Source: an uncultured Bacilli bacterium (GTDB taxonomy: Bacteria; Bacillota_I; Bacilli_A; RF39; UBA660). Taken from it: a DNA stretch of 37,845 bases. The position numbers were made by a program, and so were the translations under genes. Location of the stretch: assembly GCA_944332725.1 (NCBI GenBank), contig CALVKO010000008.1, forward strand, positions 1 to 37,845, written 5' to 3'. Under the pieces are notes generated by a model. It saw only the letters and a list, made by a program, of their open reading frames with translations, made no database searches and had not been told where the DNA came from. How positions within the stretch are numbered: position 1 is the stretch's first letter; each line of letters begins with the position of its first letter. This document shows positions 1-37,845 of this stretch, piece by piece.

Positions 1-1163
1 ATTGAAGAAATCATTGGATACATAATTGCAATATTGCCAAAAGCACTAGCTCTTAAAATTGCTTTTAAAGAAGTTTTAAAAAAATCTTTATGATCCAAAC
101 AATATCTGATTGCTCGATATCCTAAAAATGGATTAGCTTCATCACCAATTTCAATGTAAGGACATTTTTTATCTCCACCAATATCTAGTGTTCTAATAAT
201 CATTTGTTTACCATTTAATTTAGTAGCAAAACTCTTATATACTTCAAATAAATAATCCTCTGTTGGCGGAGTTGTTTTATTTAAATACAAAAACTCTGTT
301 CTAAAAAGACCAATTCCATCCAAAGGAATTTCACTAATTCTTTCTAATTCAGTTAAATCTCCTGTATTAGCACTTACTTCAAATAAATATCCATCAGTCG
401 TTCTGGCTTCTTTAACATCATCTAATTCTTTTGCAAGCTCTATTTCACTAGCTATTTTTTCTTTAATCTCAGTTATTTTTTCTTCTTCTAAATTTGTTTC
501 AACAAAACCTTTATTTCCATCGATAAAAATAAGTTCACCATTTTTTAGATTCTTAACATCAATTCCAAATACTGAAGGAATTCCTAAAGATGTAGTTAAT
601 ATACCAATATGACTTGTTTTTCCTCCTAATTCTGATACGATTCCTTTAATATATTGTAAGTTATCAGTTAGTAAGACATTGGCAGTCATTTCATGAGAAA
701 CTAAAATTACATCTTCCTTTAAATTATCCGGATTAAATTCAACAACATTATAATATTTTGATAATACTTTATGTCTTATATCTTTAACATCTTTTGCTCT
801 TTCTTTTAAATAATTGTTATCTAATGCTTCTAATTGTTTAATTTTATTATTAAAATAAATATCGATTGCAAGGTCACCATAACATTTTTTATCATTAATA
901 GTATCTTCTATTTCTTTTTTTATACTTGGTGATATTAAAACATTTTTATTAAATTCTGTTAATGATTTTAAATCTTCATCATCTAATGAAGCAATAATAT
1001 CTTCATAGTCTTTAACAGATTCATCTATTGCACTGTTTACTTTAGTTATTTCTTCGTTTAAATCAGCAGCTGTTCCTTGATTGATATTTGGTAATTTAGT
1101 ATCGACAAATAAACATTTACCTAAGCCTAAACCATTGCCAACTTTAATTCCTAATAATTTCAT
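1..1163 (-). CDS. ptsI: PTS enzyme I (partial, C-terminus outside window)
   Basis: Phosphoenolpyruvate-protein phosphotransferase, the cytoplasmic first step of the PTS, which moves phosphate from PEP to HPr. The ATG at 1161-1163 opens an uninterrupted reading frame to the window edge, about 387 of the usual ~570 residues. The N-terminus reads MKLLGIKVGNGLG. The phosphohistidine motif GGKTSHIG is present, with the active His at residue 185 (codon 609-611), close to His189 of E. coli. Further on come the PEP-binding-domain signatures GLFRTEFL and RTLDIGGDK. A GGAAG ribosome-binding site lies just upstream, and the start is one base past the ptsH stop, so the two genes form an operon. The remaining C-terminal third is off the left end. 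Confidence 0.95.
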   Translation of the reverse strand, partial: MKLLGIKVGNGLGLGKCLFVDTKLPNINQGTAADLNEEITKVNSAIDESVKDYEDIIASLDDEDLKSLTEFNKNVLISPSIKKEIEDTINDKKCYGDLAIDIYFNNKIKQLEALDNNYLKERAKDVKDIRHKVLSKYYNVVEFNPDNLKEDVILVSHEMTANVLLTDNLQYIKGIVSELGGKTSHIGILTTSLGIPSVFGIDVKNLKNGELIFIDGNKGFVETNLEEEKITEIKEKIASEIELAKELDDVKEARTTDGYLFEVSANTGDLTELERISEIPLDGIGLFRTEFLYLNKTTPPTEDYLFEVYKSFATKLNGKQMIIRTLDIGGDKKCPYIEIGDEANPFLGYRAIRYCLDHKDFFKTSLKAILRASAFGNIAIMYPMISS

Positions 1164-1164
1164 T

Positions 1165-1416
1165 TTAACTTCCTATATATTCTTCCAATGCTTTAACTGC
1201 TTCCTCTTCATCGACACCATTTGCTTCAATTATTATTTCATCATTAAAGTTAATATTTGCTGATAAAATTTCTAACACCTCTTTAGCATTAATTACTTTA
1301 TCATCTTTTTTCAAATTTATATCCGATTGAAATTTCATTGCCAAATCGACAACTTCACTTCCTGGTCTTGCGTGAAGACCAGTTTCTTTTTTTACAATAA
1401 CTTTCTTCGCTATCAT
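1165..1416 (-). CDS. ptsH: HPr phosphocarrier protein with Glu at position 46
   Basis: An 83-aa histidine-containing phosphocarrier, typical in length, that relays phosphate from enzyme I to the sugar-specific EIIA proteins. The active-site segment TGLHARPGS places the phosphorylated His exactly at residue 15. In low-GC Gram-positives residue 46 is normally the Ser phosphorylated by HPr kinase for CcpA-dependent catabolite repression. Here codon 46 (1279-1281) is GAG, giving K45-E46 in INAKEVLEIL, so that site is absent and carries a negative charge instead. A good GGGAGGG ribosome-binding site precedes the ATG. ptsI follows after one base. Confidence 0.95.
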   Translation of the reverse strand: MIAKKVIVKKETGLHARPGSEVVDLAMKFQSDINLKKDDKVINAKEVLEILSANINFNDEIIIEANGVDEEEAVKALEEYIGS

Positions 1417-1436
1417 ATTACCCTCCCATTATCTTA

Positions 1437-1445
1437 ATAATACCA
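1437..1445 (-). promoter_or_regulatory. Probable extended -10 promoter of ptsHI
   Basis: On the minus strand TGG directly precedes TATTAT (1437-1442), an extended -10 about 20 bases before the ptsH start. No convincing -35 is visible. The gap from 1417 to 1553 otherwise holds only the terminator of the upstream gene. Confidence 0.45.
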
Positions 1446-1521
1446 TTTTTATTAAAATTTGAAAAGGTTTTTTTAAAAAAAGTACATTTTATTTGCGTTA
1501 AAAATTAAAAATAATAATTAA

Positions 1522-1547
1522 AAACATAATCTATTTCGATTATGTTT
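1522..1547 (-). terminator. Rho-independent terminator of the ferredoxin/rubrerythrin operon
   Basis: A perfect 10-bp inverted repeat (1522-1531 with 1538-1547, loop of 6) lies just after the ferredoxin stop codon. It is followed on the minus strand by a T-rich tract. It separates this operon from ptsHI. Confidence 0.8.
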
Positions 1548-1553
1548 AAAATG

Positions 1554-2051
1554 CTACTCATTAAAATCCAATAAATCAATTAACTTTTCTATATCTTTTT
1601 TTAGCGTTTCATCTTTAGTTTGTTGTAATAAATTTTTTAAAAAATCTTTAGTATTTTTACTTTGTGGTAACATAAAACCCGCTTCCCGGTATAAATCCTC
1701 AGTCATTAATCTATTAGCTCTAATAATTGCTTTTGCTAATTGTTTTTCAATACTATCATTACTATTTTTATAAATATATTCAGCCATTTGTTCTTGCTCA
1801 ACTTTACTTTGAATTAACTTGTTTAATTTTGCAATAACTAAATCATCTTTAGTTTGTTGTTTAGGGTATTGATAAGGTACCATTGAAATAGCACCAGAAG
1901 GACAAGCCTTACTGCAAGCACCACAGCCAATACACTTAGAAAAATCTATTTGCCCTGTCTCTGTATCAGTAGCACCAGTCGGGCAAACATAAAGGCATAG
2001 ACAATCTTTACTACAAATTCTTAAATTTCTTACTGCTCTTACTTCACTCAT
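1554..2051 (-). CDS. 4Fe-4S ferredoxin-type protein with helical C-terminal domain
   Basis: A 165-aa protein whose first ~60 residues form a bacterial-type 2[4Fe-4S] ferredoxin. The second cluster motif is classical (CIGCGACSKACPSGA); the first is slightly modified (CSKDCLCLYVCPTGA). The remaining ~100 residues are predicted helical, charged and of unknown function. The ATG at 2051 was chosen over an in-frame GTG nine bases upstream because the AGAGGTG ribosome-binding site overlaps that GTG. The stop codon of the rubredoxin-like gene lies one base before the ATG, so the two are translationally coupled and probably act together in electron transfer or oxidative-stress defence. The electron donor and acceptor cannot be deduced. 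Confidence 0.85.
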   Translation of the reverse strand: MSEVRAVRNLRICSKDCLCLYVCPTGATDTETGQIDFSKCIGCGACSKACPSGAISMVPYQYPKQQTKDDLVIAKLNKLIQSKVEQEQMAEYIYKNSNDSIEKQLAKAIIRANRLMTEDLYREAGFMLPQSKNTKDFLKNLLQQTKDETLKKDIEKLIDLLDFNE

Positions 2052-2052
2052 T

Positions 2053-2679
2053 TTAAGCACCTCTTTCTACTTCTAGTAACTTAAAGCTAGGAACTTTACA
2101 AACTGGACAAATTTCTGGCTTTTCATCACCAACATAAATGAAGCCACATATATCACATACATATACTTTAGTATTTTTTATAAAATCTTTATCATTTTTA
2201 TATTGCTCTAATAAAGATTTTAAAATCATCGTTACTTTTTCCCCCCAAGTAATAACTCTTAAAGCGCCACGATCTTCTTTTTCACTAGCTACACTTCTTG
2301 CTTTTTGATAATTAGTCTCTAAATCATTATTAATTTTAGAAACTAATTCTTCAAAGCTTGATGATTCTTTAATTTCAGATTTACTTTTATAATAATTAGC
2401 TAATTTAGTAAATAATTTAGATTCTTCTTCTAAATATTGCTTTTCACATCCACGAGCTAAACTACTGCATAAAGCGCTGATTTCTCCATAATTCATTTCT
2501 CTTAATTCTTCTTCATCATCTTCTTCAGAAACAACTACTTCTATAGCTTCAGCTTTAAAAAGATTCTTTGGAGCACCACACAAAGGACATTTCCAATCAT
2601 CTGGTAAATCGTCAAACTTAATTCCTTCTTTTTCTTCATCGTAAACATATCCACATATTGGACAAATATACTTCTTCAC
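2053..2679 (-). CDS. Rubredoxin-rubrerythrin-like fusion protein
   Basis: A 208-aa protein with three parts. At the N-terminus is a complete rubredoxin domain with CPICG and CPLCG iron ligands (residues ~5-45). An acidic linker leads to a helical middle region of ferritin/rubrerythrin size (~60-165). At the C-terminus is a rubredoxin-like knuckle (CDICG...CPVCK) as in rubrerythrin. The middle region lacks the clear ExxH diiron pattern of classical rubrerythrin, so peroxidase activity is uncertain. It may instead be a pure electron-transfer protein. The start is GTG at 2679, behind AGAAGG. Such proteins are typical of anaerobes handling oxygen and peroxide. It is coupled to the downstream ferredoxin gene. 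Confidence 0.82.
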
Positions 2680-2702
2680 AAAACAACCTTCTTTCTATTA
2701 AA

Positions 2703-2711
2703 ATTATATCA
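2703..2711 (-). promoter_or_regulatory. Extended -10 promoter of the rubredoxin-ferredoxin operon
   Basis: On the minus strand TGA-TATAAT (TATAAT at 2703-2708) lies about 24 bases before the GTG start. This is a perfect sigma-A -10 with the TGn extension. Confidence 0.6.
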
Positions 2712-2734
2712 TATTTTAAATCAATAATTAAAAA

Positions 2735-2764
2735 TACATATTTAAATTATTTGAACCCATAATA
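2735..2764 (+). promoter_or_regulatory. Sigma-G-like promoter in front of uvsE
   Basis: TACATA (2735-2740) and CATAATA (2758-2764) are separated by 17 bases. This resembles the forespore sigma-G consensus TGMATA-N17/18-CATACTA with two mismatches overall. The same CCCATAATA string occurs before the ger operon at 8701-8709. uvsE is a forespore gene in Bacillus subtilis. An overlapping TATAAT (2763-2768) would put transcription start too close to the ATG. Tentative. Confidence 0.4.
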
Positions 2765-2778
2765 TAATTGGTGAGATT

Positions 2779-3711
2779 ATGAAGATTAGATTGGGATATG
2801 TTTCTATTTCTAAAACATTAAATTTGACTTGTTCTAAAACAGTTACCTATACAAACTTTAAAAAAGATAACAATTTTAATAAAATCAATAAAATTATTAT
2901 AGATAACTTAAATAATCTAGAAAAAATTATTGATTACAATATTAAAAACAATATTCATTTCTATCGACTTACATCTAAATTAATTCCCCTTGCTACTAAA
3001 ACAGATGTAGTATTCGATTACATATTAAAATATCAAAAACTATACCAAAAAATAAGTGAGAAAATAAATAATAGTAAAATACGTATCGATGTTCATCCTG
3101 ACCAATTTTGTGTTTTGAATAGTACCAAAAAAGAAGTTTTAGAAAATACTTTTCAAATTTTAGAATACCATTATAAAATTTTAGAAGCCTTAAATATTAA
3201 AAATAAAGTTATCATTCTTCATGTTGGAAGCAATGTTTTTGGTAAAGAAAACAGTATCAAAAGATTTATCAATAACTTCTATAAATTACCCAAATATATT
3301 CAAAAATGTATAGCTGTGGAAAACGATGACAAAATATATAATATTGTGGATTGTCTAAATTTATGTAAAAAGTTAAAGATTCCTTTTGTTTTAGATTATC
3401 ATCACCATGTTTGTAATAATAATGGGATTAATATCGATAATTATTTAAAAGAAATATTCGCAACTTGGAACACTACCCCAAAGATTCATTTTTCATCACC
3501 TAAAAGCAAAACTAAAAAAGAATTTAGAAGTCACAATGATTATATAAATGTTGAAGATTTTATAGAATTTTTAAATAAAATAAAGCATCTAAATATCGAT
3601 TTGGATATTATGCTAGAAGCTAAAGCAAAAGATGAGGCTTTATTTAAATTAGTAAGATTATTAAAATATTATGATTATAAGTTTATTGATGAAACAACAT
3701 TCATAATTTGA
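2779..3711 (+). CDS. uvsE: UV DNA damage endonuclease (UvsE/UVDE family)
   Basis: A 310-aa TIM-barrel endonuclease that nicks DNA 5' of UV photoproducts and other lesions, starting an alternative excision repair. Family landmarks are visible: N-terminal RLGYVSIS, HFYRLTSKLIPL, the metal-binding RIDVHPDQFCVLNS, ILHVGSN, IAVENDD, PFVLDYHHHVCNN, HFSSPK and LDIMLEAKAKD. The length is normal. The ATG at 2779 follows GGTGAG at a 4-base spacing. In sporulating bacteria this enzyme protects spore DNA, and the sigma-G-like promoter upstream fits. It is divergent from the rubredoxin operon and followed by a separately promoted gene. Confidence 0.93.
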   Translation: MKIRLGYVSISKTLNLTCSKTVTYTNFKKDNNFNKINKIIIDNLNNLEKIIDYNIKNNIHFYRLTSKLIPLATKTDVVFDYILKYQKLYQKISEKINNSKIRIDVHPDQFCVLNSTKKEVLENTFQILEYHYKILEALNIKNKVIILHVGSNVFGKENSIKRFINNFYKLPKYIQKCIAVENDDKIYNIVDCLNLCKKLKIPFVLDYHHHVCNNNGINIDNYLKEIFATWNTTPKIHFSSPKSKTKKEFRSHNDYINVEDFIEFLNKIKHLNIDLDIMLEAKAKDEALFKLVRLLKYYDYKFIDETTFII

Positions 3712-3735
3712 CAAATAATTCTTTTTGATTATAAT
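3708..3735 (+). promoter_or_regulatory. Consensus sigma-A promoter of the methyltransferase-like gene
   Basis: TTGACA (3708-3713), a 16-base spacer and TATAAT (3730-3735) form a perfect-hexamer promoter. The -35 overlaps the uvsE stop codon. The downstream gene is therefore transcribed independently in vegetative cells. Confidence 0.8.
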
Positions 3736-3763
3736 ATTAAATGTTTTAAAGGGGGTCTTAAAT

Positions 3764-4423
3764 ATGAACTTAAATGAATTTTTAAATAAATATAAAGATC
3801 AATATCCACAACCCGCTGTTGAATATATTGTAAATAATTTTGGTAAAGTTTTACCTTTAAACAATCCTGATATTTTAAATCAAGTTTATGATGCTTTAGG
3901 AATGTTCAAAGATAGAAACCCTTATCTAGCATACTTAAAGCTATTAGAACAACATTTTGACATTTCTTCTAATATTTTAGAAATTGGTGGCGGATTTTAT
4001 CCAGCTTTTGCCACTCATGTTCGTGATCGTCAACTACAAACAAGAAAAGGTACTATTACCGTTTATGACAAAATGCTAGTTACACAAGATTTACCACATA
4101 TGAAACTAGTAAAACAAGATTTCAAAATCCAAGATTCTGTATCTCCATATGACTTATTAGTAGGAATCTTACCTTGCGATGCTACTACTTTAATTATCAA
4201 AAAAGCCAACGAAGAAAATAAAAATTTCTTTATTGTTTTATGTAATTGTACTCACTTTTCTCGTCAATATTTAATGTTTAATAGACCAACCTTAGAAAAT
4301 TGGCGCAAATATATAAAAGAAGTTTTTGATTCAACCAAAAAAGATAATGAGGAAATGTTAGTTTTAGACTCGCCGACAGAATATACAAATTATAAAGTAT
4401 TAATAAAAAAGCAGAAAAATTAA
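3764..4423 (+). CDS. SAM-dependent methyltransferase-like protein, function unknown
   Basis: A 219-aa soluble protein. Residues ~70-80 read ILEIGGGFYPA, a glycine-rich motif I of Rossmann-type methyltransferases. Later come VYDKML at the acidic strand-2 position and LLVGILPCDATT near motif IV. No substrate signature is evident, and a non-catalytic methyltransferase fold is possible. The start at 3764 was chosen over an upstream in-frame start at 3725 because AAAGGGGG lies 7 bases before it. It is driven by its own strong sigma-A promoter and ends in a terminator, so it is monocistronic. Confidence 0.6.
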   Translation: MNLNEFLNKYKDQYPQPAVEYIVNNFGKVLPLNNPDILNQVYDALGMFKDRNPYLAYLKLLEQHFDISSNILEIGGGFYPAFATHVRDRQLQTRKGTITVYDKMLVTQDLPHMKLVKQDFKIQDSVSPYDLLVGILPCDATTLIIKKANEENKNFFIVLCNCTHFSRQYLMFNRPTLENWRKYIKEVFDSTKKDNEEMLVLDSPTEYTNYKVLIKKQKN

Positions 4424-4436
4424 TTTCTGTTTTTTT
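4412..4436 (+). terminator. Terminator after the methyltransferase-like gene
   Basis: The 6-bp stem CAGAAA/TTTCTG (4412-4417 and 4424-4429) contains the stop codon in its loop and is followed by seven T residues. Confidence 0.7.
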
Positions 4437-6996
4437 AAACGCCTCCGATAATTCCTTTTTTTCTTAAATATATTTTTCTTAAAAAATCGACTGGTACAAC
4501 AGTAAAACTTAATAAAAACATAATTTGAAATTCAAAGAAAGTAAGACCTGATGTTCTAAATAAATCACCACCAAAATAAATTAACAAAACTTGAACTATG
4601 AAAATAAAACTAATAATAAATATAAATGCTTTATTACCACTTAAATGCGACAATAAATTAAGACGATGCGTTCTAGCATTAAAACTATTAAAAATACTAA
4701 TGAATATAAATAAACCAAAGAAAGCTGTTAAAATATATTGTTCGCCACTTCTAAACAATTGATGAAAAATCGGTAATTTCAAAAACAAAATACAAATTAA
4801 AGTCGAATAAATACCTGTAAAAAGTATTTCATCTTTCATATATTGATTGATGATAGGTTCATCTCTTTTTTTAGGTTTCTCTTCCATATATTCTTTTAAT
4901 GGAGCTTCAAAAGAGAACGCTAAAGCAGCTAAAGTATCCATAACCATATTTATCCACAGCATTTGAATAACTGTAACTGGTGTATCAACACCGATAAAAG
5001 GACCAATTATTGATAGACTTACAGCACATATATTAACGGTCAATTGAAAAATAATAAATTTACGAATACTTTTAAAAATAGTTCTTCCAAATAAAATCGC
5101 TTTAGCAATCGACAGAAAATTATTATCAAGAATAACAACTTCACTTGCTTCTTTAGCAACTTCTGTCCCCGAACCAAAAGCAAAACCAACATCGGCTCTT
5201 TTTAAAGCTGGCGCATCATTAACACCATCACCAGTCATGCCGACAACTAAATCTAATTCTTGACTAATTCTAACTAAACGACTTTTATCCTGAGGAATAG
5301 CTCGAGCAACAACCCTTAATTTTGGTAAAACTTCTTTTAACTTCTCATCAGTCATATTTTTCATTTCATCACTAGTTAAAATTAAGTCACCTTCTTGATA
5401 TAAGCCTACTTCTTTAGCTATAGCTAGAGCAGTCAATTTATTATCACCAGTTACCATAACAGTTTGAATTGAAGCCTGTTTTACCAAATCAATCCCTTCA
5501 AAGGCTTCTTTTCTAATTTCATCTTTTATTAATACAAAACCGACTAAAGTTAAATTTTTAACGTTTTCTTTAGAAGAAGCAAAAGCTATAATTCGATTAC
5601 CTTCTTTAGTCAATTTTTTCAAATTATCTTCAATAATCATTTTCTTTTTCAAAAACTTTTTATTGCCTTCACTATCATAATAAAATTCACATTGCTTTAA
5701 AATAACTTCTGGTGCTCCCTTAATTAAATATATATTTTCATTTTTATATTTTATCGTTGTAGAAGAATATTTATTTTTACTATCGAAGGGAATTGTTTCA
5801 ACAACATCATATTGATTCTTATCTTTTATATTGGTAAATTTTAAAATAGCACGGTCAGTAATATTTCCTCCAATTATTTTATCTTTATCATAAGTACTAG
5901 CATTATTATAAACTAACGAAATCAAAGCTATTTCTTTTAAACCTTTTTCTATATTATCAAAACAATCATATTTTTTTAAATCAGCGTTTAAAAAATGAGT
6001 GACCTCTAAGTTACCTTTTGTAATAGTTCCCGTTTTATCACTAAATAAAATATTAATACTTCCGGCCGTTTCTATTCCTGTTAATTTTCGAACTAAAACA
6101 TTATTTTTAAGCATTCTTTTAACATTAGAAGATAAAACCAAAGTAATCATCATTGGTAGCCCTTCTGGAACCGCTACTACTATTACCGTTACGCATAACG
6201 TTAATGCATATAAAATATGCCCACTTATTAATGGTAAATTTGTAACAGTTTCTTTAATTAAATCAATATCAAAATTATTTTTTATAAAAATAACAGAAAA
6301 CAAATAAGACACAAAAACTAAAAAAGCTCCGATATAACCAATTTTACTAATTATTTGCGCTAATTTTCTTAGTCTTAATTTAAGTGGACTTTCCGGTTGT
6401 TCTTGTTGTAGTTCCTTAGAAATAGCACCATAAAAAGTGTTATCTCCCACTTTAGTAACAATCATTGTCGCTTGTTTTGAATAAACAATGGTACCCCGAT
6501 ATACGATTTTATTTTCAATATTTTTATAAATTTCTTTAGTTTCTCCAGTCAAACTAGATTCATCAACACTTATTTCTCCCTCGATAATCTCACCATCAGC
6601 CGGTATTCGATTTCCCGATTCTAACAAAACAATATCCCCAACTACAACTTCCTCAATATCAACTTCTTCAATTTTATTATTTCTTTTAACTCGACATTTT
6701 ATTTTAGAAGACTCTTCTTGTAATTTTTCAAAAGCTTTCTCGCTTCCATATTCGCTAACTGTCGAAATAAAAGAAGCCAAAAATATTGCTATAACTATAC
6801 CAACTGTTTCATACCAATCAAAACTTTGAATTAAAAAAACTGTTTTAATTCCTAAAGCAATCAATAAAATTCTAATAATTGGGTCACCTAAAGTCGCAAT
6901 ATATTGTTTTATAAAACTATTTTTCTTACTCGAATTTATTACATTAGCGCCAAATTTCTTTCTTGATTCAATTACTTCATTATCCGTTAGTCCCAT
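4435..6996 (-). CDS. Calcium-type cation-translocating P-type ATPase (P2)
   Basis: An 853-aa membrane pump that exports cations, most likely Ca2+, using ATP. Domains in order: N-terminal cation-ATPase segment (LTDNEVIESRKKFG), TM1-2, actuator domain with DESSLTGE, TM3-4 with the P2-type ion-binding motif PEGLP, phosphorylation motif DKTGTITKG (Asp acylated), nucleotide-binding KGAPE, hinge motif TGDGVNDAPALKRADVG, and the C-terminal membrane bundle of TM5-10. Length and motifs match the SERCA/PMCA-like bacterial Ca2+ ATPases (YloB and relatives); ion specificity is inferred. The ATG at 6996 follows AGGTGA. A terminator upstream separates it from the next minus-strand genes. Confidence 0.92.
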   Translation of the reverse strand: MGLTDNEVIESRKKFGANVINSSKKNSFIKQYIATLGDPIIRILLIALGIKTVFLIQSFDWYETVGIVIAIFLASFISTVSEYGSEKAFEKLQEESSKIKCRVKRNNKIEEVDIEEVVVGDIVLLESGNRIPADGEIIEGEISVDESSLTGETKEIYKNIENKIVYRGTIVYSKQATMIVTKVGDNTFYGAISKELQQEQPESPLKLRLRKLAQIISKIGYIGAFLVFVSYLFSVIFIKNNFDIDLIKETVTNLPLISGHILYALTLCVTVIVVAVPEGLPMMITLVLSSNVKRMLKNNVLVRKLTGIETAGSINILFSDKTGTITKGNLEVTHFLNADLKKYDCFDNIEKGLKEIALISLVYNNASTYDKDKIIGGNITDRAILKFTNIKDKNQYDVVETIPFDSKNKYSSTTIKYKNENIYLIKGAPEVILKQCEFYYDSEGNKKFLKKKMIIEDNLKKLTKEGNRIIAFASSKENVKNLTLVGFVLIKDEIRKEAFEGIDLVKQASIQTVMVTGDNKLTALAIAKEVGLYQEGDLILTSDEMKNMTDEKLKEVLPKLRVVARAIPQDKSRLVRISQELDLVVGMTGDGVNDAPALKRADVGFAFGSGTEVAKEASEVVILDNNFLSIAKAILFGRTIFKSIRKFIIFQLTVNICAVSLSIIGPFIGVDTPVTVIQMLWINMVMDTLAALAFSFEAPLKEYMEEKPKKRDEPIINQYMKDEILFTGIYSTLICILFLKLPIFHQLFRSGEQYILTAFFGLFIFISIFNSFNARTHRLNLLSHLSGNKAFIFIISFIFIVQVLLIYFGGDLFRTSGLTFFEFQIMFLLSFTVVPVDFLRKIYLRKKGIIGGV

Positions 6997-7008
6997 AAAT
7001 AATCACCT

Positions 7009-7040
7009 AATAAAAAATATTAGAAAATTTTTCTAATATT
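7009..7040 (-). terminator. Terminator between the membrane-protein operon and the P-type ATPase
   Basis: An 11-bp perfect stem (7016-7026 with 7030-7040, loop of 3) is followed on the minus strand by TTTTTT. It ends transcription of the 7.06-8.64 kb genes. Confidence 0.8.
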
Positions 7041-7063
7041 ATCTTTTTTATTCGACAATTTTT

Positions 7064-7723
7064 TTATTTATTAAAAACTACTTTATCTCGATTATAAGTT
7101 ACTGCAAAAGTTCTCATAAAGGCTAATATTAACAATTCATTACTCAATAGCACTCCTAAAATTGCTATCATCAACGCAAAATATAACCCGCTTTCTTTAT
7201 GTTTTAACTCATTAATTAATTTAAAACAAAAATATACACTTAAACCACAAAGAATTATTTTAACAATTGTACTAAAATTAGAATATTTAGTAAGCGAAAA
7301 ATACATACCGAAAATCGCGAAGAAAAGAAATATGTAGCTAAAATTAAGGTCATCGATTATAATTTTCTTTTTTATATTATTACTTTTAAATAACAATAAA
7401 TTTAATAATAATAAGATTAAATTTATTAATAATAATCGAACAATCATATAAGAGTAAGTAAAGACTTTAAAATCATTGAAATTTAATGAATGTTCAAATA
7501 GTGCTCGGCCAATGATAACTAATAAATATAAATTTATTAAAAATTCTAATATTTCATACATTAAGTTAGAATTAATATCTTTATCTAACAAAATTCCCCT
7601 AATTTTAGGAAATAATAAAAGTAAAGTAACTGAAAATAATCCTAAAATACTACCAGTAAAACCGTCGACTATAAATAAGCCAATAACAACTATAAAATTC
7701 AATATTAAATTAAACTTGTTCAT
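7064..7723 (-). CDS. Polytopic membrane protein, unknown
   Basis: A 219-aa protein dominated by hydrophobic stretches, with about six to seven predicted transmembrane helices starting at residues ~4-20 and ~22-40. There are short polar loops and no recognised catalytic motif. It overlaps the end of the upstream gene (7710-7723) and is the last gene of a three-gene minus-strand group (8643 to 7064) closed by a terminator. I do not recognise the family. The group's other members are a single-pass protein and a transglutaminase-like protein, which suggests an envelope function, but that is weak inference. Confidence 0.6.
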   Translation of the reverse strand: MNKFNLILNFIVVIGLFIVDGFTGSILGLFSVTLLLLFPKIRGILLDKDINSNLMYEILEFLINLYLLVIIGRALFEHSLNFNDFKVFTYSYMIVRLLLINLILLLLNLLLFKSNNIKKKIIIDDLNFSYIFLFFAIFGMYFSLTKYSNFSTIVKIILCGLSVYFCFKLINELKHKESGLYFALMIAILGVLLSNELLILAFMRTFAVTYNRDKVVFNK

Positions 7724-8180
7724 TATAACTTTCCTCCACCATCTCGATAAAAGCTGATGTTATATTTACTTCATTGGTTAAAACTTGTTCAAATGTTTCT
7801 CTAATATTTTGGTCATTATATAAATTTAGATATTGATGTAAATAAGCACTTTCATAATCATAATCCATGCCATTACACCTTCCACCAGCACTATTTTGAT
7901 TAATATAATAAATATCTGCAATATCGATAAATTCTTGTTCTAATATCTCTTTATATTTTATAATGTTTCGACATCTATTTATTGTAGTCATTAATTCGTA
8001 ATCAGCTACATTATAATTTTCAATAATTTCGATATTATTTTTTAACTTTTCTATTTGATCAATATAATTATTTGTATCAATTTCATAATTTAAGATTTTA
8101 TAGTTATGGTATTCTAAATATAACATTAAAATCAAAACAAAAAACAAAATAAAGTAACCGATTTTTAAAATTATGCGCAT
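7710..8180 (-). CDS. Single-pass membrane-anchored protein, unknown
   Basis: A 156-aa protein with one N-terminal transmembrane segment (residues ~4-22) followed by a mostly helical polar domain. The latter is probably extracytoplasmic and contains a Cys within QNSAGGRCNGMDYDYESA. The start at 8180 (MRIILKIGYF) is preferred over 8201 because AAGGAGTG sits 8 bases upstream of it. It is encoded between, and overlaps or abuts, two other unknown genes in the same orientation. No family is recognised. Confidence 0.55.
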   Translation of the reverse strand: MRIILKIGYFILFFVLILMLYLEYHNYKILNYEIDTNNYIDQIEKLKNNIEIIENYNVADYELMTTINRCRNIIKYKEILEQEFIDIADIYYINQNSAGGRCNGMDYDYESAYLHQYLNLYNDQNIRETFEQVLTNEVNITSAFIEMVEESYNEQV

Positions 8181-8211
8181 TTTAAATTCACTCCTTAACA
8201 CTTAATCAAAT

Positions 8212-8643
8212 CTATCTTTTTTTATCAGAGCAAATAAAAGTATTATCTAAATCATTCATAACAAATTCATTTGGTAAAACATTTTTTAAATAATAATTAA
8301 ATTCTTGATTAGTTATCTTTTGATAACCATTAGCCAATAGTTTTAAAAACTTGGCATCTTTATTTAAAAATTGTTTATAAGTTAAATCTAATAAATAATA
8401 ATTTATTCCATCATAGGCTAAAACAAAACGATGAGAAAAAGAAAAGCCTAAATCTTTTGTATCAATTATATGTACTAATAAATGATGTTCTAATAAATTT
8501 TGATATAAATAACTACTATAAATAAAGCACATTCTCTCTTCATCTAAATCTTTTAATTCTAGTTTAGTTTTTTGAATTGCCTTTTTTATACATTCTTCAT
8601 AATCAATTCCTTTTATATTAAAAATTTTGTTCATTAAATCCAT
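8212..8643 (-). CDS. Possible transglutaminase/papain-like-fold protein
   Basis: A 143-aa soluble protein. Three residues are spaced like the Cys-His-Asp triad of transglutaminase-like cysteine proteins: C39 at the start of a helix (MCFIYSSYLY), H71 in SHRFVLAYDG, and D86 in INYYLLDLTY. The second half (strand-His-strand-Asp-L-T) is characteristic of that fold, so it may be a small peptidase or acyl transferase, or a non-catalytic relative. The family assignment is my inference. It starts with ATG at 8643 behind AGAGG, has a TATAAT at 8664-8669 on the minus strand, and heads a three-gene operon divergent from the ger operon. Confidence 0.5.
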   Translation of the reverse strand: MDLMNKIFNIKGIDYEECIKKAIQKTKLELKDLDEERMCFIYSSYLYQNLLEHHLLVHIIDTKDLGFSFSHRFVLAYDGINYYLLDLTYKQFLNKDAKFLKLLANGYQKITNQEFNYYLKNVLPNEFVMNDLDNTFICSDKKR

Positions 8644-8663
8644 AGTTATTCCTCTTTTAATTT

Positions 8664-8669
8664 ATTATA
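8664..8669 (-). promoter_or_regulatory. -10 element of the 8.64-7.06 kb operon
   Basis: TATAAT on the minus strand, 20 bases before the ATG at 8643. The -35 is not obvious. Confidence 0.4.
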
Positions 8670-8679
8670 CTATAAAAAC

Positions 8680-8709
8680 GTATTAAATTTATAAATTTTA
8701 CCCATAATA
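8680..8709 (+). promoter_or_regulatory. Sigma-G-like promoter of the germinant-receptor operon
   Basis: GTATT (8680-8684), 18 bases, then CATAATA (8703-8709) matches the forespore sigma-G pattern GHATR-N18-CATACTA with one mismatch in each element. ger operons are sigma-G dependent in Bacillus. The extended string CCCATAATA is shared with the uvsE upstream region. AGGTGA follows before the ATG. Confidence 0.5.
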
Positions 8710-8729
8710 ATTAAAAAGTAGGTGAATTT

Positions 8730-10187
8730 ATGGATCAAGAATTAGATAAGATAATTAATCATATTAAAACAATGAATGGCAATAGTACCGACATTAATGT
8801 TCGATATTTTAATATTCACAATCAAAAAGTAGCTTTTATATTTTTAGAAAGTGTCGCTAATGATGATAAAATTAGTAATTTTTTAGGTAAAAGTTTAAGT
8901 ATTAGCGTTAGAAGTAAAAAAAATTTATTTGAAAATTTATTCGATAGTATTAATAATACTATTCCAAATAGTAAAGTTAAGATAATAGATAACTATGACG
9001 ATATTTTTTATCATTTAGCAAGCGGTTTTACTTGTGTTTTTGTCGATGGTTATAATAAAGCAATCACTTTAGAAACTAAAGCTTTATTAGATAGAAGTGT
9101 TACTGAAGCTACTAGTGAACCTGTTTTAAAAGGTCCTAAAGATTGTTTTATTGAAAATATTTTAGCCAATATGGGATTAATTAGGAAAAGAATTAAAGAT
9201 CCCAATCTTTATTTTGAAGAAACAAAAGTTGGAAAAAGGACAAAAACAAAAGTTGTAATTGGTTATATTAAAGATATTGCTGATGAAGAAAAAGTAAATT
9301 TATTAAAGAAAAAGCTAGAAAAAATTAATATTGATGGAATCATCGATTCAAATTATATAAAAGAATTATTAACCGATAATCAAAAATCTTTTTTACCAAG
9401 AGTAATATCTACAGAAAGACCTGATTTAACTGCCATGGGATTATTAGACGGTAAAATAGCTATCATCGTAGAAAACACTCCTTATGTTTTATTATTGCCT
9501 ACTGTATTTGCTGATTTTTTCAAATCACCTGAAGACTATTATACAAAACCATTTAATGCCTCTTTTACAAGAATTTTAAGATATATTGCATTCTTTATTG
9601 CTATTTTGGTCCCAGCTTTTTATATTGCCGTAACAACATTTAATATGGAAATTGTTCCTAGTTCTTTATTAATATCATTTTCAATTCAAAGGGAAAGTGT
9701 TCCCTTTCCCACCATAATAGAAGTTCTAATACTAGTAATTTCTTATGAGATATTAAGAGAAGCCGATACAAGAAAACCACAAATCATGGGCGCATCCATC
9801 AGCATTGTCGGTGCTTTAATTTTAGGTGAAGCAGCTGTTTCTGCCGGCGTTATATCACCAATTGTTGTTATTGTTATTTCTATTTCAGCCGTTTCAGGAA
9901 TGGGTTTCAATGATCCTGATATTACAAATGCAATTAGAATATGGCGAATTTTATTCATGTTGGCAGCATGTTTATTCGGTATTGTTGGTATAGTTATTTT
10001 ATTCATTATCTTTATAACTAAATTAAACAGTATTGAAGTATTAGGTACACCTTATTTAGCGCCTTTATCTCCTTTTAGTTTAAAAGATTTTAAAAATTCT
10101 TTGACAAGATTCCCTCAGCAAAAAATCAAGACAAGACCAACTTATTTTAATAAAAAAAATATTAATAGAATAGGAAGTGACAAATGA
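8730..10187 (+). CDS. Spore germination protein, GerA family (A subunit)
   Basis: A 485-aa A subunit of a nutrient germinant receptor in the spore inner membrane. It has a large N-terminal soluble domain (~1-275) followed by about five membrane helices (~285-440). Family signatures include GPKDCFIENILANMGLIRKR, the block around TERPDLTAMGLLDGKIA, and SPEDYYTKPFNASFTRILRY just before the first membrane segment. The polar C-terminal tail is short. The length is within the family range. It starts with ATG at 8730 after AGGTGA. Its last four bases overlap the C-subunit start (ATGA), so it is the first gene of an A-C-B operon. Confidence 0.93.
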   Translation: MDQELDKIINHIKTMNGNSTDINVRYFNIHNQKVAFIFLESVANDDKISNFLGKSLSISVRSKKNLFENLFDSINNTIPNSKVKIIDNYDDIFYHLASGFTCVFVDGYNKAITLETKALLDRSVTEATSEPVLKGPKDCFIENILANMGLIRKRIKDPNLYFEETKVGKRTKTKVVIGYIKDIADEEKVNLLKKKLEKINIDGIIDSNYIKELLTDNQKSFLPRVISTERPDLTAMGLLDGKIAIIVENTPYVLLLPTVFADFFKSPEDYYTKPFNASFTRILRYIAFFIAILVPAFYIAVTTFNMEIVPSSLLISFSIQRESVPFPTIIEVLILVISYEILREADTRKPQIMGASISIVGALILGEAAVSAGVISPIVVIVISISAVSGMGFNDPDITNAIRIWRILFMLAACLFGIVGIVILFIIFITKLNSIEVLGTPYLAPLSPFSLKDFKNSLTRFPQQKIKTRPTYFNKKNINRIGSDK

Positions 10188-11344
10188 AAAAACTATTAAT
10201 CATTCCATTAATATTCCTATTAACTGGGTGTTGGAATTATCGCGAACTTAATCAATTAGCTATAACAACTGGGATTGCAGTAGATAAAGAAAATGATAAT
10301 TATAAAATAACTATTATGATAGCTAATTCTAAAAAAAGCAGTAGTTCAGATGGTAGTATAACGCCATCAGCAGCTGTTTATGATGGAACAGGTCAGACAA
10401 TTTATGAAGCCTTTAAAGATACATCTTTAAGTGTATCTAAACAAATTTATCTAAGCCATATTGATGTATTAGTATTATCTGAAGAAGTCGCAAAAAATAA
10501 TTTAACTGATGTAATTGATTTTCTATTTCGTTATCCCCAAACAAGAAATAATTTTTATTTAGTTTTAGCAAAGGATAAAAAAGCTAGCGACATCTTAAAA
10601 GTAACTACGCCATTAGAGACATTTCCCTCTCAAAATCTAGCTAAAAATCTTGAAATAACTGATAAATTACAAGGATTTACTTATACAGTCGATTTTACTG
10701 ATTTCACAAAATCACTTGTATCAGAAGGAATAAATCCTATTCTTCCATCAGTAACAGTCATCGGAAATAGTGAAGAAGGAAATAAAGAAGAAAACGTACA
10801 ACAAAATGAACCATCTACTTATTTAAAATTAGACATGTTAGGATTATTTAAAAAAGATAAATTTGTTGCATGGGCTAATCCTAATCAAAGCAAAGGAATC
10901 AATATAATCAATAATAAAATATACATATTAGGAGTTATCATTGATTACCAAAATGAAAAAATAGTAACAGAAATAACCGAAATGAAAACTGATTTTAAAG
11001 TTGAAAATAATAAAGTGAAAATAACTATTGATACAACAGGAGCAATTCAAGAGGTAAATGCTAATGTTGATCTATATAATCTTAAAACTATTGAAGAAAT
11101 TCAAAATTCAGATGTTGAAAAAATTAAAGAATATGTTAATGATGCTATTAATTTAGCCAAAGATAATAAAACAGATATTTTTGGTTTTGGAAACTATGTT
11201 TATAAGAATAATCCTAAAAAATGGAATGAAATAAAAGATAAATGGGACGATGAAATATTCCCTAGTTTAGAAGTAGAAATAGAAGTCAATCTAAAACTTC
11301 AGGCCAAAGGTTCAATAAATAATATCGTCGAGGTGAGAGAATGA
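10184..11344 (+). CDS. Spore germination lipoprotein, GerC family (C subunit)
   Basis: A 386-aa lipoprotein subunit of the germinant receptor. The signal peptide ends in the lipobox LTGC (Cys ~18), followed by the family hallmark WNYRELNQLAITTGIAVD. The rest comprises the three-domain extracellular region, including SHIDVLVLSEEVAK and the conserved C-terminal TDIFGFGNYVYKNNPKKW. It overlaps both neighbours by four bases (ATGA), indicating translational coupling and stoichiometric production with the A and B subunits. Confidence 0.94.
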   Translation: MKKLLIIPLIFLLTGCWNYRELNQLAITTGIAVDKENDNYKITIMIANSKKSSSSDGSITPSAAVYDGTGQTIYEAFKDTSLSVSKQIYLSHIDVLVLSEEVAKNNLTDVIDFLFRYPQTRNNFYLVLAKDKKASDILKVTTPLETFPSQNLAKNLEITDKLQGFTYTVDFTDFTKSLVSEGINPILPSVTVIGNSEEGNKEENVQQNEPSTYLKLDMLGLFKKDKFVAWANPNQSKGINIINNKIYILGVIIDYQNEKIVTEITEMKTDFKVENNKVKITIDTTGAIQEVNANVDLYNLKTIEEIQNSDVEKIKEYVNDAINLAKDNKTDIFGFGNYVYKNNPKKWNEIKDKWDDEIFPSLEVEIEVNLKLQAKGSINNIVEVRE

Positions 11345-12414
11345 AAGTAACTAATTCAGAATATGCTTGTTTATCATCTTTTTTAATAAGATCATTATTT
11401 TTTGGACCAGCTATTTATAGTATCTTACATTTTGCTTTACAAGATGGCTGGATAAGTATCATCGTTTCATTTATTTTAAGCTTTATTCCTTTAATTATTT
11501 ATTATAAGCTACTAAATTGTAATCCTAATGATAATATTGTTAGCTTAAATAACAAATTAGGATTAATAGGAAAAATAATTAATACAATTCTAACAGCTTT
11601 TGTTATTTTTCACGCCAGTCTAATTCTATGGAATTTAACTAACTTCATATATTCACAATTTCTATTCCAAACACCATTAATTGTTATTGCTATTATTATT
11701 TCCTTTGGCATATTTTATATCAGTATTAAAAACCTAACAACTATTGCTAGAACGGGAACTGTTTTCTTTATTATTAGCACTATACTATATTTTATAGCAG
11801 CTTTATCTTTGATTGGCAAATGCGATTTAAATGGGCTTAAACCTATTTTCAACTCAGGTATTATGCCAATTCTAAAGGGAAGTTTTTCTTCTTTAGGACT
11901 TAATATATTTCCTTTATTTATAATTTTAATAATACCGAAAAATAACATCAAAAATAATGACAAAATTATATCATCTTTCTTTAAAGTTTATATTTTCAGA
12001 TATTTGTGCATGCTATCAGTATTAGTAATTTGTGTAGCTATTTTGGGAATAGAATTAACTAACCTTTATCAATATCCGGAATATCACATTTTAAAAACTA
12101 TTAATATTGCTAACTTTTTTCAAAGAGTCGAATCAGTTTTATCAGTTCAGTGGATATTTGATGCTGTCATGTCAATAGCATTATGCCTTTATTATGTTAA
12201 AGAAAGTATAACCAAAACATTTAATTTAAAAAACAAATTTAATTTAATAAATATTATTTGCATTATTAGTATTTTAATTATCGCAAATTATATCTTTACT
12301 AGTAATACGGTAGCAGAAACATTTTATAAAAATATTTATCCTTTTCTAACTTCAATCTTTTTCTTAATTATTCCTTTGATAATATTAATAATAGTTAAAG
12401 TTAAGAAAACTTAA
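11341..12414 (+). CDS. Spore germination permease-like protein, GerB family (B subunit)
   Basis: A 357-aa membrane protein of the APC-superfamily-related GerAB/endospore germination permease family, with about ten predicted transmembrane helices. It is thought to hold the germinant-binding pocket of the receptor. It opens with the polar MKVTNSEYACLSSFLIRS and then hydrophobic helices through the protein. It is the third gene of the A-C-B operon and overlaps the C subunit by ATGA. It ends tail to tail with the DUF368 gene; the operon terminator seems to lie inside that gene's 3' end. Confidence 0.92.
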   Translation: MKVTNSEYACLSSFLIRSLFFGPAIYSILHFALQDGWISIIVSFILSFIPLIIYYKLLNCNPNDNIVSLNNKLGLIGKIINTILTAFVIFHASLILWNLTNFIYSQFLFQTPLIVIAIIISFGIFYISIKNLTTIARTGTVFFIISTILYFIAALSLIGKCDLNGLKPIFNSGIMPILKGSFSSLGLNIFPLFIILIIPKNNIKNNDKIISSFFKVYIFRYLCMLSVLVICVAILGIELTNLYQYPEYHILKTINIANFFQRVESVLSVQWIFDAVMSIALCLYYVKESITKTFNLKNKFNLINIICIISILIIANYIFTSNTVAETFYKNIYPFLTSIFFLIIPLIILIIVKVKKT

Positions 12415-13212
12415 TTATTCTAATTTTCTCGCTATATTATATCCAACAACTAGCAATACAAGGGCAACTATAGTTTCTAAAATGCTATAGTTGTTTTTAA
12501 ATGTTTCAAAAAATAAAGTTAAAACTGAACTTAGAGCAAATCCTAAAATACCTGCATATGTATAATCTCTTTTATTTAAAAACAAATAATTCATTAATTT
12601 AGATAATAACAACACACAAAAAACAATACCTAATGAATAACCTAAAACATTATTAAAATTAGATAATATTGCTTCAATACTTATTAAATTACTTAAAAAA
12701 TTTAATAATGTATCATAACAACCCAATAACATCATAACCGCTGTTCCACTTATTCCTGGTATTACCATTGTAGCAGCATCAATAAATCCAATCATAAAAA
12801 ATGTAATAAAATTTTCATTATTAATTATATTATATTTTCCTAATATCGAAATTATAAAAACTAATGAAAAATTAAATAAAACGATTAATAAATGTTTAAT
12901 ATTAACTTTGTTGTTTACATTTTTAACTAATGCAGGGATGCCACCTAATATTAGACCAATAAATAATAACATAGTTGGTAAATAAAAAACATCTAATAAA
13001 TATATAATTATTTTACTAAAGATAACAATAGCTAACGATAAGCCAATACCTATTGGAGTTAAATATAAAATACTTTTAATAGGATTTTTAAAAATGTTAT
13101 TTATTGCCTTAATAGAATCTTCGTAAATACCTAAAGACATCGCTAACATAGCGCCACTTACTCCTGGTATTATTTTACCGATGCCAACAATGAATCCTTT
13201 TAACAATAACAT
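12415..13212 (-). CDS. DUF368 membrane protein (PopT-type polyprenyl-phosphate transporter)
   Basis: A 265-aa membrane protein with about eight hydrophobic segments. The two family motifs are internal repeats: GKIIPGVSGAMLAMSLGIYE near the N-terminus and MVIPGISGTAVMMLLGCYD after residue ~145. DUF368 proteins (PopT) have been shown to recycle undecaprenyl phosphate across the membrane for cell-wall synthesis; that role is assigned by family. The ATG at 13212 is chosen because the AGGTGA ribosome-binding site overlaps the alternative GTG nine bases upstream. It lies downstream of trpS but behind a strong terminator. Confidence 0.88.
   Translation of the reverse strand: MLLLKGFIVGIGKIIPGVSGAMLAMSLGIYEDSIKAINNIFKNPIKSILYLTPIGIGLSLAIVIFSKIIIYLLDVFYLPTMLLFIGLILGGIPALVKNVNNKVNIKHLLIVLFNFSLVFIISILGKYNIINNENFITFFMIGFIDAATMVIPGISGTAVMMLLGCYDTLLNFLSNLISIEAILSNFNNVLGYSLGIVFCVLLLSKLMNYLFLNKRDYTYAGILGFALSSVLTLFFETFKNNYSILETIVALVLLVVGYNIARKLE
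12465..12498 (+). terminator. Terminator of the ger operon inside the convergent DUF368 gene
   Basis: The perfect 9-bp stem CAACTATAG/CTATAGTTG (12465-12473 and 12485-12493) is followed by TTTTT on the plus strand. It lies about 50 bases past the GerB stop, within the last codons of the opposite gene. Confidence 0.7.
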
Positions 13213-13224
13213 AGATTTCACCTC

Positions 13225-13248
13225 AAAAAAAAGATGTTACTACATCTT
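13225..13248 (-). terminator. Terminator of the trpS operon
   Basis: AAGATGT/ACATCTT stem (13231-13237 with 13242-13248, 4-base loop) followed on the minus strand by six or more T residues. It overlaps the trpS stop codon. Confidence 0.85.
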
Positions 13249-14248
13249 ATTCAAAATAATCTATTTTCATGTTTTTTCTTACTAATTTCATTTTATCAAT
13301 AGCATATTTTCTAGCGTTACTAGTACCATCTTTTAATATTTTTTCAACCAAATCCATATTATTTTCATATTCTCTTCTTTTATCTTGAATTGGCTTTAAA
13401 AATTCCATCATTTTATTAATTAATTCTTTTTTACAAGCAACACAACCACGGCTACCATTTTTACATTCACTACAAACAACATCTAAATTATCTTTATTAA
13501 CTAATTTATGATAATAATAAACCATACAAACATCAGGATTAGCTTTATCATCTTTTTTTATTTTGTTAGGGTCAGTTACTGCTGACATAATTTTTTTAGA
13601 AACAGTGTCTAAATCATCAACTAAATATATTGCATTGCCTAAACTTTTTCCCATTTTTTCATTACCATCTAAACCTTTAATTCTCATATTTTTAGTTAAT
13701 AACTGAACCGGCTCTACTAATGTACTACCATATATTGAATTAAATTTACGAACTATTTCACGACATTGTTCTAATAATGGTAATTGATCTTCTCCTACTG
13801 GTACCAGTTGCCCATCAAACATTGTAATATCGGCAGCCTGACTAACAGGATAGCCTAAAAATCCATAGGTAACACTTTCACCATTACCGAATAAATCTTT
13901 TTTTTGTTTGATTTCTGTTTTAACAGTTGGATTACGATATAATCTAGAAATTGTGACTAAATTAGAATAATAAACTGTTGCTTCGGCTATTTCTGGTATC
14001 ATAGATTGAACAAATATAATTGATTTACTAGGATCAATCCCACAAGCCAACAAATCTAAAGTTAGTTCTTTAACGTTTTTTCTAACTTTATCTGGATTAT
14101 TAAAATTATCTGTTAAGGCTTGAACATCAGCTATTTCAATAAAAGTTTTATATTTATCTTGTAACTCAACCCAATTTGATACTGCTCCAAAATAATGACC
14201 CAAATGTAAATTACCTGTTGGTCTAATACCTGTTAATATATTTTTCAT
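13247..14248 (-). CDS. trpS: Tryptophanyl-tRNA synthetase with a cysteine cluster
   Basis: A 333-aa class I synthetase that charges tRNA-Trp. The HIGH motif appears as HLGH (residues 15-18), the KMSKS loop as EKMGKS, and TrpRS landmarks GIRPTGNLHLGHYFGA and VPVGEDQLPLLEQCREI are present. Between the catalytic core and the C-terminus is the pattern C-x20-C-x6-C-x2-C (CSECKNGSRGCVACK at its end). This is very close to the C-x22-C-x6-C-x2-C [4Fe-4S] ligands of the Thermotoga maritima enzyme, so a metal or Fe-S cluster near the anticodon-binding part is likely. The start overlaps the stop of the patatin gene (ATGA). Confidence 0.95.
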   Translation of the reverse strand: MKNILTGIRPTGNLHLGHYFGAVSNWVELQDKYKTFIEIADVQALTDNFNNPDKVRKNVKELTLDLLACGIDPSKSIIFVQSMIPEIAEATVYYSNLVTISRLYRNPTVKTEIKQKKDLFGNGESVTYGFLGYPVSQAADITMFDGQLVPVGEDQLPLLEQCREIVRKFNSIYGSTLVEPVQLLTKNMRIKGLDGNEKMGKSLGNAIYLVDDLDTVSKKIMSAVTDPNKIKKDDKANPDVCMVYYYHKLVNKDNLDVVCSECKNGSRGCVACKKELINKMMEFLKPIQDKRREYENNMDLVEKILKDGTSNARKYAIDKMKLVRKNMKIDYFE

Positions 14249-15405
14249 AAATTACCTCCTACTGCTAATAAATAAATTGCTGTTGTATATTCTTTTGGGA
14301 AAAAAGTAAATAATGGATTTATTTTGTCACATTTTTTTAATTTTAAATATATATATTTAGCAATTACTTCCCTATTTAATACTTTTTTTAATTCGTCTAT
14401 ACTAAATTTATCAAAATTTATATTATCCGCCAATTCTAATTTTATAAATAATTGTTTATTTACTTCATTAGAATTATATATTTTATCCACAGCAATATCA
14501 AATATTTCTAAACTATCTTCAATTATTTTATAAAAATTATCTTGTTTTAATTTTTTAAAATTACCTATATAATCTAATCCATTACATAAATTATTTATTT
14601 TGTTTATGTATTTAAAATATAAATTATCAATTGTTCCCTTCTTAAAAGTATATAAATCACCATCTAATTTATTAAATTTTTTTAAAGTGTCATTATATCC
14701 TAATTTCATCATTCGTTTAGTTACATTAGAATCAAACATTAAAAAGGAATCTAATTTATTATTTGGTTCAATATAAGTTACTTTTATTTTCTCATTACGT
14801 ATTTTTTGTTTAAATCCTACTGCTCTTAAATCAACAGCAATGATTTCTGTTGCTCCTAAATCTAATGCTAAATTAATTGGTAAATTATCGTAATAACCAC
14901 CATCGACTAAAATGTCAGTTCCAATTTTAGTAGGCTTAAAAAATGGAAAACAAGTAGCAGAAGCCAAAATATATTTTTTTAATTTATCTGGTCTAGTATT
15001 TTTTTTAGTAGAATATATAACTTTTCTAGTTGATAGATTAAAAGAAACAACTCCAAAATTAATCTTTGAATTATATAATTTATTTGGTTTATAAAGATTA
15101 TTTATTATTTGTTCTATTTTATTAGTGTCTATTCCACCATCAAAAATTTTATTTAAATATTCCAAGTACATTTCTTTAGAACTTGTTATTTTTTTAAAAT
15201 TATCATATAAAATATCATAATTAATATTCTTCCATAGACGAATGCATTTATAAAACTCATTTTGGACCATCATCATACCATTTAAGGCACCTATAGAAGT
15301 GCCTGTTACAATATCATATTTTATATGCATTTTTCGTAGTGCTTTCCAAACACCTACTTCATAGGCGCCTTTAGCGCCTCCTCCAGATAAAACAACTGCT
15401 AGCAT
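14245..15405 (-). CDS. Patatin-like phospholipase (RssA/YchK type)
   Basis: A 386-aa patatin-family serine acyl hydrolase. The oxyanion hole is GGGAKG at residues ~8-13, the nucleophile Ser lies in GTSIG (~40), and the catalytic Asp in VDGGYYDNLP (~165). These form the Ser-Asp dyad of the family. The first ~200 residues are the catalytic domain; the AT-rich C-terminal ~180 residues are of unknown function and end in TTAIYLLAVGG. No signal peptide is present, so it is cytoplasmic or membrane-peripheral, acting on lipids. It lies between an anchored protein and trpS with a 13-base gap and an ATGA overlap, i.e. one operon. Confidence 0.88.
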   Translation of the reverse strand: MLAVVLSGGGAKGAYEVGVWKALRKMHIKYDIVTGTSIGALNGMMMVQNEFYKCIRLWKNINYDILYDNFKKITSSKEMYLEYLNKIFDGGIDTNKIEQIINNLYKPNKLYNSKINFGVVSFNLSTRKVIYSTKKNTRPDKLKKYILASATCFPFFKPTKIGTDILVDGGYYDNLPINLALDLGATEIIAVDLRAVGFKQKIRNEKIKVTYIEPNNKLDSFLMFDSNVTKRMMKLGYNDTLKKFNKLDGDLYTFKKGTIDNLYFKYINKINNLCNGLDYIGNFKKLKQDNFYKIIEDSLEIFDIAVDKIYNSNEVNKQLFIKLELADNINFDKFSIDELKKVLNREVIAKYIYLKLKKCDKINPLFTFFPKEYTTAIYLLAVGGNL

Positions 15406-15418
15406 ATTTCATCTCCAT

Positions 15419-16642
15419 TTACCCTGCATAAACATTAAATTTAATGTTTTTATTAAATTCTATCTCTTTATAATCGATTATTTTTTTTATTCCAATAGCA
15501 TCATTGAAAACATTTATTACATTATCTTCAATAAAATAAACATAATTATCAACATAATTAATTAATTCTAATGAATCAGTACTAAATAAATATATTAAAC
15601 CAGATTGATTTTGCTTATTAATTCGATAACAGTCATATTTGTTGCCATTCTTCTTATATAAGTAATAATAATTATCTGTCTGATCTATTTTAGCATAATT
15701 AGAATCCTCATAATCTACTTTAGTTGTAATGAATTTTTTTTCATCTTTGGCATCTTTTACGCTCATAGTAGACCACTTTCCATCATAATATTTAATTTCG
15801 CTACTTAATCTAATTATTCTTTCTTCTTTTGGATCAATTTCATATTGAATATTATTATCTTTATCATATAAATATAACTTATGATCAACGATTCCTTGAA
15901 TATAACTATCTAAAGAAATTGCCTTATCCGATACTATTGTACTTGATTTTAAAGTAACTAAATTAATTACATTTATTTTATTAAAACTATTTTTTTCATT
16001 ATAATCAGCTACGACATAATAGTTATCAATAAAACTCCCTAATTTTTGATTATAAACATCTTTACTAAATAAACTAATATTATATACTAACGAATTAAAT
16101 TCTTTACTTACATTATAAAATCCTTTATAATTAGTTAAACCAATATAATGATTATCTATTAAATTATTTTTATAAATTTTTATTCCTTCTTTAGTTTCAC
16201 TTTCAGAATTATCAATAAAATTATTTTTATCATATAAAGGAATACTTGTAGCAAATGTATCAATTTTATCATTCTTTAAATTGTGATAATAAATTAACGA
16301 TCCATTATTCATACACATTATATCAGTAAATATTTTTTCATCTTTAAAAATTGGTAAAATGCATTCATATCCATCTTCATTATAATAATATATATCTGTC
16401 AATACTTTTGAACTTTTACTGTAATCATTAAATATTTGGAAAGAAAATAAAGTTTCTTTTATTTTTATTTCATATAAATAATTATTATTATCAAAATCAG
16501 ATATTTCTTTTACCTCAAAAGTATTATTATCTTTTTTGATTTTATATTCATTTTCTTGCCCATCACTAAACCAATAAAAGGCAAATTGGATACCTAAATA
16601 TAATAAAAATAATATCAATAACATAAAAAATAATTTTTTCAT
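15419..16642 (-). CDS. Membrane-anchored extracytoplasmic protein, unknown
   Basis: A 407-aa protein with an N-terminal hydrophobic helix (residues ~3-20) that acts as signal anchor, followed by about 385 polar residues. The latter are rich in Asn, Lys, Tyr and Asp with repeating short beta-strand-like units such as KLYLYDKDNNIQYEID and YYLYKKNGNKYDCY. These suggest an all-beta, possibly propeller-like extracellular domain. No catalytic motif is recognised. AGGTGA precedes the ATG at 16642. It is the first gene of the operon with the patatin-like lipase and trpS. Confidence 0.6.
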   Translation of the reverse strand: MKKLFFMLLILFLLYLGIQFAFYWFSDGQENEYKIKKDNNTFEVKEISDFDNNNYLYEIKIKETLFSFQIFNDYSKSSKVLTDIYYYNEDGYECILPIFKDEKIFTDIMCMNNGSLIYYHNLKNDKIDTFATSIPLYDKNNFIDNSESETKEGIKIYKNNLIDNHYIGLTNYKGFYNVSKEFNSLVYNISLFSKDVYNQKLGSFIDNYYVVADYNEKNSFNKINVINLVTLKSSTIVSDKAISLDSYIQGIVDHKLYLYDKDNNIQYEIDPKEERIIRLSSEIKYYDGKWSTMSVKDAKDEKKFITTKVDYEDSNYAKIDQTDNYYYLYKKNGNKYDCYRINKQNQSGLIYLFSTDSLELINYVDNYVYFIEDNVINVFNDAIGIKKIIDYKEIEFNKNIKFNVYAG

Positions 16643-16658
16643 ATGCTCACCTATATTT

Positions 16659-16687
16659 ATTATATATGATTTTTAAATAATTATCAA
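16659..16687 (-). promoter_or_regulatory. Sigma-A promoter of the 16642-to-13247 operon
   Basis: On the minus strand TTGATA (16682-16687), a 17-base spacer and TATAAT (16659-16664) lie 17 bases before the start codon. This is a near-consensus vegetative promoter. Confidence 0.75.
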
Positions 16688-16722
16688 TATGTAATATTTA
16701 AAAATATAGGTATTTAATTCAC

Positions 16723-16749
16723 ACTCTTTTGCCTTATTTGAATATGCTA
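16723..16749 (+). promoter_or_regulatory. Sigma-K-like promoter of the split coat gene
   Basis: AC (16723-16724), a 16-base spacer and AATATGCTA (16741-16749) fit the mother-cell sigma-K consensus AC-N16/17-CATAnnnTA with one mismatch. Transcription would start shortly before the GAAAGGGTGG ribosome-binding site. cotXYZ genes are sigma-K dependent in Bacillus subtilis. Motif matching by eye in very AT-rich DNA, so tentative. Confidence 0.4.
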
Positions 16750-16775
16750 TATTAGAAAATGAAAGGGTGGATTTT

Positions 16776-16982
16776 ATGTGTAATAATGAAAATGAATCTT
16801 GCAAATGCATAGCTGAAATATTAACTGTTATATGTATTTTACAACAAAACGCAAATTGTTCTGATTCTTGTTTAGATACATGTGATCGTGGATTTTTAGG
16901 TTGTGGCACAACTACTTATACTTGTAATACTAGACCAATAATGTTATATACTTGTTGTGGTAATGGAACACCTTGGGATTGA
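16776..16982 (+). CDS. Spore coat protein CotY/CotZ-like, 5' part (gene interrupted)
   Basis: The N-terminal portion of a cysteine-rich CotY/CotZ-family outer coat/crust protein. It starts at ATG 16776 (MCNNENESCKCIAEIL), 5 bases after the strong ribosome-binding site AAAGGGTGG. An in-frame GTG at 16767 lies inside that site and is rejected. The family motif region RPIMLYTCCGNGTPW is followed by a single foreign codon and TGA at 16980. Residues 1-67, through Trp (TGG 16974-16976), belong to the gene; Asp68 and the stop come from the inserted element. The rest of the protein resumes at 24038. Joined at TGG, the product is 148 aa with Cys-rich motifs throughout, the same length as B. subtilis CotZ. 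As it stands, only a truncated 68-aa peptide could be made. Confidence 0.85.
   Translation: MCNNENESCKCIAEILTVICILQQNANCSDSCLDTCDRGFLGCGTTTYTCNTRPIMLYTCCGNGTPWD
16974..16976 (+). repeat. Left attachment core (attL crossover)
   Basis: TGG shared with 24038-24040, in the same phase of the coat reading frame. Large serine recombinases exchange at a 2-bp core with only a few bases of identity between sites, so a 3-bp match is normal. Left of it is coat sequence; right of it (GATTGACG) is element sequence. Confidence 0.7.
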
Positions 16983-17030
16983 CGTTAAAGTGATAAATTA
17001 TAATTAAAAGATAACATAAATATTGACACT

Positions 17031-17057
17031 AAACGGCATATATAAGTCGTTTTTTTA
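17031..17057 (+). terminator. Terminator just inside the left end of the element
   Basis: The stem AAACGGC/GTCGTTT (17031-17037 with 17046-17052, one G-U pair) is followed by a run of T. It would stop transcripts started at the coat promoter before they enter the cargo while the element is in place. Confidence 0.7.
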
Positions 17058-17073
17058 TTATTTAATAATCAAA

Positions 17074-17088
17074 TACGCCACATCGCCA
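17074..17088 (+). repeat. Inverted repeat, left copy
   Basis: TACGCCACATCGCCA is the exact reverse complement of 22104-22118. Similarity continues imperfectly on one side: GGCCTAC at about 17101-17107 corresponds to GTAGCC at 22090-22095. The GC-rich core stands out in this AT-rich DNA. The two copies bracket the cargo genes but not the recombinase. Confidence 0.75.
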
Positions 17089-17339
17089 ACTATAAATAAT
17101 GGCCTACCTTTATAAATTTAAGAAAATTTTCATTTTTTTAAAAAGTACTTATAAAAAATTATTTAAATGTGATAAATAGTAATATATTTTTTATTATAAA
17201 TAAATAAGTAGAAATTTTAACTCTAATAATAAACATTAGGGGTATTTTACAATCAATAAAAATAAATAATAATTGATATTAAATATTGCTAATAAACGTT
17301 GTTTAAAGTCTTAAAAAATTACAAATTATTGGAAATATA

Positions 17340-17348
17340 TGGTAAAAT
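17340..17348 (+). promoter_or_regulatory. Extended -10 promoter of the NTPase gene
   Basis: TGG-TAAAAT (TAAAAT at 17343-17348) lies 45 bases before the ATG. The -35 region is weak. An AAAGGG ribosome-binding site lies unusually far (about 14 bases) from the start codon. Confidence 0.4.
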
Positions 17349-17393
17349 AAGGTTGTATTAATTAATTTTTTTCAAAGGGATAGTGATTAAACA

Positions 17394-20228
17394 ATGATTA
17401 AAAAACACAATAAAGATAAAAGCAGTGAAAATAATAATATATTTTTAGAAACACCTATTGATAAAATTGAAGATGATAAGTTTGGATGTGTATGCTATTC
17501 CAAACAAATCGTTTCTGCTTTTGAAAAAGGTGCTAAATTTATAGCAATTGATGGCGAATATGGTGTAGGGAAATCAAGTATATTAAATTTAACAAAGAAA
17601 CTAATTGAAGACAAAAATAAAAATAAAATATTTAATCATTTTAGACAAAAAAAAGATTATTTTGTAAATATAAATTTTTTAAATATTAATGACGTTTCCT
17701 CTAAAGAATCGGACAAGATAAACAATTATCATAGATATTTTGTAAATCAAACAGCTAATGATTTATATAGAAATCCATATGACATTGAAAAACTTTTTTA
17801 TCATAATTTTATTTCATATTCAACGATTTCATTAAAAAATAATAATTTATTTAAAAAAATTATTGATAAAGCATTATTAATATTATTGGCTTTTATATCA
17901 CTTTATTTAATCTATTCAGGCTTCTTTAAAAATTTCGAATTACTAAAGGGCTTATACAACTTTTCTACAGAAATAATGCCATATATCTTATTTATAGTAT
18001 TTATCTTATTAATTTTATATGGATATGGTTTTTATAAGCCTGATAAGTCTGAAATAAGTCCTATGCTCGAAGTAGATAAATGTAGGAATAATTTGTGCAA
18101 AATATTATTTAATAAAATTCCTAAAAACAGCAATGTTTATTTTATATTAGATGACTTAGATAGATTAGAAAATAAATTACAATTGCAAATCATTTCATTG
18201 TTATATAATGAATATTTTCCTTTAGATAAAATCATTAAAGATATAAATTTAAAATTTATTTTTATGATTAATATAAGTGAATTGAATAAATCAAACAAAT
18301 TAAATAATACTAACAATATTAACGTAAATAAATTATTTGACTATATCGTAAATATATCTAATAACCAAATCACAATTTTAAGAAATTATTTAATTGAAAA
18401 CATAAAAAATAATACTATATTAAGAACCATATTTGATATTCCACAAAAAGATTATATAATAGGTTTGATTTTAAACAACTACAATAGTATAAGAAAAATT
18501 AAACATTTTCTCAATAGAGTTATTACAAAATATATTTATTTAACCGATAAAAATTATAAAGATTTAAATAATGCTCAATTAATATGCATATGTATATTAA
18601 TTAATTTAACAGATACTGAAACATTAAATAATAATATAAATAATATAATACATAATTATTCACCAGAAAAAAATGATGAAGGCAACAACATATCAAATAT
18701 TATAAAAGAGTTATATGAAAGAAACCTAATTGATAATAATTATTATGTTTATTTGTATAATTTTATAGACATAGATGATTTATTAAATAATGATGAACAA
18801 TTTATATATAATATATTAAATAATTTATCAAAATTAAAAGAAGATAATTTGATTAAAATGTATGAAATATTAGATAGAGAAAATGTTTCATTTTCAAAAA
18901 TATATAATGAGATATATAAATATATTCCCAATAATTCAAAAATACTATTACTAGGAAATAAAACATTTAATAGTTTTATGGAATCAAATTATCAAATTGA
19001 TTATGAATTATTTAAAAATTTATATAGAAATCCTTTTATTTATTTTTGTTATGAATTTTTAAATAATAAATATGGTTATCTTATGGATGATGAAATTGAA
19101 TTGTTAGAAAAATATTTTGAAAATTTTAAAGAACAATCTTCTATAGTTGGCAATAAAGAAAAAGATAAATTTTTAAATGAATTAAACATTTTTATAAAAA
19201 ACATGAAATACAATATTAAATTTTTTGATTTTCAAGAATATTTTAATTGGTTGGAACTTGATAAAAATTTATTTACTTTAATTTATAATCAAAAAGAAAT
19301 AAAAGTATCAGTTATATATGAAATGATTTTAAATAAAAACCTATCTTGGAATAATATTAAAGATTTTATTAATGAATCAATAATAAATGATATGTTAAAT
19401 ATCGAAGATGATAAGTTTAGACTACAAATAGAAGAAAGTTATTTGAAATGGAGCAAATCATTTGATTTTATGATTCAAATAATCTATAAAGAAAAAAGAA
19501 TTATTAGCGATATTGAAGAAATTTTTACAAAATTAAATCAATTTGAAGACAAAAAAATAGATTTAGAAACACTAAAAACAATTATAAATAAATATGGCTA
19601 TTTAAAAATATTTGACAAATATTTAATTAATAACTTAAAAGAAAAAGAAAAAGATACAATCTGTTACATTAATGAAAATAAATTTGATATTTCTGAAAAT
19701 ATAATAATTAAAATAAATGAATTAGAATACAAATACAAATTTAAAGAACACTATAATAATTTATTTTTAAAATACAAATATTATAAACTATATATATATT
19801 CAAGAGCAATAAAAGATATAACATTCGACATTAATTTAAAATTAAAATCAAACGAAAAATATATACACTCTTTATTGGAAATTTTTGAATCATTAAATAC
19901 TGATTGGAAGGACTACAATTTTACTGACAATTTTAAATCTTTAATAATTAAAGAAATAAATATAGATACAATAAACTTAACTGATAAAGATTTTTGGAAA
20001 ATATTAAAGTTAATTCCACAAATAAATAATCATAATGAATCATTTAAATTTTTCAATAGAATTAGAAATTTAAATTTATTAAATAAGTTTTGCTCATATT
20101 GTTCGCGAAATTGTAATGATAAAGATTTCATAAATAATTTGAATTTATTTGTTTCAGAATTTGGCACAACAGGAAATAAAATTGTAATTACAAAATTAAA
20201 AAATAAAATCGAAGAAAAGCAAAAATAG
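17394..20228 (+). CDS. YobI/KAP-like membrane-spanning P-loop NTPase
   Basis: A 944-aa protein. Walker A GEYGVGKSS is at residues 54-62. Two adjacent transmembrane segments lie at ~160-176 and ~195-213. Walker B with following Arg, ILDDLDRLEN, is at 251-260. A further ~680 residues are charged, helical and repeat-rich. An NTPase core interrupted by two membrane helices is the layout of KAP/YobI-type P-loop ATPases, which sit on the inner membrane face and are repeatedly found in mobile elements and implicated in phage defence. That role is by family and context, not shown here. The coding DNA is even more A+T- and Asn/Ile/Lys-rich than the flanking housekeeping genes, consistent with acquisition. 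It is monocistronic, ending in a terminator at 20221-20252. Confidence 0.75.
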   Translation: MIKKHNKDKSSENNNIFLETPIDKIEDDKFGCVCYSKQIVSAFEKGAKFIAIDGEYGVGKSSILNLTKKLIEDKNKNKIFNHFRQKKDYFVNINFLNINDVSSKESDKINNYHRYFVNQTANDLYRNPYDIEKLFYHNFISYSTISLKNNNLFKKIIDKALLILLAFISLYLIYSGFFKNFELLKGLYNFSTEIMPYILFIVFILLILYGYGFYKPDKSEISPMLEVDKCRNNLCKILFNKIPKNSNVYFILDDLDRLENKLQLQIISLLYNEYFPLDKIIKDINLKFIFMINISELNKSNKLNNTNNINVNKLFDYIVNISNNQITILRNYLIENIKNNTILRTIFDIPQKDYIIGLILNNYNSIRKIKHFLNRVITKYIYLTDKNYKDLNNAQLICICILINLTDTETLNNNINNIIHNYSPEKNDEGNNISNIIKELYERNLIDNNYYVYLYNFIDIDDLLNNDEQFIYNILNNLSKLKEDNLIKMYEILDRENVSFSKIYNEIYKYIPNNSKILLLGNKTFNSFMESNYQIDYELFKNLYRNPFIYFCYEFLNNKYGYLMDDEIELLEKYFENFKEQSSIVGNKEKDKFLNELNIFIKNMKYNIKFFDFQEYFNWLELDKNLFTLIYNQKEIKVSVIYEMILNKNLSWNNIKDFINESIINDMLNIEDDKFRLQIEESYLKWSKSFDFMIQIIYKEKRIISDIEEIFTKLNQFEDKKIDLETLKTIINKYGYLKIFDKYLINNLKEKEKDTICYINENKFDISENIIIKINELEYKYKFKEHYNNLFLKYKYYKLYIYSRAIKDITFDINLKLKSNEKYIHSLLEIFESLNTDWKDYNFTDNFKSLIIKEINIDTINLTDKDFWKILKLIPQINNHNESFKFFNRIRNLNLLNKFCSYCSRNCNDKDFINNLNLFVSEFGTTGNKIVITKLKNKIEEKQK

Positions 20229-20252
20229 CATTAAAATTATGCTATTTTTTTT
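20221..20252 (+). terminator. Terminator of the YobI-like gene
   Basis: A stem of at least 9 bp around AAATAGCAT/ATGCTATTT (20223-20231 with 20239-20247) is followed by T residues. It overlaps the stop codon. Confidence 0.85.
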
Positions 20253-20309
20253 GCTATGATAGTATTATAAAATCAAATATATAAATATACTAGTAGATTA
20301 AGTTTAAAA

Positions 20310-20555
20310 TTAATTTACCTTAAAAAATTCAGCAATATCAATTTTTAAGGCTTCTGAAATTCTTCCAAGTACTGCAATGGTTAAATGTTTATTACGTTTT
20401 TCATTTTCAATATCACATATATATTCTCTTGACATTTCTGTCATGTCTGCTAAATCTTGTTGTGTCAAATTTCTTTCTAATCTAAATTTTTTTATGTTTT
20501 TTCTAATTATCGAATAATAATATTCATTATCATGAATATATGCTTTTTCCTTCAT
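20310..20555 (-). CDS. XRE-family HTH transcriptional regulator
   Basis: An 81-aa Cro/C1-type repressor-like protein. The helix-turn-helix spans about residues 32-56: LTQQDLADMTEMSREYICDI followed by ENEKRN. This is a standard DNA-binding domain with no extra effector domain. It starts with ATG at 20555 behind GGTGAA. It is divergently arranged from the small membrane-protein gene with a palindrome (20608-20618) between them. It is the likely master switch for element genes, analogous to repressors of phages and skin-like islands. Confidence 0.88.
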   Translation of the reverse strand: MKEKAYIHDNEYYYSIIRKNIKKFRLERNLTQQDLADMTEMSREYICDIENEKRNKHLTIAVLGRISEALKIDIAEFFKVN

Positions 20556-20607
20556 CTATTTCACCAACCTATAATTAGTATGTTATTTTTTTTCAAAAAT
20601 ATATATA

Positions 20608-20634
20608 GGCTAATAGCCACATTTGTGATATAAT
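20608..20634 (+). promoter_or_regulatory. Promoter with operator-like palindrome in the XRE intergenic region
   Basis: Extended -10 TGA-TATAAT (TATAAT 20629-20634) lies before the 73-aa gene. The perfect palindrome GGCTA-A-TAGCC (20608-20618) occupies its -35 zone, the usual place for repressor binding. The divergent XRE gene begins about 50 bases away, so the site could also control it. Confidence 0.5.
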
Positions 20635-20655
20635 AAATTATGAAAGGAGTTAAAT

Positions 20656-20877
20656 ATGGGAAAGCCAAAAAAAAATAATGAATTTAAATGGTATCATTGG
20701 TTTGGAATAGGCCTACTTTTTCTTATGATTTATATTGGAATATCTGAAGGAAACGAAGAAACAGTTGAAGACCAAATTGACAGATTAAATCGTGAAAGTT
20801 GCAGTTCACAAACAAACACTTTTTACAAATGCAGTTGGAGTTTTTGGGAAGATAGATGCGTATGTAAAGAAAGATAA
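20656..20877 (+). CDS. Small single-pass membrane protein with Cys-rich tail
   Basis: A 73-aa protein. It has a basic N-terminus (MGKPKKNNEFKWYHW), one transmembrane helix (residues ~16-31), then an acidic segment and a tail with four Cys (SCSSQTNTFYKCSW, EDRCVCKER). The latter is probably extracytoplasmic and disulphide-bonded. The ribosome-binding site is AAAGGAG, 7 bases before the ATG. Its own promoter and terminator flank it. No family is recognised; an accessory, immunity or exclusion function is conceivable but unsupported. Confidence 0.6.
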   Translation: MGKPKKNNEFKWYHWFGIGLLFLMIYIGISEGNEETVEDQIDRLNRESCSSQTNTFYKCSWSFWEDRCVCKER

Positions 20878-20885
20878 ACCAATAG

Positions 20886-20910
20886 AAAAGTACATTTTGT
20901 ACTTTTTTTT
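20886..20910 (+). terminator. Terminator after the 73-aa gene
   Basis: The 8-bp stem AAAAGTAC/GTACTTTT (20886-20893 and 20899-20906) is followed by more T residues. Confidence 0.85.
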
Positions 20911-20961
20911 GTATATTTTTTTATAAAATTTGATAATTTTAAAACTTTTTTTATCAAAAAG

Positions 20962-20991
20962 TTGATTATAAACGAAATGGCATGATATAGT
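20962..20991 (+). promoter_or_regulatory. Sigma-A promoter of the RepA-like gene, with downstream palindrome
   Basis: TTGATT (20962-20967), 18 bases, then TATAGT (20986-20991), with a TGn extension at the -10. The transcribed leader contains TTGTCG at about 20993 and the perfect palindrome TTGTCGACAA at 21019-21028, possible binding sites for a regulator or replication protein. A hairpin-like repeat AACTTTTT...AAAAAGTT precedes the -35. Confidence 0.5.
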
Positions 20992-21054
20992 GTTGTCGCT
21001 AGCAAAAAAAAGATTAATTTGTCGACAATTAAAAATTTAAGAAAGGAGAACAAT

Positions 21055-22080
21055 ATGAAAAATTTTAAATTAGAAAGTTTTGATTCAATTAAAGAAGAAG
21101 AAATTGAATGGTTATGGAAGCCATATATTCCACTTGGAAAATTAACAATGTTCGCTGGAGATCCTAGCGTCGGAAAAAGCTTTATAAGTACATTTTTGGC
21201 AAGTACAATATCTACTGGAAGCAAATTTCCGTTTAGTGATGAAATAGTTGAAAGTGGTAATGTTATAATTTTAAATGCTGAAGATGGTAATGCTGATTGT
21301 ATTAAAAAGAGATTACGATTAAGTAATGCTAATTTTGAAAATATCTATACCTTATTAAGTGTAGATAATAAGAAATTTTTCACACTAAAAAATTTATCTG
21401 ATTTAGAGGATATGATTCAAGAAGTTAAGCCAAAACTAATAATTATTGACCCTATTACCTCTTATTATGGAGAAGGAGTTGATACTTTTAAAGATAGTTC
21501 TGTTCGAGCTATACTTGCACCAGTTGTAGAATTAGTTTCTAAATATAAAGTTGCCTTACTAGGAATAATACATTTTAATAAAGGAAATGATAAAGCAATA
21601 TATAAAATGAATGGTAGTATTGCAAATATGGGCTTACCTCGTTCTGTTATTTATGCAGTGCATTCTAATAACAATGATGAAAGATTACTAATTCATATAA
21701 AATCTAGTAATGCAGAATTAGGAGAAAGTATTGCTTATCGTATTACAGATAATGGGATTGAATGGCTTGGAATACGTGGAAAAATTAATGCGGATGAAGT
21801 AATTTCTAATGAAGAATCTAATCAATATGAAATTGCCTGTGATTTTATATTAGATTATTTGAAAGATGGTAAACAGCTCGGAAGCAAACTATTGGAAAAT
21901 GCTTTAGAAAACGGAATATCAAAAAGAACTCTAGAACGTGCTAGAGCTGATTTAAAGAAAAAAAATATTATTGATAATGAAGTTATTAATTCAAAAACTT
22001 ATTGGTATCTTATTGATTCTAAAAATAAAATTAAAAATGAAACTAATTTAGATGATATTAATCCATTTGATGACATTTAA
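21055..22080 (+). CDS. RepA-like AAA-family ATPase/helicase
   Basis: A 341-aa RecA-fold ATPase. Walker A GDPSVGKS is at residues 35-42, Walker B LIIIDP at 128-133, and the C-terminal ~80 residues include a probable winged-helix segment (DGKQLGSKLLENALENGISK). This organisation (AAA_25-type, plasmid RepA/DnaB-like) is common in replication modules of plasmids, phages and integrative elements, so it could drive replication of the excised circle. That is inference. ATG 21055 is preceded by GAAAGGAG at a good distance; an upstream in-frame start at 21019 lies inside the palindrome and is rejected. A long structured gap follows. Confidence 0.78.
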   Translation: MKNFKLESFDSIKEEEIEWLWKPYIPLGKLTMFAGDPSVGKSFISTFLASTISTGSKFPFSDEIVESGNVIILNAEDGNADCIKKRLRLSNANFENIYTLLSVDNKKFFTLKNLSDLEDMIQEVKPKLIIIDPITSYYGEGVDTFKDSSVRAILAPVVELVSKYKVALLGIIHFNKGNDKAIYKMNGSIANMGLPRSVIYAVHSNNNDERLLIHIKSSNAELGESIAYRITDNGIEWLGIRGKINADEVISNEESNQYEIACDFILDYLKDGKQLGSKLLENALENGISKRTLERARADLKKKNIIDNEVINSKTYWYLIDSKNKIKNETNLDDINPFDDI

Positions 22081-22279
22081 AACTATTTAGTAGCCAAATA
22101 AAATGGCGATGTGGCGTAGTAAAAAGACTATGAAAATAATCATAGTCTCTCGCCATTAATATTTATATATTGAATCCAGTTAAATTATACCATAATATAA
22201 ATTTTAAGTCTATATAATCATTATTGTTATGCAAATTATAAATACACACTAATATAATATATAAAGGGGTTGTGATATT
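22081..22279 (+). other. Structured intergenic region after the RepA-like gene
   Basis: Contains the right copy of the inverted repeat (22104-22118). It is nested in a larger potential stem: AATGGCG (22102-22108) pairs with CGCCATT (22151-22157), enclosing the 8-bp hairpin GACTATGA/TCATAGTC (22126-22133 and 22140-22147). The A+T-rich remainder holds TATAAT at 22253-22258 shortly before the 38-aa gene. It could be a terminator-like or regulatory RNA element, or a DNA site for recombination. Confidence 0.55.
22104..22118 (-). repeat. Inverted repeat, right copy
   Basis: TGGCGATGTGGCGTA, the exact reverse complement of 17074-17088, about 5.0 kb away, with weaker matching beyond it (GTAGCC upstream). 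See the left copy. Confidence 0.75.
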
Positions 22280-22396
22280 ATGAATGTTGAAGTTTTTTAT
22301 AACGAAAATGGTAAAACATTTCAAGAGATTATGGAATACTTTTTAATAGAAATGTGTGATACACAAAGTGCCAGTTTTATTGAGAAATATGCCTAA
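22280..22396 (+). CDS. 38-aa protein upstream of the serine recombinase
   Basis: A short frame, MNVEVFYNENGKTFQEIMEY and on to EKYA, preceded by AAAGGGG about 10 bases before the ATG and a TATAAT further up. It lies immediately before the recombinase gene in the same orientation. Mixed hydrophobic and acidic composition suggests a small folded or helical peptide. Small frames beginning in this style are, from memory, common beside Firmicute large serine recombinases. A role as accessory or directionality factor is possible but unproven. Confidence 0.55.
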   Translation: MNVEVFYNENGKTFQEIMEYFLIEMCDTQSASFIEKYA

Positions 22397-22399
22397 ATA

Positions 22400-22408
22400 T
22401 GATATAAT
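22400..22408 (+). promoter_or_regulatory. Extended -10 promoter of the recombinase gene
   Basis: TGA-TATAAT (TATAAT 22403-22408) is 37 bases before the recombinase ATG. This looks like vegetative sigma-A; I found no convincing sigma-E promoter here. Confidence 0.5.
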
Positions 22409-22444
22409 ATTACTGTCAATATGTGTTATCTAGAAGGAGGCAAA

Positions 22445-24007
22445 ATGGTAGATAATAACACATATAAAGTTGGTTTATATATTAGATTATCTAGGGAAGA
22501 TGAAGATAATAATGGAGAAAGTGAAAGTATTACTAATCAAAGAAATTATTTGTTAGAATATGTAAAAAATAATCACTTTATTCTAATTGATGAATATGTT
22601 GATGACGGGTTTACTGGAACAAATTTTGAGAGACCAGCATTTAAAAGAATGATTAAAGATATAGAACTTGGTAAAATAAATTGCGTTATTACTAAAGATA
22701 TGTCAAGACTAGGAAGAGATTATATTGGTATAGGAACCTATATGGAAAAATACTTTCCAGAGCATAATATAAGATATATCGCTGTCAATGATAATATTGA
22801 TTTAAAGGATGGTAAAATAGACAATATGGCTCCTATTAGAGCAGTATTTAATGACTATTATGCTAAAGATATTTCTGACAAAGTTAAAAGCACTATTACT
22901 AATAAAAAAAGAAATGGACAATTTTTAGGTGGAGTCCCACCCTATGGTTATAAGTTTGAAAGCGATGACAATCATTATAAATTAGTAATAGATGAAGAAA
23001 CTAGCATAGTTGTTAAGAGAATGTTTAATATGTTTGTTGGTGGCAAAAGTTTAAAATATATTGCTGATACACTAACAAGTGAGAATATTCCTATTCCTAG
23101 TATCCATAAAAATTTAAATAGAGGCCTTAAGTCTACTGCTTATGGAGTATGGCAAACAAGAACTATTGATGAAATACTTAAAAATCCTACATACATAGGA
23201 AACTTAACGCAAGGTAGAAGAAAGAAAATTAATTATAAAATTAAAAAAGTTGTTAGAGTCCCTAAAGAACAATGGATTGTATGCGAAAACACACATGAGC
23301 CTATTATAGATAAAGAAACATTTGAGCAAGTACAAAATATCTATGAAAAGAATAAAAGCTTAAAGCGTAGCAAAAATCATTTATTATTAAGTGGTTTTAT
23401 ATATTGCAAAGAATGTGGACATAGAATTGGAATTAGTCAAAGCTCTAATAAAAAATTTTATTGTAGTTGTAATTATTACAAAAAATACTCTAAATTAGGC
23501 CTATGTACGCCCCATTCTATACCTTATAATGTGTTAGAAGATATAATACTAAAAGAAATAAGAAAAGAATGCAAAAAGAGTGTTAAAGGCGATAAATTTA
23601 AAGACATAATTAAAAGTAATGACAAAAAAGAAAAAGCCAAAGTCAATTTAATACAATTAATTAAACAAAAAAAGCAAGATATAGAAAATACAAAAAATGC
23701 AATTGATGATTTATATATAGAAAAACTTAAAAAAAATATAAGTAGTGAAAGATATACTAGTGTATATAATAAATTAAATAGCGAATTTAACGTTTTAAAC
23801 GAAGATTTAAAAGCACTAGAAACAGATTATTCATATTTGCTAGGAAACGTTAAAAACAGCCCTAGTATCAATTATACAAAGGCTGTTAACGAATATTTAG
23901 CATTAAAAAATCCTACTAGAGAATTACTTGCGAACTTAATAGACAAAATTGTTATAGATGAAGATAAAAATATACAAATATACTACAAAATAAAAAAAGC
24001 ATGGTAA
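22445..24007 (+). CDS. Large serine site-specific recombinase
   Basis: A 520-aa large serine integrase. Its resolvase catalytic domain (~8-150) has the nucleophile Ser16 in YIRLSRED, catalytic-arginine motif SRLGRDYIGIGTYME (88-102) and VNDNID. The recombinase domain (~165-280) includes GGVPPYGYK and LKNPTYIGNL. The zinc-ribbon DNA-binding domain has CKECG (321-325) with Cys340/342 and Cys354, and a Lys-rich coiled coil (~385-455) precedes the C-terminal tail. All domains are intact, so the enzyme is probably active. ATG 22445 sits behind GAAGGAGG; an upstream in-frame start at 22421 is rejected. It ends 30 bases from the right attachment core, and would catalyse integration and, with a directionality factor, excision of this element. 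Confidence 0.95.
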   Translation: MVDNNTYKVGLYIRLSREDEDNNGESESITNQRNYLLEYVKNNHFILIDEYVDDGFTGTNFERPAFKRMIKDIELGKINCVITKDMSRLGRDYIGIGTYMEKYFPEHNIRYIAVNDNIDLKDGKIDNMAPIRAVFNDYYAKDISDKVKSTITNKKRNGQFLGGVPPYGYKFESDDNHYKLVIDEETSIVVKRMFNMFVGGKSLKYIADTLTSENIPIPSIHKNLNRGLKSTAYGVWQTRTIDEILKNPTYIGNLTQGRRKKINYKIKKVVRVPKEQWIVCENTHEPIIDKETFEQVQNIYEKNKSLKRSKNHLLLSGFIYCKECGHRIGISQSSNKKFYCSCNYYKKYSKLGLCTPHSIPYNVLEDIILKEIRKECKKSVKGDKFKDIIKSNDKKEKAKVNLIQLIKQKKQDIENTKNAIDDLYIEKLKKNISSERYTSVYNKLNSEFNVLNEDLKALETDYSYLLGNVKNSPSINYTKAVNEYLALKNPTRELLANLIDKIVIDEDKNIQIYYKIKKAW

Positions 24008-24037
24008 AGGTATTATTTGTAACTATATGTACAAACG

Positions 24038-24040
24038 TGG
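24038..24040 (+). repeat. Right attachment core (attR crossover)
   Basis: TGG in coat-gene phase, followed by AGT ATG CCA. The bases to its left (TACAAACG) belong to the element. Reading the coat frame leftwards meets a stop at 24020-24022, confirming that the coat sequence begins about here. Confidence 0.7.
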
Positions 24041-24286
24041 AGTATGCCAACTACTAAAGATACAACCGATTGTACTGATACTCCAACACCAGCAAATTGC
24101 TCAAGTGTATTTAGAATTGAAAAAATCGATGGTTGCTGCGCTACATTTAGAGTATTAGCTAGCAATACCGATCCTACTACACAAGCAGCAATTCCATATG
24201 TAGCAACCAATTCTTTCTTTACTATGAACTTAAATTGTGTTTGTAGTTTAAGATGTTTACAAGATACATATGTAGAATGTTTATAA
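24038..24286 (+). CDS. Spore coat protein CotY/CotZ-like, 3' part (gene interrupted)
   Basis: The C-terminal 81 residues after the shared Trp codon of the split coat protein. It contains VFRIEKIDGCCATFRVL, aligning with the B. subtilis CotZ segment FRVERVHGSCATLSLL, and the end FFTMNLNCVCSLRCL, matching VDLDCFCAINCL. The in-frame ATG at 24044 has no properly spaced ribosome-binding site, so this half is unlikely to be translated alone. The reading frame and strand match the 5' half at 16776. A terminator follows directly after the stop, so the intact gene would be monocistronic. Confidence 0.85.
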   Translation, partial: WSMPTTKDTTDCTDTPTPANCSSVFRIEKIDGCCATFRVLASNTDPTTQAAIPYVATNSFFTMNLNCVCSLRCLQDTYVECL

Positions 24287-24307
24287 GGACACAATGTCCT
24301 TTTTTTT
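24287..24307 (+). terminator. Terminator of the coat gene
   Basis: Stem GGACA/TGTCC (24287-24291 and 24295-24299) with a 3-base loop, followed by eight T residues, directly after the stop codon. Confidence 0.9.
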
Positions 24308-24308
24308 A

Positions 24309-24317
24309 TGATATAAT
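24309..24317 (+). promoter_or_regulatory. Extended -10 promoter of alr
   Basis: TGA-TATAAT (TATAAT 24312-24317), directly after the coat-gene terminator and 17 bases before the alr ATG. Confidence 0.55.
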
Positions 24318-24333
24318 ATTTTAGGTGATCTAT

Positions 24334-25371
24334 ATGACATACATTGAAATAAATTTAAAAAATATAAAAGAAAATTGTCAAAAAATTAAATTATTATTTC
24401 CTAACTATAAATATTATATGGGTGTAGTTAAAAGTGATGCCTATGGTTGTGGAATCAAAGCAATTAAAGAAATTAGTAAAGAAATGAATTATTTAGTTGT
24501 TGCTAATATTGATGAAGCAATTAAAATAAGAAAATATAAAATTAATAAACCAGTTTTAGTATTACAACCACTTGAATTTAAAGATATAAATAAGTATGAA
24601 AAATATAATATTACTGCTACTATAGATAATTTTGATATTATAAAAAACATTAATAATTATAAAATTAATATTCACATAAAAATAGATACAGGAATGAATA
24701 GATTTGGATTTAAATTTAAAGAAGATTTTATTAAAACCTATAATTTAATTAAAAATAGTAATCTTACATTAGAGGGAATTTATACCCACTTATATTTTGT
24801 AGAAGATGAAATAACAACAAATAATCAAATAAATAAATTTAAAGATTTTATAGAACAAATAGATTACAAAAATATTCCTATCATCCATATTTCTCAAAGT
24901 TTAGGTGTTACAAAATATCCTAAAATTCCTTTTACTAATGGTATCAGAATTGGTGATTTAATGTATGGTTTAACTGAAGAAAAAAAATTAAATTTAAAAT
25001 CTTCATTTAGTTTTGTTAGTGAAATTGTTTCTGTAAAAAAAATTAACAAAAATGAAACAGTAGGATATGATGCTAGTTTTAAATGTATAAAAGATGAAAT
25101 TATTGGTATTATTCCAATTGGTTATAGTCATGGATTAACAAAAAATCATATAAATACAAATGTAATAATTAATAATAAAGAATATCCAATAATTAGTAAC
25201 ACAATGAATATATCTTTTATTAAAATTGATGATAAAGTAAAATTAAATGATAGAGTTTATATTTATAATGATATCAATCATATTATAAAACTTAGTAATC
25301 AGTTAAATACTGTCCCACAAGAATTAATGACAATTATTGATAAAAATATTAAAAAAATATACAAAAAATAA
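24334..25371 (+). CDS. alr: Alanine racemase
   Basis: A 345-aa PLP enzyme that interconverts L- and D-alanine for peptidoglycan. The PLP lysine is in VVKSDAYGCG (residue ~35), the motif MNRFGFK follows ~130 residues on, then ISQSLGV and TNGIRIGDLMYGL. The second catalytic residue, Tyr, lies in TVGYDASF, and IIPIGYSHGL is in the C-terminal beta domain. It is slightly short for the family (usually 360-390). ATG 24334 follows AGGTGA; an in-frame GTG at 24325 overlaps that site. Spore-associated Alr enzymes suppress L-alanine germination, and the position next to a coat gene is suggestive, but the promoter looks vegetative. Confidence 0.9.
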   Translation: MTYIEINLKNIKENCQKIKLLFPNYKYYMGVVKSDAYGCGIKAIKEISKEMNYLVVANIDEAIKIRKYKINKPVLVLQPLEFKDINKYEKYNITATIDNFDIIKNINNYKINIHIKIDTGMNRFGFKFKEDFIKTYNLIKNSNLTLEGIYTHLYFVEDEITTNNQINKFKDFIEQIDYKNIPIIHISQSLGVTKYPKIPFTNGIRIGDLMYGLTEEKKLNLKSSFSFVSEIVSVKKINKNETVGYDASFKCIKDEIIGIIPIGYSHGLTKNHINTNVIINNKEYPIISNTMNISFIKIDDKVKLNDRVYIYNDINHIIKLSNQLNTVPQELMTIIDKNIKKIYKK

Positions 25372-25394
25372 CTCTAAAAACGGGTTATTTTTTT
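25366..25394 (+). terminator. Terminator between convergent alr and the ATP-grasp gene
   Basis: A 9-bp stem AAATAACTC/GGGTTATTT (25366-25374 with 25382-25390, one G-T pair) followed by T residues on the plus strand. It overlaps both stop codons. Confidence 0.8.
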
Positions 25395-26351
25395 ATATTC
25401 ATCTTTTAAAATTTGTTGCAATTTTTCTTTAAAATAATAATCTTTATTTAATAAATAATATTGATGCAATCCATAACTTGGAAAAAAATTCCCTTCAATT
25501 ATTAATGGACCTTTTTCAGTTATCGTAAAATCCCATCCCACAAATCTTACTTCAGGGACTTCTAAAGCTGCTTTACAAGCCATATCAATAATCTCTTTCA
25601 TATAAGGTATTTTCCCTTCATCAAAACTAAAATTAGAAACAGGATGCTTTTTATAATTAATTAAATTATCATCGTACGCTTTACTTATAAAATTACCTTC
25701 ATCATCTAATGAAATCATTATATCATGACAACTTATAACTTCTTCAATTCCATCACTTAATCTTAATACTTTAGCAATTATGTAAACATTTCTTTCTTTA
25801 ATCAAAGTAACTATTCTAATATTATTAACTGCTTTATTATTAATTTTATTCAAATATGTATGCTGTTTAATTGTTTCTTCTACTAAATATTGTTTGTTTT
25901 TAATTAACTTATTATAAATTTCTCTATAGTTTAAATTAATATTATTAATTTTCTCTACACCATCACCACCAAAAGAATTATGTTTTTTAGCAAAAAAAGT
26001 TTCCTTATTTTTAACAAAATCAATAAAATCATTTAAATTTGCAATTCTTAAATCTATAAATTCTCTTTTTATATATTGTTTAAACACTTTATTAAATAGT
26101 ATTTTATCTAAAAAAATACTATCATATTTTGCATCATTCAAATATTTAATCAATTTACGATATTCACTCATGCTTAAACATTTTTCTTTTTCTTCCTTAT
26201 TTAAATTAATAAAATTACATTTTTTATAATCAGTAAAACTTAATCCATATTTTAAAACATTAAAAACCATATCAAAAAATATATAAATTTTACTCTTATT
26301 AGGATTTTCCTTATGAATTAAATTAATTGTTGTTTTAAGTCTCTCTAACAT
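25374..26351 (-). CDS. ATP-grasp protein of the sugar-transfer-associated type
   Basis: A 325-aa protein with ATP-grasp features in the C-terminal two-thirds: KKHNSFGGDGVEKI as glycine-rich ATP loop, YLVEETIKQHTYLNKIN, NNIRIVTLI, and VGWDFTITEKGPLIIEGNFFPS with the metal-binding Glu/Asn. The first ~90 residues are a basic helical region (KYGLSFTDYKKCNFINLNKEEK). This fits the ATP-grasp family seen near polysaccharide and sugar-transfer genes. Such enzymes join a carboxylate to an amine or other nucleophile using ATP; the substrate is unknown. It is convergent with alr and preceded by a gene with its own terminator. Confidence 0.75.
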   Translation of the reverse strand: MLERLKTTINLIHKENPNKSKIYIFFDMVFNVLKYGLSFTDYKKCNFINLNKEEKEKCLSMSEYRKLIKYLNDAKYDSIFLDKILFNKVFKQYIKREFIDLRIANLNDFIDFVKNKETFFAKKHNSFGGDGVEKINNINLNYREIYNKLIKNKQYLVEETIKQHTYLNKINNKAVNNIRIVTLIKERNVYIIAKVLRLSDGIEEVISCHDIMISLDDEGNFISKAYDDNLINYKKHPVSNFSFDEGKIPYMKEIIDMACKAALEVPEVRFVGWDFTITEKGPLIIEGNFFPSYGLHQYYLLNKDYYFKEKLQQILKDEYKKITRF

Positions 26352-26382
26352 TCATATCACCAAATAAATTATACCATAAATC

Positions 26383-26410
26383 AAAAAAAAAGTTTAGTTT
26401 TTACTAAACT
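26383..26410 (-). terminator. Terminator of the 106-aa gene
   Basis: The 8-bp stem AGTTTAGT/ACTAAACT (26391-26398 with 26403-26410) is followed on the minus strand by eight T residues. It includes the stop codon. Confidence 0.9.
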
Positions 26411-26714
26411 CAATATCTATAATATCATTAACATTTATTACTTCATTATCCATGGTAATTAATTCATTTCTGTTTCTACCAATTATTCTTTTATTTATTT
26501 TACCATTTTTAGTAGTTATTATAACATCAGCCTTATAAACATATCTAGTTGAAGAAAAAATTTGATTTATTTTTTGATTAACTGTCAGAATAGAAGATAA
26601 AGATTCTTTTTCTTCAATTTTTCTTTCTTCATTTTTATTATAATATACTGTTTCATTATTTTTTAATTCTTTATCAATTTTATTAGCAAATACTTTTGGT
26701 AATTTTTTTTCCAT
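26394..26714 (-). CDS. Small conserved-looking protein, unknown
   Basis: A 106-aa soluble protein. It is basic and Lys/Asn-rich at the N-terminus, then has beta-rich segments (YVYKADVIITTKNGKINKRIIGR, ending MDNEVINVNDIIDIEFSKN). The regular strand pattern suggests a small SH3- or Sm-like barrel, but I recognise no family. It starts with ATG at 26714 and lies 56 bases downstream of polC in the same orientation. It ends in a very strong terminator, so polC and this gene may be co-transcribed. Confidence 0.55.
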   Translation of the reverse strand: MEKKLPKVFANKIDKELKNNETVYYNKNEERKIEEKESLSSILTVNQKINQIFSSTRYVYKADVIITTKNGKINKRIIGRNRNELITMDNEVINVNDIIDIEFSKN

Positions 26715-26770
26715 AGAACACCTCTTAATACAATATATTATTTATATTTTTAAATATGAAAAAAAAAGAG

Positions 26771-29700
26771 TTAAAATAGACTCAATTGACTTGATTCATC
26801 TAAATTGTCTAATATATGCATATTACGCATTTTGTCAATTAATGTACTTGAAACTTTACCTCTTTTTTGCAAATCTTCAATACTTAAAAATTCTCCTTTA
26901 TTTCTTTCTTCCACTATCGTTTTAGCAACTGTATCGCCTAGGCCATCGATACTACTAAATGGCGGAATTAGATTACCTTCTTCATCTAAGCAAAATGTCG
27001 TTGCTTGACTTTTATTTAAATCAATATTTTTAAATTTTAATCCACGTGCAGTCATTTCTAAAGCAAGTTTTAAACATTCTAAAATACCACTTTCTTTATT
27101 AGAAGCATCAAATCCTTTATTTGAAATTTCAAGCATTCTATTTTTAATAGCATCATAGCCTTTTATCATTGTTTCTATATCAAAATCAGTTGCTTTAGTA
27201 GAAAACCAAGATGCATAAAAATAACTTGGATAATGAACTTTATAGTAGGCTATTCTAAAGGCACTAGTGACATAAGCAGTAGCATGCGCTTTGGGGAACA
27301 TATATTTTATTTTGCGACAAGAATCAATATACCAATCTTCAATTCCCGCTTCTTTCATTTCTTGCTCAAACTCAACCCATTTATCAGGTTCTTTGCTTGC
27401 TTTACCTTTTCTTACAAATTCCATTATTTTAAATGCTTTAATTGGTTTCATTCCCTTTTGCATTAAATAAACCATAATATCATCACGACAGCCAATTACT
27501 TCTTTAAATGGAACAATATTATTTTTAATTAATTCTTGAGCGTTTCCTAACCAAACATCAGTTCCATGCGATAAGCCAGAAATTTTAATTAATTCAGCAA
27601 ATGTTGTTGGTTTAGTTTCAGCAACTAATCCAATTGTAAATGGTGTTCCAAATTCTGGTATTCCTAAAGTTCCTGTTTCATTTAATATTTGTTCTTTAGT
27701 AACTCCTAATGGTTCTGGTGATAAAAATATTCCCATTGTTTTTTTATCATCTAGTGGTACTTTTGTTATATCATGACCAGATAGATCTTGAATCATTCTT
27801 AATTGTGTTGGATCGGAATGACCTAAAATATCTAATTTTAAAACATCTTGATCAATGGCATGATAATCAAAGTGTGTAGTTCGCCAAGCACTATTAGGAT
27901 CATCCGCAGGATATTGAAAAGGCGTAAAATCAAAAACATCCATATATCCTGGTATAACAACAATTCCCCCCGGATGTTGCCCAGTCGTTCTTTTAACACC
28001 AGTACAACCAATAGCTAATCTTTCAATTTCCGCAGACTTTTTAGTTATACCTTTATCTTCACAATAACCTTTTACAAAACCATAAGCAGTCTTATCAGCA
28101 ACAGTACCAATAGTACCAGCACGATATACATTATCTTCACCAAACAATACCTTTGTATATTCATGAGCAGATGCTTGATTTAAATCAGAAAAATTTAAAT
28201 CAATATCAGGAACTTTATCAGCATTAAATCCTAAGAATGTTGCAAACGGCATATCATTACCATCTTTTAACATCTTAGTTTGACATTTAGGACATTCCAT
28301 GTCTGGTAAATCAAAGCCAGAAGAATAAGTATTGGCTAGTGTTTCACCATCTATTTCGAACACACTATGCTTGCAATTAGGGCACCTATAATGGGCTGGT
28401 AGTGGATTTACTTCTGTTATCCCCATCATTGTTGCAACAAATGAAGAACCAACAGAACCTCGCGAACCTACTAAAAATCCATCATCGTTAGATTTTTTAA
28501 CTAATTTTTGAGCAATTAAATAAATAACATCAAAACCGCCACCAATAATTCCGCCCAAAGTTTTCTTTAATTTTTTTTCAGTCTCTTCATCGTTTAATTC
28601 AGGTTCATTTATTTTAATTTCGTTTCTAATTTTATCTTTAACTGCATCAAAACCTTGCAATATTGTCTCATGTAATATTTTGAATCCTTCTTCTTCTATA
28701 TTTTCTACATTATTTCTTTTTAATTCTTCTTTAATACTATTAAATATACCATCACCATATAATTCTTTAGCAATTCTTTCTTCTATATTATATGGTAGCG
28801 GATCACCATACCAATCTTTAGCCTTGGTATAAACTAAATCAGTAACTGTTTCTACAGATTTATCAATTTTTGGAGAAAAAGGAACACCACCCGTTTCAAT
28901 AATAACTTCAATTATATCAACCATATTTGCAATTTTATTAGGGTTTGTTATAACTATTTCTTTTCTAGTTTCTTCATCTAAAAACTCAAAATTTTCTAAC
29001 ATCTCATTAGTTGTTCTAAAATGTTGACTAGGTATTTCAGTTATATTATTTTTAGCAAGTGGATGTCTTCCACCACCAGGAACTTTTTGATTAACGATAA
29101 TTTCTCTATATATTTTGTCTTCTTTAAATAAATGATGAACATCACCAGTAGCGACTATTATCTTACCAGAATCCTTTGTTACTCTAATTATTTTTCTAAT
29201 TTGTTCCATTATTTCAATATTAGATCCAAAATCATTAGTTTGTAATAAATGGCTATAAGCATCAACTGGTTGTACTTCAACATAATCATAAAAGTTTATT
29301 ATATTTGCTAGTTCTTCATCAGATTTACTTTTTGCTTCAATAAATACTTCACTTTCATAACAACCACTACCAATTAATAATCCTTCTCTTAATTCATTTA
29401 AAACACTCCTTAATATTCTAGGTGTTTTATATAGATAAGTAGTATTGGCTAATGAAATTATCTTAAATAAATTTTTCAATCCTATTTTATTTTTTACTAA
29501 TATATTGACATGATAACTTCTTCCATATTTATGAATTTCACTTTTATCAATCATCTTATTTAATTGTGATATTTTTTCAATATTTTGACTCGATAATTTT
29601 TGCATCATTTTATGAAATACTAATGCGGTACCTTCGGCATCGTAATCTGCTCTATGATGAGCATCTTCATCCCAAGGAACATCATACCTTTTAACTAAGG

Positions 29701-31288
29701 CTGTTAAATTATGTCTAGCATAATTACTATCTAATACCCTTGACAATTCTAATGTATCAATAACAGTATTTTTATACTCACCTAAATTATATTTTTTATA
29801 ACACATTTCTAAGAAAGATGTATCAAATTTTGCATTGTGAGCAACCATTGGTAAATCGCCATACCACTTAATAAATCTTTTAATAGCATTTTCTTCATTA
29901 TCTTTACCTTCTAACATTTCATCAGTTATGTTGGTAACTTCAGTTATTTTTAAAGGTAATTTACGGCCGGGATTTATTAATTCATCAAATCTATCAATTA
30001 TTTCCCCATTATGAATTTTAACTGCACCTATTTCAATAATAGTATCGCCACCACCTGCATTAAAACCAGTAGTTTCAAAATCAAAAACAACATATGTATT
30101 ATCTAATAAAATAGAATCATTTTCTCTTACTACGATATTTACACTATCATCAATTAATGTTAATTCTGTTCCATATATAGCCTTAAATTTATCTTTTTCT
30201 TCCTTACCTTTATTTAAATCACATACTAAATGATAGACATCAGGATAGGCTTGGGCACCATTATGATCAGTTATAGCTATTGCTTTATGTCCCCATTTAT
30301 AGGCTTGCTTAACTAATGTTTTAGCATCTACTACCCCATCCATTTGACTCATCATCGTATGAGCATGTAATTCCACTCTTTTTTCTAAAGCGTCATCACA
30401 AGGCGTAGATATTACTTTATCACTTTTATTAACATCTCTTAAATTTAATACAATTTCATTAGAATACTTATCAAATTTAGTATATCCTCTAAATTTATAC
30501 CAAGTATTATTTTTAATATTTTTTTTATAAAAATCGAAATCACTTTGTTCTTTTACAAATAATTTAGCATACATACTATCATTAAAATCAGTTATTTTTA
30601 AAGTAAATATTTTAAAATTAGATTTGCTTGATTCAAACAAATCAATACCAAAAACATAGGCTTCAATACTAACATTATCCTCTTCAGCAAATATACCACT
30701 TATTTCATGCGTTATTTTAGGAATAAAACTACCCATTATTTCAATTATTTCTTTTTTTTCTTTTGGCACTTCAATTACTTTTGCTTCTTCAATTTCTTTT
30801 CTTATTTCTTTACTTTTTTCTTCATCGATTAATATATTTATACTAATATCATCAAAACCAACACTATTTAATAAATCAATTAATTTAACTTCTATTGATT
30901 TAAATTTCATTTCTTCTGCTTTGTTAGCCACTTTAATTTTTATTATATTGTCACTAACATCTAAATTGTCAGTTATAAAAGTTTCTAATAATGGATATTC
31001 TTTTAAATTTTGTTTTAATAGATAATTATAATAATCTTTTACATATTCATCATTTTTATTTTCAACTTTAAATGAAACACTTACTTTATAATTTTTAAAA
31101 TTATTTTTTAAACATTCTAAAAAATTAATATAAATTGTAAGTGGTAATGTATTAGTTAAGGTAATAAAAAAGTGATAACATGTTTTATCCTTATTACCTA
31201 TTATTTTATCTAATTTACCATCATTAAAATATTTCAAAGAATCTTTTTCTAATTTAATTTGATTTAATAATAGAATAAGTTTTTCCAT
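26771..31288 (-). CDS. polC: DNA polymerase III alpha subunit, PolC type
   Basis: The 1505-aa replicative polymerase of low-GC Gram-positives with built-in proofreading. In order: N-terminal domains and an OB fold (~215-300); first part of the PHP domain (VELHAHTMMSQMDG, AITDHNG); inserted DEDDh exonuclease (YVVFDFETTGF, VAHNAKFDTSFLE, HHRADYDAEG); second PHP part (VATGDVHHLF); zinc finger CPNCKH...CPKCQ; palm with catalytic acidic pattern PDIDLNFSD; fingers; and helix-hairpin-helix region. The C-terminus ends in QLSLF, a beta-clamp-binding motif. ATG 31288 is preferred to GTG 31297, because GGGTGG is the ribosome-binding site. An extended -10 lies at 31305. Confidence 0.97.
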   Translation of the reverse strand: MEKLILLLNQIKLEKDSLKYFNDGKLDKIIGNKDKTCYHFFITLTNTLPLTIYINFLECLKNNFKNYKVSVSFKVENKNDEYVKDYYNYLLKQNLKEYPLLETFITDNLDVSDNIIKIKVANKAEEMKFKSIEVKLIDLLNSVGFDDISINILIDEEKSKEIRKEIEEAKVIEVPKEKKEIIEIMGSFIPKITHEISGIFAEEDNVSIEAYVFGIDLFESSKSNFKIFTLKITDFNDSMYAKLFVKEQSDFDFYKKNIKNNTWYKFRGYTKFDKYSNEIVLNLRDVNKSDKVISTPCDDALEKRVELHAHTMMSQMDGVVDAKTLVKQAYKWGHKAIAITDHNGAQAYPDVYHLVCDLNKGKEEKDKFKAIYGTELTLIDDSVNIVVRENDSILLDNTYVVFDFETTGFNAGGGDTIIEIGAVKIHNGEIIDRFDELINPGRKLPLKITEVTNITDEMLEGKDNEENAIKRFIKWYGDLPMVAHNAKFDTSFLEMCYKKYNLGEYKNTVIDTLELSRVLDSNYARHNLTALVKRYDVPWDEDAHHRADYDAEGTALVFHKMMQKLSSQNIEKISQLNKMIDKSEIHKYGRSYHVNILVKNKIGLKNLFKIISLANTTYLYKTPRILRSVLNELREGLLIGSGCYESEVFIEAKSKSDEELANIINFYDYVEVQPVDAYSHLLQTNDFGSNIEIMEQIRKIIRVTKDSGKIIVATGDVHHLFKEDKIYREIIVNQKVPGGGRHPLAKNNITEIPSQHFRTTNEMLENFEFLDEETRKEIVITNPNKIANMVDIIEVIIETGGVPFSPKIDKSVETVTDLVYTKAKDWYGDPLPYNIEERIAKELYGDGIFNSIKEELKRNNVENIEEEGFKILHETILQGFDAVKDKIRNEIKINEPELNDEETEKKLKKTLGGIIGGGFDVIYLIAQKLVKKSNDDGFLVGSRGSVGSSFVATMMGITEVNPLPAHYRCPNCKHSVFEIDGETLANTYSSGFDLPDMECPKCQTKMLKDGNDMPFATFLGFNADKVPDIDLNFSDLNQASAHEYTKVLFGEDNVYRAGTIGTVADKTAYGFVKGYCEDKGITKKSAEIERLAIGCTGVKRTTGQHPGGIVVIPGYMDVFDFTPFQYPADDPNSAWRTTHFDYHAIDQDVLKLDILGHSDPTQLRMIQDLSGHDITKVPLDDKKTMGIFLSPEPLGVTKEQILNETGTLGIPEFGTPFTIGLVAETKPTTFAELIKISGLSHGTDVWLGNAQELIKNNIVPFKEVIGCRDDIMVYLMQKGMKPIKAFKIMEFVRKGKASKEPDKWVEFEQEMKEAGIEDWYIDSCRKIKYMFPKAHATAYVTSAFRIAYYKVHYPSYFYASWFSTKATDFDIETMIKGYDAIKNRMLEISNKGFDASNKESGILECLKLALEMTARGLKFKNIDLNKSQATTFCLDEEGNLIPPFSSIDGLGDTVAKTIVEERNKGEFLSIEDLQKRGKVSSTLIDKMRNMHILDNLDESSQLSLF

Positions 31289-31304
31289 TTTTACCACCCA
31301 ATAT

Positions 31305-31313
31305 ATTGTACCA
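31305..31313 (-). promoter_or_regulatory. Extended -10 promoter of polC
   Basis: On the minus strand TGG-TACAAT (TACAAT at 31305-31310) lies 16 bases before the polC start. Confidence 0.5.
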
Positions 31314-31351
31314 AATTTAAAATTTTTTTTAAATAGTTTGATTTAATTTTT

Positions 31352-32920
31352 TTATTTTCCACTATCACCATAATTTTTTAAATAACGTGCTGATGGATCA
31401 TTTACATTACAACCTCCCCAAGATTTATTTGGCATCCAATAATCAACTATCAAATTTTCATGACCTTTATAATATTTAATAAATATTTCAAAATATAACA
31501 ATGATTCTTTTGTAAAAGGTATTTTATATTTTTTTATCTTTTCTTTGAATTCTTCATCGGTATATTTTTCTTCAGCATATTCTTTTAAATAATCTACCAT
31601 AGAATGACCAACCGCATCAGAAAATGCAGCTTTTTCACGCATTAAAATTTCTTCTGGTAAATAATTTCCAACAAAAGCCTTTCTAAGAAGATATTTACCT
31701 TTATTATATACATTCATTTTTTTTGATGGATCTATAGCCATAACATATTTAACAAAATCTAAATCAGCAAAAGGAACTCTTGCTTCTATAGAACATCCAG
31801 ATATACAACGATCTGCTCTTAAAACATCATACATATATAATTCTTTTATTCTTTTTGCACTTTCATTTTGAAATTCTTCTTTATTTGGTGCATAATCTGT
31901 ATATTTATATCCAAATAATTCATCACTTACTTCACCTGTTAATAAAACTTTAATATCTGTATTATCTTTAATCCATTTACACAACAAATACATACCAATA
32001 CTTGCTCTAATAGTTGTAATATCCCATGTTTCAAGATGGTATATTACTTCTTCTAATGCATTTAACACGTCTTTTTCAGTAATAATTACTTCAGTATGCT
32101 CACTACCAATAAAATTAGCAACTTTCTTAGCATATTTTAAATCAATTGCATCTTTACTCATTCCTATAGCAAACGTTTTTATCGGTTTTTTTAAATATTT
32201 TGCTGCTATTGAACACACCAAACTTGAATCTAGTCCACCACTTAATAAAAATCCCAATGGTGCATCAGCATCTAAACGTTTAATAACTGCTTGTTCTAAT
32301 TTATCTTTTATATTTGAAGTTATTTCATCTATTTCACCATAATTAATCTTATCAACTTTCGTCGGATCACAATAAGAAATAAAATCTCCTTTATAATAAT
32401 AATGACCTGGTGGAAAAGGCAATATTTCATCACATAATTTTATCAATGCTTTTGCTTCTGATGCAAACATTATATTTTTACTTACTTTTGAATAGCCATA
32501 AAATAATGGTCTTATTCCAATAGGATCACGAGCAGCAATAAAATCTTTGCCATCAAACATGACACATGCGAATTCGGCATCCAATTCTTTAAACATATCT
32601 AAACCTTTTTCCTTTAATAAAGGTAATAAAATTTCACAATCGCTTTCAGATTTAAAATCATATCCTTTTTTAATTAAGTTATCTTTTATTTTTCTAAATC
32701 CATATATTTCACCATTGCATACTACTTTTTTATTTTCTCTAACAAATGGTTGCATACCAGAATCATTAAGTCCCATAATTGCAAGTCTATTAAATCCCCA
32801 CATACCATTATCTTCAATTACCCTAGTCATATCTGGACCACGATATTTTATTTTTTCTAATCCTCCTTTAAAATCTTTCATACTAACATCATTTTTTGTA
32901 TAAACTAAAAAACTACACAT
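31352..32920 (-). CDS. asnB: Asparagine synthetase B (glutamine-hydrolysing)
   Basis: A 522-aa class II amidotransferase that makes asparagine from aspartate, glutamine and ATP. The N-terminal nucleophile Cys2 follows the initiator Met (MCSFLVYT), and glutaminase residues RLAIMG and NGEIYG follow. The synthetase PP-loop is SGGLDSSLVCSIAA, with EVSDELFGYKYTDYAP and EARVPFADLDF later. ATG 32920 follows AGAGGG; the longer reading frame upstream runs through the T-box terminator and is not coding. It is controlled by an Asn-type T-box in its leader, so it is induced when tRNA-Asn is uncharged. Confidence 0.96.
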   Translation of the reverse strand: MCSFLVYTKNDVSMKDFKGGLEKIKYRGPDMTRVIEDNGMWGFNRLAIMGLNDSGMQPFVRENKKVVCNGEIYGFRKIKDNLIKKGYDFKSESDCEILLPLLKEKGLDMFKELDAEFACVMFDGKDFIAARDPIGIRPLFYGYSKVSKNIMFASEAKALIKLCDEILPFPPGHYYYKGDFISYCDPTKVDKINYGEIDEITSNIKDKLEQAVIKRLDADAPLGFLLSGGLDSSLVCSIAAKYLKKPIKTFAIGMSKDAIDLKYAKKVANFIGSEHTEVIITEKDVLNALEEVIYHLETWDITTIRASIGMYLLCKWIKDNTDIKVLLTGEVSDELFGYKYTDYAPNKEEFQNESAKRIKELYMYDVLRADRCISGCSIEARVPFADLDFVKYVMAIDPSKKMNVYNKGKYLLRKAFVGNYLPEEILMREKAAFSDAVGHSMVDYLKEYAEEKYTDEEFKEKIKKYKIPFTKESLLYFEIFIKYYKGHENLIVDYWMPNKSWGGCNVNDPSARYLKNYGDSGK

Positions 32921-32941
32921 ATTTATCCCTCTTTCTATAAT

Positions 32942-33215
32942 AAAAAACCAGACCATTATCCCTAATTTTGGGACGAAGTCTGGTTTCCGCGGTGCCACCC
33001 AATTTATTATAAAAAAATTATAATCTCTTTATTTTGATTCTAACAAATCTAGAACTTTTAACGGTGTTCTACCGGCTTAGTCTACTAAATCAATTTTTCG
33101 GTAAGCAACTCCGAAGTGTTTTTCAAATTAATTTATTTATTAGATTTACACCAAATATCTAACTCTCTATAAAATATAATTAATTTTACTTTTCTTCATC
33201 AAAGTTATTGAAATA
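32942..33215 (-). ncRNA. T-box leader of asnB (probable Asn specifier AAC)
   Basis: The minus-strand leader holds the canonical T-box antiterminator sequence TGGCACCGCGG (32987-32997). This is followed by a competing terminator: 9-bp stem 32978-32986 with 32945-32953, and then T residues. Upstream are Stem I features: GATGAAGAAAAGTA, AGAGAG, GGTGTAAAT and CGGAGTTGC. The likely specifier AAC (Asn) is at 33118-33120, just before ACTTCGGAG. Uncharged tRNA-Asn would stabilise the antiterminator and switch asnB on. The specifier position is inferred from pattern rather than a fold. Confidence 0.9.
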
Positions 33216-33245
33216 ATAATAATACTTTTATTAATCACTTGTCAA
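33216..33245 (-). promoter_or_regulatory. Promoter of the asnB T-box transcript
   Basis: On the minus strand TTGACA (33240-33245), 18 bases, TATTAT (33216-33221): a near-consensus sigma-A promoter directly before the T-box leader. Confidence 0.75.
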
Positions 33246-33342
33246 TATATTTTATGTCATTTTTAAAATTTTTATTTAAAGTGTCAAGTTGGTTAATATA
33301 AAATTATCTTTTATTTTATTATAATATAACTAGAAAAATATC

Positions 33343-33366
33343 AAAAAAACTCTATTTAAGAGTTTT
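33343..33366 (-). terminator. Terminator of prfA-prmC
   Basis: The 8-bp stem 33346-33353 with 33359-33366, containing the prmC stop in its loop, is followed on the minus strand by T residues. Confidence 0.85.
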
Positions 33367-34060
33367 CAATAAATATGTATCTATCTTTACTAGATAAATC
33401 TTTTTCAATAGTAACTTTACAAGATAAATATCTATGAGCCAAAGATTCAATTTTTTTTCCTTGCTTATAACCTATTTCAAAAGCAATTAAATAATTATCT
33501 TTTAAATAACTTTTAACATTTTTTAAAATTTGTTCGTAATAATATAATCCTTCTTTATCTGCAAATAAAGCAAGATGTGGTTCGTTATTTTTAACTATAT
33601 CCATAATTTCTTCATCATAAGCGATATATGGTGGATTACTTATTATTAAATTATATTTTTTATTTAAAGGATTTAACATATCACCCAAATAAAAATTTAT
33701 ATCAACATTATTATTAATAGCATTTTTTTTAGCCACTTCTAAAGCCTTTTTAGAGATATCCACAGCATCAACATTACCATTTAAATTTTTAGCTAACGAA
33801 ATAGCGATACAACCACTACCAGTACCTAAATCTACTATATCTAATTTTTTTTTATTTTTTAATTTTTTTATTACTCTATCAACTAATTCCTCTGTTTCAA
33901 ATCTAGGTATTAAAACATCTTCATTTACTTCAATAATATTACCATAAAATTCAACATTACCTACTATATATTGTACTGGTATTCCTTGATTTAATTTAAT
34001 GATACCTTCTTCTAATTTATCAGAATCTAAATATTTTTTTAAATATTCAATATCAGTCAA
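33356..34060 (-). CDS. prmC: Release-factor glutamine N5-methyltransferase (PrmC/HemK)
   Basis: A 234-aa methyltransferase that modifies the GGQ glutamine of release factors. It has the lead-in GIPVQYIVGNVEFYG and IPRFETEELVD, SAM motif I DLGTGSGCIAISLAK, VDISKKALEVAKKNA, and the catalytic NPPY motif (IISNPPYI). It is some 40-50 residues shorter than usual because the N-terminal helical bundle is reduced. The start codon is TTG at 34058-34060, with its ribosome-binding site GAGGAG inside the end of prfA and the prfA stop one base upstream. Translation is thus coupled to its substrate gene, as in many Bacillota. Confidence 0.94.
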   Translation of the reverse strand: MTDIEYLKKYLDSDKLEEGIIKLNQGIPVQYIVGNVEFYGNIIEVNEDVLIPRFETEELVDRVIKKLKNKKKLDIVDLGTGSGCIAISLAKNLNGNVDAVDISKKALEVAKKNAINNNVDINFYLGDMLNPLNKKYNLIISNPPYIAYDEEIMDIVKNNEPHLALFADKEGLYYYEQILKNVKSYLKDNYLIAFEIGYKQGKKIESLAHRYLSCKVTIEKDLSSKDRYIFIENS

Positions 34061-34061
34061 A

Positions 34062-35117
34062 TTATTCTCCTCTTAGTTTTCTATTTTGATCTTCTATAAT
34101 CAAAGCATCAATTACTTTATCAATATCGCCTTGCATTACTCTATCTAATGTATTTAAAGTAAATCCAATACGGTGATCAGTAACTCTATTTTGAGGATAA
34201 TTATATGTCCTTATTTTTTCTGATCTATCGCCTGTACCAATTTTGCTTCTTCTTTCTGCACCTAGTTCTTTTTCTCTTTCTTGCATTTTTAAATCATATA
34301 GACGAGTTTGTAATATTTTAATCGCTTTTTCTTTATTTTTTATTTGGCTTCTTTCGGTTTGAGAGTATACAACAATTCCCGTTGGAATATGAGTTAATCT
34401 AACTGCAGAATCAGTTGTATTAACTCCTTGACCACCACAACCACTACTTCTAGTTATATCAACCCTAACATCATTCATATCTAAATCACAGTCTAACTCT
34501 TCAGCTTCTGGCATTACTAAAACTGTAGCAGTTGAAGTATGGACTCTACCTTGAGTTTCAGTAACCGGTACTCTTTGAACACGATGTGCTCCGGATTCAT
34601 ATTTTAATTTTGAATAAACATTTTCTCCTCTTACTATAAAACTAATTAATGAATATCCACCCGCTTCTGATTTTTCTTCTTCAACTATTTCAATTTTCCA
34701 ACCGTTTCTTTCTGCTAACTTTTTATACATATCAAATAAGTCGCCGGCAAAAATATTTCCTTCATCCCCACCAGCAGCACCTCTTATTTCGACAATAACA
34801 TCTTTACCATCATTAGGATCTTTTGGTAATAACATAACCTCAATATCTTTTGTCAATTTTTCTAATTTATTTTGATTTTCTTCTAATTCTTCTTTGGCAA
34901 ATTCTCCTAATTCAGGATCTTTTATCATTTCTTTTGCTTCTTCTATATCTTTAGTTATTTTTTTATATTCTTGATATGCATCATAAGCATCTTTTAAACT
35001 TGCCTGTTCTTTCGATAAATTAGTTGCTTTTTTAATATCAGATATATTTTCAGGTTTCATTAACTCTTCAGTTATCTCATTATATCTATTTTCAATAGCA
35101 GTTAATCTTTCAATCAT
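34062..35117 (-). CDS. prfA: Peptide chain release factor 1
   Basis: A 351-aa class I release factor recognising UAA/UAG. It has an N-terminal coiled domain, then HRVQRVPVTETQGRVHTST with the tripeptide P-V-T at the stop-codon recognition site of RF1. The universally conserved peptidyl-hydrolysis motif follows in SGCGGQGVNTTDSAVRLTH (GGQ). The C-terminus reads YNYPQNRVTDHRIG. The ATG at 35117 lies 5 bases after GGGTG, so the 12-base-longer start is rejected. A TATAAT lies at 35143-35148 on the minus strand. It is followed by its modifying enzyme gene prmC. Confidence 0.97.
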   Translation of the reverse strand: MIERLTAIENRYNEITEELMKPENISDIKKATNLSKEQASLKDAYDAYQEYKKITKDIEEAKEMIKDPELGEFAKEELEENQNKLEKLTKDIEVMLLPKDPNDGKDVIVEIRGAAGGDEGNIFAGDLFDMYKKLAERNGWKIEIVEEEKSEAGGYSLISFIVRGENVYSKLKYESGAHRVQRVPVTETQGRVHTSTATVLVMPEAEELDCDLDMNDVRVDITRSSGCGGQGVNTTDSAVRLTHIPTGIVVYSQTERSQIKNKEKAIKILQTRLYDLKMQEREKELGAERRSKIGTGDRSEKIRTYNYPQNRVTDHRIGFTLNTLDRVMQGDIDKVIDALIIEDQNRKLRGE

Positions 35118-35142
35118 AAATTCACCCATTTCTCAATATAAG

Positions 35143-35148
35143 ATTATA
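35143..35148 (-). promoter_or_regulatory. -10 element of prfA-prmC
   Basis: TATAAT on the minus strand, about 26 bases before the prfA ATG, embedded in TATAGTATAAT. The -35 is unclear. Confidence 0.4.
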
Positions 35149-35167
35149 CTATATAATTAAATAAAAT

Positions 35168-35557
35168 TCAAATAATTGTTGGCGCTAAAAAAGGAAAAAT
35201 ATTTCTTAATATCCCAAATAATATAGTTATAACTACCAAAAATACATAAAATCGATTAGAAAATATAATACATTGCTTATTTAAAATCCAACAATAATAC
35301 TTTTTTATTCCAATAAATATAAACAAAGGCATCAAAATAAAAACTAACATATTATACCTAAATGCCTGTATAAAATCTAGTTTTATTATTGATACTAAAC
35401 ATCTTGTTATTCCACAACCTGGACAATATAAACCAGTTATTTGATGAAATAAACATGGAATAAATATATTAATTTTAGTATATAAGAAAAAAAAAGAAGC
35501 GCATAGTAAAATAACTATTAAGCTTAATATAATTTTTATCTTAATATTTTTTACCAT
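35168..35557 (-). CDS. DUF2752 membrane protein
   Basis: A 129-aa membrane protein with about three hydrophobic helices (residues ~8-27, ~60-80, ~95-118). It carries the DUF2752 hallmark around residue 40: CLFHQITGLYCPGCGITR, a CPGCGxTR motif that may bind metal or form disulphides on the outer face. The function of the family is unknown. It begins 13 bases after the DUF4234 gene ends, in the same orientation. The two probably form an operon. Confidence 0.82.
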   Translation of the reverse strand: MVKNIKIKIILSLIVILLCASFFFLYTKINIFIPCLFHQITGLYCPGCGITRCLVSIIKLDFIQAFRYNMLVFILMPLFIFIGIKKYYCWILNKQCIIFSNRFYVFLVVITILFGILRNIFPFLAPTII

Positions 35558-35569
35558 ATTGCCAACTCC

Positions 35570-35920
35570 TTATTTTGTTTGATTTGCTACTTCATTAATT
35601 TCATTTTGCATTAAGCAATAATTAACTATACCTAATCCAATAAGTCCCAAAATTAAATACAATATTGAATTATCTGAAGCATGCAAGCCACGTTTTGTTT
35701 TTCCATCATATAAAGTTTTTCCCATTTTATAATTCCAATAGATACCATAAATACCACATGTAATTAAAGTGAATAAAAATGCTTTACCTCCAGAAAAACT
35801 ACGATCATCATTAATATATGCAGCATCATCTGTAAGATTTATAAACCAAACGATTCCATATATGCCACATGTTACTAATGATAAAATAATTGCAACTGCA
35901 ATATTCTTCTCCTTTAACAT
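35570..35920 (-). CDS. DUF4234 membrane protein with internal duplication
   Basis: A 116-aa membrane protein. The motif LVTCGIYGIVWFINL in the first helix recurs as LITCGIYGIYWNYKM in the second, a visible internal repeat. A third helix lies at ~85-103. These are features of the DUF4234/TM2-like family, often beside DUF2752. The ATG at 35920 is preferred over 35932 because GAGGAG overlaps the latter and is ideally spaced for the former. Function is unknown. It is upstream of the DUF2752 gene. Confidence 0.8.
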   Translation of the reverse strand: MLKEKNIAVAIILSLVTCGIYGIVWFINLTDDAAYINDDRSFSGGKAFLFTLITCGIYGIYWNYKMGKTLYDGKTKRGLHASDNSILYLILGLIGLGIVNYCLMQNEINEVANQTK

Positions 35921-35973
35921 ATTACTCCTCATTAATATAATAATATCATTTTTTTTAATTGTTGAAAATAATT

Positions 35974-37323
35974 TTACTTATATTTATTAATTATTGACAT
36001 AAATTCATCATTTATTTCTTGTAATCTTTGTTTTGACTTAGCCTCAAATCTAGCACTTATTATAGGACCAGTATTAGAAAATCTAATCAATGCCCAGCCA
36101 TCTTCAAATTCAACTCTTATTCCATCAATATCATTATATTTATAATTTTTACCAATAGCATATTTTTTTACTTCTTCTACTACTTGATATTTCTTTTCTT
36201 CCGTTGTGTTTATTTTTAATTCATCAGTTGAATAATATACATTTATATCATTATACAATTCATCTAATTTTTTATCACTATTTGATAATAATTCAATCAT
36301 TCTTAATCCGGCATATAATCCATCATCAAAGCCATAGAATCTATCACCAAACCACATATGCCCGGAGTATTCTCCTGCAAATTGTATTTTTTCATCGTGA
36401 AATTTACGATACATGTAAGAATTACCAGTTCGATACATAATATGCTTATAATTTAATTTATTTAACTCATCTATTAAAGACTTAGAACATTTAACATCAT
36501 ATAATGCTTTATTAACTATTTTATTCTTTAAATAACGGTACATCATAATCATATAAACATCTGAGTTAATAATATTACCTTTATTATCAATTATTCTTAC
36601 ACGATCACCATCAGCATCCATAGCAACACCAATATCATAACCTAATTCAACAACTCTTTTTTGAATATCAACTAAATTAGAACTTATTGATGGATCAGGA
36701 TGATGATTAGGGAATGTTGGATCACTATCACAATATAATAAGCCATATGTTATATTTAACTTATCAAGAATTTGTTTTAAAATAATTGACACCGTTCCAT
36801 TACCACAATCAAATACTGCTTTAATATTTTTACTTATTTTTAAATTGTTAGCTATTAAATTAACATATTCGTCTTTAATATCATAATTTGATAAAATACC
36901 ATTACCTTTTAAAAACTCTTCTTTATTAGTAAAATCTCTAAAATCAATTATTTCTTGTCCTGCCGCATTACCATTTTCATCAAATGAAATTTTAAATCCA
37001 TTATGGTTGCTTGGATTATGTGAAGCAGTAATCATTATCGCTGCCCATTTATTTAAATGCTGCCTTGCATAATAAAGCATTGGTGTTGTAACTAAACCTA
37101 AATTAGTAACGTTGACTCCTGTTTCTAATAATCCTTTAATTAAATTACTAGCTAAATTAGGGGAAGATAATCTATTATCATATCCTACTAATACTTCCTT
37201 CTTTCCTTTTAACTGTACATAGCTACCAAAACTTTTACCTAATATATAAGCCGTTTCATCAGTTATTTGTTCGTCGTAAATTCCTCTTATATCATATGCT
37301 CTAAAAATTGTTTGATTAATCAT
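35974..37323 (-). CDS. Phosphomannomutase/phosphoglucomutase (alpha-D-phosphohexomutase)
   Basis: A 449-aa phosphohexomutase that interconverts hexose 1- and 6-phosphates for envelope and glycan precursors. It has an N-terminal FRAYDIRGIYDEQITDE signature and the active-site phosphoserine motif MITASHNPSNHNGFK. The metal-binding loop is DADGDRVRI, sugar-binding loop GEYSGHMWF, and phosphate-binding loop RFSNTGPIISARFEA. All four domains are complete. ManB/AlgC-type PMM/PGM is the best match; substrate preference cannot be read. The ATG at 37323 follows GGAGG and overlaps the dgkA stop codon (ATGA), so the two are coupled. Confidence 0.93.
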   Translation of the reverse strand: MINQTIFRAYDIRGIYDEQITDETAYILGKSFGSYVQLKGKKEVLVGYDNRLSSPNLASNLIKGLLETGVNVTNLGLVTTPMLYYARQHLNKWAAIMITASHNPSNHNGFKISFDENGNAAGQEIIDFRDFTNKEEFLKGNGILSNYDIKDEYVNLIANNLKISKNIKAVFDCGNGTVSIILKQILDKLNITYGLLYCDSDPTFPNHHPDPSISSNLVDIQKRVVELGYDIGVAMDADGDRVRIIDNKGNIINSDVYMIMMYRYLKNKIVNKALYDVKCSKSLIDELNKLNYKHIMYRTGNSYMYRKFHDEKIQFAGEYSGHMWFGDRFYGFDDGLYAGLRMIELLSNSDKKLDELYNDINVYYSTDELKINTTEEKKYQVVEEVKKYAIGKNYKYNDIDGIRVEFEDGWALIRFSNTGPIISARFEAKSKQRLQEINDEFMSIINKYK

Positions 37324-37712
37324 AAATTCCTCCATATTTCTAATAATTTAGGACCAAAAATCATTATCCCAACTACTATTGATACTATTGCTACTACCAA
37401 TACTGCTCCTGCTGATGTATCTTTAGCTAACTTAGCCTTCGGATTAATTTCTGGCATACATATATCAATTGCAGTTTCAATTGCCGTATTCATTAATTCT
37501 AAAGTTATAACAAAACCAAATAATAAAATACATACTAACCATTCTGTCTTACTTATATTTAAAATAAAACCAAAAGCAATTACTAATAACATTACCATAA
37601 AATGAATGCATAAATTTCGTTCGTTTAATATGTTTACCTTTATTCCTTGAAATGCATAATAAAAACTTTTAAATAAAGATGGTTTTGTTTTTTTAAACTT
37701 CTTTTTAAACAT
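37320..37712 (-). CDS. dgkA: Undecaprenol/diacylglycerol kinase (DgkA type)
   Basis: A 130-aa integral membrane kinase, with the length of the Gram-positive DgkA family, whose members phosphorylate undecaprenol to feed the lipid carrier pool. It has a basic start (MFKKKFKKTKPS), a SFYYAFQGIKVNILNERNLCIH region, and three transmembrane helices. The catalytic motif ELMNTAIETAID is followed by KAKLAKDTSAGAVLV. The start at 37712 follows TAGGTGAG; a frame extending to 37760 is rejected. Together with the DUF368 transporter elsewhere in the window it would serve undecaprenyl-phosphate supply. Confidence 0.93.
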   Translation of the reverse strand: MFKKKFKKTKPSLFKSFYYAFQGIKVNILNERNLCIHFMVMLLVIAFGFILNISKTEWLVCILLFGFVITLELMNTAIETAIDICMPEINPKAKLAKDTSAGAVLVVAIVSIVVGIMIFGPKLLEIWRNL

Positions 37713-37772
37713 ATACTCACCTACTAATATAAGTATACACATTAATTTTTTAAAAATCAATTACACTTAGAA

Positions 37773-37845
37773 CAAAAATCAAATAAATTTGACTGCATCT
37801 AATCTCACGATTAGATATTTCTCCTTCTTTGGTGGCTTTCGCGTT
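37773..37845 (-). terminator. Tandem hairpins and terminator of an unseen upstream transcript
   Basis: On the minus strand there is a perfect 8-bp hairpin ATCTAATC/GATTAGAT (37797-37804 with 37809-37816). A terminator stem TCAAA/TTTGA (37779-37792) follows, ending in TTTTT. It closes a gene or structured RNA that lies mostly outside the window. I could not identify that transcript from the ~30 remaining bases. Confidence 0.5.

Follow-up and report, generated by a model that had tools for sequence, protein, structure and literature searches.

A predicted membrane-anchored KAP/YobI-type NTPase as probable phage-defence cargo of a mobile element in the spore-coat gene cotZ

The stretch of DNA analysed here (the window, 37,845 nucleotides from an uncultured Bacilli bacterium) encodes a 944-residue KAP/YobI-type P-loop NTPase at 17394..20228 on the plus strand. 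We propose that this protein is a membrane-anchored NTPase serving in anti-phage (or anti-plasmid) defence, and that its gene is cargo of a serine-recombinase element with its attachment site in the spore-coat gene cotZ; we put the probability of this reading at about two in three. Judged by the genes that surround its relatives in other genomes, it is likely a virus-defence gene. The evidence comes from the architecture and family placement of the protein, from the element that carries it, and from the neighbourhoods of its homologues.

Architecture and family placement of the NTPase

The open reading frame begins with ATG, and its translation contains a Walker A motif, GEYGVGKS, at residues 54-61 and a Walker B stretch, VYFILDDLDR, that starts at residue 248 (motif at about 251-257). 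Between the two motifs lie two hydrophobic segments, at about residues 152-181 and 187-216, each with a 19-residue Kyte-Doolittle mean of about 2.3. This is the KAP P-loop architecture, in which hydrophobic segments are inserted between the Walker motifs, and the motif positions together with the hydropathy values bear out the first-pass annotation, which had described Walker A and B flanking two transmembrane helices. Hydrophobic segments ahead of Walker B were found in all of the other KAP/YobI-type homologues examined (11/11) and are absent from PifA. Downstream of Walker B runs a C-terminal tail (about residues 258-944), which the same annotation had called very long and helical. With about 690 residues the tail is indeed very long; its helicity is weakly supported, since the AlphaFold model, made from a two-sequence alignment, has a mean pLDDT of only 34 (pTM 0.21), so that the mainly helical assignment means little.

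At 17.7%, the G+C content of the gene is below the 24.6% of the whole window, where just 2.3% of stretches of that length are equally AT-rich. The protein is unusual in composition (Asn 14%, Ile 14%, Lys 12%). The gene stands alone: it starts 411 nt beyond the end of the 5' half of cotZ, an AT-rich hairpin and a T run come immediately after its stop codon, and the gene that follows (20310-20555) lies on the opposite strand. Both the monocistronic arrangement and the AT-richness relative to the surroundings had been claimed from the first reading of the sequence, and both hold.

The frame is conserved in a second species (G013) with 92% amino acid identity (dN 0.038, dS 0.111, dN/dS 0.35), and for this reason we do not regard the open reading frame as a chance one. 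When the two species were compared along the gene, the N-terminal codons 1-300 were found to be conserved (dN 0.012-0.021), and in tail codons 501-800 dN (0.054-0.064) was close to dS (0.068-0.098). The C-terminal tail thus appears to evolve faster than the NTPase region, as would be expected of a region in contact with phage proteins that keep changing. The copy in the second species (L054, 10001-12904) also contains about 21-23 extra residues, rich in Asn, Lys, Glu and Ser, after Walker B near residue 303, in what looks like a length-variable linker.

Searched against Pfam and NCBIfam, the window protein gave no match above cut-off, and KAP_NTPase did not appear even at E<=1; the extreme composition of the protein is the probable reason. 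Its class was instead reached through homologues. Three proteins align with it over nearly the full length (34-43% identity by BLASTP): the closest, in G933, is 43% identical, and those in G053 and G235 are 34-35% identical over their length. The G053 and G235 homologues score 33.8 and 43.5 bits, respectively, with Pfam KAP_NTPase (cut-off 20 bits) and 36.4 and 27.3 bits with YobI-ATPase, PF20693 (cut-off 27 bits). They pass both cut-offs, while the window protein passes neither, and at the NTPase locus in G000 and G013 no match to PF20693 was found. On these profile comparisons, the window protein likely belongs to the KAP/YobI class, as the first-pass annotation had proposed.

Comparison with models of known defence proteins narrows the placement. 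In PADLOC, PifA is the only model that the window protein matches (E 8.2e-8), over residues 14-78 only, and it is also the only one matched by 6/7 of the aligned relatives. A profile comparison (hhalign) with PifA of the F plasmid gave E 9.5e-6 across 55 columns around Walker A; no full-length PifA match was obtained, the similarity being confined to the Walker A region (about 55-65 residues). The PADLOC Tmn model was matched at E<=1e-3 by no member of the set formed by the aligned window protein and its close relatives, and strongly by more distant cousins in G074, G946 and G913. Conversely, a profile built from the five closest proteins fails to reach these Tmn-like cousins. Strong YobI members in this family are 941-1204 residues long, and the three that were tested all match the Tmn model. 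By sequence, the window protein is a member of a distinct KAP/YobI subfamily that lies near Tmn and is not Tmn itself. A sequence search of solved structures returned no match for the window protein, and a profile gave weak, unconvincing matches only; searches of plasmids, phages and viral contigs returned no relative. The NTPase occurs in 4/385 genomes of the order; within the genus it is missing from 16/17 other genomes, and almost the whole family lacks it.

The element that splits cotZ

Two Cys-rich open reading frames flank the NTPase region, one ending at 16982 and the other beginning at 24044, and they are the two halves of cotZ. The 5' half (16776..16976, plus strand) comprises 67 codons that match Spore-coat_CotZ (PF10612), after which reading continues into the element as Asp-stop, placing the end of the open reading frame at 16982. 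The 3' half (24041..24286, plus strand) consists of 81 codons and the stop and also matches Spore-coat_CotZ alone. When the halves are joined in frame at a TGG present at both element ends (16974-16976 and 24038-24040), they give a protein of 148 residues that matches Spore-coat_CotZ with E 6e-14. An intact, full-length cotZ, 72-97% identical, is present in 14 other genomes of the genus. The mobile element thus delimited spans 7,064 bp (16977..24040) between cotZ codons 67 and 68; it carries a site-specific recombinase and splits a sporulation gene whose halves join in frame at a short core, as with skin-type elements. Other than the TGG core, the repeats within the element are only AT-rich, chance-like matches.

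Beyond the NTPase, the element encodes a Cro/C1-type HTH regulator of 81 residues (20310..20555, minus strand; HTH_3, E 1.6e-11) and, all on the plus strand, a 73-residue protein with an N-terminal hydrophobic stretch and no family match (20656..20877), a 353-residue AAA_25 (RepA/KaiC-like) ATPase (21019..22080; PF13481, E 4.7e-29), a 38-residue open reading frame (22280..22396) and, as its last gene, a large serine recombinase of 528 residues (22421..24007). No phage structural genes were recognised among the genes of 16977-24040. The 38-residue frame lies just upstream of the recombinase, and an open reading frame with a similar start (YYNENGK.LQEI) occupies the corresponding position within the G004 element (L052 from 516); it is a possible recombination directionality factor.

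The element has moved. G013 carries the same KAP element at the same cotZ site, and the element DNA is 95-100% identical between the two KAP-bearing species, whereas the left flanks are only about 81% identical. In line with this, dS is 0.01-0.11 for the element genes (0.15 in the short HTH gene) compared with about 0.7-0.8 in the flanking genes. Because the element is near-identical and the flanks have diverged by about 19%, it has moved recently and independently of the chromosome. The recombinases of the two species are 99.7% identical, and the KAP and AAA_25 genes 95-96%; the element may be a mosaic whose recombinase end was exchanged more recently.

The cargo at this site also varies. A different element, about 2.4 kb long, interrupts cotZ at the corresponding place in G004 (L052, G004:C27, 253-3071). 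It has a recombinase 50% identical to that of the window and, instead of the KAP gene, a RelB/YafQ toxin-antitoxin pair. The cotZ site is empty in most sister species, occupied by the KAP element in two, and occupied by the toxin-antitoxin element in one. Candidates for a further split cotZ outside the genus were rejected, as the double matches turned out to be intact genes, mostly tandem paralogues. The cotZ halves that join in frame, the serine recombinase and the divergence of flanks against element together substantiate the earlier suggestion that an element carries the NTPase gene as cargo, and place this mobile element within a coat gene.

Whether excision accompanies development is a separate matter. 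It had been suggested that the element carries immunity during vegetative life and leaves during coat formation, and such a putative exit would fit the split cotZ. Excision of skin and of SPbeta from spsM occurs in the mother cell, which dies, and the spore keeps the element. Since skin-type excision is confined to the mother cell, immunity would not leave the lineage. A rival account, which we consider unlikely, holds that the element is a dead insertion that broke cotZ and undergoes no developmental excision; it is compatible with any role of the NTPase. It draws on the promoter scans, where no clear sigma-E or sigma-K promoter was seen upstream of the recombinase: the only candidate is one sigma-K-like -10, CATANNNTA at 22191, which has no matching -35 and, with 0.23 expected by chance, is not above chance. 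A sigma-70 scan (76 found, 78.6 expected) is uninformative in such AT-rich DNA. The state of the genes argues the other way. Neither half of cotZ is disrupted, and both closely resemble the sister alleles (dN 0.039 against dS 0.80 in the 3' half); the recombinase is under strong constraint between the two species (dN/dS 0.06); and two different elements have inserted at the same place in cotZ. Within the library of papers searched, none was found on cotZ together with excision.

As to the chromosomal surroundings, a complete gerA-type germination operon (GerA, GerAC and permease, 8730-12414) lies about 4.4 kb upstream of cotZ, and this small-genome lineage appears, from its genes, to make spores. 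A patatin-like phospholipase gene near cotZ (14245-15405) matches the PADLOC phospholipase effectors (E 3.5e-12); since G013 also has this gene next to cotZ, it may be a normal part of the chromosome.

Neighbourhoods of the relatives and rival roles for the NTPase

Close homologues in conserved housekeeping contexts would speak against a defence role. The opposite was observed: relatives of the NTPase are found within defence clusters or are carried by mobile elements. In G933 the relative comes after genes for an Eco47II endonuclease (E 1e-83), a C5 methylase and an ASCH-domain protein, in that order; this locus (L079, 4484-9631), with AAA_25 and tyrosine integrase genes nearby, looks like a mobile restriction island. 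Directly upstream of the G053 relative are two C5 methylases and an NgoFVII-like nuclease, and a methyl-directed restriction enzyme is encoded downstream. An AbiD gene lies three genes downstream of the G235 relative. Among distant relatives, that of G690 is a 1178-residue KAP-like gene that follows HsdM, HsdS and HsdR of a type I cluster (L059, 3559-12696) and overlaps hsdR by 8 nt, making it possibly an accessory gene of type I systems, and that of G248 is preceded by AbiEi and an AAA_14/DUF4143 gene and sits beside an integrase fragment. The Tmn-like cousins are found after an N6-methylase and a GmrSD gene (G913), beside a recombinase (G946) and near an integrase (G074). The G357 locus was uninformative, and those of G400 and G446 run off the ends of their contigs. 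A large protein beside the G357 cousin was considered as a Cas9 and rejected, Pfam identifying it as a Cna_B surface protein. An AAA_14/DUF4143 ATPase is encoded near three KAP relatives (L051 4296-5540 and L078 4789-6003 by family match, L059 13405-14655 by similar sequence) and is a possible functional partner of them.

The adjacency to C5 methylases can be set against their frequency. There are 18 C5 methylases in 25 genomes of the family, and three of these methylases are the KAP neighbours; by our rough estimate a random gene has a chance of less than 1% of lying within 5 kb of one. Because these genes are so sparse, adjacency in 2/4 independent close KAP loci is far above chance. The genome of the window itself has one C5 methylase, on another contig. 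Within the element, unlike in most relatives, no restriction or other recognised defence gene adjoins the NTPase, which would either act by itself, like Tmn, or work for a system located elsewhere in the cell. The neighbourhood evidence, drawn from about 10 loci, is one of association. The defence role put forward in the first-pass annotation is thus favoured by the restriction and Abi neighbourhoods of the relatives and by carriage on a mobile element, and goes as far as such association reaches; our literature search found no published test of the effect of the window protein on phage.

The same loci bear on other roles. The NTPase could protect or maintain the element itself, by excluding related elements or by anchoring or partitioning the excised circle together with the AAA_25 ATPase. 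It shares the element with that ATPase and the HTH regulator, and the G933 relative is likewise near an AAA_25 gene and an integrase. However, the G053 and G690 relatives belong to restriction clusters whose listed or scanned genes include no recognised AAA_25 gene, and the G004 element lives at the same cotZ site without the NTPase, leaving this role rather improbable. We give still less weight to a function in stabilising the element through addiction or suicide, for which the RelB/YafQ pair in G004 and the AbiEi near the G248 relative could be cited: no antitoxin gene adjoins the NTPase, the HTH gene next to it is encoded on the opposite strand and resembles a phage-type repressor, and the NTPase gene is large and under purifying selection. 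Least probable of all is a cellular membrane or sporulation role with an accidental place in the element, suggested by the position inside a coat gene and by the eukaryotic signalling members among KAP proteins, in view of the patchy distribution in the genus, the movement between species and the defence clusters around relatives.

Comparison with known systems and a working model

Among known systems, Tmn is a KAP NTPase with two membrane segments that blocks T2, P1 and other phages (PMC11846954). Like Tmn (PADLOC PDLC02220), the window protein is a P-loop NTPase with two membrane segments, here as read from its sequence, and the Tmn-matching cousins share the order of Walker A, hydrophobic segments, Walker B and long tail; the reach of the Tmn model, which takes in those cousins and misses the window protein and its close relatives, marks a separate subfamily. 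YobI of Bacillus subtilis has the same domain order, and only the homologues, not the window protein, pass the curated PF20693 cut-off. PifA of the F plasmid, known for exclusion of phage T7, resembles the window protein in its KAP-type N-terminus and differs in its length of 741 residues and in lacking hydrophobic segments between the Walker motifs. QatA is the KAP-family NTPase of the qatABCD defence operon (PMC13279940), where it functions together with QatB, QatC and QatD; the window locus lacks such partners.

For the element, the closest precedent is gin, a non-phage element of 28.6 kb with restriction-modification genes in gerE of Bacillus cereus ATCC10987, which has three recombinases, one of them required for rearrangement, and whose excision has been demonstrated and contents vary between strains (PMC5595907). 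Both are serine-recombinase elements that split a sporulation gene; the cotZ element is smaller (7.1 kb), has one recombinase and a different target, and is described here from sequence. The idea of defence cargo in an element within a sporulation gene is clearly not new, gin in gerE being the precedent. Other intervening elements in sporulation genes are skin (sigK), SPbeta (spsM), vfbin (spoVFB) and yin (yabG); in the paper that names these (PMC10747680), cotZ does not appear as an interrupted gene. These four are prophage-like, whereas the cotZ element is without recognised phage structural genes.

We hypothesize that the two segments between the Walker motifs would anchor the N-terminal NTPase to the cytoplasmic side of the membrane, and that the long C-terminal tail would sense a product of infection. 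Phage would be the trigger, nucleotide binding or hydrolysis would switch the protein, and infection would end in an abortive, membrane-linked stop, as an analogy with Tmn and PifA, both KAP proteins, suggests. The element would carry the NTPase gene between species, and its precise excision would restore cotZ in frame, so that the host would not pay for a disrupted coat gene.

A more far-reaching version of this model is tentative, and we hold it to be possible without favouring it. Here the proteins would form a distinct membrane KAP/YobI subfamily acting as partner or guard of restriction systems (Eco47II, NgoFVII and possibly type I), one member of which would have been picked up without its partner by an element for which cotZ is a landing site that can be renewed. 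The element would be kept in growing cells and in the spore and excised only in the dying mother cell, with the coat gene restored, and its cargo, KAP or toxin-antitoxin, could be swapped at no cost to sporulation. The three states of cotZ (empty, KAP element, toxin-antitoxin element) form a natural comparison set with a clean contrast. If the model is right, spore-coat genes of uncultured Bacilli with small genomes would offer exchangeable defence genes a place to insert at low cost, the role of cotZ would parallel that of gerE for gin in B. cereus, and a KAP/YobI subfamily tied to restriction systems would open an easier way to test how KAP defence proteins work.

What the first reader, a model, noticed from the sequence alone, without database searches (positions are those of the whole stretch)
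21055..22080. Replication-type ATPase carried in a coat-gene element
A RepA/DnaB-like RecA-fold ATPase with a probable C-terminal winged helix and a palindrome-rich leader (TTGTCGACAA, 21019-21028) suggests that the excised circle may replicate. Skin-like elements are usually viewed as passive circles lost with the mother cell. A replicating circle would be a way for the element to escape or to amplify its cargo.
Basis: inference. Interest (0 to 1): 0.5.

Follow-up and report, generated by a model that had tools for sequence, protein, structure and literature searches.

The report
Plasmid-type helicase in spore-gene element
A mobile DNA element that interrupts a spore-coat gene carries a gene of the kind that plasmids and phages use to copy their DNA, so the element may be able to copy itself after it pops out, although no copying has been shown.

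Summary
The ORF at 21055-22080 is real: a 341-aa AAA_25 RecA-fold ATPase with conserved catalytic residues and a predicted C-terminal winged helix. Its best solved fold match is RSF1010 RepA helicase, tied with RadA. Relatives include primase-helicase fusions (TOPRIM or Prim-Pol) on plasmids and in phages, and stand-alone proteins, most often near large serine recombinases, sometimes with relaxases.

It lies in a 7,064-bp element that splits a CotZ-like coat gene. The gene is uninterrupted in sister genomes, holds a near-identical element in one other species, and a different element without the ATPase in a third. Element genes are far less diverged between the two species (recombinase dS 0.014) than host genes (0.4-0.8), so the element moved horizontally. 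A 38%-identical ATPase with similar neighbours sits in an element inside a GerS-like gene.

Not shown: replication itself. No primase, initiator, iterons or DnaA boxes were found. The palindrome is ordinary and operator-placed. A stable hairpin containing a 15-mer repeated (inverted) near the left end is the only origin candidate and is not conserved elsewhere. New variant of a known kind.

The parts
16767..16976 (+). 5' part of the split CotZ-like coat gene
   Evidence: PF10612 E 1.4e-6; match to uninterrupted genes ends at 16976
16974..16976 (.). TGG shared by both junctions (left copy)
   Evidence: 3-base overlap of the two flank matches in uninterrupted genes
16977..24037 (.). Element body; 7,064 bp with one TGG copy
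17074..17088 (+). 15-mer, left copy of an inverted repeat
17394..20228 (+). 944-aa P-loop membrane protein, probable cargo
   Evidence: weak PifA match E 8.2e-8 over residues 14-78; no Pfam match above cut-off; no counterpart seen in the G249 element
20310..20555 (-). XRE-type regulator, divergent from the ATPase
   Evidence: HTH_3 E 1.6e-11
20656..20877 (+). 73-aa small protein, membrane-type by eye
   Evidence: homologue before the ATPase of the G249 element, E 1.5e-12
20962..20991 (+). promoter-like site before the ATPase
   Evidence: TTGATT-18-TATAGT, 9 of 12 with TG; consensus only, 27 sites found against 19.6 expected in the region
21019..21028 (.). palindrome TTGTCGACAA, possible operator
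   Evidence: not enriched
21055..22080 (+). AAA_25 / RepA-type ATPase with C-terminal winged helix
22095..22170 (.). stable hairpin behind the ATPase gene, origin candidate
   Evidence: z -7.2; its region holds the most stable 76-nt windows of those scanned
22104..22118 (-). 15-mer, right copy of the inverted repeat
22280..22396 (+). 38-aa microprotein directly before the recombinase, candidate directionality factor
   Evidence: similar small ORFs before related recombinases
22448..24007 (+). large serine recombinase (ORF may start at 22421)
   Evidence: Resolvase, Recombinase and zinc-ribbon domains
24038..24040 (.). TGG shared by both junctions (right copy)
24041..24286 (+). 3' part of the split CotZ-like coat gene
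   Evidence: PF10612 E 1.4e-6; in-frame join seen in relatives

Best explanation
The gene encodes a stand-alone helicase-type ATPase of the RepA/AAA_25 group, the motor half of primase-helicase modules of plasmids, integrative elements and phages. In this element it most likely serves maintenance of the excised circle. It would be transcribed from a promoter that the divergent XRE protein represses. After the serine recombinase excises the element, the ATPase would form a ring, be placed on the circle by its winged helix and unwind it, and host primase and polymerase would copy it, so that the circle survives division, can re-insert, or can pass to another cell. Shown here: family, catalytic residues, predicted fold with winged helix, purifying selection, a similar gene order in a second spore-gene element, an uninterrupted target in sister genomes, and horizontal movement of the element. 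Inferred: ring formation, helicase activity, repression by XRE, the loading site, and replication itself. Replication would matter most in growing cells or new recipients; in the mother cell it would be a dead end.
For: AAA_25 101.5 bits. Relatives: TOPRIM-AAA_25 fusions of 623 aa on mobilizable plasmids; a Prim-Pol-AAA_25 fusion that is the only replication-like gene among the six listed features of the 6.8-kb plasmid pCG2; a fusion with a sub-threshold Prim-Pol match in the same host family, G136; phage proteins annotated primase/polymerase or 'replication protein B' among the rows listed. Best VIA-align fold RSF1010 RepA, Z 21.2 over 211 residues. Catalytic residues the same in 47 of 47. 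A RepA-like phage protein with a matching set of catalytic residues was shown to be a 5'-3' helicase (PMC8965321, passages). Stand-alone relatives occur with serine recombinases, with tyrosine-integrase-like genes, with Mob, and in phage-like contigs, so the shared function does not depend on one recombinase type. Purifying selection: 16 of 47 synonymous against 18 of 202 non-synonymous sites changed in the C-terminal tract, p 4e-5. Order small protein - ATPase - recombinase recurs in the G249 element. Horizontal movement: recombinase dS 0.014 and ATPase residues 1-258 dS 0.019 against host polC 0.62 and the two coat halves 0.38 and 0.80, with a sharp drop in identity at 24037/24038.
Against: No primase, initiator, relaxase, iteron array or DnaA box found in the element. 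No circle junction in the MAG or IMG/VR. The 12-mer core of the inverted repeat is in no fetched locus other than G000/G013 (162 loci), and no window behind the G249 ATPase is among the six most stable of that element. RadA, a recombination helicase, is tied with RepA in the VIA-align comparison and ahead of it in the sequence profile and in Foldseek; the best NCBIfam match is RadB, far below its cut-off. A different element at the same site in G004 does without the ATPase, and only 4 of 243 family genomes and 9 of 395 class genomes, the window's own genome counted in both, match the ATPase profile at E<=1e-25, so it is not general to such elements.
Confidence: 0.55

Rival explanations
1. A recombination or DNA-processing helicase of RadA type: it helps the incoming or excised element through strand exchange, repair or transfer of single strands, without starting replication of the circle.
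For: RadA tied with RepA in VIA-align (20.5 against 21.2), first in Foldseek and in the sequence profile (E 3.6e-13 against 4.8e-8 for RepA); RadB is the best, though sub-threshold, NCBIfam match.
Against: RadA and RadB models score far below their cut-offs (15.2 against 403 and 27.6 against 172.4 bits). Relatives are fused to primase domains, which fits replication better.
Confidence: 0.2
2. A partner or controller of the serine recombinase: the ATPase, through its winged helix, promotes excision or regulates the recombinase operon.
For: 43 of 63 scored stand-alone relatives have a recombinase-like gene within three genes and 39 of 63 an XRE-like gene, against 2 of 15 fused ones with a recombinase. 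The palindrome at 21019-21028 and a second TTGTCG at 20993 could be operator sites.
Against: The G004 element at the same site has a 52%-identical recombinase and no ATPase. Other stand-alone relatives lie with tyrosine-integrase-like or Mob genes instead. A microprotein directly before the recombinase is a better candidate directionality factor.
Confidence: 0.15
3. A relic or passenger without a function in this element, carried over from an ancestral integrative element or phage.
For: No partner genes for replication were found; rare among relatives (4 of 243 and 9 of 395 genomes).
Against: Open frame with conserved catalytic residues and selection against amino-acid change (p 4e-5); a similar gene order is kept in a second element at 38% ATPase identity.
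Confidence: 0.1

Closest known systems
RepA helicase of plasmid RSF1010
   Same: RecA fold and a matching set of catalytic residues; best VIA-align match (Z 21.2, rmsd 3.1 over 211 residues)
   Different: 14% identity; here an added C-terminal winged helix, and no initiator, primase or iteron origin beside it (partners RepC and RepB as named in PMC8965321 passages)
SCCmec Cch2/CCPol-MP operon (PMC7581432)
   Same: a helicase gene next to a large serine recombinase in an integrated cassette thought to replicate after excision; there too replication 'remains to be demonstrated in vivo' (passages)
   Different: SCC has a primase pair and three iterons; its target rlmH (recalled) is not a spore gene; homology of Cch2 to the window protein was not tested
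gin element in gerE of Bacillus cereus ATCC10987 (PMC5595907)
   Same: non-prophage element with serine recombinases inside a sporulation gene, recently transferred by an unknown mechanism (passages)
   Different: 'replicat' and 'ATPase' each occur 0 times in the main text
skin of Clostridioides difficile (PMC5025042)
   Same: serine recombinase element in a mother-cell gene, excised as a circle, with a directionality factor (passages and abstract start)
   Different: its circle is reported lost after cell division; 'replicat' occurs 0 times
Integrative, partly mobilizable elements of gut Bacillota that carry the stand-alone ATPase (L006-L009, L173-L175)
   Same: stand-alone ATPase behind a tyrosine-integrase-like gene (L006-L008, L174) or before a Mob gene (L009, L173-L175)
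   Different: the window element has a serine recombinase and no relaxase gene
GP46 helicase of Lactococcus phage F13 (PMC8965321)
   Same: stand-alone RepA-like RecA-fold protein with a matching set of catalytic residues, tested as a 5'-3' helicase (passages)
   Different: protein of a virulent phage; 'winged' occurs 0 times in the paper; homology to the window protein was not tested here

Membership tests
RepA-type / AAA_25 ATPase | PF13481 score above its cut-off | tested here: met
   101.5 against 27 bits
RepA-type / AAA_25 ATPase | Walker A Lys, motif 1a Glu, Walker B Asp, motif 3 His and a conserved Arg | tested here: met
   K41, E76, D132, H173, R196 the same in 47 of 47; which Arg is the finger was not tested
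RepA-type / AAA_25 ATPase | RepA rather than RadA or KaiC as nearest fold | tested here: inconclusive
   RepA 21.2, RadA 20.5, KaiC 19.9; RepA and RadA tied
RepA-type / AAA_25 ATPase | ring formation and DNA unwinding | not testable with these tools
   needs protein
RSF1010-type replicon | linked initiator, primase and iteron origin | tested here: not met
   none recognised among the element ORFs scanned; no iteron array
skin-like sporulation element | large serine recombinase element inside a sporulation gene that reads through without it | tested here: met
   joined site with up to 2 mismatches in 11 of 18 genus genomes and in none of the three with an insertion
skin-like sporulation element | excision in the mother cell restores the gene | not testable with these tools
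   needs sporulating cells
SCC-type replicative cassette | Cch or Cch2 helicase with CCPol-MP or LP1413, and iterons | tested here: inconclusive
   recombinase only distantly CcrB-like (125.6 against 900 bits); no second replication gene or iterons seen; Cch models not searched by name
integrative mobilizable element | own relaxase | tested here: not met
   no relaxase match above cut-off among the element ORFs scanned (the XRE protein has a sub-threshold MobT match to its HTH part, 16.6 against 600 bits); an oriT used by a foreign relaxase is not excluded
RadA (Sms) | NCBIfam TIGR00416 score above cut-off | tested here: not met
   15.2 against 403 bits
KaiC | PF06745 score above cut-off | tested here: not met
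   18 against 26.6 bits

The most novel reading that the evidence does not exclude
Some 'intervening elements' of spore genes are not passive introns but small integrative plasmids. They leave a spore-coat or germination gene by a serine recombinase, copy their circle with their own RepA-type helicase and borrowed host priming, and so persist and spread between species while seeming to be harmless, developmentally removed insertions.
Probability: 0.38. Interest if true: 0.65.

Novelty: new variant of a known kind. Interest (0 to 1): 0.45.

Why it matters
Spore-gene insertions are usually described as prophage-like elements that the mother cell removes. How non-phage ones spread is open: the gin paper calls the transfer mechanism unknown (passage). 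A helicase-type ATPase of plasmid kind in two such elements, in different spore genes, together with clear horizontal movement of one, gives a testable answer: they may survive as replicating circles. It also offers a small system (5-7 kb) in which excision, copying and transfer can be separated, and a natural control, an element at the same site without the ATPase.

Tried and rejected
Palindrome as an origin: not enriched, no special fold, operator-like place. Iterons and DnaA boxes: none in the element (only TTATNCACA was sought, and its two sites in the window lie outside the element). Hairpin 22095-22170 as a known plasmid origin or oriT: best plasmid match E 0.05 over 39% of the query; among fetched loci one 37-base match at E 0.005. 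Circle junction: 0 in viral contigs and 0 in the own MAG. The own genome holds one copy of the ATPase. Anti-phage models for the ATPase: no match. Solved structures by the single sequence: no match. DNA relatives of 20200-24037 in phage records: 3 records, short pieces only. The 4-5-kb 'Bacteriophage sp.' records that first looked like replicating circles are linear, unverified scaffolds with a tyrosine-integrase-like gene (L006-L008) or a Mob_Pre gene (L009) beside the ATPase, that is, probably pieces of integrative elements; I do not count them as plasmids.

Limits: the neighbour count scored 78 loci: 75 of the 80 fetched from IMG/VR plus 3 chromosomal ones. Two contigs that seem to duplicate another were left out beforehand (L136, L140), and three more (L142, L145, L147) dropped out because the crude gene caller or the match threshold missed the ATPase. 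'Recombinase', 'XRE', 'Mob' and 'tyrosine integrase' there mean similarity to one to three chosen sequences; the recombinase label also takes in shorter proteins that share only the C-terminal part of the 610-aa kind. Stand-alone against fused was cut at 430 aa. Contigs are not independent. The microprotein count of 18 was made by eye from printed candidates, and some of these resemble each other only loosely; five recombinase loci (L019, L031, L032, L160, L177) gave no row because the search motif was not found, and L162, L099 and L121 showed no such protein. Names given by eye or from memory, not from a call: terminase-like genes (sequences), the tyrosine integrase of L006, germination-receptor genes, polC, and 'membrane-type' for the small protein. 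Whether the RepA relation is closer than the RadA relation could not be settled.

Full report
What is there. The ORF at 21055-22080 encodes 341 residues. It matches PF13481 AAA_25 far above its cut-off, and KaiC, RadA and RadB models below theirs. PHROGs gives DNA polymerase/primase and primase/helicase families next to families of unknown function. A structure prediction from a 47-sequence alignment is confident (mean pLDDT 88.3, pTM 0.77): a RecA-type core followed by a winged helix, which also folds on its own. Foldseek puts RadA first, the sequence profile too, and among viral proteins a phage DNA primase comes first. The winged helix alone resembles many winged helices, among them the Rpa2 domain solved with archaeal primase (Z 10.8), at the same Z as cullin domains, so no function follows from it. 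The residues expected of an active ATPase of this group are the same in 47 of 47 sequences. The list of such residues in a tested phage helicase comes from passages of PMC8965321, which also says that AAA_25 proteins had no known function described (2022).

Where it lies. Both halves of a CotZ-like gene flank the element. Blast of the two flanks against relatives gives adjoining matches with a 3-base overlap, TGG, in nine uninterrupted genomes (G001, G002, G006, G007, G008, G009, G012, G014, G016); two more uninterrupted ones (G005, G011) align less neatly. The joined reading frame runs ...GNGTPW-S-MPTTKD... in the four relatives printed. The join site, with up to 2 mismatches, is found in 11 of 18 genomes of the genus and in none of the three that carry an insertion (G000, G013, G004). 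Of the four other misses, G003, G005 and G009 have an open frame of 156 codons over the gene's 3' part, and for G017 no such gene was found. G013 (record title 'uncultured Bacilli bacterium') carries the same element in the same place. G004 carries a different, shorter element there with a 52%-identical recombinase and a RelB/YafQ toxin-antitoxin pair and no ATPase. So the ATPase is not needed to sit at this site.

The element moves. Between G000 and G013 host genes differ by dS 0.62 (polC) and 0.38 and 0.80 (the two coat halves), but the recombinase by 0.014, ATPase residues 1-258 by 0.019, the small protein by 0, the 944-aa gene by 0.11 and the XRE gene by 0.15. Identity falls abruptly at the right end of the element (100% over 24008-24037, 86.7% after). 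At the left end the step is smaller (97.6% inside, 94.3% in the coat half, 86% beyond), where the coat half is well conserved in other species too (92-98% in the closest nine genomes). This fits site-specific insertion rather than descent. Against a simple reading, a stretch of host genes at 11157-12414 is also 98-100% identical, so other exchange occurs. The last 83 codons of the ATPase are a divergent tract (dS 0.45, dN 0.095): the winged helix has been exchanged or has diverged, yet under selection against amino-acid change (16 of 47 synonymous and 18 of 202 non-synonymous sites, p 4e-5).

What its relatives do. On plasmids, 16 records match. The four whose proteins I scanned are two TOPRIM-AAA_25 fusions (L010, L011), another with a TOPRIM domain (L013), and, in the 6.8-kb pCG2, a Prim-Pol fusion (L012). 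Seventy-five phage records match. Among 100 relatives searched with the sequence itself, the window's own genome and G013 have strong matches and two others weak ones. In the host family, 4 of 243 genomes match a profile at E<=1e-25: the window; G136, where the ATPase follows a Prim-Pol-like domain just under Pfam's cut-off (20.6 against 22.8 bits); G249; and G151. G013 is not listed among those 243, so it seems not to have been drawn. In the class, 9 of 395 genomes match, the window's included, with fused forms (L172, L178, L179), stand-alone forms before Mob (L173-L175), and one among serine recombinases (L177). In IMG/VR and three chromosomal loci, 43 of 63 stand-alone ATPases (61 viral, 2 chromosomal) have a recombinase-like gene within three genes and 39 of 63 an XRE-like gene; of 15 fused ones (14 viral, 1 chromosomal), 2 have a recombinase. 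The stand-alone form is thus often part of a module repressor - ATPase - serine recombinase, but 20 of 63 have none near, and some of these lie with tyrosine-integrase-like and Mob genes or in phage-like contigs. The common denominator is mobile-element DNA metabolism, not one recombinase.

A second element of similar make. In G249 a 38%-identical ATPase is preceded by a longer homologue of the window's small protein (E 1.5e-12), and followed by a 114-aa protein and a 46%-identical recombinase. This element splits a lipoprotein gene whose open frame is about 330-350 codons in most of the relatives listed, against 248 here. The intact protein of G018 resembles the germination lipoprotein GerS (E 3.7e-12, though below the curated cut-off). 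I saw no counterpart of the 944-aa gene there, so that gene looks like cargo, while small protein, ATPase and recombinase look like the core.

Origin. Nothing like iterons or DnaA boxes was found in the element. Directly behind the ATPase gene lies a hairpin (22095-22170, z -7.2), in the region of the most stable 76-nt windows scanned (-14.0 kcal/mol, against -11.6 elsewhere in the element and at best -11.1 in the flanks). Part of it is a 15-mer whose only other copy in the window, inverted, is at 17074-17088 near the left end of the element; G+C-rich repeats of this kind are not expected by chance (3 observed, 0 in 30 simulated sequences). In SaPIs the origin lies directly downstream of the rep gene (passage of PMC7581432), which makes this place attractive, but no such structure stands out behind the ATPase in the G249 element and the 12-mer core is in no other fetched element. 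It stays an unexplained candidate.

Mechanism and judgement. I judge a replication or maintenance role the most likely (0.55), mainly from the relatives, the conserved active site and the fact that the element spreads. A recombination-type helicase, a partner of the recombinase, and a relic are live rivals. Literature: I saw passages of PMC5595907, PMC7581432, PMC4191935, PMC8965321, PMC5704250 and PMC5025042, and search listings otherwise. The review of integrative mobilizable elements says that replication of excised ones had never been studied (passage of PMC5704250), and that replication of excised ICEs is established for several. In seven searches of open-access papers I saw no report of a replicating spore-gene element of this kind apart from functional phages such as SPbeta; subscription papers are mostly not held. 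The finding is a new variant of a known kind: replicative integrated cassettes are proposed for SCC and described for ICEs, but not, as far as I could see, for a non-phage spore-gene element.

Noticed in passing
22280-22396 (+); also L064, L073, L161 and further recombinase loci: Microprotein of about 31-60 aa (loosely ENGK-x-L/F-x-EI) directly before the recombinase in 18 recombinase genes judged by eye; candidate directionality factor or leader peptide, with no Pfam or NCBIfam match above cut-off for the window copy.
   Followed up: partly
L064 (G004:C27:1-5000), about 485-2827: A different element of about 2.3 kb at the same coat-gene site: recombinase plus RelB/YafQ toxin-antitoxin pair.
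   Followed up: partly
L161, L074 and G023:C56: A GerS-like lipoprotein gene appears split in three genomes (open frames 248, 255 and 254 codons, mostly 327-376 elsewhere). G249 carries the ATPase element; in G019 a recombinase and a Fic-type protein lie before the right half.
   Followed up: partly
L073 (G005:C27), 2733-4836: A related recombinase lies beside a C1q/BclA_C-type exosporium-like gene piece, perhaps a third kind of spore-surface target.
   Followed up: no
17074-17088 and 22104-22118: Inverted 15-mer; in the circle the two copies would bracket the recombinase and the att junction. Function unknown.
   Followed up: partly
22380-22408 (+): A sigma70-like promoter match (11 of 12, with TG) before the recombinase, which might mean expression in growing cells rather than only in the mother cell (consensus match only).
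   Followed up: no
17394-20228 (+): 944-aa P-loop protein with a weak PifA match, possible defence cargo.
   Followed up: no
11157-12414: Genes that look like germination-receptor genes are 98-100% identical between G000 and G013 while host DNA just to the right is 70-90% identical: separate recent exchange.
   Followed up: no
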